In this document: one piece after another, positions 1 to 64,000 of the stretch
How the letters are laid out: each line of letters begins with the position of its first letter
Numbering within the stretch: position 1 is the first letter of the stretch
Source: Cenococcum geophilum 1.58
Lineage: Eukaryota; Ascomycota; Dothideomycetes; Gloniales; Gloniaceae
Length of the DNA: 64,000 bases
Assembly: GCA_001692895.1 (NCBI GenBank)
Contig: KV748219.1
Location: 186,001 to 250,000 of the forward strand
Direction of reading: 5' to 3'
Program-made: the position numbers and the translations under genes
Notes under the pieces: model-generated
The model's database searches: none
What the model saw: the letters and a program-made list of their open reading frames with translations, nothing else
Told to the model about the DNA's origin: nothing

Positions 1-1200
1 TAGGTGCTGTAGGAAGTTAATAACGTAATAATAACTGGTGGAGTGGTTGCCTAATAGATTAACTCTAATTATATTCTAAGAATTACTATAAAGAAAGAAC
101 TATCTGAGTAGGGAATGTGGTCCTTTAAATATATAACCGAACTTCTAAGAAATCCCTTCGCTATATGAGGTATGTAAGATCTATATAATCTGTAGTAGAT
201 CTAACAGATCTCGCAGATCTAACAGATCTCGTCATGTGACCTTGGTTACCATTCTTCGTTATATGGCTTGATGGGGTCCATCTGGGACCGTGCGTCCATT
301 ATTTAACGGGCCGCTTCTAACTCTTCTCCAAGTAGTCGTAATATAGTACTTATAGCGTCCGTAACACTAGTAAACAGCGCTATAGTAGTAATTTCGGGTG
401 CTCTTAACTAGGCCAGGGATAAGCAAAACCCTATATATTACGTTATTGATATCTTTCTTAGCTATAACTTATAGGGTTATACTAACCAGTATAACCCGCG
501 TTATTTATACGCCTAAAAGTTCTAAGCTTTAGTTACATCCTTCCTTATTAACCTTTTCTTTACTAGTCCGCGGACTTATTCTAAATATAACGGTAACGTA
601 AATATATCTCTTACTCCCTCCCTTCTAATTAATATGGCCCGTGGTTAAGTATAATTACCCGCTTAAATATATAGGCGAAAGGCCTTAGTGCTAAAAGATT
701 AAGGTATACTCCCTTACAATTTATATTCGGCTATATTTAGCTAACTATCAATAAGAAAGCGGTTTTAAAGTATTAAGAAAAGAGGAGTATAACGGCCTCT
801 TCGCTAAAGCGCACGCCTATAAGAGATATAACGACTCTAAGAGAAGAGTCTGTCTAAGGATAAGAACACTAAATAAAAACGCCTATCTCTCCCTATAACA
901 ACCGCCACTCCTAATAAAGAGGTATATTACTTTCCTCCTATTATACTATTAAGCTAACTTAAGCTTAGCTTCTATAGAATTTATAAACTCCTCTAAAACT
1001 AAAAGAGTAAAAGTGACCGCGAGAAGCTAAAGACCCCCTTAGTTATATTTTAGCTGAACCCCTTTAAAAGCGATCGCGAACGTCTCTTATAGACGCTACT
1101 ATTAAGGATATAATTGGGTAGGAGGTAGTAAGCGTTATTAGTGACACCCAACTTAATCCAATTAACTATTAAAGGAAGGAAGGAAGTTAGCCTAAGAAAT
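1..1200. other. AT-rich intergenic DNA, no gene recognised
   Basis: I found no reading frame I can name on either strand. A short direct repeat lies near 188-232, where AGATCTAACAGATCTCG is nearly duplicated just before a CATGTGACC sequence. That arrangement resembles the promoter part of some fungal LTRs, but I see no partner LTR or TSD. Base composition (many TA, few CA steps) matches the RIP-altered remainder of the window. Confidence 0.4.
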
Positions 1201-2520
1201 ACTTTAAAAAGGACAGCAATATAAACCATCTACTTATAAGGAAGAAATTGTCATCTTTTTTTCGCCGGAAACTATTGTAACCTAGCTCTATTATACCTAG
1301 TTCTACTATACCTAGCAACTAGAAGCCGAGGGAGGAGAAGAGTGCGCTATATTAAGATATATGTTATAACATTTTGCTTAAAACTAAGGGTAGCTTTATA
1401 GGAAAATATATAGGCAAAAATAAAGAGGGCGTTATAAAAGAGAGTAAGGACCTTTACTAAACCCTACTTAAGAGGGAGCAACTAGTTCCTAATAATATAT
1501 TATTTCGCGATAATCTATTTAAGGATAGTTGCGAAATAATATAGGGCAGGAATAAAGCTAAGGTTATTTAAGATATCGCTCGGTTAATCGTTCCTTTTAC
1601 TTAGTCCTTAGCTATACGCGGTGCTAAACACCTTAAATATGCTATTAAAAGTGTTAACGAAGGCTAAAATAACTCTATCCCTATAACTAAGACTTATCCG
1701 CAACCCGATTATTCTATAGGATTTAAGCGATCTGTATTCTCTAACGATTAACTTAACAAGTTTTAACCCTTTATTAGTAATATTACAGCTAGAGACTTAT
1801 CCTTTTTTATAGCTACGTACTATATATATACTTCCCGTTTTTAATATGCGAAGTAAAGTATAGTGCCGCAGCACTTAATATCGCAGACTAGTAGAATGCC
1901 TATAGCATAACTTTTGCGGTAAGAGGTATTGTTAAGCTCTTTAGACTTATAAAGCGCGAAAAAGAGCTTTATTAGGAAATCCTCGCCTTCTTAATCTCGC
2001 ACAATTACCGGACCGTAAGAATCTATAGCCACTACCCTATAATTAACGGGCCTAAGACTACCTTCTACCGCCACCTAATCCGCACATTTAACTTTACGGA
2101 ATTAGATAGAAAAGAAAAATGGATAGTATATAAATTTATTAAGAATGTCTATAATATATAGATGCTGACTTACTTTAAAAAACTCTGCTTAGTTATTAAT
2201 AAATTGACCCCTAATTTAGATTTTAAGGTTTTGCAGTAATTAGAGCTAAAGTTTCTAGAGGGTTCCGGACTTTTATAGGAGTTAGAAAGTTATTATCTCT
2301 TAAAATATAATACTAATTCTATATCTCTGCTTAGGGAATATAATAGTTAGTTAGATTTATAAGATAATACTCCGGATACTTCTGTAACTAAAGAAACTAA
2401 ATAGGCTATATTTAAAAGGCTAAAGAAAAGGCGTGCTATAGAAGAGTAGCGCTAAGGAATAAACTTAAGAACGGCTATAGGACTAGTTAAACCGTCCTAG
2501 ATATATCCAAGGACCTATAA
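1200..2520 (+). pseudogene. DUF7924-type fungal protein, RIP-inactivated
   Basis: Read as one + frame from about 1340, the translation keeps the order of motifs I know from fungal DUF7924 proteins: REQLVPNNILFRDNLF, then a DIARLIVP-like segment, GAKHLKYAIKSVNEG, PQPDYSIGFKRS, the core AALNIAD, then VRGIVKLFRLIKREKELY, TVRIYSHYPIINGPKTTFYR and FTELDRKEKWIVYKF. The biochemical role of the family is not established to my knowledge. In-frame stops fall at positions where Gln or Trp is expected, as RIP predicts, and I needed no frameshift over about 1 kb. The N-terminal linker (about 1200-1340) and the C-terminus after KRLKKRRAIEE are poorly defined. It stands alone between AT-rich stretches. The family call is from memory of its motifs, and I am fairly sure of it. 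Confidence 0.78.
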
Positions 2521-3690
2521 TAAGGCGTACTTAAGGTCGTTAGTGCCCTCTTTTTTTCGTCTTCATTAGTTTAGAGCGGCGTAGCGTTATGCTTTAATAA
2601 CTAGGCTTAGAGTATACTAACCCTAGTTGACAGTAAAACCCAATAAGGAAAGGGTCCCTAAAAAACACTAGCGTCTAGCGTACGTAGGCTAGGTGCTCCC
2701 GGTAAACGTATAGTTAAAAGTAAAAGTTAAAAGCACCTAAGGATAGAGGTAAAAGGCTTTTAAGTAAGCTAGATACTATACGGAATAAGGATATTTTAGG
2801 GGGTTTTTAGACGCTTTTTTCTTTAAGCACTCTTACTAGAAGAGAGGTCACTATATGGCGTAATACTATAAGGGAGGGGATAGTACTATTATAGCGGTAA
2901 AGGACTATAGAGGTGGACTACTGGTATTTGTAAATACTGTAACTTACTAGAATTTAGACGACTTCTATACTATTAGTAAGACTTAAAGTAAGGGCACGAC
3001 CCTAAAAGTATAGGTAACTCCCTAACGCCGTAGTGGTACGCTTTATATACCCCCTAATAATAAAGCAGGAATAAATAAGTTAAATTAAGGCCCTAATAGG
3101 AAAAGACTATAGCGTTTATAGTTTCCAGAATCTAATAAATAGTTAAAGGCATAGTTTCTAGAAGTTAATACTTAGTTAAAAGCTTAGTTTTTAAAAGCTA
3201 TCGCTTAAATAAGTTTCTGCGGCGCTGCTAGTAAATTTAGGTAATAACTAATATAGGGATTGAATTAAAGCGTTAGAGACCCGCGAAACCAGCTTCTACC
3301 TAGGCGCAGCTATTAGAAGTTTTCCTTTACTTCTTAACTAGGATTATTTTTTCCACTTAACTAAATTTGGTTAAGTACTAGGTGTCTAATTATAGTACCT
3401 AGACTGGCCTTGCTATTAGCAATGTATCCTTTTTAAGAGCTCTTAAATATATCTAAGAATAGGTATCTTAATTATATTAGTAACTTTTCGTCCTTAGCCA
3501 TATAGCGCTAAGCTTTTACTACCTTATAACACAGCGTAATTTGCTTTATTCCTAGAATATAATCTTATTCCTCTCTATTTTAACTATAGCTTATATTAGG
3601 ACTTAACGGTAGGGTTTTATATTAGGATTTCGATAAGAGCAGAAATATAGTGGTATGGCGGTGCTTTAGTTTGAGTTATATTTTCTCACT
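2520..3690. other. degraded AT-rich DNA, no gene recognised
   Basis: Frames on both strands are broken every few codons and none gives motifs I recognise. The stretch could be the decayed 3' flank of the DUF7924 relic or an old transposon. There is no TIR, LTR or tandem repeat that I can see. Confidence 0.35.
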
Positions 3691-3715
3691 TCTTTATCCG
3701 CTAAAAAATGGTGGA

Positions 3716-3985
3716 TTACGTATATATATATATATATATATTCGATTACAGCTACGCACAACCCAGGGTATAGGCCGTTACGGAGCGCTAAAACGCCTCT
3801 TAACGTATATATGTATATATATATATATATTCTATTATAGCTATACACTATTTAGGGTATAGGCCGTTATAAAGCGCTATTTAAATACTTCTTACTATTA
3901 ATATGCTTGCTCTAGTTTAGAAGCCAACTATAAGAACTATATATCTATTACCTAATATTATACTTAACTAAGGAAATAAAGGAAA
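3716..3985 (-). repeat. short interspersed repeat with (TA)n tail, two units in tandem
   Basis: Two units each join a run of alternating TA to a conserved block containing GGGTATAGGCCGTTA and AGCGCT (runs near 3720-3741 and 3806-3830). The right side ends in a block containing AGTTTAGAAGCCAACTATAAG. The same layout recurs at 4490-4680, and on the opposite strand at 25498-25622, where it is flanked by a long direct repeat. The polarity (TA run as 3' tail) suggests a small non-LTR-type element; I did not find a convincing pol III B box. Confidence 0.55.
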
Positions 3986-4490
3986 GTAATATGTTACTAT
4001 TAGAAGAAAGTTAGATTTTAGAGGCGAGCCTAAGTAAGTAGTTTTCGACGCCTTGTATCCGTAGGGCTATTCCAGCGTTATACGCTTCTTAATTAGCAAC
4101 GTACCAGTAGAGGTATATATAGAGGAGGCTCGCGGTATATTTGGTTAGGAGATTATAAGAGGGGTTCTTAAGAGTCTTTACTTATTAATATCGGCTTCTG
4201 TGCTTTCTGCGTCTTATATACTTAGGTGTAAATATCCAGTCTCCTTTATAAATTTAATTATAGCTCTAACTACGCTAATATCTAGCTTCTAGCGTTTAAT
4301 TAGGCCGTTAATATTTCTGCCTTCTTTTTGTCTACTTAAGTAGCCTCCTAATGTATATAATAGATCCCTAAATTAGTCTCCATATTACTCTCTTAGTTTA
4401 ATTCTTTACTGCGCCCACCTCCTATAGAAGAAGAGGAAGTGCTATATTAATTCTATAAGCCCGTAGTTGTATAACGCCGTACGCCACCTT
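3985..4490. other. AT-rich spacer between TA-tailed repeats
   Basis: No recognisable gene. On the minus strand there are short open stretches but no family motifs. It separates two related short repeats, so it may itself belong to a composite repeat. Confidence 0.3.
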
Positions 4491-4680
4491 AATGTATATA
4501 TATATATATATATATAATCTATTATAGCCATATACCGTTTAGGGTATAGGCCGTTACTAAGCGCTAACTAGAGTAAACTAACACGAATTACACCTTCTCT
4601 AATTTAGTAGCTAACTATAAGGGCTATTTCTCTATCCTTTAACGCTATAATTAATATAGGAAATAAAGAGAGAGTATACA
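4490..4680 (-). repeat. third unit of the TA-tailed short repeat
   Basis: A TA run near 4497-4516 is followed by AGGGTATAGGCCGTTA, AGCGCTAACTA and TAGCTAACTATAAG. It matches the unit at 3806-3985, and the similarity continues about 60 bases further into an AGGAAATAAAG-like sequence that the 25.5-kb copy lacks. Confidence 0.55.
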
Positions 4681-4879
4681 AACCTAAGAGATAAAGAGCG
4701 TATATATATATCGAAATTCCATCCTATAACCTGCCTATATCCGCCTATACCCTTAAGGAGCGCCTCCTTAGCCACTATTACTAATAACTGCAATAGCTGC
4801 TTCCCTTAGTAGTAGTTTATTAAGTTATATTATTTTTAAACGGCCTAATGCTAATAAGCAGGTTAAGAGGGCGGCGGCG

Positions 4880-6340
4880 ATTATATATTAAGGCGAGATC
4901 TAAAACAAAATTTAATAAAGGATAAGGATACGGACCCGGTTACCTATATTACTAAATTGCAAGAATCCTGTCCTTCTCTTTCCTATATACTGGGCATTTA
5001 CAGCGCGAGGCTTAGTATAGGCCTCGGCAGTTTATATAGTATAGGTTTACCATCTCGCACTAAAAATAACCTTCCTAGCTATATATATCGCACGTATTAG
5101 GTTATATATAGTCTTTAGCTCTATATCTAAACCTTCTATATTTAAAATATGCCACCAAAGTGCGTCGCTCTTTAAATAGCGACACTATAATTGTACCTCT
5201 ACTAAACGATATACTATTTAACCTAAGAAGCTTCTTCGCGTCCTCCTTTATTATTACCTTAATAACCACTAACGCGTACTAGCTACTAGGCCTTAGTCTT
5301 CCAAGCCATCTTATTATATATACCTCCACCCTATTTTCCTCCCTAAACCGCTCTATAGCTAACTTACTCACTTTCCCGCTATTAATATCTATTACTAGAG
5401 CTACTTTAACCTAGTCCGCTTTAACCGTATACTACTTAGGTCTAATAAGCCTCGCCCTAAGAATATACGGTTTAAGCTACTATGCAGTTATCTGCTAAAA
5501 CGCGGCTTTTTTACCTTTTTCTATTAAGAATTTAATAACACTTATATTATTATTCGCTCGCTATACGCGGAAGTCCTTAATTATGGCCCCTATAAGTCTC
5601 TTAATATTACTTATACCCTATATAATAGTTTGTTTTACTACCTCTGTATTTACCACCTTCTCTATTACTCCCTATCCGGCTTAGCTAATATTAATTACTA
5701 GCTAACTATTAGGCTCCTTATAAGGGTCCCTAGCGCTTATTATTTGCAAGAGAATTATCCCTAATCCTACTACGCCTCTACTAGCCACTATTAACGCCCA
5801 TAATTATATTAATAGAGGCGATGCTAAAAAATTATCGAGCTGCGTTCGGAGAGAACGGATCTCCTTCTAAAGTTCGGCGTATTAGCTCTTAAGGCTCTAC
5901 TATTCCGATTTAATCTCTATAAGGTCGGTTTAGACGCTTTTAATAATACTATTCTAGTTCGTAATAACGCTACTCTGCTATATTATAATTTCTTTCAGAT
6001 TTGTAATAAGCCTCGCGATTTCCTTTAGGTTAGTGCTTCTTCCCTTATATTTAGGTAAGACAGAAACGCTTACGGTAGGGAATAGGGGTAATCTATTCTA
6101 CGTTAATTGTGGCGCGATTATTTATATTTTTAGTAACTACTAGGCCTTTAGCACCTTCGCGCTCGGTTTCCTTATACGTCCTCTTAGTAAAACTGCTAGC
6201 GTAGCTAGAGGTAGTGTTACTAATACGTGTTTAGGAGTTAAAGTAATTATCAGGGCTCTAGGGCTTTATTTAGTAGGCCGTAGGGGCCGCTTTATAGCGG
6301 GAACTAGATAAACAAAAGACTAGGATTTAATTAAAAGAAT
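4880..6340 (-). pseudogene. LINE ORF1 (gag-like) zinc-knuckle protein relic
   Basis: The minus-strand translation contains RWLGRLRPSS followed about 30 residues later by a cysteine- and histidine-rich tail (FKYRRFRYRAKDY, NTCDIYS, EGYF, INCRGLY, CKCPVYRKEKDRI). Allowing for Cys to Tyr and His to Tyr changes typical of RIP, this fits two or three CCHC zinc knuckles ending in the CPxxRKEK-type motif seen in ORF1 proteins of Tad-like fungal LINEs. Those proteins bind element RNA. Upstream, an AAFQQITA-like stretch precedes a helix-rich region. I see no downstream endonuclease or reverse transcriptase, so the element is truncated or the relic is a domesticated knuckle protein. Boundaries are approximate. 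Confidence 0.5.
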
Positions 6341-6356
6341 GTCTAAAATTACGCCA

Positions 6357-6401
6357 CCTTAATAAGGGTGTAACTAAAGCGGGTCAGCCGCCCTCCCTAC
6401 T
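6357..6401 (-). repeat. dispersed ~45-bp GTAGGGAGG...ACCCTTAT motif, copy 1
   Basis: Read on the minus strand it starts GTAGGGAGGGCGGC, continues through GACCCGCT and ends ACACCCTTATT. The same block occurs near 17437, 20640, 25442 and 56288. Here it sits upstream of nothing recognisable; Copia element A begins 250 bases away. Confidence 0.55.
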
Positions 6402-6646
6402 TATAGTGCTAATATTTAGTACTAATTCGCTTTAATTACCGTTAGATATTACTTATAAGTATACTTATATAGCTAGACCCAGTTAATATTTTATACTTAT
6501 TTCTATAAAATACGCTCTTTAGGGCTATAATAGGAGATATAAATATATAACCTAAAACAAAGTTGCTTTAAAAGAGAGAAGTTATTTAGTTTATTCTTAT
6601 CTAAGCTGCTATAATTAATTATATATAAGCATATTTAATTAAGTAA

Positions 6647-6651
6647 CTATT
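6647..6651. repeat. target-site duplication CTATT (left) of Copia A
   Basis: CTATT directly precedes the left LTR and is repeated at 12777-12781 directly after the right LTR. This defines the ends of the element and shows it sits where it inserted. Confidence 0.85.
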
Positions 6652-6920
6652 TGTTTGTACCAATTTAATAATATAATTAAGTCGTATCCACGGGCACGAA
6701 ATACATATAGTATCGTATACTTATTTAGATGGTGACTATCTCTTGTATTAAAGCAGACTATATAGTCTATATACTGATGCGACCTCCTTCTAATTAGTCA
6801 GTGCTTTAGGGGTGCACTAGACGCGTAAGTGGGTGGTTAGTACACCGAACGCGTAAACGCGTAGTTGGTGTACTAAACGCGTAAGTACGCGGTTAGTATA
6901 ACAGGTGCTGTAATTATATA
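6652..6920 (-). repeat. LTR (3' in coding sense) of Copia A
   Basis: 269 bp. It starts TGTTTGTACC on the plus strand and ends TAATTATATA, the RIP form of ...TATACA. It contains three to four GAACGCGTAA/GACGCGTAA-type units spaced about 27 bases apart (6815-6890). Confidence 0.9.
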
Positions 6921-7129
6921 CTAGCGGTACTTGAAAAATGAAACCACCTATATATAGCCTCTATAATTGCTCTAATAGAACCGTAAAATATAAAAGAAAT
7001 ATATAAGAAATCTATAGGAGATCCCTCCTAAGGTGCCTTCTAGGCTGCCTTTTAGACGGTGCTTTGAGCTAGCCGTAAGTCCTACTTACAGTCTATAAAG
7101 TAAACTGTACGGCCTTCTAATAGGCCGTA

Positions 7130-10100
7130 AATAAACTATAAGTGCTCCGTTAGTTACGTTCCACCTATTCTATAACCTTTAGATTAAGCTTATTTGTGTT
7201 AATTAGGGCTTTTAGAGCTTAATACGGTTTTGCCTTAGTTATAGCGTCTGCTAGATTATTTCCACTGCTAATCTATTTAACCTCTATAATCTTACGTCGT
7301 TTATAGGCCTAATATAAGCACATTAGGTCGACTATAAGCCTCTTCTCCTATATTATACCTAGTTTAACTAGGCAGTTATAAAGGGACTTTAAATTAGTGT
7401 ATAAAACTAGGGGTAATTGCTCCAGTTATAGAATCTTCTAGACCGTTAATTTAATTACGGCTGCTATGTTAAATCTATAAGCTAGTGTATATAGTTTAGA
7501 AGCTAATATACTGTGGGTTACTTATTTGCACTTAATTAAGGACTAGTATAGTATATTTGCGTCCTAATTATGGTCTATAAGTATAATTATAAAGCCGATT
7601 TATAATAATAGGTCTTTATTATTAGCAAAAGAGGCGTCTATAAATGCTAATAAGCTAAGGGAATTTAGGTCTAGCGGTATAAAAGTAAGTCCCCTTACTA
7701 TATTATCAATTTGCTACTAAATGCGCTTATTAAGCTATTTAACATTTTCCTCTTATAGGTCTGTTACCTGGGCCGTAAAGGATAAATTATAGGTAGATTT
7801 AGGTTAATAGACTGTGGCAATATAGGCACCTCTTGCACGCTGTGCAGCGTATTAGTCCTTTATATTTACGGTCTTACGGGTCTCTTTGCGGGAACTAGTA
7901 AGGTCCGTAGGCTTTGCTATAATAGGCTTTAGGTTTTAAGCTTGGCGTTCCTAGGTTAGCTTAATTAGGTTGCCCTTTTATATAATTAAGTCTCTATTAA
8001 ACTTAATTAGAGTTTACTTAGTTAACTGCTCTTACGGCTTTACTAAGAACTTGGCCTTTTATAGTTTAGTTTCTTTAGTATCCGCAAAGGTCTAGTCTGC
8101 TAGGAAGAGGGTATTGTTTATTTAGAGTCTAATAATACTAAGGCCGTTTAATGGGCTATATAGGAGGTAGGGGTTATAGGTCGACTGTTCCATTTTAAGT
8201 TTACTAATATAGTGCTAGTGGTATATCTTAAACTAATAGTTTCTAGCTTCCGGTACTCCGTATAGGGGTTTTATAACCTATAGAATTGTTTTTAGTTATA
8301 GGTTAAGTTCGTGGGGTGGTTATATAAAGATATCCCTATTTAGGTAGATATTAGACTGTATATAGGCTTATAAGATATCCCGTAAATAAAGGGCTACAGG
8401 TATTATTTGCTATAGCCCCGGTATAAGTGTAAGTATAATCCATTAGCTGACTTATTAAATTATAGGCGATTATATAAGGACTAAGTCCTTTTTTTAGTTA
8501 TTGTAGGCTTATATAATAAGCCTTAATTTTTTTAAAAGCTTTATTAGTACTAGGGTGCTTAATTTTATTAATAAAGCGTAAGTTAAATATATAGACGCCT
8601 TGCGGAATGTCTCTCTCTATTATAACCGCAAAGACGCCCTTTTTAAGTAGTCCGTTAATCTCTTTACGTTATAAGTCCGTAAAAGGGGTTTCCTATACTA
8701 GAACTAATATATCCGTAGGCGGAGATTACCTTACGGGTATTCCTGCGGAGGTTAGGTAATTCTTTATTATAGGGTGTTTTTAGGGGCGTCCTTAACCGCG
8801 CTTTATAGTAGGTTTTATAAGTTTAGTGGGTTTCTAGGGGACTTTTAGGGTAGGTAAGGGTGCTTCTAGTTTGTCTAATTTAGTGGCCGCTTTTAGTTTA
8901 TCTAGTTTAGTAGTTACTTCTAGTTTATTTGGCTTAATATTATAGGCGTTTTCGGGCCAAAAGTAGGGTTTTATAAACATGCTTCTAAAGCTAGTTAGTT
9001 TGCTAGAAAGTTATATATAGCATATTTCGTTTTCTATAGCTAGTAAATAATAAGGTCTGGTCTACTTGCCGCTTTTACGCTATATAAGGACTTTAGAATT
9101 AAGCGGGAGGTTATATACTAAGGTTGTGTTAGGTCCGTTGCGGTAGTACAGGGCGTTATTAATAGTTTGTTTGGCCCGTAACTTAACTATTTTGGCCATT
9201 ACCTTCTATATTATAGCTGCTTGTTCTATAATAAATGGGGCAAGAGGGCCTAGGTTACTTATCCTTAGGTAGGCTCTATAGACTAAAAGGGTAGGTACTA
9301 GTCCGTTAGGGCTAGTGGTGTTATTAACGGCTTTTACGGCCATCTATAGAGCCAGTTCCTTTTAGATATCCTTATATTTATCCGTAATAATTTAGTAAGC
9401 TTTTTATAAAGCTAGGTAAGCTTACTTAATAAGCCTAATGGACTAATACGCCTTAACTGGAATAGCTTTTATTAATATAGCTATAGCTATAGTATACTGC
9501 TGGAATTCCTTGCTGATAAAGTTCTTACCGGCGCTATAGGTAATATACTTAGGAGGTCTAATGTACGTATTAATCTAGTAGGTCTATAAAATATCCTAAG
9601 TGTGCTTTATGGATATATTTTGTAACTAATGGGCGGCTTAGTAGTGGGTTGCCTTATTAATTATATATAGTACTAGGCTGCCGTTAATATATATAATATC
9701 TATATATACTAAGTAATTGAAGTTAAGATCCTTATAAAGGGTGAACTTAAATTAGCCTGGGGAACGTCTGTATTTCTGGCAGTAGGAGCAGTATTTAGTT
9801 AGGTGGTTAATTGCCTTCCTGTTAACGTTGTCATGTCTAGAGCGTTTAAGGACTCTATATAGCTTTTCGGCTAATAAGTGGCCGAAATGGCGGTGTAGGC
9901 GGTAGATCTCGGTACTAGTAAGGTAGTACGGGTTATAGTTAAAAGATTCCTAAATGTAGGTCCATAAGGTCTCTCCCTATATAAGGAATGGGTGTCCAAA
10001 TTGTTGTGTAATTAGTAGGGTAATATACTTGCTTCCTAGAGCAGTTACGGGGCTAATTAGGGTGTCTGTAACATTATTGTAGTAAACCTATAACCTATTT

Positions 10101-12110
10101 ATGTCCGTAAAATAGAGTAGAAAAGGGGTGTCCGCTTTTACTATATAGAAGTTAACTAGGCTAATTGGGGTCTTTACTGCAACTGATTTAATTAATGTAG
10201 TTAAGCTAATGCCGAATTGGACGTTTATGGCCCTAGTTTGTATAGTATTAATATCTATATTATTATTTGTAGTGGTCTTATATATAAGGTATTGTCCGTA
10301 ACCTATAGTAGACTTCTTAGAGGCACCTGTATTAATTATAACGCTATAGAATTCTTTAGCGGTATAGTGTTCTATAGTAATATATGCAAATAGGTCCTAT
10401 TTGCGGTCTATAATATCTATAATGGGTCTAGTAGGTGTGCTTATAAGTTAGTTTTTGGGTGTAATTAAGTATATAAAGGAGCGGTTGGCTAATACGGTCG
10501 TAATATTAAAGGCTTAGCCGTCCGTAAAAGGTTTGAAAGTAGTTAGGAACGTTTTTAAGGTCTTTTATTCTTAAGTATTTGAATTAAAGTCAATTATAAG
10601 GGCTTCTATTAACTTATTAAGAGGCTCCTCTTTTTCCTCTTCTTTGTATTCTAAAATAAACTAGTTAATCTGGCTATTAAGTCTCTTCTTAAACTTATTA
10701 CGTTCTTCCTGGGTATGCCTTATAGACTAATATCCTTCCTTACCGCACACGAAGCACTTCTAGCTAGTTTGTCTGTGGGGGTATGCTTTTATATAGGGGT
10801 TGCTATAGGGGTTACGGGTGGGACTTAGTTGGTACGGGTACTGCTAGTAGTAGCGGCGGTCCGTAAAGTAGGCATCTAAGTTAGTTTGCGGATTTTATAG
10901 GTCTGTAATAAAGGCTTAAGTACTACCTAGTGGGTTTAAGGCTTTGTACGTTATAATAAAGGACCGTAAATTATTAATAAGGCCGGCTACGGTGTCTGCG
11001 GGCTTATAATAGGCGTATTTATAGGGTTTTATTTCCTAGTAAGCTATAATAAGTTTATTATATAGGAAGTCGTCTATTTAAAGCTTAATATTAAGACCAT
11101 GCTATAGGTGGCGGAGGTCTTTAATAAGGATTTGCAGGCACTCTATAGTTAATTTTTTAGTATTTTTGTTTATTACGGTCCGTAACTTAGTTGCATTCTA
11201 TTAGGTAAGGATATTACGTTTATATTTTAGTCCTTTAAAGTAGTTATATATGGCTTTATATAGCTTATTAAAGGGAACACTAAGGGGGTTACTCTTAAGG
11301 TTAGTGTAGTAGTAGTTAAGTGCTAGGCCGCGTAGTATAGTAGAGTAGGCTTAGCTAAACTCCTATTTAGGAATATTGGCCTTCTAATAGAGGTCCGTAA
11401 AAATGGTCAGTTTAAAGTTAAAGTTATTATTTTTACCGCTATACTTAGATTTGTTAGTATAGAGTTTAGCTAGATTAGCTAGCTCCTTACCATAGGTCTT
11501 TACTTAGGTAGATTGCGGATTTATAACTTAGATAATAGTAGGAAGGTTTTAGTCCGTATTTTGGTTTGCGGGGGTATTATAGTCTATAATTTGGGTTATA
11601 GGGGTATTGCGGTCCATAACCTAAGTATTAGGTATACTTTAGCCTATAAGATTAATTCTAAAACTGCTTAGGTTTATAGAATAAATTTAGTTAAGTAGGT
11701 TAGGTATAAGGCTAGTGATCCTATTAAGTTTAGAAGAAGTAAAGAGTTCTTTAATAGCTTTAACCTGGTCTAGGATTTCCTCTTTAGTTTATTTTATTTG
11801 GTCCTTTTTATATAATATATTATATAAAGACTATACAATAGTAACTTGTTTATTCTTCTTAACCTATATACCTTAGTAATATAAGAGGGTTTATAGGTTG
11901 CGGATAGCTATAAGGTTATAAGCCTTAAAGATAGCTTCTATAAAGTCTATAAAGTCTTCCTTATATTATTCCTATAGATTGTTATTTAGGAGCTTAAAGT
12001 GTTTGTATTTAAGGATTTTAAAATTAATATAGTTATTAACGTCGTCTATAGATGTAAGGTTAACTCCCTAACTCCACTTTTTTTAACCTTTACTGACTTG
12101 CTTGCTGATA
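7130..12110 (-). pseudogene. Copia A gag-pol polyprotein
   Basis: A single minus frame can be followed for about 1,650 codons with stops mainly at Gln or Trp codons. In order: gag with a zinc knuckle (CFVCGKEGYQSIRH, near 10730-10770); aspartic protease, where the active site reads NTGAS instead of DTGAS; integrase HHCC region (HRHFGH then CSYCQ) followed by SPGQFKFTLYKDLNFNY; reverse transcriptase with LQINNTLFLAD near 8095-8125, where the catalytic pair expected as DD is NN; and RNase H ending DAITKAKPY. The Asp to Asn changes are G to A transitions as expected from RIP. Product would be inactive. Confidence 0.9.
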
Positions 12111-12507
12111 TCTACTATACTATATAGTGTAGTATAGTATATAGCAAGTAGAAGAGGTCTTATTATATTCCGTAAAGGCGGTTAATAGGTCTATAACGGT
12201 TTATAGGAGGGTAGGGGGTCTTTATAAGGGGTCTGAAAAGAGGTTAGAGGTATTAAAAGGGAGTGTAGTAGGGATAGGGGTTTAAGGTTTAAGGGTAGGG
12301 GGGTTCCGTAAAGGTCTATATTCGCATCTATAACTTCTAGTAAACTATATTAAGACTTAAATAAGTATATAGGGTTAGTAATAGGTCCGTAATCCCTAAC
12401 TTCCGACCTTCTAGCAGGTTATACTAGGATTAAACGGGTAGTTGCTATTAAGTATTGCTTAGGGGGGGTGTTAAGTAATTGCTGATCTGTGCGCGCTTAC
12501 TAATTAG

Positions 12508-12776
12508 TATTTGTACTAATTTAATAATATAATTAAGTTATATCCACGGGCACGAAATATATATAGTATTATATGCTTATTTAGATGGTAACTATCTCTT
12601 ATATTAAAGCAGACTACGTGGTCTATATACTAATGCGACCTCCTCCTAATTAGTTAGTACTTCAGGGGTATACTAGACGCGTAAGTGGGTGGTTAGTGCA
12701 CTAAATGTATAAACGCGTAGTTGGTGTACCAAACGCGTAAGTACGCGGTTGGTATAACAGGTGCTGTAATTATACA
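12508..12776 (-). repeat. LTR (5' in coding sense) of Copia A
   Basis: 269 bp. The outer end is TATACA followed by the TSD CTATT. The inner end reads TATTTGTACT, a RIP-altered version of the TGTTTGTACC seen in the other copy. It differs from its partner mostly by transitions. Confidence 0.9.
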
Positions 12777-13158
12777 CTATTTAACAACTTATTTTAGTAT
12801 ATCTACTTCTAAAGCCCTTTACTCGTTACTTAAAAAGAATTGCTATTACTTCTTTTCCGCTTACCTAATTCCCTACCGCATCTTTTACTACCTCTTCTAT
12901 AATCTTAACTTTATCTCCTTACTACTTAAGAAGAACCGCCATTACTTCCTTTCCACTCTTTAAATTCCCTGCCACTGCTTTTACCACCTCCTTTATAATC
13001 TTAACTTCATCTCCTCGCTTCTTAAGAAGTAGTGCTATATAGTAAGTAGTAAATAATCTTACTAGTTTTATAACTAGTCCTTACATAATTTAAAAGCCTT
13101 TTACTTACTACTTAAGAAGAACCGCTATTACTTCTTTTTTACTCTCCCTATTCCCTGC

Positions 13159-13323
13159 CTATTAGGAATAAGGCACGTAGTTATTATATAATACTACGGC
13201 ACTAGCGTAGTAAAAAACCTTAAGTTCCTTTACCTTTTCCTTCTTAAGAAAAACAAAGCCTATTAACCAACATTACTGTATTTACTTAAGTAGTATTAGT
13301 AAGTTACCCTATATAACCAACAC
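13159..13323 (-). mobile_element. small TIR element (MITE-like), copy 1, inside the HET repeat array
   Basis: The right end reads ...CCAACAC followed by TA and the left end ATTAGGAATAAGGCACG, matching on the minus strand the copies at 27529-27697 and 54920-55091. It breaks the 96-bp periodicity of the array. The left boundary and TSD are unclear. It has no coding capacity, so it would be mobilised in trans. Confidence 0.65.
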
Positions 13324-13602
13324 TACTAAAGCTTTTACTACCTCCTCTATAATTTTAACTTTACTCCTTACCTTTTAAGAAGCACTATTATTTCTTTTCT
13401 ACCCTCCTTATTCCCTGCCGCTACTTTTACTACCTCCTCTATAATCTTAACTTTGTCTCCTTACTTTTTAAGAAGAACTGCTATATAGTTAGTAGTAAAT
13501 AATCTTGCTAGTTTTATAACTAGTCCTTATATAATTTAAAAGCCTTTTACTCGCTACTTAAGAAGAACCGCTATTACTTCTTTTCCGCTCTCCCTATTCT
13601 AT

Positions 13603-14170
13603 NNNNNNNNNNNNNNNNNNNNNNNNNNNNNNNNNNNNNNNNNNNNNNNNNNNNNNNNNNNNNNNNNNNNNNNNNNNNNNNNNNNNNNNNNNNNNNNNNN
13701 NNNNNNNNNNNNNNNNNNNNNNNNNNNNNNNNNNNNNNNNNNNNNNNNNNNNNNNNNNNNNNNNNNNNNNNNNNNNNNNNNNNNNNNNNNNNNNNNNNNN
13801 NNNNNNNNNNNNNNNNNNNNNNNNNNNNNNNNNNNNNNNNNNNNNNNNNNNNNNNNNNNNNNNNNNNNNNNNNNNNNNNNNNNNNNNNNNNNNNNNNNNN
13901 NNNNNNNNNNNNNNNNNNNNNNNNNNNNNNNNNNNNNNNNNNNNNNNNNNNNNNNNNNNNNNNNNNNNNNNNNNNNNNNNNNNNNNNNNNNNNNNNNNNN
14001 NNNNNNNNNNNNNNNNNNNNNNNNNNNNNNNNNNNNNNNNNNNNNNNNNNNNNNNNNNNNNNNNNNNNNNNNNNNNNNNNNNNNNNNNNNNNNNNNNNNN
14101 NNNNNNNNNNNNNNNNNNNNNNNNNNNNNNNNNNNNNNNNNNNNNNNNNNNNNNNNNNNNNNNNNNNNNN
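13603..14170. other. assembly gap (568 N)
   Basis: A run of N lies inside the HET repeat array. Both edges carry array sequence, so the gap almost certainly hides additional 96-bp units and the real unit number is unknown. Confidence 0.97.
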
Positions 14171-16969
14171 TTCTACTCGCTACTTAAGAAGAACCGCTAT
14201 TACTTTTTTTCCGCTCTCCCTATTCCCTACTATAGCTTTTACTACTTTCTCTATAATCTTAACTTCGTCTCCTTACTGCTTAAAAAGAACCGCTATTACT
14301 TCTTTTCCGCTCTCCCTATTCTATACCGCAGCTCTTACTACCTCCTCTATAATCTTAACTTCGTCTCCTTACTTTTTAAAAAGAAACGCTATATAGTTAG
14401 TAGTAAATAATCTTACTAGTTTTATAACTAGTCCTTACGTAATTTAAAAGCCTTCTACTCGCTACTTAAGAAGAATTAATATTACTTCTTTTCCGCTCTC
14501 CCTATTCCCTACTATAGCTTTTACTACCTCCTCTATAATCTTAACTTTATCTCCTTACTTTTTAAAAAAAACCGCTATATAATTAGTAGTAAATAATCTC
14601 GCTAGTTTTGTAACTAGTTTTTATATAACTTAAAAGCCTTCTACTCGCTACTTAAGAAGAACCGCTATTACTTCTTTTCCGCTCTCCCTATTCTATACTA
14701 TAGCTCTTACTACCTCCTTTATAATCTTAACTTTATCTCCTTACTTTTTAAAAAAAACCGCTATATAGTTAGTAGTAAATAATCTTGCTAGTTTTATAAC
14801 TAGTTTTTATATAATTTAAAAGCCTTCTACTTACTATTTAAGAAGAACTATTATTACTTCTTTTCCGCTCTCCCTATTCCCTACTATAGCTTTTACCACC
14901 TTTTCTATAATCTTAACTTCGTCTCCTTACTACTTAAGAAGAACTACTATTACTTCCTTTCCACTCTTTAAATTCCCTGCCGCCGCTTTTACTACCTCCT
15001 CTATAATCTTAACTTTATCTCCTTATTACTTAAAAAAAACTGCCATTACTTTTTTTCCGCTTTCCCTATTACCTACCGTAGCTTTAACTACCTCCTTTAT
15101 AATCTTAACTTTATCTCCTTATTGCTTAAAAAGAACTACTATTACTTCTTTTCCGCTCTCCCTATTGCCTACCGCAGCTTTAATTACCTCTTTTATAATC
15201 TTAACTTTATCTCCTTATTACTTAAAAAGAACCGCCATTACTTTTTTTCCGCTCTCCCTATTACCTACTATAGCTTTAACTACTTCCTCTATAATCTTAA
15301 CTTCGTCTCCTTACTACTTAAGAAGAACCGCTATTACTTCTTTTCTACCCTCCTTATTCCCTACCGTAGCTTTTACTACCTTCTCTATAATCTTAACTTT
15401 ATTTCCTTACTACTTAAAAAAAACCAACATTACTTTTTTTCCGCTCTCCCTATTCTCTGCCGTAGCTTTTACTACCTTTTTTATAATCTTAACTTCGTCT
15501 CCTTACTGCTTAAAAAAAACCAATATTACTTCTTTTCCGCTCTCCCTATTCCCTGCCGCCACTTTTACTACCTCCTCTATAATCTTAACTTCGTCTCCTT
15601 ATTACTTAAGAAGAACCACTATTACTTCTTTTTTGCTCTCCCTATTCCCTACCGTAGCTTTTACTACCTCCTTTATAATCTTAACTTCGTCTCCTTACTT
15701 TTTAAGAAGAACCGCTATATAGTTAGCAGTAAATAATCTCGCTAGTTCTATAACTAGTCCTTACGTAATCTAAAAGCCTTTTACTTACTGCTTAAGAAGA
15801 ACCGCTATTAATTCTTTTCCGCTCTTCTTATTCTATACCGAAGCTCTTATTACCTCCTCTATAATCTTAACTTTGTCTCCTCGCTACTTAAAAAGAATTA
15901 ATATTACTTCTTTTCCGCTCTCCCTATTCCCTGCCACAGCTTTCACCACCTCCTCTATAATCTTTACGTCGCCTCCTTATCTTTTAAAAAAATTAGCCAC
16001 GTTTCCCGCATTGTCTAATTTTGCAACTTTACTAAGAGATGCTGTGTTTAAGGCGGTGAAATTGCGCAAGAATTTTGATATTATGTAATAACGAGTGTCG
16101 GTCAGGCCGAATAAGAATGAAGTGGTATTGTGAATAACTTAATGGACCTTTTTTGTATAATCTGCACGCAGACTATCATTATTATGCGCATTAGAAGATA
16201 TGCCAAGTAACGCGTATATTATATCCCGTTGATCGCTTGCTTCGCTTCCGTTAAACTTTACCAAAAGAGTGTAAAGATCTCGCTTCTGGCTCCACCAAGA
16301 ATCTTTCCTCGACTGACCCGGCATGATATCCAAGACGGCTTGGCAATGAAGTTCTGGGTCCTCTCTCGTTAGCAACGGGGCAAGGGCAAAGATACGCGCT
16401 GGGATAGATTTCGTGCCGGTGCAGACCACCGCGGCTTTTGCGTTTGCGACTTCTTGCAAGATCCAAACCCTCTGAAACCAAGGTCGCTTCAAGAGCAACT
16501 TCATACCTTTACGCTGGAAGGTCTCCACATCTTCATTTAGCGTTCTTTGGGTACGGTTCACTTCTACCCAAAGATTCATCCAGCGTTCGTCCGTGTGTTT
16601 CCAGTTCTTATACGCATACTTGATACACTTTTCCTGTAGCTGCTTTAGAGAATCCATGAGGATGTTTATTGCGTATGTCGCTTGGCCCAACCAGAAAATA
16701 ACTTGCTCAGCCTGAGAGTATATATTCCCCATTTGCTGAACTTGGTGTCCTCGTTCTTTCTCATTGCCTTAGTTAATACAAACTGCATCAACCCAAAGTA
16801 TCCTGTCTGCATCTCGGGAACGCAGGTGCCCAAGCGCCCAGAACAGGTTTTCGGTGACACTAAGTCCTCTCCCATTTATCTTTATATATTTAGTCATTTC
16901 CGTGCCGCCCCATGTATATGACAAAGCCTCATAGCGAATAGCGCTGTCATCGTAAAGCCAAGCTTGGAA

Positions 16970-17062
16970 GAGCTCGCACTCGATATCAAGCTCCTCGCCC
17001 TCGATGTCGAGCTCGCACTTGATATCAAGCTCCTCACCCTTGATGTCAAGCTCCTTGCCCCT
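16970..17062 (-). repeat. short in-frame repeat in the HET coding region
   Basis: The minus strand encodes ELDIKGEELDIK and then CELDIEGEELDIECEL, that is four ELDI units alternating with GE or C spacers. The DNA repeats GAGCTTGATATCAAG/GAGCTCGACATCGAG-like blocks. It lies between the LLRL strand and the FQAWLYDDSAIRYEALSY motif, where HET domains usually have a short variable loop, so it is a local expansion. Confidence 0.75.
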
Positions 17063-17436
17063 AATAAGTCGTAGTAGCCGAAAAGCAGGGCCCCCGAGAT
17101 CAATCGGTTCGTATTCAAAAAAGTCCATGTGTCCCACGAAAGGTATAGCTAATTTTCTGGCTCTAAGAAGTTGGGGCGTTAGGCAGAACGTTACTAAGGC
17201 GTTAACGGTATAGAACTTACTAGAGTAAATATTAAAGCGAAAATGCGTACGGATATCGCTAACAAAAGATAGCGAGCGGGCGAAGAAGAGGCAGAAGACG
17301 GCCGAGCGGGTAGGAGGGCAGCCGTAGGGGCCGCTGAGCTCCAATGATTCAACACCGTGTGGCTGGGTAAGCGTGCTTATGTGCGGTATTAAATAGTAAT
17401 AAAAGTGATTTGGTACTAGGCATTGCCACCATAACA

Positions 17437-17477
17437 GGGAGGATGGCCGAGCCGCTCCGGCCGCACCCTTGTGACAG
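17437..17477 (+). promoter_or_regulatory. dispersed motif copy 2, about 310-350 bp upstream of the HET start
   Basis: This is the least mutated copy: CAGGGAGGATGGCCGAG, CCGCTCCGGCCGC, then ACCCTTGTGAC. A related copy occurs at nearly the same distance upstream of the NLR start codon. GATGGCCGAG resembles the start of tRNA-Leu/Ser and CGG/CCG triplets resemble zinc-cluster factor sites; both readings are speculative. Confidence 0.5.
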
Positions 17478-17479
17478 TT

Positions 17480-18340
17480 TGCCACTACAGCAGGTGTCAT
17501 GAGGATATGTTGTTAACTGGTTGTTCTTTCGGAATTAAGGTCAAATGTAAAGCCAAGCCTTGTGGGGTATCGTTCAGTGCCACCTACTGCTTAGGCCACC
17601 GGCAGATTATTTTGCCGATTTACCGCAGAAATCCCGACTTAGTACCGACCCTCATAGAGAGCCGCTATGTGTTTATTTCTCTCTTTAACTTCTTAGTTCC
17701 TAAAGCATTCCCCCTTTATGCTTAAAACTTTCCTAAACGGTAGACTTATAATGTTTATAAATTATTACCGCTCATTATACGGCCATTAGTCGTGTTACAC
17801 TCCTCTAAATATATTAACTATTGCGCTTTATTGCCATAATAGATATACTATAATTAGTAATAATTAAAACAAAGCCTATAGGATACGGGTTAGATGTGTT
17901 CTATAAATCTACCTAGTTACTTTCCTAGGAGCTTACCGCTTCTAGTCCTATTATAGTACTGGATCGAGTAGATTGTAAAAGTAAGGTGGCTAGATTAGAC
18001 GTAATACTCTACTAATAGACATAGTCCTTTAAGATTACGCCCTTAATCTTATATTAGTACTACAAATTCTTCCTACCTCTTGTCTACTACTATCTAGTAG
18101 CGGCGGAAAGAACCTCTTTAGCGATATCTTCTAACTTAACCTAGCTATTAACACTAGGGATCTTAACGTATAACAGGTTATACCTCTTTTCTATATAGTC
18201 CTTAATAATAAGCCTAATAGCGTTATTTGGGACTAGGTCTATAATGTTATTATAAACTTAGCGCTTATAACTATTACTAGACCATCGACACCTCCCCTAT
18301 CTGGCCCTTTATATACCGCGTCGTTTTAGTAAACGCCTTA
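17480..18340. repeat. HET/FunK1 intergenic region, paralogous to 25850-26560
   Basis: Shared blocks in the same order and orientation include CACTACAGCAGGTGTCAT/CTACTACAGCAGGTATCT, ATTTTGCCGA, AAAGCAAAGCCTAT-type, CGGGTTAGATRYRTT, CTACGCCCTTAATCTT and CCCTTTATATRCYGCGTC. Divergence is mostly transitions. It may contain the shared promoter region of the HET gene (-) and the kinase (+). No reading frame in it is recognisable. Confidence 0.7.
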
Positions 18341-18344
18341 ATTA

Positions 18345-20330
18345 TTTAATATTAGGAGTTTCGCAGATATATTTGATCTAAGGAGGAATATAGATCCTAT
18401 ACTTAGGAGTAAAGTAGAGGATAATCTTATAATTAATTATCTAGACGTTTTTGATACGTTTTTTAGAAAGATCTCGCAACTTTATAAGGTTATAGCGGCG
18501 GTATTAGAGAGCTATAAGGACGCGGAACTATTTTAAGAGGGTGTTAGTTAGGTGGAGTGGCTAGAAGGATATAAGGAAACGGTGGTACTATAATTCCTTC
18601 GCTGTTATATTAATTAATTTCTTCTATTTATAGATAAATATAGCTTCCGTCCCTTAAAGTGTTGCTATTATATTACTACTCCAAACAAGCCTATTCCTGG
18701 ATTAATTAATAAGTAAAAGCTAGATATTAGTCTAGCATATAATATAAATAATAAGCTAGAAGAGGGAAATCGGTATAGCTATAATTGGTCCTATATACTT
18801 ATACCTAGCGAGTTAAAAAGCAATCCGTGGGAGGATAATTATAGCAGTACTTGGCTTAATATTGTGAGATATGGTTGAGAGATATTTAGCGCATAAGATA
18901 CGCGATGGTTTATTCTAGGCTTTACCCTATACGGTTTTATTATGCGTTTATAGGAATTTGATAGGCTTAGGGTAGTTAGGTCTACGCCATTTAATATTAA
19001 TAAGGTGAGACGTTTATTATAGTAGTCTTAGGGTGTTTATAGATAACGGAGAAAGAGCTAGGTTTTGATCCTACTATAGTAAAGGGTGGCGGAAGCTATA
19101 TATACATTTGACGGAATAGCTAAATGGAGTAGATCTGGCTAGAGGAGTTTATAAGGCAATGGCGCTCGGTTACTGGCCGAGTAATAAGGTATTAAAGGGG
19201 CTCCTTTTAGAACGAAGTGGGCCGCGAACTTATAATTAAGGACTTATAGGAATATAAAGAACGGCCTAAAGAAGGCCTTTTACTTAAGGAGGTAATAGAA
19301 GCTAATATAAAGAATATAGCGCGGTATTACCACTATAAGACGGTGCTCACTAATAATAAGGTGGACGATGTTTTAATAAATATACGGAGGGGACTAAGTA
19401 ATATAGTCGGCTAAAATCCACTTTAATAGTAACGGGCAGTATATTCCGAAGCTATTATAAGTTAAAAAACGTCTAGTCCCTTTAGAGCTAGAAGAGGTAG
19501 GAGTAAAAGTAATAGTCGAACTATGCCGTGGAAGAAGTTATTAAGCAGTATTTAGGTATTAATGCCCCCCCCTAAATGGTTATGCTTAGACTCGCCAGTT
19601 AAGTAGAATATATACTAATAAAGAAATCGTGTTTATCGTTAACTTATTATATAAGATTTTAGGAAAAGCGTTTATAAATTAAGTTCTCTACGCGGTATAT
19701 TGGTGGGATTGCTTAGCGGTATAAAAGGTAAGTACCTAACGAAGCTTTCCGGGCTATGGCTGATTTCTTAGGGCACAAATTGCTACTGGATGTGAGTATC
19801 CTCTACTGAGATATCTCTATTAGGAATGTTATGCTAAATATAGCAGAGGATAACGGATTTTTAATTAATCTTAACCTTACTATTAAAACCAACTGTAAAA
19901 ATATATCTAGAGCTCCGAGTAAAACTAGGACTAAGGTATTTATAGTAATTGGCACGCTTTATAGCGAAGACTATAGCTTTATATACGACCTAGAATCGTT
20001 CTTTTAGGTGTTATTTTGGGCTTATATTTATTGCACTAGTCTAGGTAGGCACTATTATATATTAAAGTTTTAGTTATAGAATTTTAAAAGCACCAAAACC
20101 CTTATAAAGATTAAGAAAGGCTCTATAGATAAAGAGGATAAGTTTATAAAGAAAGTAGATAAGAACGTCACGACTTACTACGCACTATTAATCCCTTACA
20201 TAAAAGAGCTGCGGAAAGTAGTTTTCCTAAAGGGAAAGCGATAGCTAAGGGAGGATTAATAGCTCTATTCTTATATAAAGTCTATTCTCTAGTAGGCGAG
20301 TAATAAGTTAGATACCCTAGAGTAACAGCA
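18345..20330 (+). pseudogene. fungal-type protein kinase (FunK1), RIP-inactivated
   Basis: The plus-strand translation follows the FunK1 (PF17667-type) order: FADIFDLRRNIDP; FLRCYINQFL; TTPNKPIPG; YNWSYILIPSELKSNPWED; TRWFILGFTLYGFIMRLxEFDRL; ARYYHYKTVL-type; then the catalytic-loop region LLDVSILYxDISIRNVML; FLINLNLTIKT, where DFG-like Asp is replaced; IGTLYSEDYSFIYDLESFF; WAYIYCTSLG; YYALLIPYIKELRKVVF. FunK1 proteins are divergent protein kinases, and a HRD is expected before ISIxNVML. Here His reads Tyr and the Arg codon is TGA (19807-19809), both C to T changes. Frame is lost for a stretch around 19020-19100 and 19400-19600. It lies head to head with the HET gene about 1.2 kb away. Confidence 0.87.
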
Positions 20331-20880
20331 TTTAATTAAATTAAGTTGCTTGTTTTCCACTATATGGAACAGCTATACAATACGAATTTACTTCTTACTT
20401 CTAAGTCATTACCTGCCGATTTTCGGTTGTGGCTAGCTATAGGCCCGTTTTAGTTTCTGTAGTTAGACCTATTTTAAGTACCTAGTCTAAACTACTTGTG
20501 ATTTTATCTAGCTGTAGTTAGAGGCTGTGCTTATAATGTCTTGGCGTCCGCCGACCTGGTGGCAATAACTATTACAACTTCATCTTATAGGTTTTTGGGA
20601 AATTTAACGCCTCTTGCATAACCCTATAGCCGGTATAGGTCGGCTGCCCTCCCTACTAGCGTAGCGAAGGGGCAAGAACTTTACTACGCGTATTATAACG
20701 TTTTCTAGAATACTATAGAATCTTTAAAAGCGAGTATTAAGACTAGGACGGAACTAATAGAAGCTGCTAGAAAAAGCCTTCCTATAATATAAATACAAGT
20801 TATTCCCCGGACCCCTTTATAAAATAGAGATTATAAAAGAAATATATATAATAAAGAGTAAGTCTATATAAGTATTACCT
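20330..20880. other. intergenic, between FunK1 and NLR 3' ends
   Basis: No gene recognised. It holds a copy of the dispersed motif (20612-20665, minus strand). Confidence 0.4.
20612..20665 (-). repeat. dispersed motif copy 3
   Basis: The minus strand reads ACGCTAGTAGGGAGGGCAGC, then CGACCTATACCGGCTAT and AGGGTTAT. It shares the ACGCTAGTAGGGAGG start with the copy at 56288. It lies downstream of both neighbouring genes, so a purely promoter role does not explain all copies. Confidence 0.5.
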
Positions 20881-21109
20881 CTAGTTAACCTTAAGGAGAG
20901 TAATATAGCTAGATGAATGTCCTAAACAAATTATATCTCTATACACTGCTATATAGGTTAGTCGATATTTATAAGGAAGCCATAATAAAGATTATTCCTT
21001 TAGTGTAATCTACTAACTTTGTATAAAAAAATTAGAACCTATTTTTTCCTAAGAGGAAAAAGTATTAAAGGAAGGTAAAGAGAGAGGAATGTTTCCTCTA
21101 TTTGTCTGC

Positions 21110-22800
21110 AGATATTGGCCGTCCGGCGAGAAAGCTAGGGCGCTAACGTACCCGGAATAGCCCTCGAGCGTACTGCGGCAAGTCCCCGTCGCTGCATCCT
21201 ATAGCTGTACCGTATTGTCAAAGGATGCAGACGCTACTAGCTGGCCGTCTGGCGAGAAGGCTAGGGCGCTGACGGACCTAGAATGGCCCTTAAGCGTACT
21301 GCGGCAAGTCCCTATCGCTGCATCCCACAGCCGTACTGTGTTGTTATCGGATAAAGACGCTACCAGCTGGCCGTCCTGCAAGAAGGCTACGGCGTTAACG
21401 GACCTGGAATGGCCATTAAGCGTTCTATGGCAAGTCCCCGTCGCTATATCCTACAGCCGTACCGTGTCGTTATAGGATGTAGACGCTACTAGCTGGCCGT
21501 CTAGCGAGAAGGCTAGGGCGCTGACGTACCCGGAACGGCCCTCGAGCGTACTGCGGTAAATCCCCGTCGCTGTATCCCACAGCCGTACCGTTTCGTCATA
21601 GGATGCAGACGCTACTAGCTGGCCGTCCGGCGAGAAGACTAGGGCGTTGACGGAGCCGGAATGGCCCTCGAGTGTGCTGCGGCAAATCACCGTAGCTGCA
21701 TCCTATAGCCGTACCGTGTCGTTAGAGGATGCAGACGCTACCAGCTGGCCGTCCGGCGAGAAGGCTACGGCGTTAACGGGGCCGGAATGGCCCTCAAGCG
21801 TACTGCGGCAAGTCCCCGTCGTTACATCCCACAGCCATACCGTATTGTCGTTATAGGATGTAGACGCTACCAGCTAGCCGTCCGGCGAGAAGGCTAGGGC
21901 GCTAACGGAGCTGGAATGGCCCTCGAGCGTACTGCGGCAAATCACCGCCGCTGTATCCTATAGCCGTACCGTGCCGTTATAGGACGTAGACGCTACCAGC
22001 CAGCCGTCTGGCAAGAAGGCTACGGCTTTGACGGAGCCGAAACGGTCCTCAAGCGTGCTACGGCAAGTCCCCGTCGCTGTATCCTACAGCCGTACCGCCT
22101 CGTTGTTATAGAATGTAGACGCTACCAGCGGGCCGTCTGGCGAGAAGGCTAGGGCGTTAATGTGGTCGGAATGGCACTCGAGCGTGCTGTGGCAAGTCCC
22201 CGTCGCTGCATTCTATAGCTGTACTATATCGTTAGAGGATGCAGACGCTACTAGCTGGCTATCTAGCGAGAAGGCTACGGCGTTAACGGGGCCGGAATAG
22301 CCCTCGAGCGTGTTATAGCAAGTCCCTGTCGCTATATCCTATAGCCGTACTATGCTGTTATAGGATGCAGACGCTACCAGCTGGCTGTCTGGTAAGAAGG
22401 CTACGGTGTGGACGGACCCGGAATAGCCCTTAAGCGTGCTATGGCAAGTCCCCGTCACTGCATCTTATAGCTATACCGTGTTGTTATAGGATGTAGACGC
22501 TACTAGCTAGCTGTTTGGCGAGAAGGCTAGGGCGCTAATAGACCTGGAATGGCCCTTAAGCGTACTGCGGCAAGTCCCTATCGCTACATCCTACAGCCGT
22601 ACCGTGTTATCGTTATAGGATGTAGACGCTACCAGCTAGACGTCTGGCGAGAAGGTTAGGGCGTAGGCGAGGCCGGAATGGCCCTCAAGCGTGCTGCGGC
22701 AAGTCCCCGTCACTGCATTCTATAGCTATACCGTGCCATGTAGACGCTAGGCTAGGGCGCTAACAAGGCAGGAATGGCCCTTAAGCGTGCTGCGGTAAGC
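21110..22800 (-). repeat. 126-bp WD40 repeat array of the NLR
   Basis: About 13 full units plus one with about 30 bp deleted (22735-22765), each about 42 codons. The unit reads GHSGSVNALVFSPDGQLVAS then ASYDETVRLWDTATG and YRSTLE. Units are very similar over their whole length, with changes concentrated at transitions, which is typical of WD40 tails kept alike by concerted exchange. Some units carry 3-bp insertions at the D/N-D-N turn. Confidence 0.92.
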
Positions 22801-24675
22801 GTCCCAATTATCTTCCACCTTTAATAGCCTGCTAATCCACCCTAGAATATAGTTGGTAAATATCTTCTATATTATACTTATCTCTAAAGTAAAAATAAGG
22901 GCCGAAGAATAGACCTATAGAGGTGTATCTTCTACTATAGATTAGAACCGTAACGTAAACCGCTTTATATTGTAAAGAAAGCTTAAAATAATACTCTTAT
23001 CCAACTAGAATATATATAAGTACAGCAATTATAAAATGCGTAGAATAATCTTATATTTGTAAGCGCCTATAGCTTATTAATTATATAAATATATATATAT
23101 ATTTCTCTAATAAGGCTTATAGCTTCTAACTAATATAGGAAATACTTCTAAAGAAAAAGGTGGACGGAATCCTCGTCGTAGATATAGCGTTTACTCTGCT
23201 CTAGATAGTGTACCTAATAACGGCTAGTATATTGTAACTTAGGTAATAAATAGCTAGCTATTATCTGTTTATTAATCTCTCTTTTTAGACCTTTAGGTAT
23301 TAAGAGGTTATATATATTTTGCTATAGGCCCTTTAAACTAAACATTAGTTTAAGGCACTAAGATACTAGCCTCTTATAGATTTCTTTTTTGTTTACCTAA
23401 AACGGACTTTTTCCCTACTTTTGAGGATTAATAAGGAAGTCGCGAAAAGATAAATATAGGAACCTTATAGGTATATCCTCGCTATTAGGAATACTAAGAA
23501 TAGAGTGTAGAGAGTCTAGCTGGTAGCTAATATCGTCTTTAGGGATATTAAGGAGGTTTATAAGTAAGGCTATAGAGAGTAAACTCTCTAGAATAATAAT
23601 ACTCCCAACTATTTCCCGGAACTCGCTGGCCCACCTCTTTTTGCCTATATTGTTTTCGTCATTAAAGAGCTAGTTTAGGATTGGGAGGTATGTCCTATTT
23701 AGCTTTAAAATATAGTTTGCCGTTTAGCATTAAAGGACGATATTAAGACGCTTTTTAGGGTTGTCTTGTTGATCTCCAATGTATTAATAGGTAGTAGCGG
23801 CGAAGATAAATAACGGGATGGCTAGCTTGACTAGCGCCTAGATTTGGCCCCTGCTAGGCCAGTCTACGGACAGTAAGCGCTGCTTACGTATCTCCGCAAG
23901 TTCGTACTTTAGGAAAAGGGTTATGTTATATTTAATTGTTCTCCTTTATACTTCGTGGAGAACTAAGTCTTAATACGTTCCGTCTGGCATTTGCTTAAAC
24001 CTAAGATAAATAGGGAGCTCTGGTTTACTTGTTACAAAAACCCGTAATAATACTAGCTTAAAACCTTTAGTTTATAAAAGAAGTCGAAGAATTGCCCGTA
24101 TATCTTCGTCTCGCTTATACTTGTTTAGCGCGTTTATTATAACAATTAGTTCTAAAGCGTTGGCGGGTGCCGTTTTCGAAAGTAGATGGAAGACTAACTT
24201 CTTAAACTGGTCTTTTAGAGCCTTCTTAGAAATGGCTAGGTTAGTATTAATCGCTTTCCTTATGCCTAACATTAATTCTAGCACATAGCGCATTAGACAC
24301 GTAGTAATAGTGGTGAAAAATTAAGTGGCATTTCTGCGGTCACCCTCACCATTTTTAAAGAAAAAACTTGCGCCTAGCTGATTATTTTTGGCAAATAACT
24401 GGGCAATAGTCCGTGTAATTGTAGACTTTCCTATGCCTGCTATACCATTTAGCTAGAATATAGGTTTGCTATTTCTATCCTTCGCCTATTCCGTTATTTA
24501 ACTTAGTAGCTTAACCCATATATTGCTAAGATATCTTACATTATACTCCTCTATATAAGAGTCGAAAAATGCTCCTTTAGCGATTGGCAGCTTTACTGTG
24601 TTAATCTTTAATAAAAGGTTATTGGCTTTTTTATTAACGAGACTTAGCTTCTAATTAATACTAAGAATAAGACCC

Positions 24676-24730
24676 CTATATATACCCTTTATTAGTTACT
24701 TTTATAAGCTGTTAAACATTTATAACATAC
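24676..24730 (-). other. predicted spliceosomal intron in the NLR
   Basis: The minus strand reads GTATGTTATAAATG at the 5' end and ACTAATAAAGGGTATATATAG at the 3' end, with a CTAAT branch-like site. Removing these 55 bp joins ...ALxINxT to GLILSINxKLSLV, restoring the order expected between the STAND N-terminal domain and NACHT. It is phase 2. Length and signals fit ascomycete introns. Confidence 0.7.
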
Positions 24731-25435
24731 GTTTAATTGATCTAAAGTGCGAGGCTAAAAGTTTACTCGTATTTCTTAAGGCTAGCGACTATCTTCTCTA
24801 CCTACTGGCTTGTAAAAGGCTACTTTAAAGCTTATACGCCAAAACGGTGTATTACTTTATAAGCCTTCCCCAGTTCTAATTATGTCCTTAAATCTTCTAG
24901 CTGTTAAGTATACTCTTTAAGTGAGGCCGACAACTTGTCTGTAGTTAAGAACTGCGTTTTGTTACGCTTGTCTAATAGCTGCTGGATTTTATTAAGGACA
25001 TTTTTTACGTTAGTGGCTGTCTTTTTAAGGCGTTTAATGTCCTTCTTCGCATCCTTAACAGCGGCTGAGTACTAAAAGCAGAGCGAGGCGATTTTGGCAG
25101 ATATATTGATAATAGTAGTAATACTTGCTGCTACTAAAAGACCATCTATAATACGAATCGTAGAGAAGTGGCTAGGTCTAGAGATATGTTTTATAGCGGC
25201 ACGCTCGTAAATATATACTGTAAGAGCGGTTCTATATTGTAGAGAGGGTTAGAGTCTATCTTTTAGCTTAGCTAGGCTAAGAAGGTAGGCGCGGCTGGTA
25301 CCTAGATTGCTAGTAGAATCTCATTAGAGGTAGGGTTCGCGTAAAGGGTACGGAATTACTAGGTCCGCTCCCGGCGCTAATTAGTAGGTGGTTAGGTGTA
25401 TAACTTAAAGCTCTTACGTAGCTCTCTACAGTTTG

Positions 25436-25485
25436 CCTACACTAGTAGGGAGGATAGCCAACTTGCTCCGGCTATACCCTTATAC
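25436..25485 (+). promoter_or_regulatory. dispersed motif copy 4, about 290-335 bp upstream of the NLR start
   Basis: Reads CACTAGTAGGGAGGATAGCC, AACTTGCTCCGGCT, ATACCCTTATACGG. Position and orientation relative to the start codon match the copy upstream of the HET gene. Confidence 0.5.
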
Positions 25486-25640
25486 GGAAGGTATTATAGT
25501 TGGCTTCTAAACTAGAGTATGCATGTTAATAGTAGGAAGTATTTAGTTAGCGCTCTATAACAGCCTATACCCTAGATAGTATATGGTTATAATAGAATAT
25601 ATATATATATATACATACATATATACGGAAGGCGTTAAAC
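25484..25640 (+). repeat. TA-tailed short repeat with long TSD
   Basis: The unit runs from TAGTTGGCTTCTAAACTAGAG through AGCGCTCTATAACAGCC and TATACCCTAGATAG to a TA-rich tail. It is flanked by TATACGGAAGGTATT at 25484 and TATACGGAAGGCGTT near 25624. A roughly 15-bp direct repeat and a simple-sequence tail fit target-primed insertion by LINE machinery. Confidence 0.6.
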
Positions 25641-25849
25641 TTTTTAAGAAATAATACTGGAGTAAGCATATACTTATACGTGTCGCGTATACTAAGATTT
25701 TAAGGGCGGCCTTACCCTAATAATAGGTTAGATTTTGGGTATAAGAGTAAAGCAGCTACAGGAACTAAATCTAGGCACTATAGCCTGCTAGTGACAACAA
25801 CCACTATAACCGTAAATATTATTTATTATAGAAAAGCTCTATACCTCTT

Positions 25850-26560
25850 ATAAGTAGCAGCTTACTACTACAGCAGGTATCTATAGGATGTGTTATTAAC
25901 TAACCATTATTTCAAAGTTGAAATCCGCGTTAAGGTCGGCATTAGTGTTATCCCAGCCGCGTGCCCCACCGCTAGGCCGCTTATAGACCATTTTGCCGAC
26001 GCAGAAAACCCGGCTTAGCGTTAAGGCTGGGGTAAATGGTTTGTTAGTCTTTATACTTCTAGCGTTTACTTCCTTTTAATCCTTAAAACCGCTAATACTA
26101 TATTTGGATTTCTTTAGAGCTAGTAGCTCGTGGCTGTTATAGATCTTACCCGCTTATTTAACGTTTATTGTACGCGTTCAGCCTTTAAGCGCGTTATCCG
26201 TCGCGCTTTATCGCGATAATGGATATAGTAATTAACGATAATTAAAGCAAAGCCTATTGCAAACGGGTTAGATACATTTTGTAACTCCGCTTAATTACTC
26301 TCTTAGGAGCTTAATATTTTAGGCTCTACTATAATATTAGATCGTATAGATAACTAAGGTAAGAGTTAAGTATATTAAATCTATTATAATAATTTTCTAA
26401 TAGATACAGGCCTTCAAGACTACGCCCTTAATCTTTTATTAGCGCTGTAAATTCTTCCTACTTCTTATTTATTACTATTAAGTTATAATAGTTACAGCTA
26501 TTACTAAACCTTTAACGCTTCCCCCTTCTAGCCCTTTATATGCTGCGTCCTTTTAAAGGG
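25850..26560. repeat. paralogue of the HET/FunK1 intergenic region
   Basis: Collinear with 17480-18340, including the block just before the FunK1 start. Homology fades near 26560, where the kinase would begin. This suggests an ancestral NLR/FunK1 divergent pair whose kinase side has been lost or replaced. Confidence 0.65.
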
Positions 26561-26599
26561 CCTTAAGGAACGAAGCTAGATTTAGCAAATTTAAAGGTT

Positions 26600-27528
26600 C
26601 TCAAATAATAGTAAAGTAAATAGATATTTGGAATTTTTTAGATTATGTAGACGGAGTTTATTAAGATAACTCCGTCAGTTAGTATATTGCTAGTTTTAGG
26701 TAGTTTTAGGTGGTATGGGCTTATATAGGCAAAGCCGATTTTTATTAGATAGTGGAAACTAGTAAAGGAGCTTTTAGGACTTTATATTATTGTATTTATA
26801 GAGTTTACTAGGTTAAACTTCTACCTTTAAGTGTCCTTAGTTATCGTATATATAGGACACTATAGGTATTATAAATTCCTAGTTAATTTAGTAATTACTT
26901 AATATATTACACTCTACGCTCTACTAACCGTAGTGCTTATAGCGGTACTTAGCGCAATGAAAAAGACACTTACTCGGGTTTATAAAACATAGAAATTCGG
27001 CACTATAGTTTAAGTTCCTATACTAGCTTATCTTTTTTAAGACTTTTAAGTACTCTCTTAATATTAATATCTCTAGCTTACTTTACTGTATTTACTCTTT
27101 TACCTTATATAGCTAAAGCTTGCTTTCCTCGCATTGCCTAGCTAAGGCTTAAATCTCTTAGGCATAGCTATATAGAACTTTAATTAAAAAGTCTATTAGG
27201 ACGCCTAGATTTATAAATTAATCTAAACCTAGAAGACTTAAGATATTTGCTATAGTCATCAAAGCTAAGATTCCTAGTAGCTTATTATCTCCCGTTAACT
27301 AAACAGCTATATTAATTATGCTAGGTAGGCTCGTAACCCAAGATTAATCCCTACTATTACTCTAAAGAAGATGCTTAATTTTTATATTCGCTAGCGAAAT
27401 AAGTTTATTAATACTGTAATAATCGCTAATAGAGTTAATATTAATATATTTAAACAGGGAAGTAGTAGCGGTTAATTTTGGCGGTAAAGGCGTAGCTAGA
27501 GCTTTTAAAGTAGGGTTTATACTTATTA
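26600..27528 (-). pseudogene. unidentified coding relic with coiled-coil-like segment
   Basis: The minus-strand translation is collinear for about 300 codons with stops at expected Gln/Trp. It contains LALARQCEESKLQLYKVKE, then ILILREYLKVLKKIS, YRNLNYSAEFLCFINPSKC, LFHCAKYRYKHYG, and EFIIPIVSYIYDNxGHLKVEV. The heptad-like first part suggests a coiled coil, and the two Cys/His-containing segments could be structural. I do not recognise the family. The N-terminal side runs into a small TIR element, so the apparent ATG at 27547 lies in that element and is not the native start. Confidence 0.45.
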
Positions 27529-27697
27529 GTGTTACAGGGTAACTCACTAATACTACTTAAGTAAATATAGTGAATATTAGTTATAAAGCTTGTTATTGAG
27601 AATTAGGGGGTAGGTAAGGAACCTAAGGTTCCTTACTACGGTAGTGCCGCGGCAACACGTGATGATATGTAATAACCGCTTACCTTATTCCCAACAC
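27529..27697 (+). mobile_element. small TIR element (MITE-like), copy 2
   Basis: Starts GTGTTACAGGGTAAC and ends ...TTATTCCCAACAC; the ends are imperfect inverted repeats, and TA flanks both sides (27527-27528 and 27698-27699). Internal landmarks: AGGAACCTAAGGTTCCTTAC, an inverted repeat, and GTAGTGCCGCGGC. TA target duplication suggests a Tc1/mariner-type parent, by inference only. Confidence 0.7.
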
Positions 27698-27828
27698 TAG
27701 TAACTCTTCTTTTATAGTTGCTATCTATATACACTTATAGATTGCTACTATATAAAGATATAAAGCTAAGGAAAAAAAGAAGAAGAAATAAAGGGGAAGA
27801 GGTAGCGTAAGTAGATATACGGGTTTAT

Positions 27829-28048
27829 GCGAAGATATTAGTTCCGCTTACCGCTCTTAGCTGAGCCAATGACGATTTTCTATCCCGGGGATAGAAAATC
27901 CTAATTGGCTAGCTTAATAAATAGCGTCGGTAGAACTCCACACCACTACCTAAATTAATTAGGTGCGGCGCTTTTAGCAAAAATCTAACTAATTAAATAA
28001 CTTTAACCGGCGGTTAAAGTTCTATAAGATTTTAACTTCTTTAAATTT
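27829..28048 (-). repeat. palindrome-bearing 3' module next to Copia D, shared with Gypsy E
   Basis: Read on the minus strand: ACTTTAACCGCCGGTTAAAGT (a perfect inverted repeat), GAGTTCTACCGACG, then GATTTTCTATCCCCGGGAT running on into AGAAAATC (second inverted repeat), and GGAACTAATATCTTCGC. The same order occurs at 37652-37871 after the E polyprotein. Confidence 0.75.
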
Positions 28049-28105
28049 CCCTCTTAACCTAACCTTTAACTCGCATATATAAAGTATTTATATTAATAAA
28101 CATCT
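28049..28105 (-). pseudogene. Copia D, last codons of pol (displaced fragment)
   Basis: Reading minus from 28100, codons after the CATCT target site give a weak ILYICELKVRLRGKF-like tail, which continues the D polyprotein that stops abruptly at 44941 (...NLNKALE). The junction makes sense only if the 41166-44941 segment was inverted. Confidence 0.5.
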
Positions 28106-28374
28106 TGTTTATACCAATTTAATGATACAATTAAGTCGTATCCACGGGCACGAAATACATATAGTATTATATACTTATTTAGATAGTAACTGTCTCTTAT
28201 ATTAAAGCAGACTACGTAGTCTATATACTAATACGACCTCCCCCTAATTAGTTAGTGCTTCAGGGGTGCACTAGACGCGTAAGTAGGTAGTTAGTGCACC
28301 GAACGCGTAAATGCGTAGTTGGTGTACCGAACGCGTAAGCACGCGGTTAGTATAACAGGTGCTATAATTATACA
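28106..28374 (-). repeat. left LTR of Copia B
   Basis: Starts TGTTTATACC and ends TAATTATACA; 269 bp, collinear with the LTRs of A. Flanked on the left by CATCT (28101-28105). Confidence 0.9.
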
Positions 28375-28559
28375 CTAGCGGTACTTAAAAAAATAAAACC
28401 ACCTATATATAGCCTCTGTAATTGCTTTAATAGAACTATAAAATATATAAGAAATATATAAGAAATCCATAGGAGATCCCTCCTAAGGTGCCTTCTAGGC
28501 TGCCTTCTAGACGGTGCTTTAAGCTAGCCGTAAGTCCTGCTTACGGTCTGTAAAGTAAA

Positions 28560-31229
28560 CTATACGGCCTTCTAACGGGCTACAAATAAACCATAAGTGC
28601 TCCGTTAGTCACGTTCCACCTATTCTATAACCTTTAGATTAAGCTTATTTATATTAATTAGGGCTTTTAGAGCTTAACACGGTTTTACCTTAGTTATGGC
28701 GTCTACTAGGTTATCTCCACTACTAATCTATTTAACCTCCGTAATCTCACGTCGTTTATAGGCCTAATATAAGCACATTAGGTTAACTATAAGCCTCTTC
28801 TCCTATATTATACCTAGTTTAACTAGGTAGTTATAAAGGGACTTTAAATTAGTATATAAAACTAGGGGTAACTACTCTAGTTATAGAATCTTCTAGACCG
28901 TTAATTTAATTATAGCTGCTATATTAAATCTATAAGCTAGTGTATATAGTTTAAAAGCTAGTATACTGCGGGTTACTTATTTATACTTAATTAAGGACTA
29001 GTATAGTATATTTACGTCCTAATTACGGTCCGTAAGTACAATTATAAAGCTAATTTGTAATAATAGGTCTTTATTATTAGTAAAAGAGGCGTCTATAAAT
29101 GCTAATAAGCTAAAGAAATTTAGGTCTAGTAGTATAAAAGTAAGTCCCCTTGCTATATTATTAATTTGCCACTAAATGCGCTTATTAAGCTGTTTAATAT
29201 TTTCCTCTTATAGGTCTATTGCCTAGGCCGTAAAGGATAAATTATAGGCAGATTTAGGTTAACAGACTATGGCAATATAGGCGCCTCTTATACACTATGC
29301 AGCGTATTAGTCCTTTATATTTATAGTCTTATAAGTCTCTTTACGGGAACTAGTAAGGTCCGTAGGCTTTACTATAACAGGCTTTAGGTTTTAAGCTTGG
29401 CGTTCCTAAGTTAGCTTAATTAGGTTGCCCTTTTATATAATTAAGCCTCTATTAAACTTAATTAGAGTCTACTTAGTTAACTACTCTCGCGGCTTTACCA
29501 AGAACTTAGCCTTTTATAGTTTAGTTTCTTTAGCGTCTACAAAGGTCTAATCTACTAGGAAGAGGGTATTATCTATTTAGAGTCTAATAATACTAAGGCC
29601 GTTTAATAGGCTATATAGGAGGCAGGGGTTATAGGTTAACTATTCTATTTTAAGTTTACTAACGTAGTACTAGTAATATATTTTAAACCAATAGTTTCTA
29701 GCTTCTGGTACTCTATATAGGGGTTTTATAACCTATAAAATTATTCCTAGTTATAGGTTAAGTTCACGGGGTAGTTATATAAAGATATCCCTACTTAAGT
29801 AGGTATTAGACTGTATATAGGCTTATAAGATATCCCATAAATAAAGGGCTATAGGTATTGTTTGCTATAGCCCCGGCGTAAGTACAAGTATAATCCGTTA
29901 GCTAACTTATTAAATTATAGGTAATTATATAAGGACTAAGTTCTTTCCTTAGTCATTATAAGCTTATATAATAAGCCTTAATTTTTTAAAAGCTTTATTA
30001 GTACTAGGGTACTTAATTTTATTAATAAAGCGTAAGTTAAATATATAGACGCCTTATGGAATATCTCTCTCCGTTATAACTACAAAGACGCCCTTTTTAA
30101 GTAGTCTATTAATCTCTTTACGTCGTAAGTCCGTAAAAGGGGTTTCCTATACTAGAACTAATATATCTGTAAGCGGAGATTACCTTACAGGTATTCCTGC
30201 GAAGGTTAAGTAATTCTCTATTATAGGGTTTTTAGTTATAGGGTGTTTTTGGGGGCGTCCTTAACCGCACTTTATAGTAGGTTTTATAGGTTTAGTAGGT
30301 TTCTAGGGGACTTCTAGGGTAGGTAAGGATACTTCTAGTTTATCTAATTTAGTGGTTACTTTTAGTTTATCTAGTTTAGCAGTTACTTCTAGTTTATCTA
30401 GCTTAATGTTATAGGCGTTTTTAGGCTAAAAGTAGGGTTTTACGGACGTGCTTCTAAAGCTAGTTAGTCCGCTAGGAAGTTATATATAGTATGTTTCGTT
30501 TTCTATAGCTAGTAAATAGTAAGGTCTAGTTTACTTACCGCTTTTACGCTATATAAGGACTTTAGAATTAAGCGGGAGGTTATATACGAAGGTTATATTA
30601 GGTCCGTTATAGTAGTATAGGGCGTTATTAATAGTTTATTTAGCCCGTAACTTAACTATTTTAGCTATTGCCTTCTATATTATAGCTGCTCGTTCCATAA
30701 TAGATGGGGTAGAAGGGCCTAGGTTACTTATCCTTAGGTAGGCTCTATAGACCAAAAGGGTAGGTACTAGTCCGTTAGGGCTAGCAGTATTATTAATAGC
30801 TTTTACAGCCATCTATAGAGCTAGTTCCTTTTAGATATCCTTATATTTATCTCTAATAATCTAGTAAGCTCTCTATAAAGCTAGGTAAGCTTACTTAATA
30901 AGCCTAACAGACTAATACGCCTTAACTAGAACAGCTTTTGTTAATATAGCCATGGCTATAGTATACTACTAGAATTCCTTACTAATAAAGTTTTTACTAG
31001 CGTTATAGGTAATATACTTAGGAGATCCAACGTATATATTAATCTAGTAGGTCCGTAAAATATCCTAAGTGTGCTTTATAAATATATTTTATAACTAATG
31101 GGCGGCTTAGTAGCGGGTTGCCCTACTAATTATATATAGTATTAGGCTGCTGTTAATATATATAATGTCTATATATACTAAGTAATTAAAGTTAAGATCC
31201 TTATAAAGGGTAAACTTAAATTAGCCTAG
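28560..31229 (-). pseudogene. Copia B pol, C-terminal part (RT/RNase H)
   Basis: Minus-strand translation is the same as A's from the end of integrase through reverse transcriptase and RNase H, with many stops. The reading frame breaks at 31229 where Gypsy E is inserted and resumes at 38150. Confidence 0.85.
31225..31229. repeat. TSD CCTAG of Gypsy E (left copy)
   Basis: CCTAG here and at 38145-38149 flank E exactly. Confidence 0.9.
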
Positions 31230-31416
31230 TGTCACGGCACTGACCTGACGCATACTATTTTATACTATCTCGTACTATTCCCTACTATTAGCTAGCCCAC
31301 CACTAGCGACTTGGCGGCCGGCCCTACTATTTATATACAATACCCCCTTTCCACCTTCTTCCCCTCTTTATACCACAACGTAGTTATTCAGTCTACTTTA
31401 TTGCAGCACTATAACA
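31230..31416 (+). repeat. 5' LTR of Gypsy E
   Basis: 187 bp, TGTCACGGCACTGACC to GCAGCACTATAACA. Contains the TATTTATATACAATA box-like stretch. Confidence 0.92.
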
Positions 31417-31565
31417 GTTTGTAGTATCTTCAATTTACGCCCCATCGCGATCACTAATTCCCCGTACCCTAGCTAATTAACCTCCGCCCTAAAGCAATCG
31501 CAACCTACGCGCGCCTCTACTAAAACCAACACGTCCCCAGCACAGTCCTAGAACAATCCTTAGTT

Positions 31566-33160
31566 TTTACCTAGTACCTAGATGGGTAACACCAATGACG
31601 CCGAAATGGCCGAAACCTAGAACCCCCGCGACGTTTTCGCAGACCTATTTACAGAGACATACCCTAATATTACGTAGACAATCCGCCGCTCCCTACTATA
31701 CCCTAAGACCTTTAAGCCTAGCAAAGCTTACCTTACCCTTATTAACTATACTAATAAGTTCCTTAACAATATTAAAGCAGGACTATAGTGTATATATAAC
31801 ACAAACACCGCCAATAAGAAAGCTAACGAAAACCTTAGTGCCCTTATCGCTTCCTAAATAGGAACTATCAACTCCCAGGCAGAGACTATTACCATTCTAA
31901 AACAATTAACCCCTACAATAATAGTAGTAACCTAGCAGAAAAAACGGAGATCTAAAGACCCGCCAATATTCAGCGGAAAAGGCACCCCGCTAAAATAATA
32001 AGCTAATTTTAAGACCTAGCATATTAAGATCAAGGGAGTCTTCGACCGGGACTAGGACTACTTTAACATAGTTTAGTCCCAGATCCTTTATATCTTGGAT
32101 ATGCTAGAGGATAAGGCCTATAAGTTTATTAAGTAGGGCCTAGAGCTTATACACAAGAACCCAAACAACATATCTGCGTGGAAATGGCCTACTAAGGAAA
32201 ATATGCTTAAAGACCTTACTGCCCACTATAAGGTCCTCGACATAACCTAGGTTGCAAAGAATAAGCTTAACCATTTCCCCTAAGGCGAGCGTAATTACTA
32301 GTCTTAGAAGGGAGAGCTTAATAAGCTAATAGTCCGCGCTAAGAAGACAGACGAATAGAAGGTGGACCTACTCTAAAAGTTTATCTCTCTAAAGATAGAA
32401 GAGCTGGTACTTAGACTAGCCCACGAAATTAATAATAGCGACTATATAGGTTAGAGCAAGCAAATAGATATATTCGCTAAGAACCTCGCGAACTATACAC
32501 ACCAAGCCAACCTTAAGAAGAACGCTAACCACCGCCTACCTGCCTAAGCCCCTGCCCCTATATTAACCCTAACCCTAGTAGTAACTAAAGAACCTATAGA
32601 CCTTAATAGAATCTTAGACACGGAGCATAAGCGCCGCGTTAATAATAGACTATACCTTGCCTATAGCCTACCCGGCCATTAAAAGGATGCCTATAACCCC
32701 GCTAAGACAGTAAACCTAGTCCTAATACTATCCTATCAAACGACGTGAATAAATAACCGCGGACGCGGCGACCGTGGAGTCCATTATAGACGCGGCGACC
32801 GCGGAGCCTATTATAGCCGCGGCGGACGACCCCCCCCCTTTAACCCTACAGCTTAGTTACTCCAAACTATGCCCTATATAGGAGCCCAACCCGTTAATAA
32901 CGCCTAATATTGGCGACTTTGCGCTAGCGAATACGAACACAGCTATGTTATTAGCGAGGTATTGTCTTCCTATACCCTAACTAAAACAGAGACAGACACC
33001 GCCAGCCAGACGGACACTAGACCACCCCGCTAAGACAGCCCTATACCCTAGTCGTTAAAAGGTAGACCCTTAGACTAAGTTGCGCCTAAGGGTCTAAACC
33101 ATATAAGGAGGAAGACGAGAAGATTAGGTCCCTATTACTAGATTAATTAGTCCTTTCTAT
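31566..33160 (+). pseudogene. Gypsy E gag
   Basis: The plus-strand translation with stops at Gln/Trp codons has DPPIFSGKGTPLK, then FDRDxDYFNIVxSQI and LDMLEDKAYKFI, which is the capsid-like region of fungal Gypsy gags. The C-terminal part is basic and glycine-rich (NNRGRGDRGVHYRRGDRGAY), an RNA-binding tail in place of a clear zinc knuckle. Not translatable as it stands. Confidence 0.75.
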
Positions 33161-33169
33161 TAGTAAACT

Positions 33170-36100
33170 GCCACTTAATTTTAGATTAGCAAATAGTAAT
33201 AAGAAATCAATCCTTATTTAAACCTAACTCTCCTTATTATATAACCTATACCCCCAAGTTTATATTAATACAGTAAGCCTAGTGGACTCCAGTAGTACTA
33301 CAATGGCATTTACCGACGCAGAGTCTATTGTAAGAAAGTATAACGTTATAACTAAGAAGCTATTAGCACCTAGGCCACTGCGCCTCGCAGATAGCATCCC
33401 AACTTCGCTTATTACGGACTACTTCACTACCTAAATGTTAATCGGCCTCTATACTAAAGCTATGCTCTTTTTTATTACTAAACTCTTACCCGCTACCCCA
33501 ATTATCCTAGATATACCCTAGCTTCAGAAGTACGAGCCCTATCCTAGCTTTAGGAAACTCAAGATCCGCTTCGACTTAGACTACTACTCTAAGTACTGCC
33601 TCCCGTAGGGGATAGCCAACGTTAGTAGGGACGCCCTATATAGACACTTAGCACTACTAAGCCTAGTGCCTAGGACTATATATAAAGCCCTAATAGTAAA
33701 AGACGTTCCTAATAAAGGGGAGCCTATATAGCTGCAAAGAAACAAAACAGTGGAAGACTGGACTAACCCAGCACTTAAGACTAAAACGACAGGCTAGCCA
33801 GCCCTACCGAGACCAAGAAAGAAGGTCCGCTTCGCGCCGCCACTACTAAGAAACCAACCCCAACCTAGGCACTATTTAAACCCCGGCCGCCCAGCCTAAT
33901 ACCTAGAACTAAGCCATATACCATATACGCATACTACAGCTCGCGTTACAGCAAGGACTAGCTATGGAACTACTAAGACCTAGATAATAGAAACCGCGCC
34001 ACCGTAACGCCTAACCTCATACCTATCTCCCACGCGTACCGTATAGGGCCGCCGCCTCGTTTCCGCCCCCTTAGGCTAACTAAGCCGTGCTAGCCTAGCC
34101 GTAGCACCAGAGAGCCAGACACGCCCCAACCTAGACAATATTAAATGCACCTATGCTATTAATTTTACCTAGTTCTATAAGTAAAAAGACGTAAAGGTAA
34201 TAAGGATCTATATAGCAGAGCTAGTAGAACTAGTTAAATAAGATAAGCACCGACAGCTACTTAAAGAGCTACCTATAGGCCTAATAGAAGTACCGAACCT
34301 ATTAGAAAGGTCTTTCCGCCGGCTAGTAGAAGGCGACTATACAATAAAGGAAGCCCGTAAAGCGCTCCCCCCCTATTTCTATAACTTTCTTAAGATAAAT
34401 CTAAAAACTAAACCCAAGCTTTTACGTCGGAAGATAGTCGACACTAATATTAAAAAATTTCTAAAAGGCAAACCAGGATTAACCCGCAAAGACATTCTAC
34501 AACGCCTACTAAAGGAGTTTAGTAAATATATTAAGCACTTCCTCCTTAAAAACGTAGACAAGCTGCCCCCTTACCAACTATAGGACTATAAAATTAAGAT
34601 CACCCCCAGAAACCAGGCCCCGTACTATAAAAATAGACCACTCTTACCTACTAAACTTAGGTATATAAAGAAGTGGATTAATAAAATACTGGATAAGGGT
34701 TTTATCCGCGAATCGACCTCACTAACTACCGCACCACTTCTCCTCGCTACTAAGCCCGGCGGCGGTATACAAATCTACTATAACTACTAAGGCCTAAATA
34801 TAGTCACTATTAAGAATTAATACCCACTACCACTAATTCGTGAGACACTTGACGCACTTTATAGCGCCAAGTACTTTACTAAACTTAATATAATTACTGC
34901 GTTTAACCAGATCCGGATTATAAAGGGCTATAAGTAGCTTATAGCATTTATTACCTAGTTCGGACTCTATAAGATACTAGTTACACCATTCGGCCTCTAT
35001 AATACACCCGCTATATTCTAGAACTATATTAACTATATTCTATATAACGCCCTTAACAACTACTACACTACCTACCTTAATAACGTCCTTGTCTTTTCTA
35101 AAACACGCGCCGAGCACACTAAGTATATAAATAAAGTCATCCAAAAACTCGGCAATGCTGGACTTTAGATTAATATTAATAAGTTTAAGTTCTACTCTAC
35201 TAAAACAAAATACCTTAGCTTAATTATCTCAACTAATAGCATAACTATGGACCCTAAGAAGATACAGGCCTTATAGGAATAGAAGGACCTAACATTAATT
35301 AAAGAACTATAATAATTTCTCGGCTTCGCGAACTTCTACTAACAATTTATCTAAGGCTACTCTGCCATTACTATACTTATAACAAAACTTCTAAAGAAGG
35401 ATATCGGATAGCTATAGGGACTAGAATAAGCTAAATCGTTTAAGGCCCTTAAGGGAGCCTTTACTTCAGCACCAGTACTAGCATACTATAACTATATAAA
35501 GAAAACAGTAGTAGAGATAGATGTATCAAATTAAGCTTCCGGCGGAGTCCTTTCCCAGTACAATAATAACAGAAAATTAAGACTAGTTGCATTCTTCTTT
35601 GTAAAGCACTTTGCGCCGAAATATAACTATAAAATCTATAATAAAGAACTCCTAGCTATTATTAAGGCTTTAGAGAAATAGCGTCCTAAGCTATAAGGGA
35701 CTAAGAAGCCGTTTAAAATTATTACCGACTACAAAAACCTATAGACGTTTATAACTACTAAGCAGCTAAACTAGCGCTAAGTCTAATAGGCAGAGTTCCT
35801 TTTATAGTTTAACTTTATAATTATATACAGACCTAACAGCAAAGCTACGCTCCCTAACGCCCTAAGCCGGCTACTAGGAATAAAGCCTAAGGACGCTGAT
35901 AATAAACGCCTCTACCACTAAGCCTAAGTCGTTATACCGCCCTAGAAAGTTAACCCTATAATCTTAGAAGAATTACTATATAAGTCCCGTAACTCTAACG
36001 ACGCGGAGTTTATAGCCGCTCTAGACCCCAAAATAGCCGAAAAGTCACTAAACAAGTTAATCTAGCTAGGATACCAGGAGAACGAACTCACAAAAGATAT

Positions 36101-37650
36101 AGTGGCAGCCCTACGTAATTAGAAAGCTCGCTATTAGCCAAAGAAAATTAGGAAATTACTCTATTACAATAAGTCAGAATGCAGTATTATTAATAGATAG
36201 ATCTACTTCCGCCAACATCTCTTCGTCCCTAATACCCTAGACCTCTGCCTAGAAGTTACCCATCGCTCTTATAGCAGCGGCCCCACTAGTTACCCCAGCC
36301 AGGTTAAGACTCTTAACCTCTTAAACCAAATATACTAGTGGCTAGGAATCTCCCAGTTCACGGCTACCTTCGTTAAAAACTATACCCTATGCTTTCGCAC
36401 TAAGACCCCCTATTCTGCCCCACCCGGTTTCCTAAAGCCACTAGAATTACCCGCCCGCCTATAGACCGATATCTTAATTAACTATATCACAACGCTGCCA
36501 GTATACTAACGCTATAGTAAAGTATATAAACATATCCTTATTATTATAAACCGCCTAACTAAAATATAATACCTTGTTCTAGTAACAGGACTCTTAATAA
36601 AGGAGTTAGTTAATAGCTTTATTAACAATATATATAAGCTCTATAGTGCACTAAGCACAATTATCTCTAATCGCGGTATATAATTTATTAGCAACTTCTA
36701 GCGATAACTAAGTAAACGCCTTAAGATAACCTTATAACTAAGCTCAGCCTAGCACCTAGAAACGGACAGCTAAACTAAAATTATTAACGCCGCCGTAAAT
36801 AAATACCTTTATGCTTTTATTAGCTTTATATAGGACAACTGGGTTAACTACCTACCGCTCACCAAGTTTACTATAAATAACTAAGTCAACGAGAGCATAG
36901 GCATCTCCCCGTTTTTTATAAACTATGGCTTTAACCCTCGCCTTGGAATCAAGCCTACTGGCCCCTGCTTACTAACACTATCAGTATAAGCAAAGAAGGA
37001 GTTCTTCTGCGTAAACTCTATAGCTAACCGCTTTAAGCGGATATTAACATAGCTTAAGGCCCTAGCCTAGATTTTATAGCAACGCTATAAAGATAATGCT
37101 AATACCCGTAGGGATAAGAGCGCGTTATTCTATAAAGGTAATATAGTTATAGTTAGCTTAGAAAATATAAAGATAAATAGACCTAAGAAGAAATAGGACG
37201 ATAAATAGGACGGCCTGTACCCTATACTCGCAGTATACTAAGGGGCAGTCGTAGTAGACCTCCCAGACCACATCTAAGTAAATAAATCCTTTTATATATC
37301 TAAGGTCCGCCTCTAGGCTGCTAAAAAGATCCCTAGCTAAGCAAATATTAATACTATAGAGCGCCGTAATATATAAGGACGAGTGGTAGAGAGAGATAAT
37401 AACGGCAATATAGAAGACAAATAGGAGTTTAAGAAAATCCTCAATATATACAACAAAGACCCCTAGGGCCTAACTTATAAGATTAAATGGAAATATCATA
37501 AGGATATAACCTAGCAGCTAGAGGAAAACCTAAAGGGTTATAAACAAGCTGTATAGCGCTTCTATAAGCAACACTCTAAGAAGCTAGGACCCCCAAACTA
37601 GGCACAAGATAAGGAAAAGTCACGCCAAGGTCGCGGCCAACCACCGCATT
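33170..37650 (+). pseudogene. Gypsy E pol with C-terminal chromodomain
   Basis: Protease region VDSSSTTMAFTD; RT with [54 protein letters not shown]; the RT active site expected as YLDD reads YLNN (35073-35084); TLIKELQQFLGFANFY-like; RNase H VVEIDVSN and KIYNKELLAIIKALEK; integrase SGPTSYPS, TDILINYIT and ISPFFINYGFNPR; chromodomain EFKKILNIYNKDPxGLTYKI then KWKYHKDITxQLEENLK. Chromodomains steer integration to heterochromatin. Many stops, all of RIP type. Confidence 0.88.
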
Positions 37651-37651
37651 A

Positions 37652-37871
37652 AAATTTGTGGTGGTTAAGATATCATAAAACTTTAACCAGCAGTTAAAGT
37701 TATCTAATTAGCCAAATTCTCGCCAAGAAACGCCATACGGACCGATTTGGGTGGCGGTATAGAGTTCTACCGACCTTACTCACTAAACTAACCAATTAGG
37801 ATTTTCCATGCCCGGCATAGAAAATCGCTATTAGCTCGGTTAAGGGCAGTAAGCAGAACTAATATCTTTGC
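37652..37871 (+). repeat. palindrome-bearing 3' module of Gypsy E
   Basis: Follows the chromodomain stop. AACTTTAACCAGCAGTTAAAGTT is a near-perfect inverted repeat; GAGTTCTACCGACC and GATTTTCCATGCCCGGCAT continuing into AGAAAATC follow. Collinear with 27829-28048 (minus). Confidence 0.75.
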
Positions 37872-37957
37872 GGTAGAAAATAGGCAACCCTATATACTGC
37901 CTATTTTTAAGTTATCTATTCGGTTTGGGGACCAAACCGTCTAAGGGAAAGAAGTAC

Positions 37958-38144
37958 TGTCACGGCACTGACCTAACGCATACTATTTCATACTATCTCG
38001 TACTATTCCCTACTATTAGCTAGCCCACCACTAGCGACTTAGCGGCCGGCCCTACTATTTATATACAATACCCCCTTTCCACCTTCTTCCCCTCTTTATA
38101 CCACAACGTAGTTATTCAGTCTACTTCATTGCAGCACTGTAACA
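37958..38144 (+). repeat. 3' LTR of Gypsy E
   Basis: 187 bp, TGTCACGGCACTGACC to GCAGCACTGTAACA, followed by the TSD CCTAG. Confidence 0.92.
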
Positions 38145-38149
38145 CCTAG

Positions 38150-40490
38150 GGAACGTCTGTATTTCTGGCAGTAGGAGCAGTATTTAGTTAGGTGGTTAAT
38201 TGCCTTCCTATTAACGTTGTTATATCTAAAGTATTTAAGGACTCTATATAGCTTTTTGGCTAATAGGTAGCTAAAACAGTAGTATAGGCGGTGGATCTTA
38301 GTACTAATAAGGTAGTATAGGTTATAGTTAAAAAATTCCTAAATATAGGTCCGTAAGGTCTCTTCCTATATAAGGAACGGGTGTCTAAATTATTATATAA
38401 TTAGTAGGGTAATATACTTACTTCCTAGGGCAGTTACGGGGCTAATTAGGGTGTCCGTAATATTATTATAGTAAACCTATAACCTATCTATATCCGTAAG
38501 ACAGAGCAGAAAAGGAGTGTCTGCTTTTACTATATAGAAGTTAACTAGGCTAATTAGGGTCTTTACTATAACTAATTTAATTAATATAGTTAAGCTAATG
38601 CTAAATTAGACATTTATAGCCCTAGTTTACATAGTATTAATATCCGTATTATTATTTATAGTGGTCTTATATATAAGGTATTATCCGTAACCTATAGTAG
38701 ACTTCTTAAAGGTACCTATATTAATTATAACGCTATAGAATTCTTTAGCAGTATAGCGTTTTATAGTAATATATATAAATAGGTCCTATTTACGGTCCGT
38801 AACGTCTATAATAGGTCTAGCAGGTATACTTATAGGTTAGTTTTTAGGTGTAATTAAGTATATAAAGGAGCGGTTAGCTAATACGGTTATAATATTAAAA
38901 GCTTAGCCGTCTATAAAAGGTCTAAAAGTAGTTAGGAATGTTTCTAAGGTCTCCTATTCCTAAGTATTTAAATTAAAGTTAATTATAAGGGCTTCTATTA
39001 ACTTATTAGGAGGCTCCTCTTCTTCCTCTCCTTTATATTTTAAAATAAACTAGTTAATCCGGCTATTAAGTCTCTTCTTAAACTTATTATATTCTTCCTA
39101 GGTATACTTTATAGACTAATATTCTTCCTTACCGCATATAAAGCACTTCTGGCTAGTTTATTTATGGGGGTATACTTTTATATAGGGGTTGCTGCGGGGG
39201 TTATAGGTAGGACTTAGTTAGTGCGGGTACTACTAGCGATAGCGGCGGTCCGTAAAGTAGGCATCTAAGTTAGTTTATAAATTTTATAGGTCTGTAATAA
39301 AGGCTTAAGTACTGCCTAATAGGTTTAAGGCTTTATACATTACAATAGAGGACTATAAATTATTAATAAGGCCGGCTATAGTGTCTACAGGCTTATAATA
39401 GGCGTATTTATAGGGTTCTATTTCCTAGTAAGCTATAATAAGTTTATTATATAGGAAGTCGTCCGTTTAAAGCTTAATATTAAAACCGTACTATAGGTAG
39501 TAGAGGTCTTTAATAAGGATTTATAGGCACTCTATAGTTGATTTTTTAGTATTCTTATCTATTATAGTCCGTAACTTAGTTGTATTCTATTAGGTAAGGA
39601 TATTATATTTATATTCCGGTCCTTTAAAGTAGTTATATATAGCTTTATATAGCTTATTAAAAGGAACACTAAGGGGGTTACTCTTAAGGTTAGTATAATA
39701 GTAGTTAAGTACTAGGCCGCGTAGTATAGTAGAGTAGGCTTAGCTAAACTCTTATTTAGGAATATTAGCCTTTTAATAGAGGTCCGTAAAAATGGTTAGT
39801 TTAAAGTTAAAGTTATTATTTTTACCGCTATACTTAGATTCGTTAGTATAGAGCTTAGCTAGATTAGCTAGCTCCTTACTATAGGTCTTTACTTAGGTAG
39901 GTTACGGATCTATAACTTAGATAATAGTAAGAAGGTTTTAGTCTATATTTTAGTTTATAGGGGTATTATAGTTTATAATTTAGGTTATAGGGGTATTGCG
40001 GTCCGTAACCTAAGTACTAGGTATACTTTAGTCTATAAAATTAATTCTAAAACTGCTTAGGTTTATAGGATAAATTTAGTTAAGTAGGTTAGATATAAGG
40101 CTAGTAATCCCGTTAAGTTTAAAAGAAGTAAAGAGTTCTTTAGTGGCTTTAACCTAGTCTAGGATTTCCTCTTTAGTCTATTCTATTTAGTTCTTTTTGT
40201 ATAATATATTATATAAAGACTATATAATAGTAACTTATTTATCCTTCTTAACCTATATACCTTAGTAATATAAGAGGGTCTATAGATTGCGGATAGCTAT
40301 AAGGTTATAAGCCTTAAAGATAGCTTCCATAAAGTCTATAAAGTCTTCCTTATATTATTCCTATAGATTATTATTTAGGAGCTTAAAGTGTCCATATTTA
40401 AGGATTTTAAAATTAATATAGTTATTAATATTATCTATAGATATAAGGTTAACTCCCTAACTCTACTTCTTTTAACCTTCACTAACTTGC
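38150..40490 (-). pseudogene. Copia B gag, protease and integrase N-terminal part
   Basis: Collinear on the minus strand with A from about 9760 to 12110: gag, zinc-knuckle region, protease and HHCC integrase start. More mutated than A at several Cys codons. Confidence 0.85.
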
Positions 40491-40896
40491 TTACTAATAT
40501 CTGCTATACTATATAGTATGGTGTAGTATATAGCAAGTAGAAGAGGTCTTGTTATATTCTATAAAGGCGGTTAATAGGTCTATAACGGTTTATAAGAGGG
40601 TAAGAGGTCTCTATAAGGGGTCTAAAAAGAGGTTAGAGGTATTAAAAGGGAGTATAGTAGGGATAGGGGTTTAAGGTTTAAGGGTAAGGGGGTTTTATAA
40701 AGGTCTATATTCGCGTCTATAACTTCTAGTAAACTATACTAAGACTTAAATAAGTATATGGGGTTAGTAATAGGTCTATAATCCCCAACTTCTAACCTTC
40801 TAATAGGTTGTACTAGGATTAAACAGGTAGTTGCTATTAAGTATCGCTTAGGGGGGATATTAAGTAATTACTAATCTATGCGCGCTTACTAATTAG

Positions 40897-41165
40897 TATT
40901 TATACCAATTTAATAATATAATTAAGTTATATCTACGGGCATGAAATACATATAGTATCGTATACTTATTTAGATAGTGACTGTCTCTTGTATTAAAGTA
41001 GACTACGTGGTCTATATACTAATGCGACCTCCCCCTAATTAGTTAGTGCTTTAGGGGTGCACTAGACGCGTAAGTGGGTGGTTAGTGCACCGAACGCGTA
41101 AACGCGTAGTTAGTGTACCGAACGCGTAAGCACGCGGTTGGTATAACAGGTGCTATAATTATACA
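40897..41165 (-). repeat. right LTR of Copia B
   Basis: 269 bp, ends TAATTATACA at 41165, then ATAAC. The inner end reads TATTTATACC (TG to TA). Confidence 0.9.
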
Positions 41166-44100
41166 ATAACCTTACCCTCTTTAATTCTGTAAATACTTAT
41201 AAAGGAGTATATACTTAATTAAGATCCTCTATTAGCACCGCTTTACGTTCTTAAAAAGTATAGCAATTTAACGCTTAACCCTAATCTACTTTAATTAACC
41301 TAGATAATTAACATAACTATAACTGGACTAATTAAATATATCGCGGTAGGGGATATAGAAAAGGGTATAATTAACGTCGGCTATAAAGCAATTATAGAGG
41401 TTTATTTTAAAGTAATTGTTAAAAGAAGTGCTACGTTTATAAGAAGCCAAATTACTAGTTAATAAGGTACCCTCTTAATAGACAAAAAGAGGCATATAAT
41501 AAGTTTCGCTAAAGTATAAGAAACGTTGGAAACCGTAAGGTTACTACGGCCTACTTTTAAAGCTTTTTAGTTTAATATAAAGGTGTAGAAGATCTTAAGA
41601 GTAAGGTTAATAAGACTAAATAACTCCTTATAGATATAGAAATTAAGGACTACTCTCCCAACTAATACTTTACTAAGTATAGTAAGGTAGATAGCATACA
41701 AACTGTCGCTATTCTTAATAACTAATCTACGCTCTATTCTATTATAAAGTCAAATATCTTTAATAAGCCAAAGGAGAGTTCTACGTTCTTATTTAATAAT
41801 AGATACTTAGTAAACGTCTTCTATAGTATTATACTAAATACTAGAGCCGTAGGAGTATCTATAGTAGGAGAATGTTAAGTTCGAGCTCTTTAGCAGCTTA
41901 ATAGCTCTATTTAGATTAACTAATTAACGGCAGGCTAATATACAATTTGTTTTAGCAAGGGTATTATAGTCTCTCTCGGCATAATAAGGGTCTAAACCCC
42001 CTTAGGATATATTACCTTCTATATTATTCCCGCAAACACTTTATTTCTATTTTATATTAAAGATATAGATAAATTAGGCGTTAAGCTCGATAACCTTAAG
42101 AATATACTTATTTAGGGAGATAATTGGGTACCTATTATACGCAAATAGGGTTACCCCTAGTTACTCCTTTATTAACTAGAAAAGAGTATTACTTAAAGCC
42201 ACCTAACTAAGTTAGAGTTACGTTAACTACACCGTTATTTTGGCCACTTATCCGTTTACTAATTACTTAGGGTTCTTTAACAAGTAGGTTATAAAGTTAA
42301 GATTAAGGTAATTAAGCATCTTATAACTTGAAAATACTACTACTACTACTAAATAAACCAGAAGTCCCCTAGCCGATTTAAGTTTACCCTTAAAGATAAC
42401 TATAACTTTAACTTCTGCATTATTATTAACGTTATATATCTTAGCAGTAAGCCAGTACTGTAAGTTATTAACTTCTTAACCTCCTTCTAAGCCGTATATT
42501 TCTTAAAGGATATATTAGCTAGGAACGTATAGGATACTCTTTAATTATACTAGATTAATATCTACCTAGGACCCCCTAACTAAATCGTCTATAACGTAGG
42601 AAAGAACTTCTTATCTATAGAGTTTCGGCAATAGGCAAAGGCAACAGCAATTAAGGTTAAGGAAGTCCCTATTAAGGCATATAATAGTATTAGAAAAGTA
42701 AAGTAATATCATACGCTATTACGCCGTATATATAAAATTATTTCGTTAAAACTAAAGGGCGCTAGTAAAGAGCTCACCTTATAGATAGCTATTAAGGCTA
42801 TTAATAATTCCGCTAGCCTAGATAGGCTTATACTTACATTACTAGTCTTTAGCGCCTATCCTTAAATAACTAATAATTCTTTACTATCTCCCTCTATTAT
42901 ATAATAAGCTAAGGCTATTTATAAGGCAATAAAGGAGGTATAACGTCTCTACGCCACGCGCTAGGTTAACGACGTACTAGGAATAAGAAATGGCCTAAAT
43001 ACCTTAACTACGCTTAATCTGCCACTATAATCTAAGGTACGCGTATAGCGTGAAAAAGGAAAATAGTTAGGCCCACATAAACTCATTGCAATTAATGGTT
43101 AAACTTATACTATTTAGATGCCTTATAGACCCACTTAATTCCGTTTAACTGTTATTAAGCCCTATTATAAAGATGATAGTTCTAAGCCTTTACAGGATGC
43201 CCTAAAGGAGAACTATGATTAGCATGCCCTAGAAGGCAATTACAATCCTAATATAATTATAGTAGATATGCCGCAACTATAACGCGGTAGAGGTCGCCTA
43301 AAGGGATTATAAAATCGCTAACACCTTATTAATTTTAAAGAGTAATTTATTGCTACTATTAAGAGCAGAGTCGAGTTATTAATGGCCTTTATAATAGCTA
43401 AAGAGAAGGCTAACTTTAAGCTTATAAAACAGCTCTAAAAGAAAGGTCGTATTATAACTTTAGGAGCTCCTTTTTAAGCATCTAATAAGCAGGAGATTAA
43501 TAGTCTTATTATAAGAGGAGTCTTTAAATTTAAGAAGTATAACCCTGCTAAGTTTAATGGAGTTCGCACCTTTAAGTTAAGAATAGTTAATGAGATTAAG
43601 GGCAAAGCTACTAATACCCTATTTAAGAAATTAAGGCTTATTATCCAAGGTTATAATAATAATGGTAAGGAGGTAATCCTTATATAATCTCCTACGATTT
43701 AACGAGCTAGTTAGCGAGTTATTATTGCGCTAGCTCCCTCCTTAATAAAGAATAGAATAGCAGTTTATTTATAAGATATTACTTAAGCCTACACCTAATT
43801 AGAGACGCATCTTTAGCGCTTAATATTAGCATATCTTTTAGAGCAAATTCACTACTAATATCCTAAAGATATAATTATGGTTATCCTTAAGCCATTATAT
43901 GGAATCGCAGAGGCAGGAACCTATTAGTAGGCTACTTATAACAAGCACCATAAAGAGAAGCTTTTAATAACTACTTCTACATTTAATCCCTACTTCCTTA
44001 TTATAACTATAGGAACTCTATTTAGAATTGTCGGCATATAAACTAATAATATAATTATTTTAGGAGACGACTAATTCTTAGCCCTTAAAGAGGATAAGCT

Positions 44101-44941
44101 AGTAAAGGTAAACCTTATAGCAAAGCCAAAGGAAAAACTTAATTTAATAACACTATTACTCTTTAATAAATGCATCCTCTCCCTAAATAAGGATTCCATT
44201 GCTTTACGCCAGAAGGGTTAAGGTAAAAAGATTAATATTATTAACGTTAATTGTCTAAAGTAAGGATATGTAGAGTAACGCGCTTATAGAGCTTATATTA
44301 CTTCTATCTATTAACCTAAGGCTTTCTTTAATCTCTTTATTGCCGCCTAATACTAGAAACTAACTAAGGATAATATTCTTAACCTAAATAAGCGTCTTTT
44401 CTAGTAAATAAACTATCTTAATTGGGGACTACTTTACGTGCCTATTAATCTTCCTACCGCTAAGCTATTTATGTTTGTTAATAGATCGTTTATAAACAAT
44501 AAAGATTTTAGCTCCTAGCTAGGATATAAGATTATTATAGCAAATAAATTTACTAGAGAGAATAACTTTATAATCTACGGCAATCTTATTTATTAGAGCT
44601 TAACTAAGAGTAAATATGTTACTTAAAGCGTTTTAGCGTTAGAGATATATAAAATAGTTAGTAGAGTTAATATAGTAATTATAATTAGAACTACCCTTAA
44701 GATAATTATAGATTAACTTAAACTTCCCGTTATCCCTATAATCGTATACACTAACTTATATTCCCTCTATAAGTATTTAGTTAAGCTTAGTACTATAAAA
44801 GAGAAGCGCCTTATAATTAATATTATAGCATTTCGGCAGTCCTATAAGCGTTAAGAACTCTTTAAGATCTAATAAATTAATAGCTAAGATAACCTAGTAA
44901 ATATAATAATAAAGGCAAACCTAAATAAGGCACTAGAGATA
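41166..44941 (+). pseudogene. Copia family D gag-pol central part, inverted segment
   Basis: Plus-strand translation gives a Copia polyprotein different from A/B/C: gag end LTLFNSVNTYKGVY; protease ILNTRAVGVSIVGE; integrase with LHRYFGHLSVY-like then SPLADLSLPL (frame shifted) and LGPPN-type core; RT from GVRTFKLRIVNEIKGKA, KLRLIIQGYNNNGKE, YLQDITQAYTQLETHLQR, IMVILKPLYGIAEAGTY, then IQTNNIIILGDDQFLAL, where the catalytic pair reads NN; RNase H STLTKSKYVT-type, end NLNKALE at 44941. Flanks ATAAC and AGATA are target duplications of the neighbouring Copia insertions. The polyprotein continues on the minus strand at 51258-51486 and 53497 onward (N-terminal side) and below 28105 (C-terminal side). 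Confidence 0.85.
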
Positions 44942-45210
44942 TGTATAATTACAGCACCTATTATACTAACCGCGTGCTTACGCGTTCGGTACACCAACTA
45001 CGCGTTTACGCGTTCGGTGCACCAACCACCCACTTACGCGTTTAGTGCACCCCTAAAGCACTAACTAATTAGGGGGAGGTCACATTAGTATATAGACTAT
45101 ATAGTCTGCTTTAATATAAGAGACAGTTACTATCTAAATAAGTATATAATACTATATATATTTCGTGCCTATAGATATAACTTAATTATATTATTAAATT
45201 GGTATAGACA
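44942..45210 (+). repeat. 5' LTR of Copia C
   Basis: Starts TGTATAATTACAGCACC and ends GGTATAGACA; 269 bp. Includes the CGCGTTTACGCGTTCGGTGC-type repeats. Confidence 0.9.
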
Positions 45211-45619
45211 CTAATTAGTAAGCGCGTATAGATTAGCAATTACTTAATACCCCCCCTAAGCAATACTTAATAGCGACTACCCGTTTAATCCTAGTACAAC
45301 CTGCTAAAAGGTTAGAAGTTGGGAATTACGGACCTATTACTAACCCTATATACTTATTTAAGTCTTAGTATAGTTTATTAGAAGTTATAGATATAAATAT
45401 AGACCTTTATAGAACCCCCCTACCCTTAAACCTTAAACCCCTATCCTTACTATACTCCCTTTTAATACCTCTAACCTTTTTTCGGACCCCTTATAGAGAC
45501 TCTTTACCCTCCTATAAACCGTTATGGACCCGTTAACCGCCTTTATAGAATATAATAAGACCTCTTCTACTTACTATATACTATACTACACTATATAGTA
45601 TGGTAGATATTAGTAAGTA

Positions 45620-48600
45620 AGTTAGCGAAGGTTAAAAGAAGTAGAGTTAAGGAGTCGACCTTACGTTTATAGACGACGTTAACAACTATATTAATTTTAA
45701 AATCCTTAAATACAGACACTTTAAGCTCCTAAATAATAATTTATAGGAATAATATAAGGAAGACTTTGTAGACTTTATAGAAGCTATTTTTAAGGCTTAT
45801 AACCTTATAGCTATCTACAACCTATAGACCCTCTTATATTACTAAGGTATTGTCACGTAACTCGTATTGAGCTGTTCATTGATAAAATGGGTTGATTGAT
45901 TGATGATCTTGTCTTGAGGTTGATTGACCTTGGACCTAGGGCCCTCGGGCTAAGATAAAGAGGTTTACAATGCACGTGACTCGTGCACGGTCTACGCCAC
46001 TAGAGAATACAGGTTATCTAACAGGTATATAGGTTAAGAAGAATAAATAAGTTACTATTATATAGTCTTTATATAATATATTATATAAAGAGGACCAAAT
46101 AAAATAGACTAAAGAGGAAATCCTAAACTAGGTTAAAGCTATTAAAGAACTCTTTACTTCTTCTAAACTTAATAGGATTGCTAGCCTTATACCTAACCCA
46201 CTTAACTAAATTTATCCTATAAACTTAAGTAGTTTTAAAATTAATTTTACGGGCTAAAGTATACCTAGTACTTAGGTTACAGACCGTAATACCCCTATAA
46301 CCTAAATTATGGACTATAATACCCCCGTAAACTAAAATACGGATTAAAACCTTTTCGCCGTTATTTAAGTTATAGATCTACAACCTACCTAAGTAAAAAC
46401 CTACAGTAAGGAGCTAGCTAATCTAGCTAAGCTTTATACCGATAAATCTAAGTATAGCGGTAAAAATAATAACTTTAACTTTAAACTAACTATTTTTATA
46501 GACCTCTATTAGAAGGCTAATATTTTTAAATAGGAGTTTAGCTAAGCCTACTCTACTATACTGCGCGGCCTAGCACTTAACTACTACTACACTAACCTTA
46601 AGAGTAACCCCCTTAGTGTTCCCTTTAATAAGCTATATAAAGCCATATATAACTACTTTAAAGGACTAGAATATAAATATAATATCTTTACCTAATAGAA
46701 TACGACTAAGTTATAAACCGTAATAGATAAGAATACTAAAAAATCGACTATAAAGTGCCTATAAATCCTTATTAAAGACCTCTGCTACCTATAGCACGGT
46801 TTTAATATTAAGCTTTAAACGGACAACTTCCTATATAATAAACTTATTACGGCTTACTAGGAAATAGAACCCTATAAATACGCCTATTATAAGCCCGTAG
46901 ATACTATAGCCGGCCTTATTAATAATTTATAGTCCTCTATTATAATATATAAAGCCTTAAACCCGCTAGGTAGTACTTAAGCCTTTATTATAAACCTATA
47001 AAATTTATAAACTAACTTAGATGCCTACTTTATAAACCGCCGCTACCGCTAGTAGTACCTATACTAACTAAGTCCTACCTATAACCCCCGCAGCAACCCC
47101 TATATAAAAGTATACCCCTATAAATAAACTAGCTAGAAGTGCTTTATATACAGTAAGGAAGAATATTAGTCTATAAGGTATACCTAGGAAGAATATAATA
47201 AGTCTAAGAAGAGACTTAATAGCTAGATTAACTAGTTTATTTTAGAATATAAAGAAAAGGAAAAAGAGGAGCCTCCTAATAAGTTAATAGAAGCCCTTAT
47301 AATTAACTTTAATTTAAATACTTAGAAATAGGAGACCTTAGAAACATTCCTAACTACTTTTAGACCTTTTATAAATGGCTAAGCCTTTAATATTATAACC
47401 GTATTAGCCAACCGCTCCTTTATATACTTAGTTACACCTAAAAACTAACCTATAAGTACACCTATTAGACCTATTACAGACGTTACAGACCGTGAATAGG
47501 ACCTATTTACATATATTACTATAGAACGCTATACCGCTAAAGAATTCTATAGCGTTATAATTAATATAGGTGCCTCTAAGAAGTCTACTATAGGTTACGG
47601 ATAATATCTTGTATATAAGACCACTATAAATAATAATACGGATATTAATACTATACAAACTAGGGCCGTAAACGTCTAATTTGGCATCGGCTTAACTATA
47701 TTAATTAGATTAGTTGCAGTAAAGACCCTAATTAGCCTAGTTAACTTCCACGTAGTAAAAGCAGACACCCCTTTTCTACTCTGTTTTACGGATATAGATA
47801 GGTTATAAGTTTACTATAATAATATTACGGACACCCTAATTAGCCCTGTAACTACCCTAGGAAGTAAGTATATTACCCTACTAATTATATAACAATTTAG
47901 ACACCCGTTCCTTATATAGGGAGAGACCTTATAGACCTATATTTAGGAATCTTTTAACTATAACCTATGCTACCTTACTAGTACCGAGATCCACTACCTA
48001 TACTACTATTTCGGCTACTTATTAGCCGAAAAGCTATATAGAGTCCTTAAACGCTTTAGACACGACGATGTTAATAAGAAGGTAATTAACTACCTAACTA
48101 AATACTGCTCCTACTGCTAGAAATATAGACGTTCCCTAGGCCGATTTAAGTTTACCCTTTATAAGGATCTTAACTTTAATTACTTAGTGTATATAGATAT
48201 TATATATATTAATGGCAGTCTAGTACTATATATAATTAATAAGGCAACCCACTACTAAGCCGCCTATTAGTTGTAAAATATATTTATAAAGTATATTTAG
48301 GATATTTTATGGACCTGCTAGATTAATATATACATTAGACCTCCTAAGTATATTACCTATAACGCTAATAGGAACTTTATTAGTAAGGAATTCCAGTAAT
48401 ATACTATAGCTATAGCTATATTAACAAAAGCTGTTCTAGTTAAGGCGTATTAGTTTATTAGGCTTATTAAGTAAGCTTACTTAGCTTTATAGAAAGCTTA
48501 TTAAATCATTATAAACGAATATAAGAACATCTAAAAGGAACTAGCTCTACAGATAGCTATAAAAGCCGTTAATAATACCGCTAGCCCTAACGGACTAGTA

Positions 48601-50760
48601 CCTATCTTTTTAGTCTATGGAGCCTATTTAAGGATAAGTAACCTAGGCCCTCCTACCCCATCTATTATAGAATAAGCAGCTATAATATAGAAGGTAATAG
48701 CCGAAATAGTTAAGTTATAGGCTAAACAAACTATTAATAACGCCCTATATTACCGTAACGGACCTAATATAACCTTAGTATATAACCTCCCGCTTAATTC
48801 TAAAGTCCTTATATAGCGTAAAAGCGGTAAGTAGACTAGACCTTACTATTTACTAGCTGTAGAAAATAAAATATGCTATATATAACTTCCTAGCGGACTA
48901 ACTAGCTTTAGAAGCACGTTTATAAAACCCTACTTTTAGCCTAAAAACGCCCATAACGTTAAGCTAGATAAACTAGAAGTAACTACTAAACTAGATAAAC
49001 TAAAAGTAACTACTAAATTAGATAAACTGGAAGCACCCTTGCCTACCTTAGAAGTCCCCTAGAAACCTACTAAACTAATAAAACCTACTATAAAGCGCAG
49101 TTAAGGACGCCCTTAAAAATACCCTATAACTAAGAACCCCGTAATAAAGAATTACCTAACCTCTATAGGAATACCCGCAAGGTAATCTCTGCCTATAAAT
49201 ATATTAGTTTTAGTATAGGAAACCCCTTTTACGGACTTATAATATAAAAAGATTAACGGACTACTTAAAAAGGGCGTCTTTGCGGTTATAACGGAGAGAG
49301 ACGTTCCGTAAGGCGTCCGTATATTTAACTTACGCTTTATTAATAAGATTAAGCACCCTAATACTAATAAAGCTTTTAAAAATTAAGGCTTATTATATAA
49401 GCCTATAACGATTAAGGAAAGGACTTAGTCCTTATATAATTACCTATAATTTAACGAGTTAGCTAATAGATTATACTTATACTTACGCCGGGGCTATAGT
49501 AAATAATACCCGTAGCCCTTTATTTATGGGATATCTTATAAGCTTATATATAGTCTAATACCTACCTAAGTAGGGATATCTTTATATAACTACCCCGTGA
49601 ACTTAACCTATAACTAGAAATAATTCTATAGGTTATAAAACCCCTATATAGAGTACCGGAAGCTAGAAACCATTAGTTTAAAATATACTACTAGCACCAC
49701 ATTAGTAAACTTAAAATGGAATAGTTAACCTACAACCCCTACCTCCTATATAGCCTATTAAACGGCCTTAGTATTATTAGACTCTAAATAGATAATACCC
49801 TCTTCCTAGTGGACTAGACCTTTATGGACGCTAAAGAAACTAAACTATAAAAGGCTAAGTTTTTAGTAAAGCTGTAAAAGTAGTTAACTAAGTAAACTCT
49901 AATTAAGTTTAATAGAGGCTTAATTATATAAAAGGGTAACCTAATTAAGCTAACCTAGGAACGCTAAGCTTAAAGCCTAAAGCTTATTATAGTAAAGCCT
50001 ATAGACCTTACTAGTTCCTATAGAGAAACCCGTAAGACTGTAAATATAAAGGACTAATACGCTATATAGCGTGCAAGAGGCGCCTATATTACTATAGTCT
50101 GTTAACCTAAATCTGCCTATAATTTATCCTTTATAGCCTAGGCAACAGACCTATAAAAGGAAAATATTAAATAGCTTAATAAGTGTATTTAGTAGCAAAT
50201 TAATAATATAGTAAGGGGACTTACTTTTATACCACTAGACCTAAATTCCCTTAGCTTACTAGCATTTATAGACGCCTTTTTTGCTAATAATAAAGACCTA
50301 TTATTATAAATTGGCTTTATAATTATACTTACGGACCATAATTAGGACGTAAATATACTATACTAGTCCTTAATTAAGTGCAAATAAATAACCTGTAGTA
50401 TACTAGCTTCTAAACTATATATACTAGCTTATAGATTTAATATAGCAGCCGCAATCAAATTAATGGTCTAGAAGATTCTATAACTAAAGTAGTTACCCCT
50501 AGTTTTATACACTAATTTAAAGTCCCTTTACAACTACCTAGTTAAACTAGGTATAATATAGAAGAAGAGGCTTATAGTCAACCTAATATGCTTATATTAG
50601 GCCTATAAATAACGTGAGATTATAGAGGTTAAATGGATTAGCAGCGGAGACAACCTAGCGGACGCTATAACTAAGGTAAAACTGTATTAAGCTCTAAAAG
50701 CCCTAATTAATATAAATAAGCTTAATCTAAAGGTTATAGAATAGGTGGAACGTAACTAAC
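45620..50760 (+). pseudogene. Copia C gag-pol polyprotein
   Basis: Plus-strand translation matches A: LTFIDDVNNYINFKILKYRH at the gag start, YFKGLEYKYNIFT-like, protease NIGASKKSTIGYG, integrase CSYC, SLGRFKFTLYKDLNFNYLV, RT and RNase H ending LADAITKVKLY. Split by the solo LTR at 45851-46023 in gag, and carrying dozens of TAG/TAA. Inactive. Confidence 0.88.
45851..46023 (+). mobile_element. solo LTR with TSD GGTAT, little affected by RIP
   Basis: 173 bp, TGTCACGTAACTCG to TATCTAACA, flanked by GGTAT at 45846-45850 and 46024-46028. A and B carry the uninterrupted target sequence. TG...CA ends plus a 5-bp TSD identify an LTR left after recombination of a full element. Its base composition is normal (GGGCCCTCGGGC, CACGTGACTCGTGCACGG), in contrast to its host. 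No full relative is in the window. Confidence 0.88.
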
Positions 50761-50988
50761 GGAGCACTTATGGTTTATTTGCGGCCCGTTAAAAGGCCGT
50801 ATAGTTTACTTTACGGACTATAAGCAGGACTTACGGCCAGCTTAAAGCACCATCTAAAAGGCAGCCTAGAAGGCACCTTAGGAGGGATCTCCTATAGATT
50901 TCTTATATATTTCTTTTATATTTTATAGTTCTATTAGAGCAATTACGGAGGCTATATATAGGTGGTTTCATTTTTTAAGTACCGCTAG

Positions 50989-51257
50989 TGTATAATTACA
51001 GCACCTGTTATACTAACCGCGTACTTACGCGTTCGGTACACCAACTACGCGTTTACGCGTTTAGTGCACTAACCACCCACTTACGTGTCTAGTGCACCCC
51101 TAAAGCACTAACTAATTAGGGGGAGGTCGCATCAGTATATAGACTACGTAGTCTGCTTCAATATAAGAAACAGTCACCATCTAAATAAGTATACGATACT
51201 ATATGTATTTCGTGCCCGTGGATACAACTCAATTATATCATTAAATTGGTACAAACA
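50989..51257 (+). repeat. 3' LTR of Copia C
   Basis: Starts TGTATAATTACAGCACC and ends GGTACAAACA; 269 bp, followed by GTTAT. Confidence 0.9.
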
Positions 51258-51486
51258 GTTATATTTTTTAACACCTTAGCATGCGCTAATAACTTAATCG
51301 CGTAGGCTAAAATCCTCTTAATATAATTTGGATAAACTACGTTAAATTATCTAAAGTTAATTAAAGAGCTTTTAAAGATAATTGAGCTAAGAAATACCTA
51401 GGTTTATAGCAATAATCCATAAAAAGGTAGTCTCTCTCTACTCCAATATATACTATTGCTTATTCTCTTCTATTTTAAAGTGGTAT
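51258..51486 (-). pseudogene. Copia D gag, internal fragment
   Basis: Minus-strand translation YHFKIEENKQQYILEQRETT, then INLGISQLNYL and SLRDxVISACQGVKKYN. It joins upstream to the D gag at 53497 (after removing F) and downstream, across the Copia insertion, to LTLFNSVNTYKGVY at 41171. Confidence 0.75.
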
Positions 51487-51632
51487 TGTTGGAATCACAG
51501 GGGGGGGTTTTGGTTTCAATCGTTTTCTCTTTTTTCTTCTTTCTACTTCTACAGGTGAAATTTAATGGATCTCCTAAGCTCGCTTAGCTTACGTAATTGA
51601 CCCAATTAGTTACAAGCAACCGTATTTAGATA
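51487..51632 (-). repeat. LTR (3' in coding sense) of element F
   Basis: Starts TGTTGGAATCACAG and ends GTATTTAGATA; the coding-strand 5' end therefore reads TATCTAAATAC, TG changed to TA. Contains a pyrimidine tract TTTTCTCTTTTTTCTTCTTT. Confidence 0.8.
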
Positions 51633-51689
51633 CTGGCAACAACTAGGAAATAAGAAAAGAAAGGGGTACTAGTAAATAAGTCCGTAGTC

Positions 51690-53120
51690 TCTATTCCTGT
51701 TCCCTTATAAATTCGGTCTAAAACGCCTCTACCTTAGGGTCGTCGTGATAACTAGAATAGGGTTCTATATCGAGATAGAAGTTAGAAGCTCCGTAATCTT
51801 CGTTATTATCCTTAGTATTGCCGTTACTGCCCTTAAAATCGGAGATATATTAACGTATTCTTCGGTCCCTTTTATCCTTTATATGGTTTATAGACCAATA
51901 ACCAGGTTTACTACATATAAAGCACTTTTTACCCTTATTACGGTATTAACGGTTAGAGGGGGGGTATCGTTGGTTAGAGGGGTGGTATCGTCGGTCAGTA
52001 TAGAATGATTTAATCTCTTGTTCTTGTTTACCGTACGTTGCGATTAAGGATTTAATGTCACTAATAAGGCCGGCAAGGGTAGTAGCAGGTTAAAAACAGG
52101 CTGGTTTACAAGCTAATACATCTTAGCACATAGTAAGGAGCTTATTATAAAATATCGTATCATTTTAAAGGTCCTTTGCTAGCCCGCGTTGTAGCTACCA
52201 CATCTCGTCGATTAATATCTAAAATGCTTGGCCTGTATTAAGTCCCTTTTTAAGCAGTAACTTATTTAAGCGTAATCGCATTCCACCTTAATAAGATATT
52301 ACGTTTGTATTCATCGCCTTTAAAGTATAATTTAAGGCCTATATATACATTTTCGAGAAGGTTGAGATCCTTAAGGTAGGTAAAGTAGTATTTAAGAGCA
52401 AGCCCGCGGAGCATAGTTAGGATAGCAATGATATACGCTTGCTTGGGGACGCCGGCTTAAAGGCAGTAGTTTTGGAAAATCTTAAACTTAAAATCGAAGT
52501 TGTCTTATTTACTAAAGTATTTAACTTCATCCGTATAGAACTTAGTTAAGTTAGTAATCTCCCTTCTAAAGTTTCCTTGTAGGGCGAGCTGGTCTATAGC
52601 TTAGGTAATTGATGGCTAAATAATTTAAACAGGGGCAGTCGATAGTGATGGTAGAGCTAGGGTAGGGTCGTTGGTAGGGTCGTCGGTAGGGTCGTCAGTA
52701 GGGTCGTCAGTAGGGTCGTCAGTAGGGTCGTCAGTAGGGTCGTTAGTAGGGTCATCGGTAGGCCATTTTAAGGGAGTTAGTTCGTGAATAACTCCTAAAA
52801 GACCGTCTGTAATTGACTTCCTTGCCTCCTTCCGTACGTATACGCCATTTTCGCGGAGGTAATCCCTAATCTTTTTTAATCGATCCTTGCTAAGGTCATT
52901 AAGTATATCCCTTGTAAACGACTCGAAATTGTTAATAAAGCTCTCCTATAAGTCGAATCTCTTCCATCCATTCTCCTTGTATATTGATAAACGCCAATTA
53001 ACGAATGCTTTAACTTCCTTAATGTCGGTTACGGTCGCGTCGATTCTAGTCTCCTATTTTTTAGTATTTATCGCGGAGGTAGCCATCGCGTCAGTATTTG
53101 TTGCGAAGGTAGCCATCTTT
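51690..53120 (-). pseudogene. element F gag
   Basis: On the minus strand: DDPTDDPT repeats (about 9, from a 12-bp unit, near 52665-52765), then KIFQNYCLQAGVPKQAYIIA, LTMLRGLALKYYF, LKLYFKGDEYKRNILL, GLAKDLQNDTIFYNKLL, ATTLAGLISDIKSLIATYG, and a zinc knuckle CFICSKPGYWSINH. The order and several motifs (RGLALxYY, YFKGxxYKRNIL, FYNKL, AGLI) match the gag of Copia A, so F is a relative reduced to gag. The gag shell would need enzymes from another element. Start codon not determined; open stretches on plus are shadows. Confidence 0.78.
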
Positions 53121-53344
53121 TAGTTCCGCAGTTAATTCGACAGTTAGACTAAAAGCGTAAAAACACCTATAAACTAGTTGCTCTGAAGGCGTAATAGACG
53201 TAGGTTAGAAGCGCGAGTAACCTCACAAACTGGCCTTTAGGCTTAGCAAGTAATACCTTAATTCTTACCCTTTGACAAGAGGTCTAGAGAATTAGATAGT
53301 GCCTCTCTTTATTAAACCTTGCTGATCTGTGCAGTACTAATCAG

Positions 53345-53491
53345 TGTTGGAATCACGGGGGGGGGTTTTTGGTTTTAATCGTTTTCTCTTTTTTCTTCTT
53401 TCTACTTCTACAGGTGAAATTTGATGGATCTCCTGAGCTCGCTTAGCTTACGTAATTGACCCAATTAGTTACAAGCAACCGTATTTAGATA
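53345..53491 (-). repeat. LTR (5' in coding sense) of element F
   Basis: 147 bp, nearly identical to the partner at 51487, including the G-run and pyrimidine tract. Confidence 0.8.
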
Positions 53492-53496
53492 GGTAT

Positions 53497-54915
53497 CTTA
53501 ACTTATATATTATATAGTTAAAATCGTATCCTTTTCCTACCAAATAATTATAATAGAAGGTACTAGCGCAGCCCTTAAGCATAACAGAATAAGCGTTATA
53601 ATATTAATTGGGTTCTAGCCTAACCTTTTAGTAATAGTTATAGAAGATACGCAGCTTTAAATTAAGAATATTATACAGTTCCCTGCTAAACTTCTTTTTC
53701 TAGTCTAAATAGAGCTTTATAAGGTTTATAAGTAACTTTAAGATACCTCTAAGTGGCCCTAGGCCATATTAAGATTGTATTAGAGGTTATAATAGGGACA
53801 TAGAGCTTAATAGAATAGGGCGTAGTACTTAATCTTGCGCTTGCTTAGGTTAAGGGGCAGTAGTTAAAGTTGTAGGTTAAATTAGTGGATACTAGGGAAC
53901 TAAAGATATAGGTAGAGGCGATGGAGGTAATAAATGTAGAACGTTAGAACCCGTGCCTAAAGTAGTGGAATTAGGGCGTGTCTTTAGTGGTATATTATTT
54001 AGATTCCATTATAAGTTAAGCTTCTTTATAGAGCGTAGTTGGTACTTAATCTCTTATAGAGTCTATTTATGTTCTTCTTTTACTTTAATAATATACTCCT
54101 AAATATTATCTCTAATACCTCCCCCATCTATAGGGATAAATACTCTATACTCCCAAAGGAAGTTACGGAAGTCCTATATAAGATCCTTATATATAGAAAC
54201 CTATATTTCCTTTATCTATTTAATAAAGTCCTCCTTTATACAATACTATAGCATAGTATTATTATATTTGCTGTCTTTATAGTATACTATACAGTGTAAT
54301 AAGAATCCATTTAGCTCCTTTTGCTCAATAGTTATAAAGTTGGTTATAGGTCTGTCCTATATCTCTAGGTTAATATCTTTCTTATACTTCTTTAGATAGG
54401 TTAACGCCATAATAACAGTTTTTTAATATGTAGAGAGTATTAAGAATATAGGGATAGCGTGCTAGTAGAACTTTAAGAGTTTAGCAAAGCTGAAATTGTT
54501 ATAAGGTAAGGGCGCGCTAGTAACTACCTTAGATGCTAACAGAGTATAAAGGCCAGAGAGCGCGTTATTAACATAATTTTAATATAGCAGGGCCGCTAGG
54601 AACATAGTAGAGTATTAAAAGTATATTTTTAACACGTTTTAGATATTAACTTAGGACCTTAGGTTTAGTAACACTTCTAACCTAAAGTACTTAACCAAAT
54701 CTTTGTAAACGTGGTTATTCTATATAATGGACGTAACTTGGTATCTCCTAGTACTTAGTGATACTTCTATTACTAGTTTTCCGTAAGTTTAAGGTAGTAT
54801 AATATCGCCGGGATCTATTCCATATAAGCGCATATAGCACCCCTATATAAAACTATCTCTTCTATTAATAACCTAGCTGCTCTATAGTTAACTGTGTATT
54901 TAACCACTAATTAGT
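53497..54915 (-). pseudogene. Copia D gag, N-terminal part
   Basis: Minus-strand translation: MRLYGIDPGDIILP, YGKLVIEVSLSTRRYQVTSI, NNHVYKDLVKYFRLEV, ALSGLYTLLASKVVTSAPLP, FYQHAIPIFLILSTY, VIMALTYLKKYKKDINLEI, a less conserved linker, then IFYNYYxKVRLEPN and YYNAYSVMLKGCASTFYYNY, which is the gag core that continues at 51486. The N-terminal part is a region I cannot assign to a domain. Stops at Gln/Trp. Bordered upstream by a small TIR element at 54920. Confidence 0.65.
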
Positions 54916-54919
54916 ATTA

Positions 54920-55091
54920 GTGTTACAGGGTAACTTACTAATGCTACTTGAGTAAATACAGTAAATGTTAGTTATAAAGCTTGTTGTTAAGAATTAGGGG
55001 GTAGGTGAGGAACCTAAGGTTCCTCGCCACGCTAGTGCCGCGGCGACACGTAACGACACGTGATGACTGCTTGCCTCATTCCCGACAATAC
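54920..55091 (+). mobile_element. small TIR element (MITE-like), copy 3
   Basis: Starts GTGTTACAGGGTAAC, contains AGGAACCTAAGGTTCCTCGC and GCTAGTGCCGCGGCGACACG, ends CCCGACAATAC, flanked by TA (54918-54919 and 55092-55093). The best preserved copy of the family. Confidence 0.72.
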
Positions 55092-55093
55092 TA

Positions 55094-56060
55094 TTCTCTT
55101 TACTGTTACTAAATTAAAGCTGATTTCCTAGTAAGCCAACTATTTCTAATATTAGCATATCTAAAAATATCTAGCTAATAGAGTCGATTATTCTACCTTT
55201 ATTAATCTCGTTACTATTACCTATATAAGCATTTCGGCTAGGAGGTTTATATTCATCCTTATAATTATCGTAATCGCTAGTGAATATAAATTAGATTAGC
55301 CGCCTTATAGTGTTCGGCTAAAAGTTATTTATTGTAATAATATTAGTGTCTAATTCCTACGTTGTAGAGTTAAGCAAGCCCTATAATGTCCTAGGGTTAC
55401 TAGCTAAAAACACACCTTAAACCCCCCTTAAATTGCTGCTTTAATTACGGGAGACTATATATAGATAATGGCTTTATAAACCTTAAACTTCTATCCATTA
55501 TAAACGAACTTAAGATTACTAAACTTGCTTAATTTTATTATCTGGACTAAAACTAAATTTGGACTCTTAGCGGACATTATAAGGGGCTAAAAAGATCCCT
55601 ATACTGCGTATAAAGTATTAAGGCTTACTTAGGAAAGAGATTGGCTTTTAAAGGCCTTTTAAGAGGGGGGCTTAGGGTTTATATAGTCCTCTTATTATAG
55701 TAACGTTAGAGACTCTTATATGGCTTTACGCGTAACCTTAATACCACCCCTTAGCTTCTTAAAGGTGCATTTCTCCTTAAAATTGCACTAATTGCTATAA
55801 TAGGAAGGTTATATTTTAGTTCCGGTGTTTATATTTAGAAGTATAACTAACCCTAGTTCGCGTGTAAATGCTTTATATTTCTGCCTAGGTAGTTAGTTTA
55901 TAAGCCCTTCTGCCACATTATCTTCTAATTTTATTAAGATAATATTAATTTCCCCTCTTTGTACTTGTTCTCTCAACCAATAGTAGTTAATAGTTGGGCA
56001 GTTTCTAGTTAATATAACCCTTATAGCTTATATATGCAACTATTACACTACCTATTATTA
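55094..56060 (-). pseudogene. unidentified coding relic upstream of Copia D gag
   Basis: Minus-strand translation shows conserved-looking stretches: QYYLNKIRRQCGRRAYKLTT (stops at Gln/Trp read through), FQGEMHLQEAKGWYQGYA, SHIRVSNVTIIRGLY, KPQAPLLKGL, SIGIFLAPYNVR, and further DYDNYKDEYKPPSRNAYIGN, KGRIIDSISQIFLDMLILEI. No family recognised. It may be the 5' part of D or a separate gene; the motif copy 230 bases upstream of its start side favours a separate gene only weakly. Confidence 0.35.
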
Positions 56061-57092
56061 GATGGTATTATGCTCGTATCTAAGGCGCAAGAGAGGATTT
56101 TATAAGTAATAAGGTGCTTAAGAGGATGGTCGCTACGGAGGAGAGGCTTAAATTGCTAAGCAATGCGATATTATAACCGCCCCGCCAAAAGGAACCTAAA
56201 CTGGCGTAGCTTTAAGGCCCCAGTTACGTAATATAGGATAGCACTAGGGTGTTATTTAAGGCAGATAAACCACTTAATTACGCTAGTAGGGAGGACGGTT
56301 AACCCGCTCTGGCTATACCCTTATTTATAAGCCATTATTTAATACCGATTAAGAGAGAGGCTAGGGTAGAAACGTTTGCGCTATAGATGGTATATAGATA
56401 TAGAGGTTAAGACAGCGGGCACTAAGGGAATAGTAAGGTAAATTTAAGGTCGGATAAAGATAGGGGTCTTAGAAGAGAAGTAAAATCTAAAACTGGGCAT
56501 TAGAACGGGATTCACAGCGGGTTCTAAAACGGAATTAATAAAAGCTAACCCAGAGCTAGACTAGCGCTAGACTCTTTACTAGGCATATATATTAGTATAG
56601 AAGAGCAACCCCTGCTAGGCAGATACTTTAATGCAATAGTAAGTATAGGCCGCTGCGGAAAGTTAAAGCGACAGCAGTGGCCCTATAAAGCTTCGCTTCG
56701 GTTAGTAGAGCAACGCTTAAGCTACATTAATATTATATCACTCATTCTATCTCTTAAATATCGCCAGCCTCCTATTATAACTATTGCACAATACTCGCGC
56801 AAGCGCAAACGGCCCTACGACGTCTTTAACATCTTACACGCAACTTATATTAATAGTCGCCCCGATATTACATACTAGATAAGCAAGTGCCCACCCGCCG
56901 TTACTTCCTAAACTCACAAGCATTACCGCGCGCTAGCTAACATCTCCTATACCTATAACCCTCAATATTATAAACCATCTATTATAAGCAGCACGCTCTA
57001 AAAGCAGCGGAAAGTAAATAATGAAGAGAATTAAGTGACGCGGAGTCACCCAAAATGCGGCAAGGTTAGGGTCAACGCTGTCGCTTCGGTTG
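56060..57092. other. mixed-composition DNA with motif copy 5 and palindromes
   Basis: Less AT-rich than average. Holds the dispersed motif at 56280-56328 (ACGCTAGTAGGGAGGACGG ... CTATACCCTTAT) and, just before Gypsy G, two short inverted repeats: GTGACGCGGAGTCAC (57036-57050) and GTCAAC...GTTGAC (57071-57094). The plus frame at 56750-57060 has an open stretch with a basic segment (RKRKRPYDVFN) that could be the N-terminal part of the nuclease relic interrupted by G, but I cannot prove it. Confidence 0.4.
56280..56328 (+). repeat. dispersed motif copy 5
   Basis: ACGCTAGTAGGGAGGACGG, TTAACCCGCTCTGGCT, ATACCCTTATTT. Same order as the copies upstream of the HET and NLR genes. Confidence 0.5.
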
Positions 57093-57097
57093 ACGGT
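57093..57097. repeat. TSD ACGGT of Gypsy G (left copy)
   Basis: ACGGT here and at 63039-63043 directly flank the LTRs. Confidence 0.9.
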
Positions 57098-57346
57098 TGT
57101 TAGCGACTTAGTTAATCAAGGCACGAGCACGACAAGAGAGACGCGCAAGCCTGTACAATTGGTAGTCTATAAACGAGGATCTAAAGCTAGAGAAAGGAAA
57201 GGAGAAGAAGAGCAGCGCCGGTCGAAGTAGGGTTCTTTTATACGGTCCTCTAGTCACGTGACCTTAAAGTTCTGCCAAGTTCTACCAGTTAAGTTCTGCT
57301 AAGTTCTGCCAGTCAAGTTCTACCAAGTTCTGCCAGTGCCGTAACA
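57098..57346 (-). repeat. LTR (3' in coding sense) of Gypsy G
   Basis: 249 bp, TGTTAGCGACTTAG to GTGCCGTAACA. Three to four CAAGTTCTGCCAGT-like units at its end and a GTCACGTGACC site. Confidence 0.9.
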
Positions 57347-57389
57347 TTACCCCCCCCCTCTGTAAAAGCCTGCCCTTAGGCTTTATATA

Positions 57390-60300
57390 TCTATATTATA
57401 CCTATAGGGCGTTCTTATCTTTATGCTCTTCCAGTAGCTTATTATCTTTATTATGCCAGCATTCTATCCATTCGTCTAGGTACTTTAGTGGTCCTAGTTT
57501 ATTAGGGTAACGGCTATAGAATTCTTAAAGCTTATGGGGACTATTAATAAAGTTCTATATAGGGTACCAGGTAGGATCTAGGTTATAGCCTTTCTAACTA
57601 ACGTGGTACTTTAGCGTTTTCCTTACTAGCTTATAGGCCAGTATCTCTTTAATTTCCCATTCGTTATCGCCACTAACTTAAATCGGTAGGGGGGGTTCGT
57701 TCTTTTATCTAGGTAATAGGTTGTTTATAGCCTTCTGTAGCTTATCCGGTAAGAAAATAGGGTAAACCTTAATTAAATCTAGGAGCTCTACTTTATATAA
57801 ATTGCCTATTTTCTTAAGGACCTTATATAGTCCTGCCATCTAATAATTGAGCTTACGGCTAGGCCGTTCCGTCTTCTAGTTCTTTATTATAACCTAAACT
57901 ATATCACCTACGGTAAAGTCGGGCTCGCGCCTATACTTATTTGCCTACTATTTTATTAATTTCTAGGCCTTTTCTAGGTTTATACGGGCTACCGTCTAGG
58001 CTTCCTCTAAGCGCTTAGCGTACTGCTGGGCTTCCTTATAAGATAGTTTCTTGCGTACAGTCTGTGGTCCTTTTAGCCTATCCCAGTTAAAGCTTGTTTG
58101 GGGTAGATATCCTATTTCTAGTTAGATAGGTACAAATCCCGTAAAGTTATAGGGTAGGGTCGCCTGGGCGTAGTCTATTAGAGGTAGCAGTTTGCCCTAG
58201 TTATCTTAGAAGTAGTTAATAAAGGGCCGGAGTCTCTAGTCCAAGTATTAATTTATAATCTCCGTCTAACTATTTATCTGGGGGTAGTATGCCGTAGAAA
58301 GCTTTAGCCTAATTCTTAGGATCTAGGTAAACTCGTTTTAGAAAGCCGATATAAACTGCGGTCCATAGTCCGATATAATAGTATCTAGTAGTCCGTAAAT
58401 TTAGTAGACGTAATAGATATATAGTTGGGCCGCCTTTTTAGCGTTAATATTCTTATAATAGGGGATTAAGAACGGGCGCTTACTAAAGCGGTTAACTAGG
58501 ATTATAACTATATCATATCCGTCGCGGTCTATAGGCAGCTCGTGAAAGTCTATAGAGATATACTGCTAGGGGCGTTCTGGTATTGGGAGTAGCTTTAATA
58601 GTTCTAGGGTCTTATCTCGCGGAATTGTAGACCTATAGCAGTTGTTATAGTTCCGTATATAGCGGTTAATATCTATAACTATTCCGGGCTAGTAATATTG
58701 GTTACTAATAATTTTGCGGGTCTTATTCTTTTTAGGGTAGGCTGTAGAAACCTAGGCATATGCTTCGGTAATAAGCCGAGTCCGTAAGTTCTATTCCTTT
58801 GCTACTACTAGCCGTTCCTAATGCTTAAGTAATCTATTTTTAAGGGACTATGGGCTAGTAATGTTCTTTGCCTTTTTACAGTACTCCTGTAGAGAAGGGG
58901 CTGTACGGTTTATCTGCAGTAATTTATTGATTAAGTTAAGTCCTAAAGGGTTAATAGGATATATCTTGGTGCCTAAGGAGTCTGTACTTAGTTCTGCCTA
59001 TATTTAGGGGTTGAGGTGCTCTGGTTGTAGTAGTGTCTAGGTCTATAATAAGATCTTCGCAGCCGTCTGGTTAACTAGGTCTTATTTGCGCCTTATAAGA
59101 GTATCCGCACGGTTTATAGCACCTGGTCTATATATAATTAAGAAGTAAAACTGAGATAGGATATCCGCCTAGCGTGCCTACCGGGCCGTAAGGGCCTTGG
59201 TTGTTATAAAGTATTCTAGGGCCTTATAATCTAAAACTACCTTAATAGACTTAGGGGTCCCTTCTAGCTATGCACGCCAGTACTGGAAGCTAGAGATAAT
59301 AGCCAGCATTTCTTTGTTATAGATGTGGTAGTTTAGTTTGGCATCTATTATAGTCTTTAAATAGTATATAATAGGGTGCTATTCTCCGTCCGGTTGCTTC
59401 TAAGAAAAAACACCGGCTATTGTGCTGTCTAAGGCATTAGTTTCTAATATTAAGGGCCGTTCTAGGTTAAAATGGGTAAGTAGGGGAGCCGATACTAGCC
59501 GTTTTTTAAGCTTAGTAAAGGCCTGTATATATATAGCGTTAAAGTGAAAGGGCTAGTCTTTCCTAGTAAGGTGGTTAAGAGGCTGGGTAATCCTGCTGTA
59601 ATTCTTAATAAAGCGTTGGTAGAAGTTACAGAAACCTAAAAATGATTATACCCCTTTTACGGTCCGTGGGGGTGTCTACTAGTTAATTGCGGCCGTTTTT
59701 TCTAGGTTAGTTTTAATTCCGTCCGTACTGATAATAAAACCTAGGTATTTTGTATGCTTAACACTAAATTCTAACTTCTTAATATCGGCCTGGAGGCTAG
59801 CTTCCTGAAGCTGTTATAGGACTTTATAGATATGCTCCTAATGCTCTAATTTATTCTTAGAGTAGATTATAATATTATCTAGGTAGGCTGTGTAGAAGTC
59901 ATCAAGGTAGTTAAATAGTATGTTATTTATATACCGCTGATATGTAGCCGGTCCGTTAGTTAGCCTAAAAGGAAGCACTTTATATTTATATATTCTGTAA
60001 TAGGTCCGAAATATGGTAAGATCCTCTAATCTAGGGTCTATTTTAATCCGGTGAAAAGCCTAACGGATATTAAGCTTTGTAAAGATCTTAGCTTTACTTA
60101 TTCGGGCTAGAGTTTTATTAAGTAAGGGCAGTGAATAGCGGTCCTTGTGGGTTATATTATTAAGTTTACGGTAGTTAATACAGAAACAAAGTCCTCTATT
60201 TGGCTTCTTGGTAAAGAGAATAGGTGAGTTAAAAGGGGCTTAGCTAGGCTTAATAAAGCCCTTATCTAGGTTATTAATAAGGTACTACTTTATAGCCTAT

Positions 60301-61490
60301 AATTTGGCAGTAGACTGCTGACGGAGGGGGCTATAGCTAAGGGTGTCCTCCTTTTCTAGCTCGATCTTAATCTTATAGTCATATAGTTAGTAAGGCGGAA
60401 GTATGTTGGATGCTGCCTTGGAGAATATATCCTTGAATTTCTAGTGTTAATGAGGCAGTTTCTATTCGACTAGCTCCTTATCTATAAGCTTGCTTTCCTA
60501 TCTACTAAGCTTACTTTCCTTTTCCTTAATTATTTAATCAATTTTATATAAGCTGGTAGTAAAGGTAACGGTATTAGGTTGAACTAAGTTCCGGTAGAAT
60601 CCTACGGCGCTAATACAGCAGATATTAACTGGGGGAAGGTCCGTAGGTTTCTTTACGGACTTTTATTAGGCCGTATTTTGCGGTATAGAGTTTATAATCT
60701 TCCTTAGCTTATGTTCTATTTTCTGTAAGTTATCCTTCTAATCTATTAGTTTAGTATGTCGTCCAATGTTCCTAGCTATCCTTTGTGGCTTCATAGGGCC
60801 TAAGTTCTCCCTAGGGAACTTAGGTAGATTACTACTAACTTCCTAAGTCTCTTGTGCAGGTGGCGTAGTATAGGTAACCTAGGGGCGGTATAGTATACGG
60901 ATCCTTTGCGGATTAAGCTGTATATCCTTCTTAAAAGCCTAGTCCCTATGCATTGCATCGGCCTAGTAAATAGGGTTTATCTGCGGCCGTATAAGGTTTT
61001 CTATTATAATACTGATTTCTCTTATAAAGGAAGGCGTTAGGGGCATGGTTTCGGGCTAGAGAAGCTGTCTATTCCGTATATTAAGCTATAAGCCTATATA
61101 GGCTAGCCATTTTCTTCCTAAGATTATATTATGGCTTCTAAGGTCCGTAATTAGGAAGGGGATATTATACTGCCTTCGTCCGTTAACGCGAAGGTAGATT
61201 CGTAAGATAGTTATAATAGGTGGCCCTATCCGTCCGTTATACCCGCGAATAGGAATAGGTTTAGGTAGTTCTTTAAGGGGTATATTTAGAAATTTAGCCA
61301 GCTTTACAGCATACTGGGTGTCTATTAAGGTAAAGGCATTTACTCTAGAGTTAGCTAAAGCAGAGGTTAAAACTTAATATCTATTGTGGAATAAAGTATA
61401 AGGGATAGTATAGCTTCTTCTACTAACTAGCCGACCTAGATTAATATATAATATGTTAATTCCTTTTAACCCTAGAGAGGAGTCTTCCTT
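57390..61490 (-). pseudogene. Gypsy G pol with C-terminal chromodomain
   Basis: Minus translation: protease ALNSGVNAFTLIDT; long linker; RT with YLINNLDKGFIKPS, APFNSPILFTKKPNRGL, NYRKLNNITHKDRYSLPLL, FTKLNIRxAFHRIKI, YKVLPFRLTNGPATYQRYIN; active site expected AYLDDI reads AYLDN (N codon at 59874-59876); RNase H with KPDGEHHP-type; integrase; chromodomain EWEIKEILAYKLVRKTLKYH then VSxKGYNLDPTWYP near 57590-57660. Last recognisable residues DEWIECWHNKDNK at about 57450. Fewer stops per kb than in the Copia copies. Different family from E: the two differ in LTR and in the residues around the chromodomain. Confidence 0.88.
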
Positions 61491-61499
61491 TAGGGTTCC

Positions 61500-62581
61500 T
61501 CTTTTTCTAACTCCGTACTGTCCTCCTAAATTAATAGGACCTTATTTGTCTTTACCGCTATTAGGCAGTTCCTTATAAAGTAGTCTTTTTAGCCATATAA
61601 AAAGCAAGCTCCTTAATTACTAAGGGCTTATCTATAGGGGTTACTATAAGTAGGCCAAGTATATACCGGGCCCGCGGTAGAACTAGCTGCACGACTAGCT
61701 GCTAGGTTAATAGTAGGCTAAACAGTTAGTGCCGTGGGAGTTGCGGCCCGTATAGGGGTACTATTAGCTGTTCTTATAGTGCTTGTGGTCTAGTTTAAAG
61801 AGTTCCTAGCTTTATACCGCTCGGCACATGCCTTAATTTAATAGAGGCCTTGGTTAATGGCCAGATAGTAGTCCGTAAGTACCTTTAGCGTCTATATAGT
61901 AGTAAAAACTGGCAGTACGGCGCGCTATAGGTCTAGGGTAAGTTTATTAAAGAGGTCTAGCAGAAGGTCTTTATAGGGAATTTAGGCTTAGCTAGCTAGG
62001 TACAGAAAGCGGGTCTAGAAGGTTAAAAAGGTCTCCGTTATTTTTATGTTTAGGCTTTTATAATTAAGGCGGGCGTTTTATATCTTAAAGGGGTCCTTAT
62101 AAACGGAAGATAAGTAGTTAATTATTTCTTCTTTAGAGATAAAGGGGTCTGCGGAGTCTACGGCGTATCGCGGATATAGATGCGTCTATACGTCCCCGCC
62201 GGTATAGCCAAAGATATAGGCCATTTTAGCTTAAGTAGTGGGGAAGTAGTCCGTATTAACTTTGAGCTTATCTTATAGTTAAAGCTTCCAATTATTAAAT
62301 ATAGGGTTGGTTCCGTCTATAAGCAATAGGGGGTCCGCGACCTTCGTAGATCGTGATGATGCGGTGCTTTGGGCTAGGGCCTTAAGGACCGTAATAAGTC
62401 TGTCTAATGGGTTATCACTAGAGGTAGGGGTGTCCCTAGTTTCCAGCAGTTCTTGTAGCCGTTTAATTTCGGCATTAGCTGCCGTAAGCTCCGCCTAGGG
62501 GGTTAAGACAGTTATTGTTTCTTTATCTAAGGTATTTAAGGGTCCTACAGCTGCTTTACTGGCTGCTGTATTTCTTAGCAT
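61500..62581 (-). pseudogene. Gypsy G gag
   Basis: ATG at 62581 (MLRNTAASKAAVGPLNTLD), then a coiled-coil-like AELTAANAEIKRLQELLETR, the capsid start DGTNPIFNNWKL, MAYIFGYTGGDV and a zinc knuckle CFLYGxKDYFIRNC in which the second Cys is Tyr, at about 61570-61610. Stops at Trp/Gln codons interrupt it. The 63-codon plus-strand open frame at 62307 is antisense to this gag. Confidence 0.8.
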
Positions 62582-62813
62582 GGTGGTATAGGTATTAGGT
62601 AATTCTAGGTAATTTCTTTAGGGGTTCTGGTCTATGCGCGTCTAGTTTTTAGGGTTCTTTTTATATTCCTTTTATATTCTAGGGGTTCTGTCCTGTCCTT
62701 ATGGTCCTAGTAATATCCTTAGGGTCCTATTTTATGTCCTTGTCCTTTTCATAGCCTTATAGATATATTTAAGTTCCTTCTTAGGAAGAAAGGGTAAGAT
62801 GAGCTTTAGATAA

Positions 62814-63038
62814 TATTAGTAACTCAGTTAATTAAGGCACGAGCACGATAAGAGAGACGCGCAAGCCTGTATAATTGGTAGTCTATAAACGAGGATCTAA
62901 AGCTAGAGAAAGGAAAGGAGAAGAAGAGCAGCGCCGGTCGAAGTAGGGTTCTTTTATGCAGTCCTCTAGTCACGTGACCTCAAAGTTCTGCCAAGTTCTG
63001 CCAGTCAAGTTCTGCCAAGTTCTGCCAGTGCCGTAACA
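62814..63038 (-). repeat. LTR (5' in coding sense) of Gypsy G
   Basis: 225 bp, TATTAGTAACTCAG to GTGCCGTAACA, followed by ACGGT. Confidence 0.9.
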
Positions 63039-64000
63039 ACGGTGAATTTAATAGCTAAAGATAAAAACCCTATACCTGTTATAGAAGACGCATTAGTTGT
63101 CTTAGCCTTTAACACAATATTAGAAGCTCTATCGTTCCCTCCGCCGACAACTATCTCGTTAAAGACATCGCGATCTTCTACCCATACCTAGTTATTATCG
63201 CCGAAGAAGCGGGTAGTTATAAAGCGGGAGGATCTAGCCTATCTTAGCCCGCGGATTGAATTTAAAGCAATAAGGCAGGCCGAGAATTTTAGAATTACGC
63301 TCTCTGGATCTGTATAGGCGCTCTAGGAGCGTTGCGAGGTATATTACTACTAATTATCGTATTAGTGAGGTAAATGTTGATTACTAATAGAGAGTACTAG
63401 GCCCGCTATAGCGCACCTCCCTTTATAAGCTTCCCAGTCCCTCTTACCGCGGTAGATACTAAGTTAATTAACAATATATTAATAGATGCATTTAATATAG
63501 CTAAGAAATGGTAATTCACTAATACTATAGAGTCGCACTAGATCTTGGTCGTCGTGGGCCCGATCCTATACCTACTCTAGCGCCTCCACCACTTTTAGAA
63601 GAAGAATAAATTAGGGAACGAGAATATTACAGTGTTTAATATATACGTTTACTTATCCCAACTCCGTAGCGTAGTATAGATTTATCTGTATAGTGTAAGC
63701 TTTGCTAATATTGGTTTTGCTATAGCGTATTCGTTAAAATATCTCCGCCTAAGCTTTACCTTTACTCTTCCGAACCTAATTTATTTAAAGACCTTAATAA
63801 GAAAATTAACTATACTGTCGGCCTTAACATTAGCTAATATGCCCTCCTTATGTTATAAGCGGCCCCAACCGTTACTAAGTCTATTAACCAGACCGCCTCC
63901 TTCACGAACTACTACCCTATATTCCTTAATATAGAAGTTAAACGCAACTATGTAAATAAAGATCCGGCGATATAATTAGCAGCCTAGATAGCAGCGGAAT
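63039..64000 (+). pseudogene. PDDEXK_12-type nuclease relic, runs off the window
   Basis: The last 250 bases give, on plus, SSEPNLFKDLNKKINYTVGL, INQTASFTNYYPIFLNIEVK and RNYVNKDPAIxLAAxIAAE. The pattern IEVKR...Q(L)xxW is the catalytic E-x-K followed by the QL..W helix of the fungal PD-(D/E)XK family I know as PF20516; both missing residues are stops at expected Gln and Trp. Before that, EEAGSYKAGG and EFKAIRQAENF fragments lie in changing frames. Gypsy G sits immediately upstream and probably interrupts or truncates the 5' part. Function of the family is not settled. Confidence 0.68.

Follow-up and report, generated by a model that had tools for sequence, protein, structure and literature searches.

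How could two retrotransposons of one family, lying in opposite orientations within a third element, come to carry target-site duplications that fail to match within each copy but match between the copies? The locus that raises this question lies in Cenococcum geophilum 1.58, in a window of 64,000 nucleotides (positions 186001-250000 of contig C44), and we analyzed it against the genome from which it comes (177 Mb in 162 contigs). An earlier note on the window had proposed that recombination between the two opposed copies inverted the segment between them. In what follows, we describe the nest of elements, the sequences at its junctions, the arrangement of the host element elsewhere in the genome and the mutational history of the copies, and we weigh this proposal against three other ways in which the present order could have arisen.

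Results

Anatomy of the nest

The nest extends over 27.6 kb and is enclosed by a single LTR retrotransposon, D (27524..55087, minus strand), which hosts all the later insertions and whose bounds are supported by its target-site duplication and by the order of its pieces in its relatives. The LTRs of D, 173 bp each, lie at 27524-27696 and 54915-55087, and the duplication ATACT flanks them exactly (27519-27523 and 55088-55092). This duplication is preserved on either side of the nest, so that the rearrangement lies wholly within D. Within D lie two near full-length, opposed copies of one family: B (28106..41165, minus strand) and C (44942..51257, plus strand, with 51257 as its terminus). A third copy of this family, A (6652..12776, minus strand), is located outside D; the strand of B follows from a minus-strand coding frame that was read in A, which has the same orientation. 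Between B and C lies a segment of D, here called M (41166..44941), of 3,776 bp and now read on the plus strand, whose inversion is supported by the relatives of D, the flanks and the reading frame. A single run of N occurs in the window (13603-14170), and there is none within 27524-55087.

B is interrupted by a 6.9-kb LTR element, F (31230..38144, strand not given), and C by a 173-bp solo LTR (45851..46023, strand likewise not given, bounds taken from the bases); neither insertion figures in the earlier note. The part of D to the right of C contains a further element, E (51487..53491, minus strand), of 2.0 kb with LTRs of about 140 bp, whose bounds were also taken from the bases, with its left duplication at 51482-51486 immediately before TGTTGG. 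E matches many other places in the genome; by eye, it contains a zinc-knuckle-like stretch of gag, and it resembles a non-autonomous LTR element with gag only. A solo LTR 90% similar to the one in C is present at a different site in a further member of the family to which C belongs (L049:5163-5333, contig C76). Elsewhere in the window, positions 12827-15979 hold arrays of 96-base tandem units with strong GC skew, between or within which the run of N falls, and positions 21116-22735 form a G+C-richer stretch in which a unit of 126 bases is repeated in tandem about 13 times, a unit size that may be reminiscent of WD40-type repeats.

A, B, C and D are LTR retrotransposons, with terminal direct repeats and 5-bp target-site duplications, the latter in the case of B and C only crosswise. 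The assignment of A, B, C and D to the Copia superfamily would follow from the order of putative domains read by eye in A, where the integrase appears to precede the reverse transcriptase. Pfam scans of the elements returned no domain over the cut-off, Integrase_H2C2 (E 0.007) and rve (E 0.13) falling short of it, and the pieces scanned, which came from A, M and the loci L012, L016 and L049, had no match to RVT_2. A genome search for RVT_2 placed none in the window among the best 150 of 910 candidates scored, and a PDB sequence search with one piece gave no match.

Target-site duplications match crosswise

The mismatch within each element and the match between elements, reported in the earlier note, can be read directly from the bases. 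B is flanked by CATCT (28101-28105) and ATAAC (41166-41170), and C by AGATA (44937-44941) and GTTAT (51258-51262). The same note held that inverting 41166-44941 restores both duplications, one of them with a single change, and the bases agree: ATAAC is the exact reverse complement of GTTAT, and the reverse complement of AGATA, TATCT, differs from CATCT by one C/T transition. When 5-mers were drawn at random from the sequence of D itself, one exact and one at most one-transition cross-match arose together in 10 of 200,000 draws. The other five insertions examined, which serve as controls, all have exact 5-bp duplications: copy A, as had been noted, with CTATT on both sides, D with ATACT, F with CCTAG, and both E and the solo LTR with GGTAT.

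Relatives of the host element retain the uninverted order

It was other copies of D that provided the decisive test of the inversion. With 41171-44936 as a query for M, and 40 of 2,125 candidates scored, the matches listed fell at 43 genomic places, counting the one in the window; identity at the others was 82-89%. The 19 best matches besides the window's own (L010-L028) were cut out with 1.5-kb flanks and mapped back to the window; they represent other copies of D in the same genome rather than the same locus in another strain. Wherever their parts match, they have a sequence like 51486-51258 in reverse, then M in forward orientation, then a sequence like that from 28105 downward, also in reverse. 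Denoting the outer parts R and L, respectively, the join M|L that an inversion of M would restore is covered by one gapless alignment in all 19 relatives (84-93% identity), and the restored join R|M in 14 of them (85-92%). The remaining five (L019, L022, L025, L026 and L027) match closely only from 135 bases into M, and two of these, L022 and L026, have a weak gapless match (69-71%) that spans the restored R|M join. The match to M and the match to L, obtained in separate searches, abut at adjacent bases in the copies of contigs C53, C55 and C83. The uninverted order, which the earlier note had suggested looking for in relatives, is thus present, whereas a relative of D in the present order, named there as one observation that would speak against an inversion, was encountered in none of the 19, with no alignment extending more than 9 bases beyond a present-order join.

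In the relatives that align across them, the restored joins contain a single copy of the 5-mer, mostly AGACG at M|L and mostly ATAAC, ACAAC, GCAAC or GTAAC at R|M, as expected for unoccupied targets. The reading frame of D also reconnects, in agreement with the earlier note: when short flanks are joined, a frame continues across R|M and likewise across M|L, in the former case with one stop at a position where that note had a Q. The observations on the flanks and the reading frame are confirmed, and an inversion of the D segment between B and C is well supported by these comparisons.

RIP-type divergence of A, B and C

A, B and C are RIP-mutated repeats, with an excess of C-to-T and G-to-A changes and hardly any transversions. 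Any two of them are unlike at about 9% of positions, but no more than 4 of about 6,120 columns in the alignment contain a transversion; between B and C, in particular, there are 525 differences in 6,138 aligned positions (91.5% identity), and their longest identical run is 69 bp. The six LTRs of the three copies (269 bp) differ by transitions exclusively, with no transversion or indel. CpA was changed in 41-62% of sites and CpG in 29-35%, compared to 2-10% for CpC and CpT; the exception is the G-to-A side of A, where CpA and CpG were both changed in 22%. Hence, the context is not CpA alone, CpG being raised as well. A mutation pattern of the RIP type suggests a filamentous ascomycete.

The RIP-type changes of B and C seem to have arisen almost independently, although a slight excess of shared G-to-A changes is possible. 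For C-to-T changes shared by B and C the odds ratios are 0.9-1.1, and for G-to-A changes 1.2 (CpA), 1.6 (CpG) and 1.8 (both pooled), as against 0.4-1.0 for the pairs A-B and A-C, all of them rough values in that changes common to all three copies are invisible. The alignment of A and C includes one identical run of 105 bp, longer than would arise from most random placements of as many differences (simulated P 0.013).

In the searches for further copies of the family, the best 22 of 3,734 and 40 of 1,598 candidates were scored, and five other copies (L006, L008 and L049-L051) were compared with A, B and C base by base. The long stretches L049-L051 exhibit 17-71 transversions against A, B or C in 3.0-5.1 kb of alignment. 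From these comparisons, A, B and C, three sister copies within 45 kb that are near-identical apart from transitions, appear far more closely related to each other than to the other copies examined.

Search for a putative site of exchange

The RIP-type changes determine what can be seen of an exchange within B and C. The earlier note had recommended aligning both copies to A and looking for a switch of private variants; since the three differ almost exclusively by C/T and G/A changes of the RIP type, such a comparison has no power, and it yielded four transversion columns and a few indels, none of which labels the original copies. The pairing of LTRs is affected in the same way, as the six LTRs differ by transitions only: the differences (B5-B3 20, B5-C3 21, B3-C5 21, C5-C3 26) favor neither the swapped nor the unswapped pairing. 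Neither the load of RIP nor its strand bias switches anywhere along the two copies, and we found no B-C conversion tract, the longest shared run of 69 bp being as long as expected at random. An attempt to date the inversion relative to RIP by strand bias in D gave no consistent bias, with a single usable relative for one segment. The crossover point cannot be mapped from the differences among A, B and C.

Discussion

The account that we consider very probable is that a crossover between B and C inverted 3.8 kb of D. According to this scenario, D would be an old LTR retrotransposon into which B and C were inserted at sites 3.8 kb from each other, in opposite orientations. Acting as inverted repeats of 6.1 kb, the two copies would then have undergone a crossover that turned around the intervening 3.8 kb of D, such that each present copy would consist of part of B and part of C and would be bordered by a half from each of the two original target-site duplications. 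The crossover would have followed the insertions closely, when most of the RIP-type changes that made B and C 8.5% different were still to come. Divergence at this level hinders homologous recombination, which is why the exchange probably preceded most of these changes. Of the original claim, the inversion stands, supported by the flanks, the relatives and the intact outer duplication of D; we infer homologous recombination between B and C as its agent from the presence of two opposed homologous copies at both ends, as such a crossover requires. The points that count against the scenario are the negative results of the search for chimerism in B and C (no marker that labels the original copies, LTR distances that support neither pairing, no switch of RIP load or strand bias, no unusually long shared run), the one duplication pair that is off by one base and the five of 19 relatives that lack a close match across R|M.

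An error of assembly is the first alternative to be considered. Inverted repeats a few kilobases apart are a usual setting for an assembler to switch from one copy to the other, and a switch between B and C on an uninverted chromosome would yield the same crosswise flanks. However, B and C have 525 differences and no identical run longer than 69 bp, and there is a 6.9-kb insert in the one and a 173-bp insert in the other. Moreover, C44 is 1.5 Mb long and the nest contains no run of N, which suggests a long-read assembly. We therefore regard such an artefact as unlikely.

Alternatively, the inversion could have been made at integration, if two sister cDNAs had entered D simultaneously and exchanged ends, each of them bridging both sites. 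The same crosswise duplications would then have arisen with no later recombination, and the occurrence of three sister copies within 45 kb, near-identical bar their RIP-type changes, suggests a single burst, which leaves room for this possibility. Inversions of host DNA can accompany retroviral integration in which one end is faulty, according to the part of a study that deals with such events (PMC5041404). On the other hand, two coordinated aberrant integrations would be needed, with 5-bp staggers at both sites, while the aberrant duplications of HIV described in the same part of that study are usually much larger than a short 5-bp repeat (PMC5041404). The opposed orientation of B and C would also be just one of two outcomes of such an integration, but it is required by the crossover. 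If this reading were true, retrotransposition and not later recombination would have made an inversion with crosswise 5-bp duplications; we consider it very unlikely. Finally, that the present order is a natural variant of D and the flanks match by chance is hardly credible, as this order occurs in none of the 19 relatives, the flank match was reached in 10 of 200,000 draws, and we found nothing in favor of it.

A crossover between opposed copies has well-described counterparts. In the Galileo inversions of Drosophila buzzatii, exchanged target-site duplications at opposed copies are taken as a sign of this mechanism, in the sections of that report that concern the breakpoints (PMC2775673). 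As described there, opposed copies with exchanged duplications lie at both breakpoints, and each target sequence occurs once in the uninverted arrangement, in both respects as in C. geophilum (PMC2775673). The differences, as far as the same sections go, are that Galileo is a cut-and-paste DNA transposon that mediated a chromosomal inversion, whereas here LTR retrotransposons border a 3.8-kb segment inside another retrotransposon, and that both Galileo copies are reported to be chimeric, whereas here RIP-type mutation would mask any chimerism (PMC2775673). For inverted Ty1 pairs in yeast, inversion of the intervening segment is given as an outcome of crossover in the relevant portion of the text (PMC9879454). 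These, too, are LTR retrotransposons inverted on one arm; unlike here, the breaks were made by Cas9, and the four isolates that this portion presents in detail include no event between same-arm inverted repeats (PMC9879454). The description of REANNOTATE, in its remarks on this subject, points out that recombination between LTRs of different elements of the same family can leave the structure of a copy unaltered, and proposes to detect it from LTRs that fail to pair with the other LTR of their own element (PMC2672092), a test that lacks power in the present case because the six LTRs differ by transitions only.

The mechanism is thus already known, and the case cleanly illustrates a familiar type of rearrangement. 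It adds to the inversions of this type one with LTR retrotransposons nested in an LTR retrotransposon, and we do not claim priority in fungi. What it offers is a small, well-resolved case, in which the crosswise duplications, the relatives of the host element and the intact outer duplication agree on an inversion among nested retrotransposons. Where RIP has acted, chimeric copies and LTR pairing can lack power as indicators of exchange, yet the flanks and the relatives of the host element still work. At the same time, RIP provides a rough clock: it has made the repeats too different to recombine easily, and the exchange between them was probably an early event in the history of this nest.
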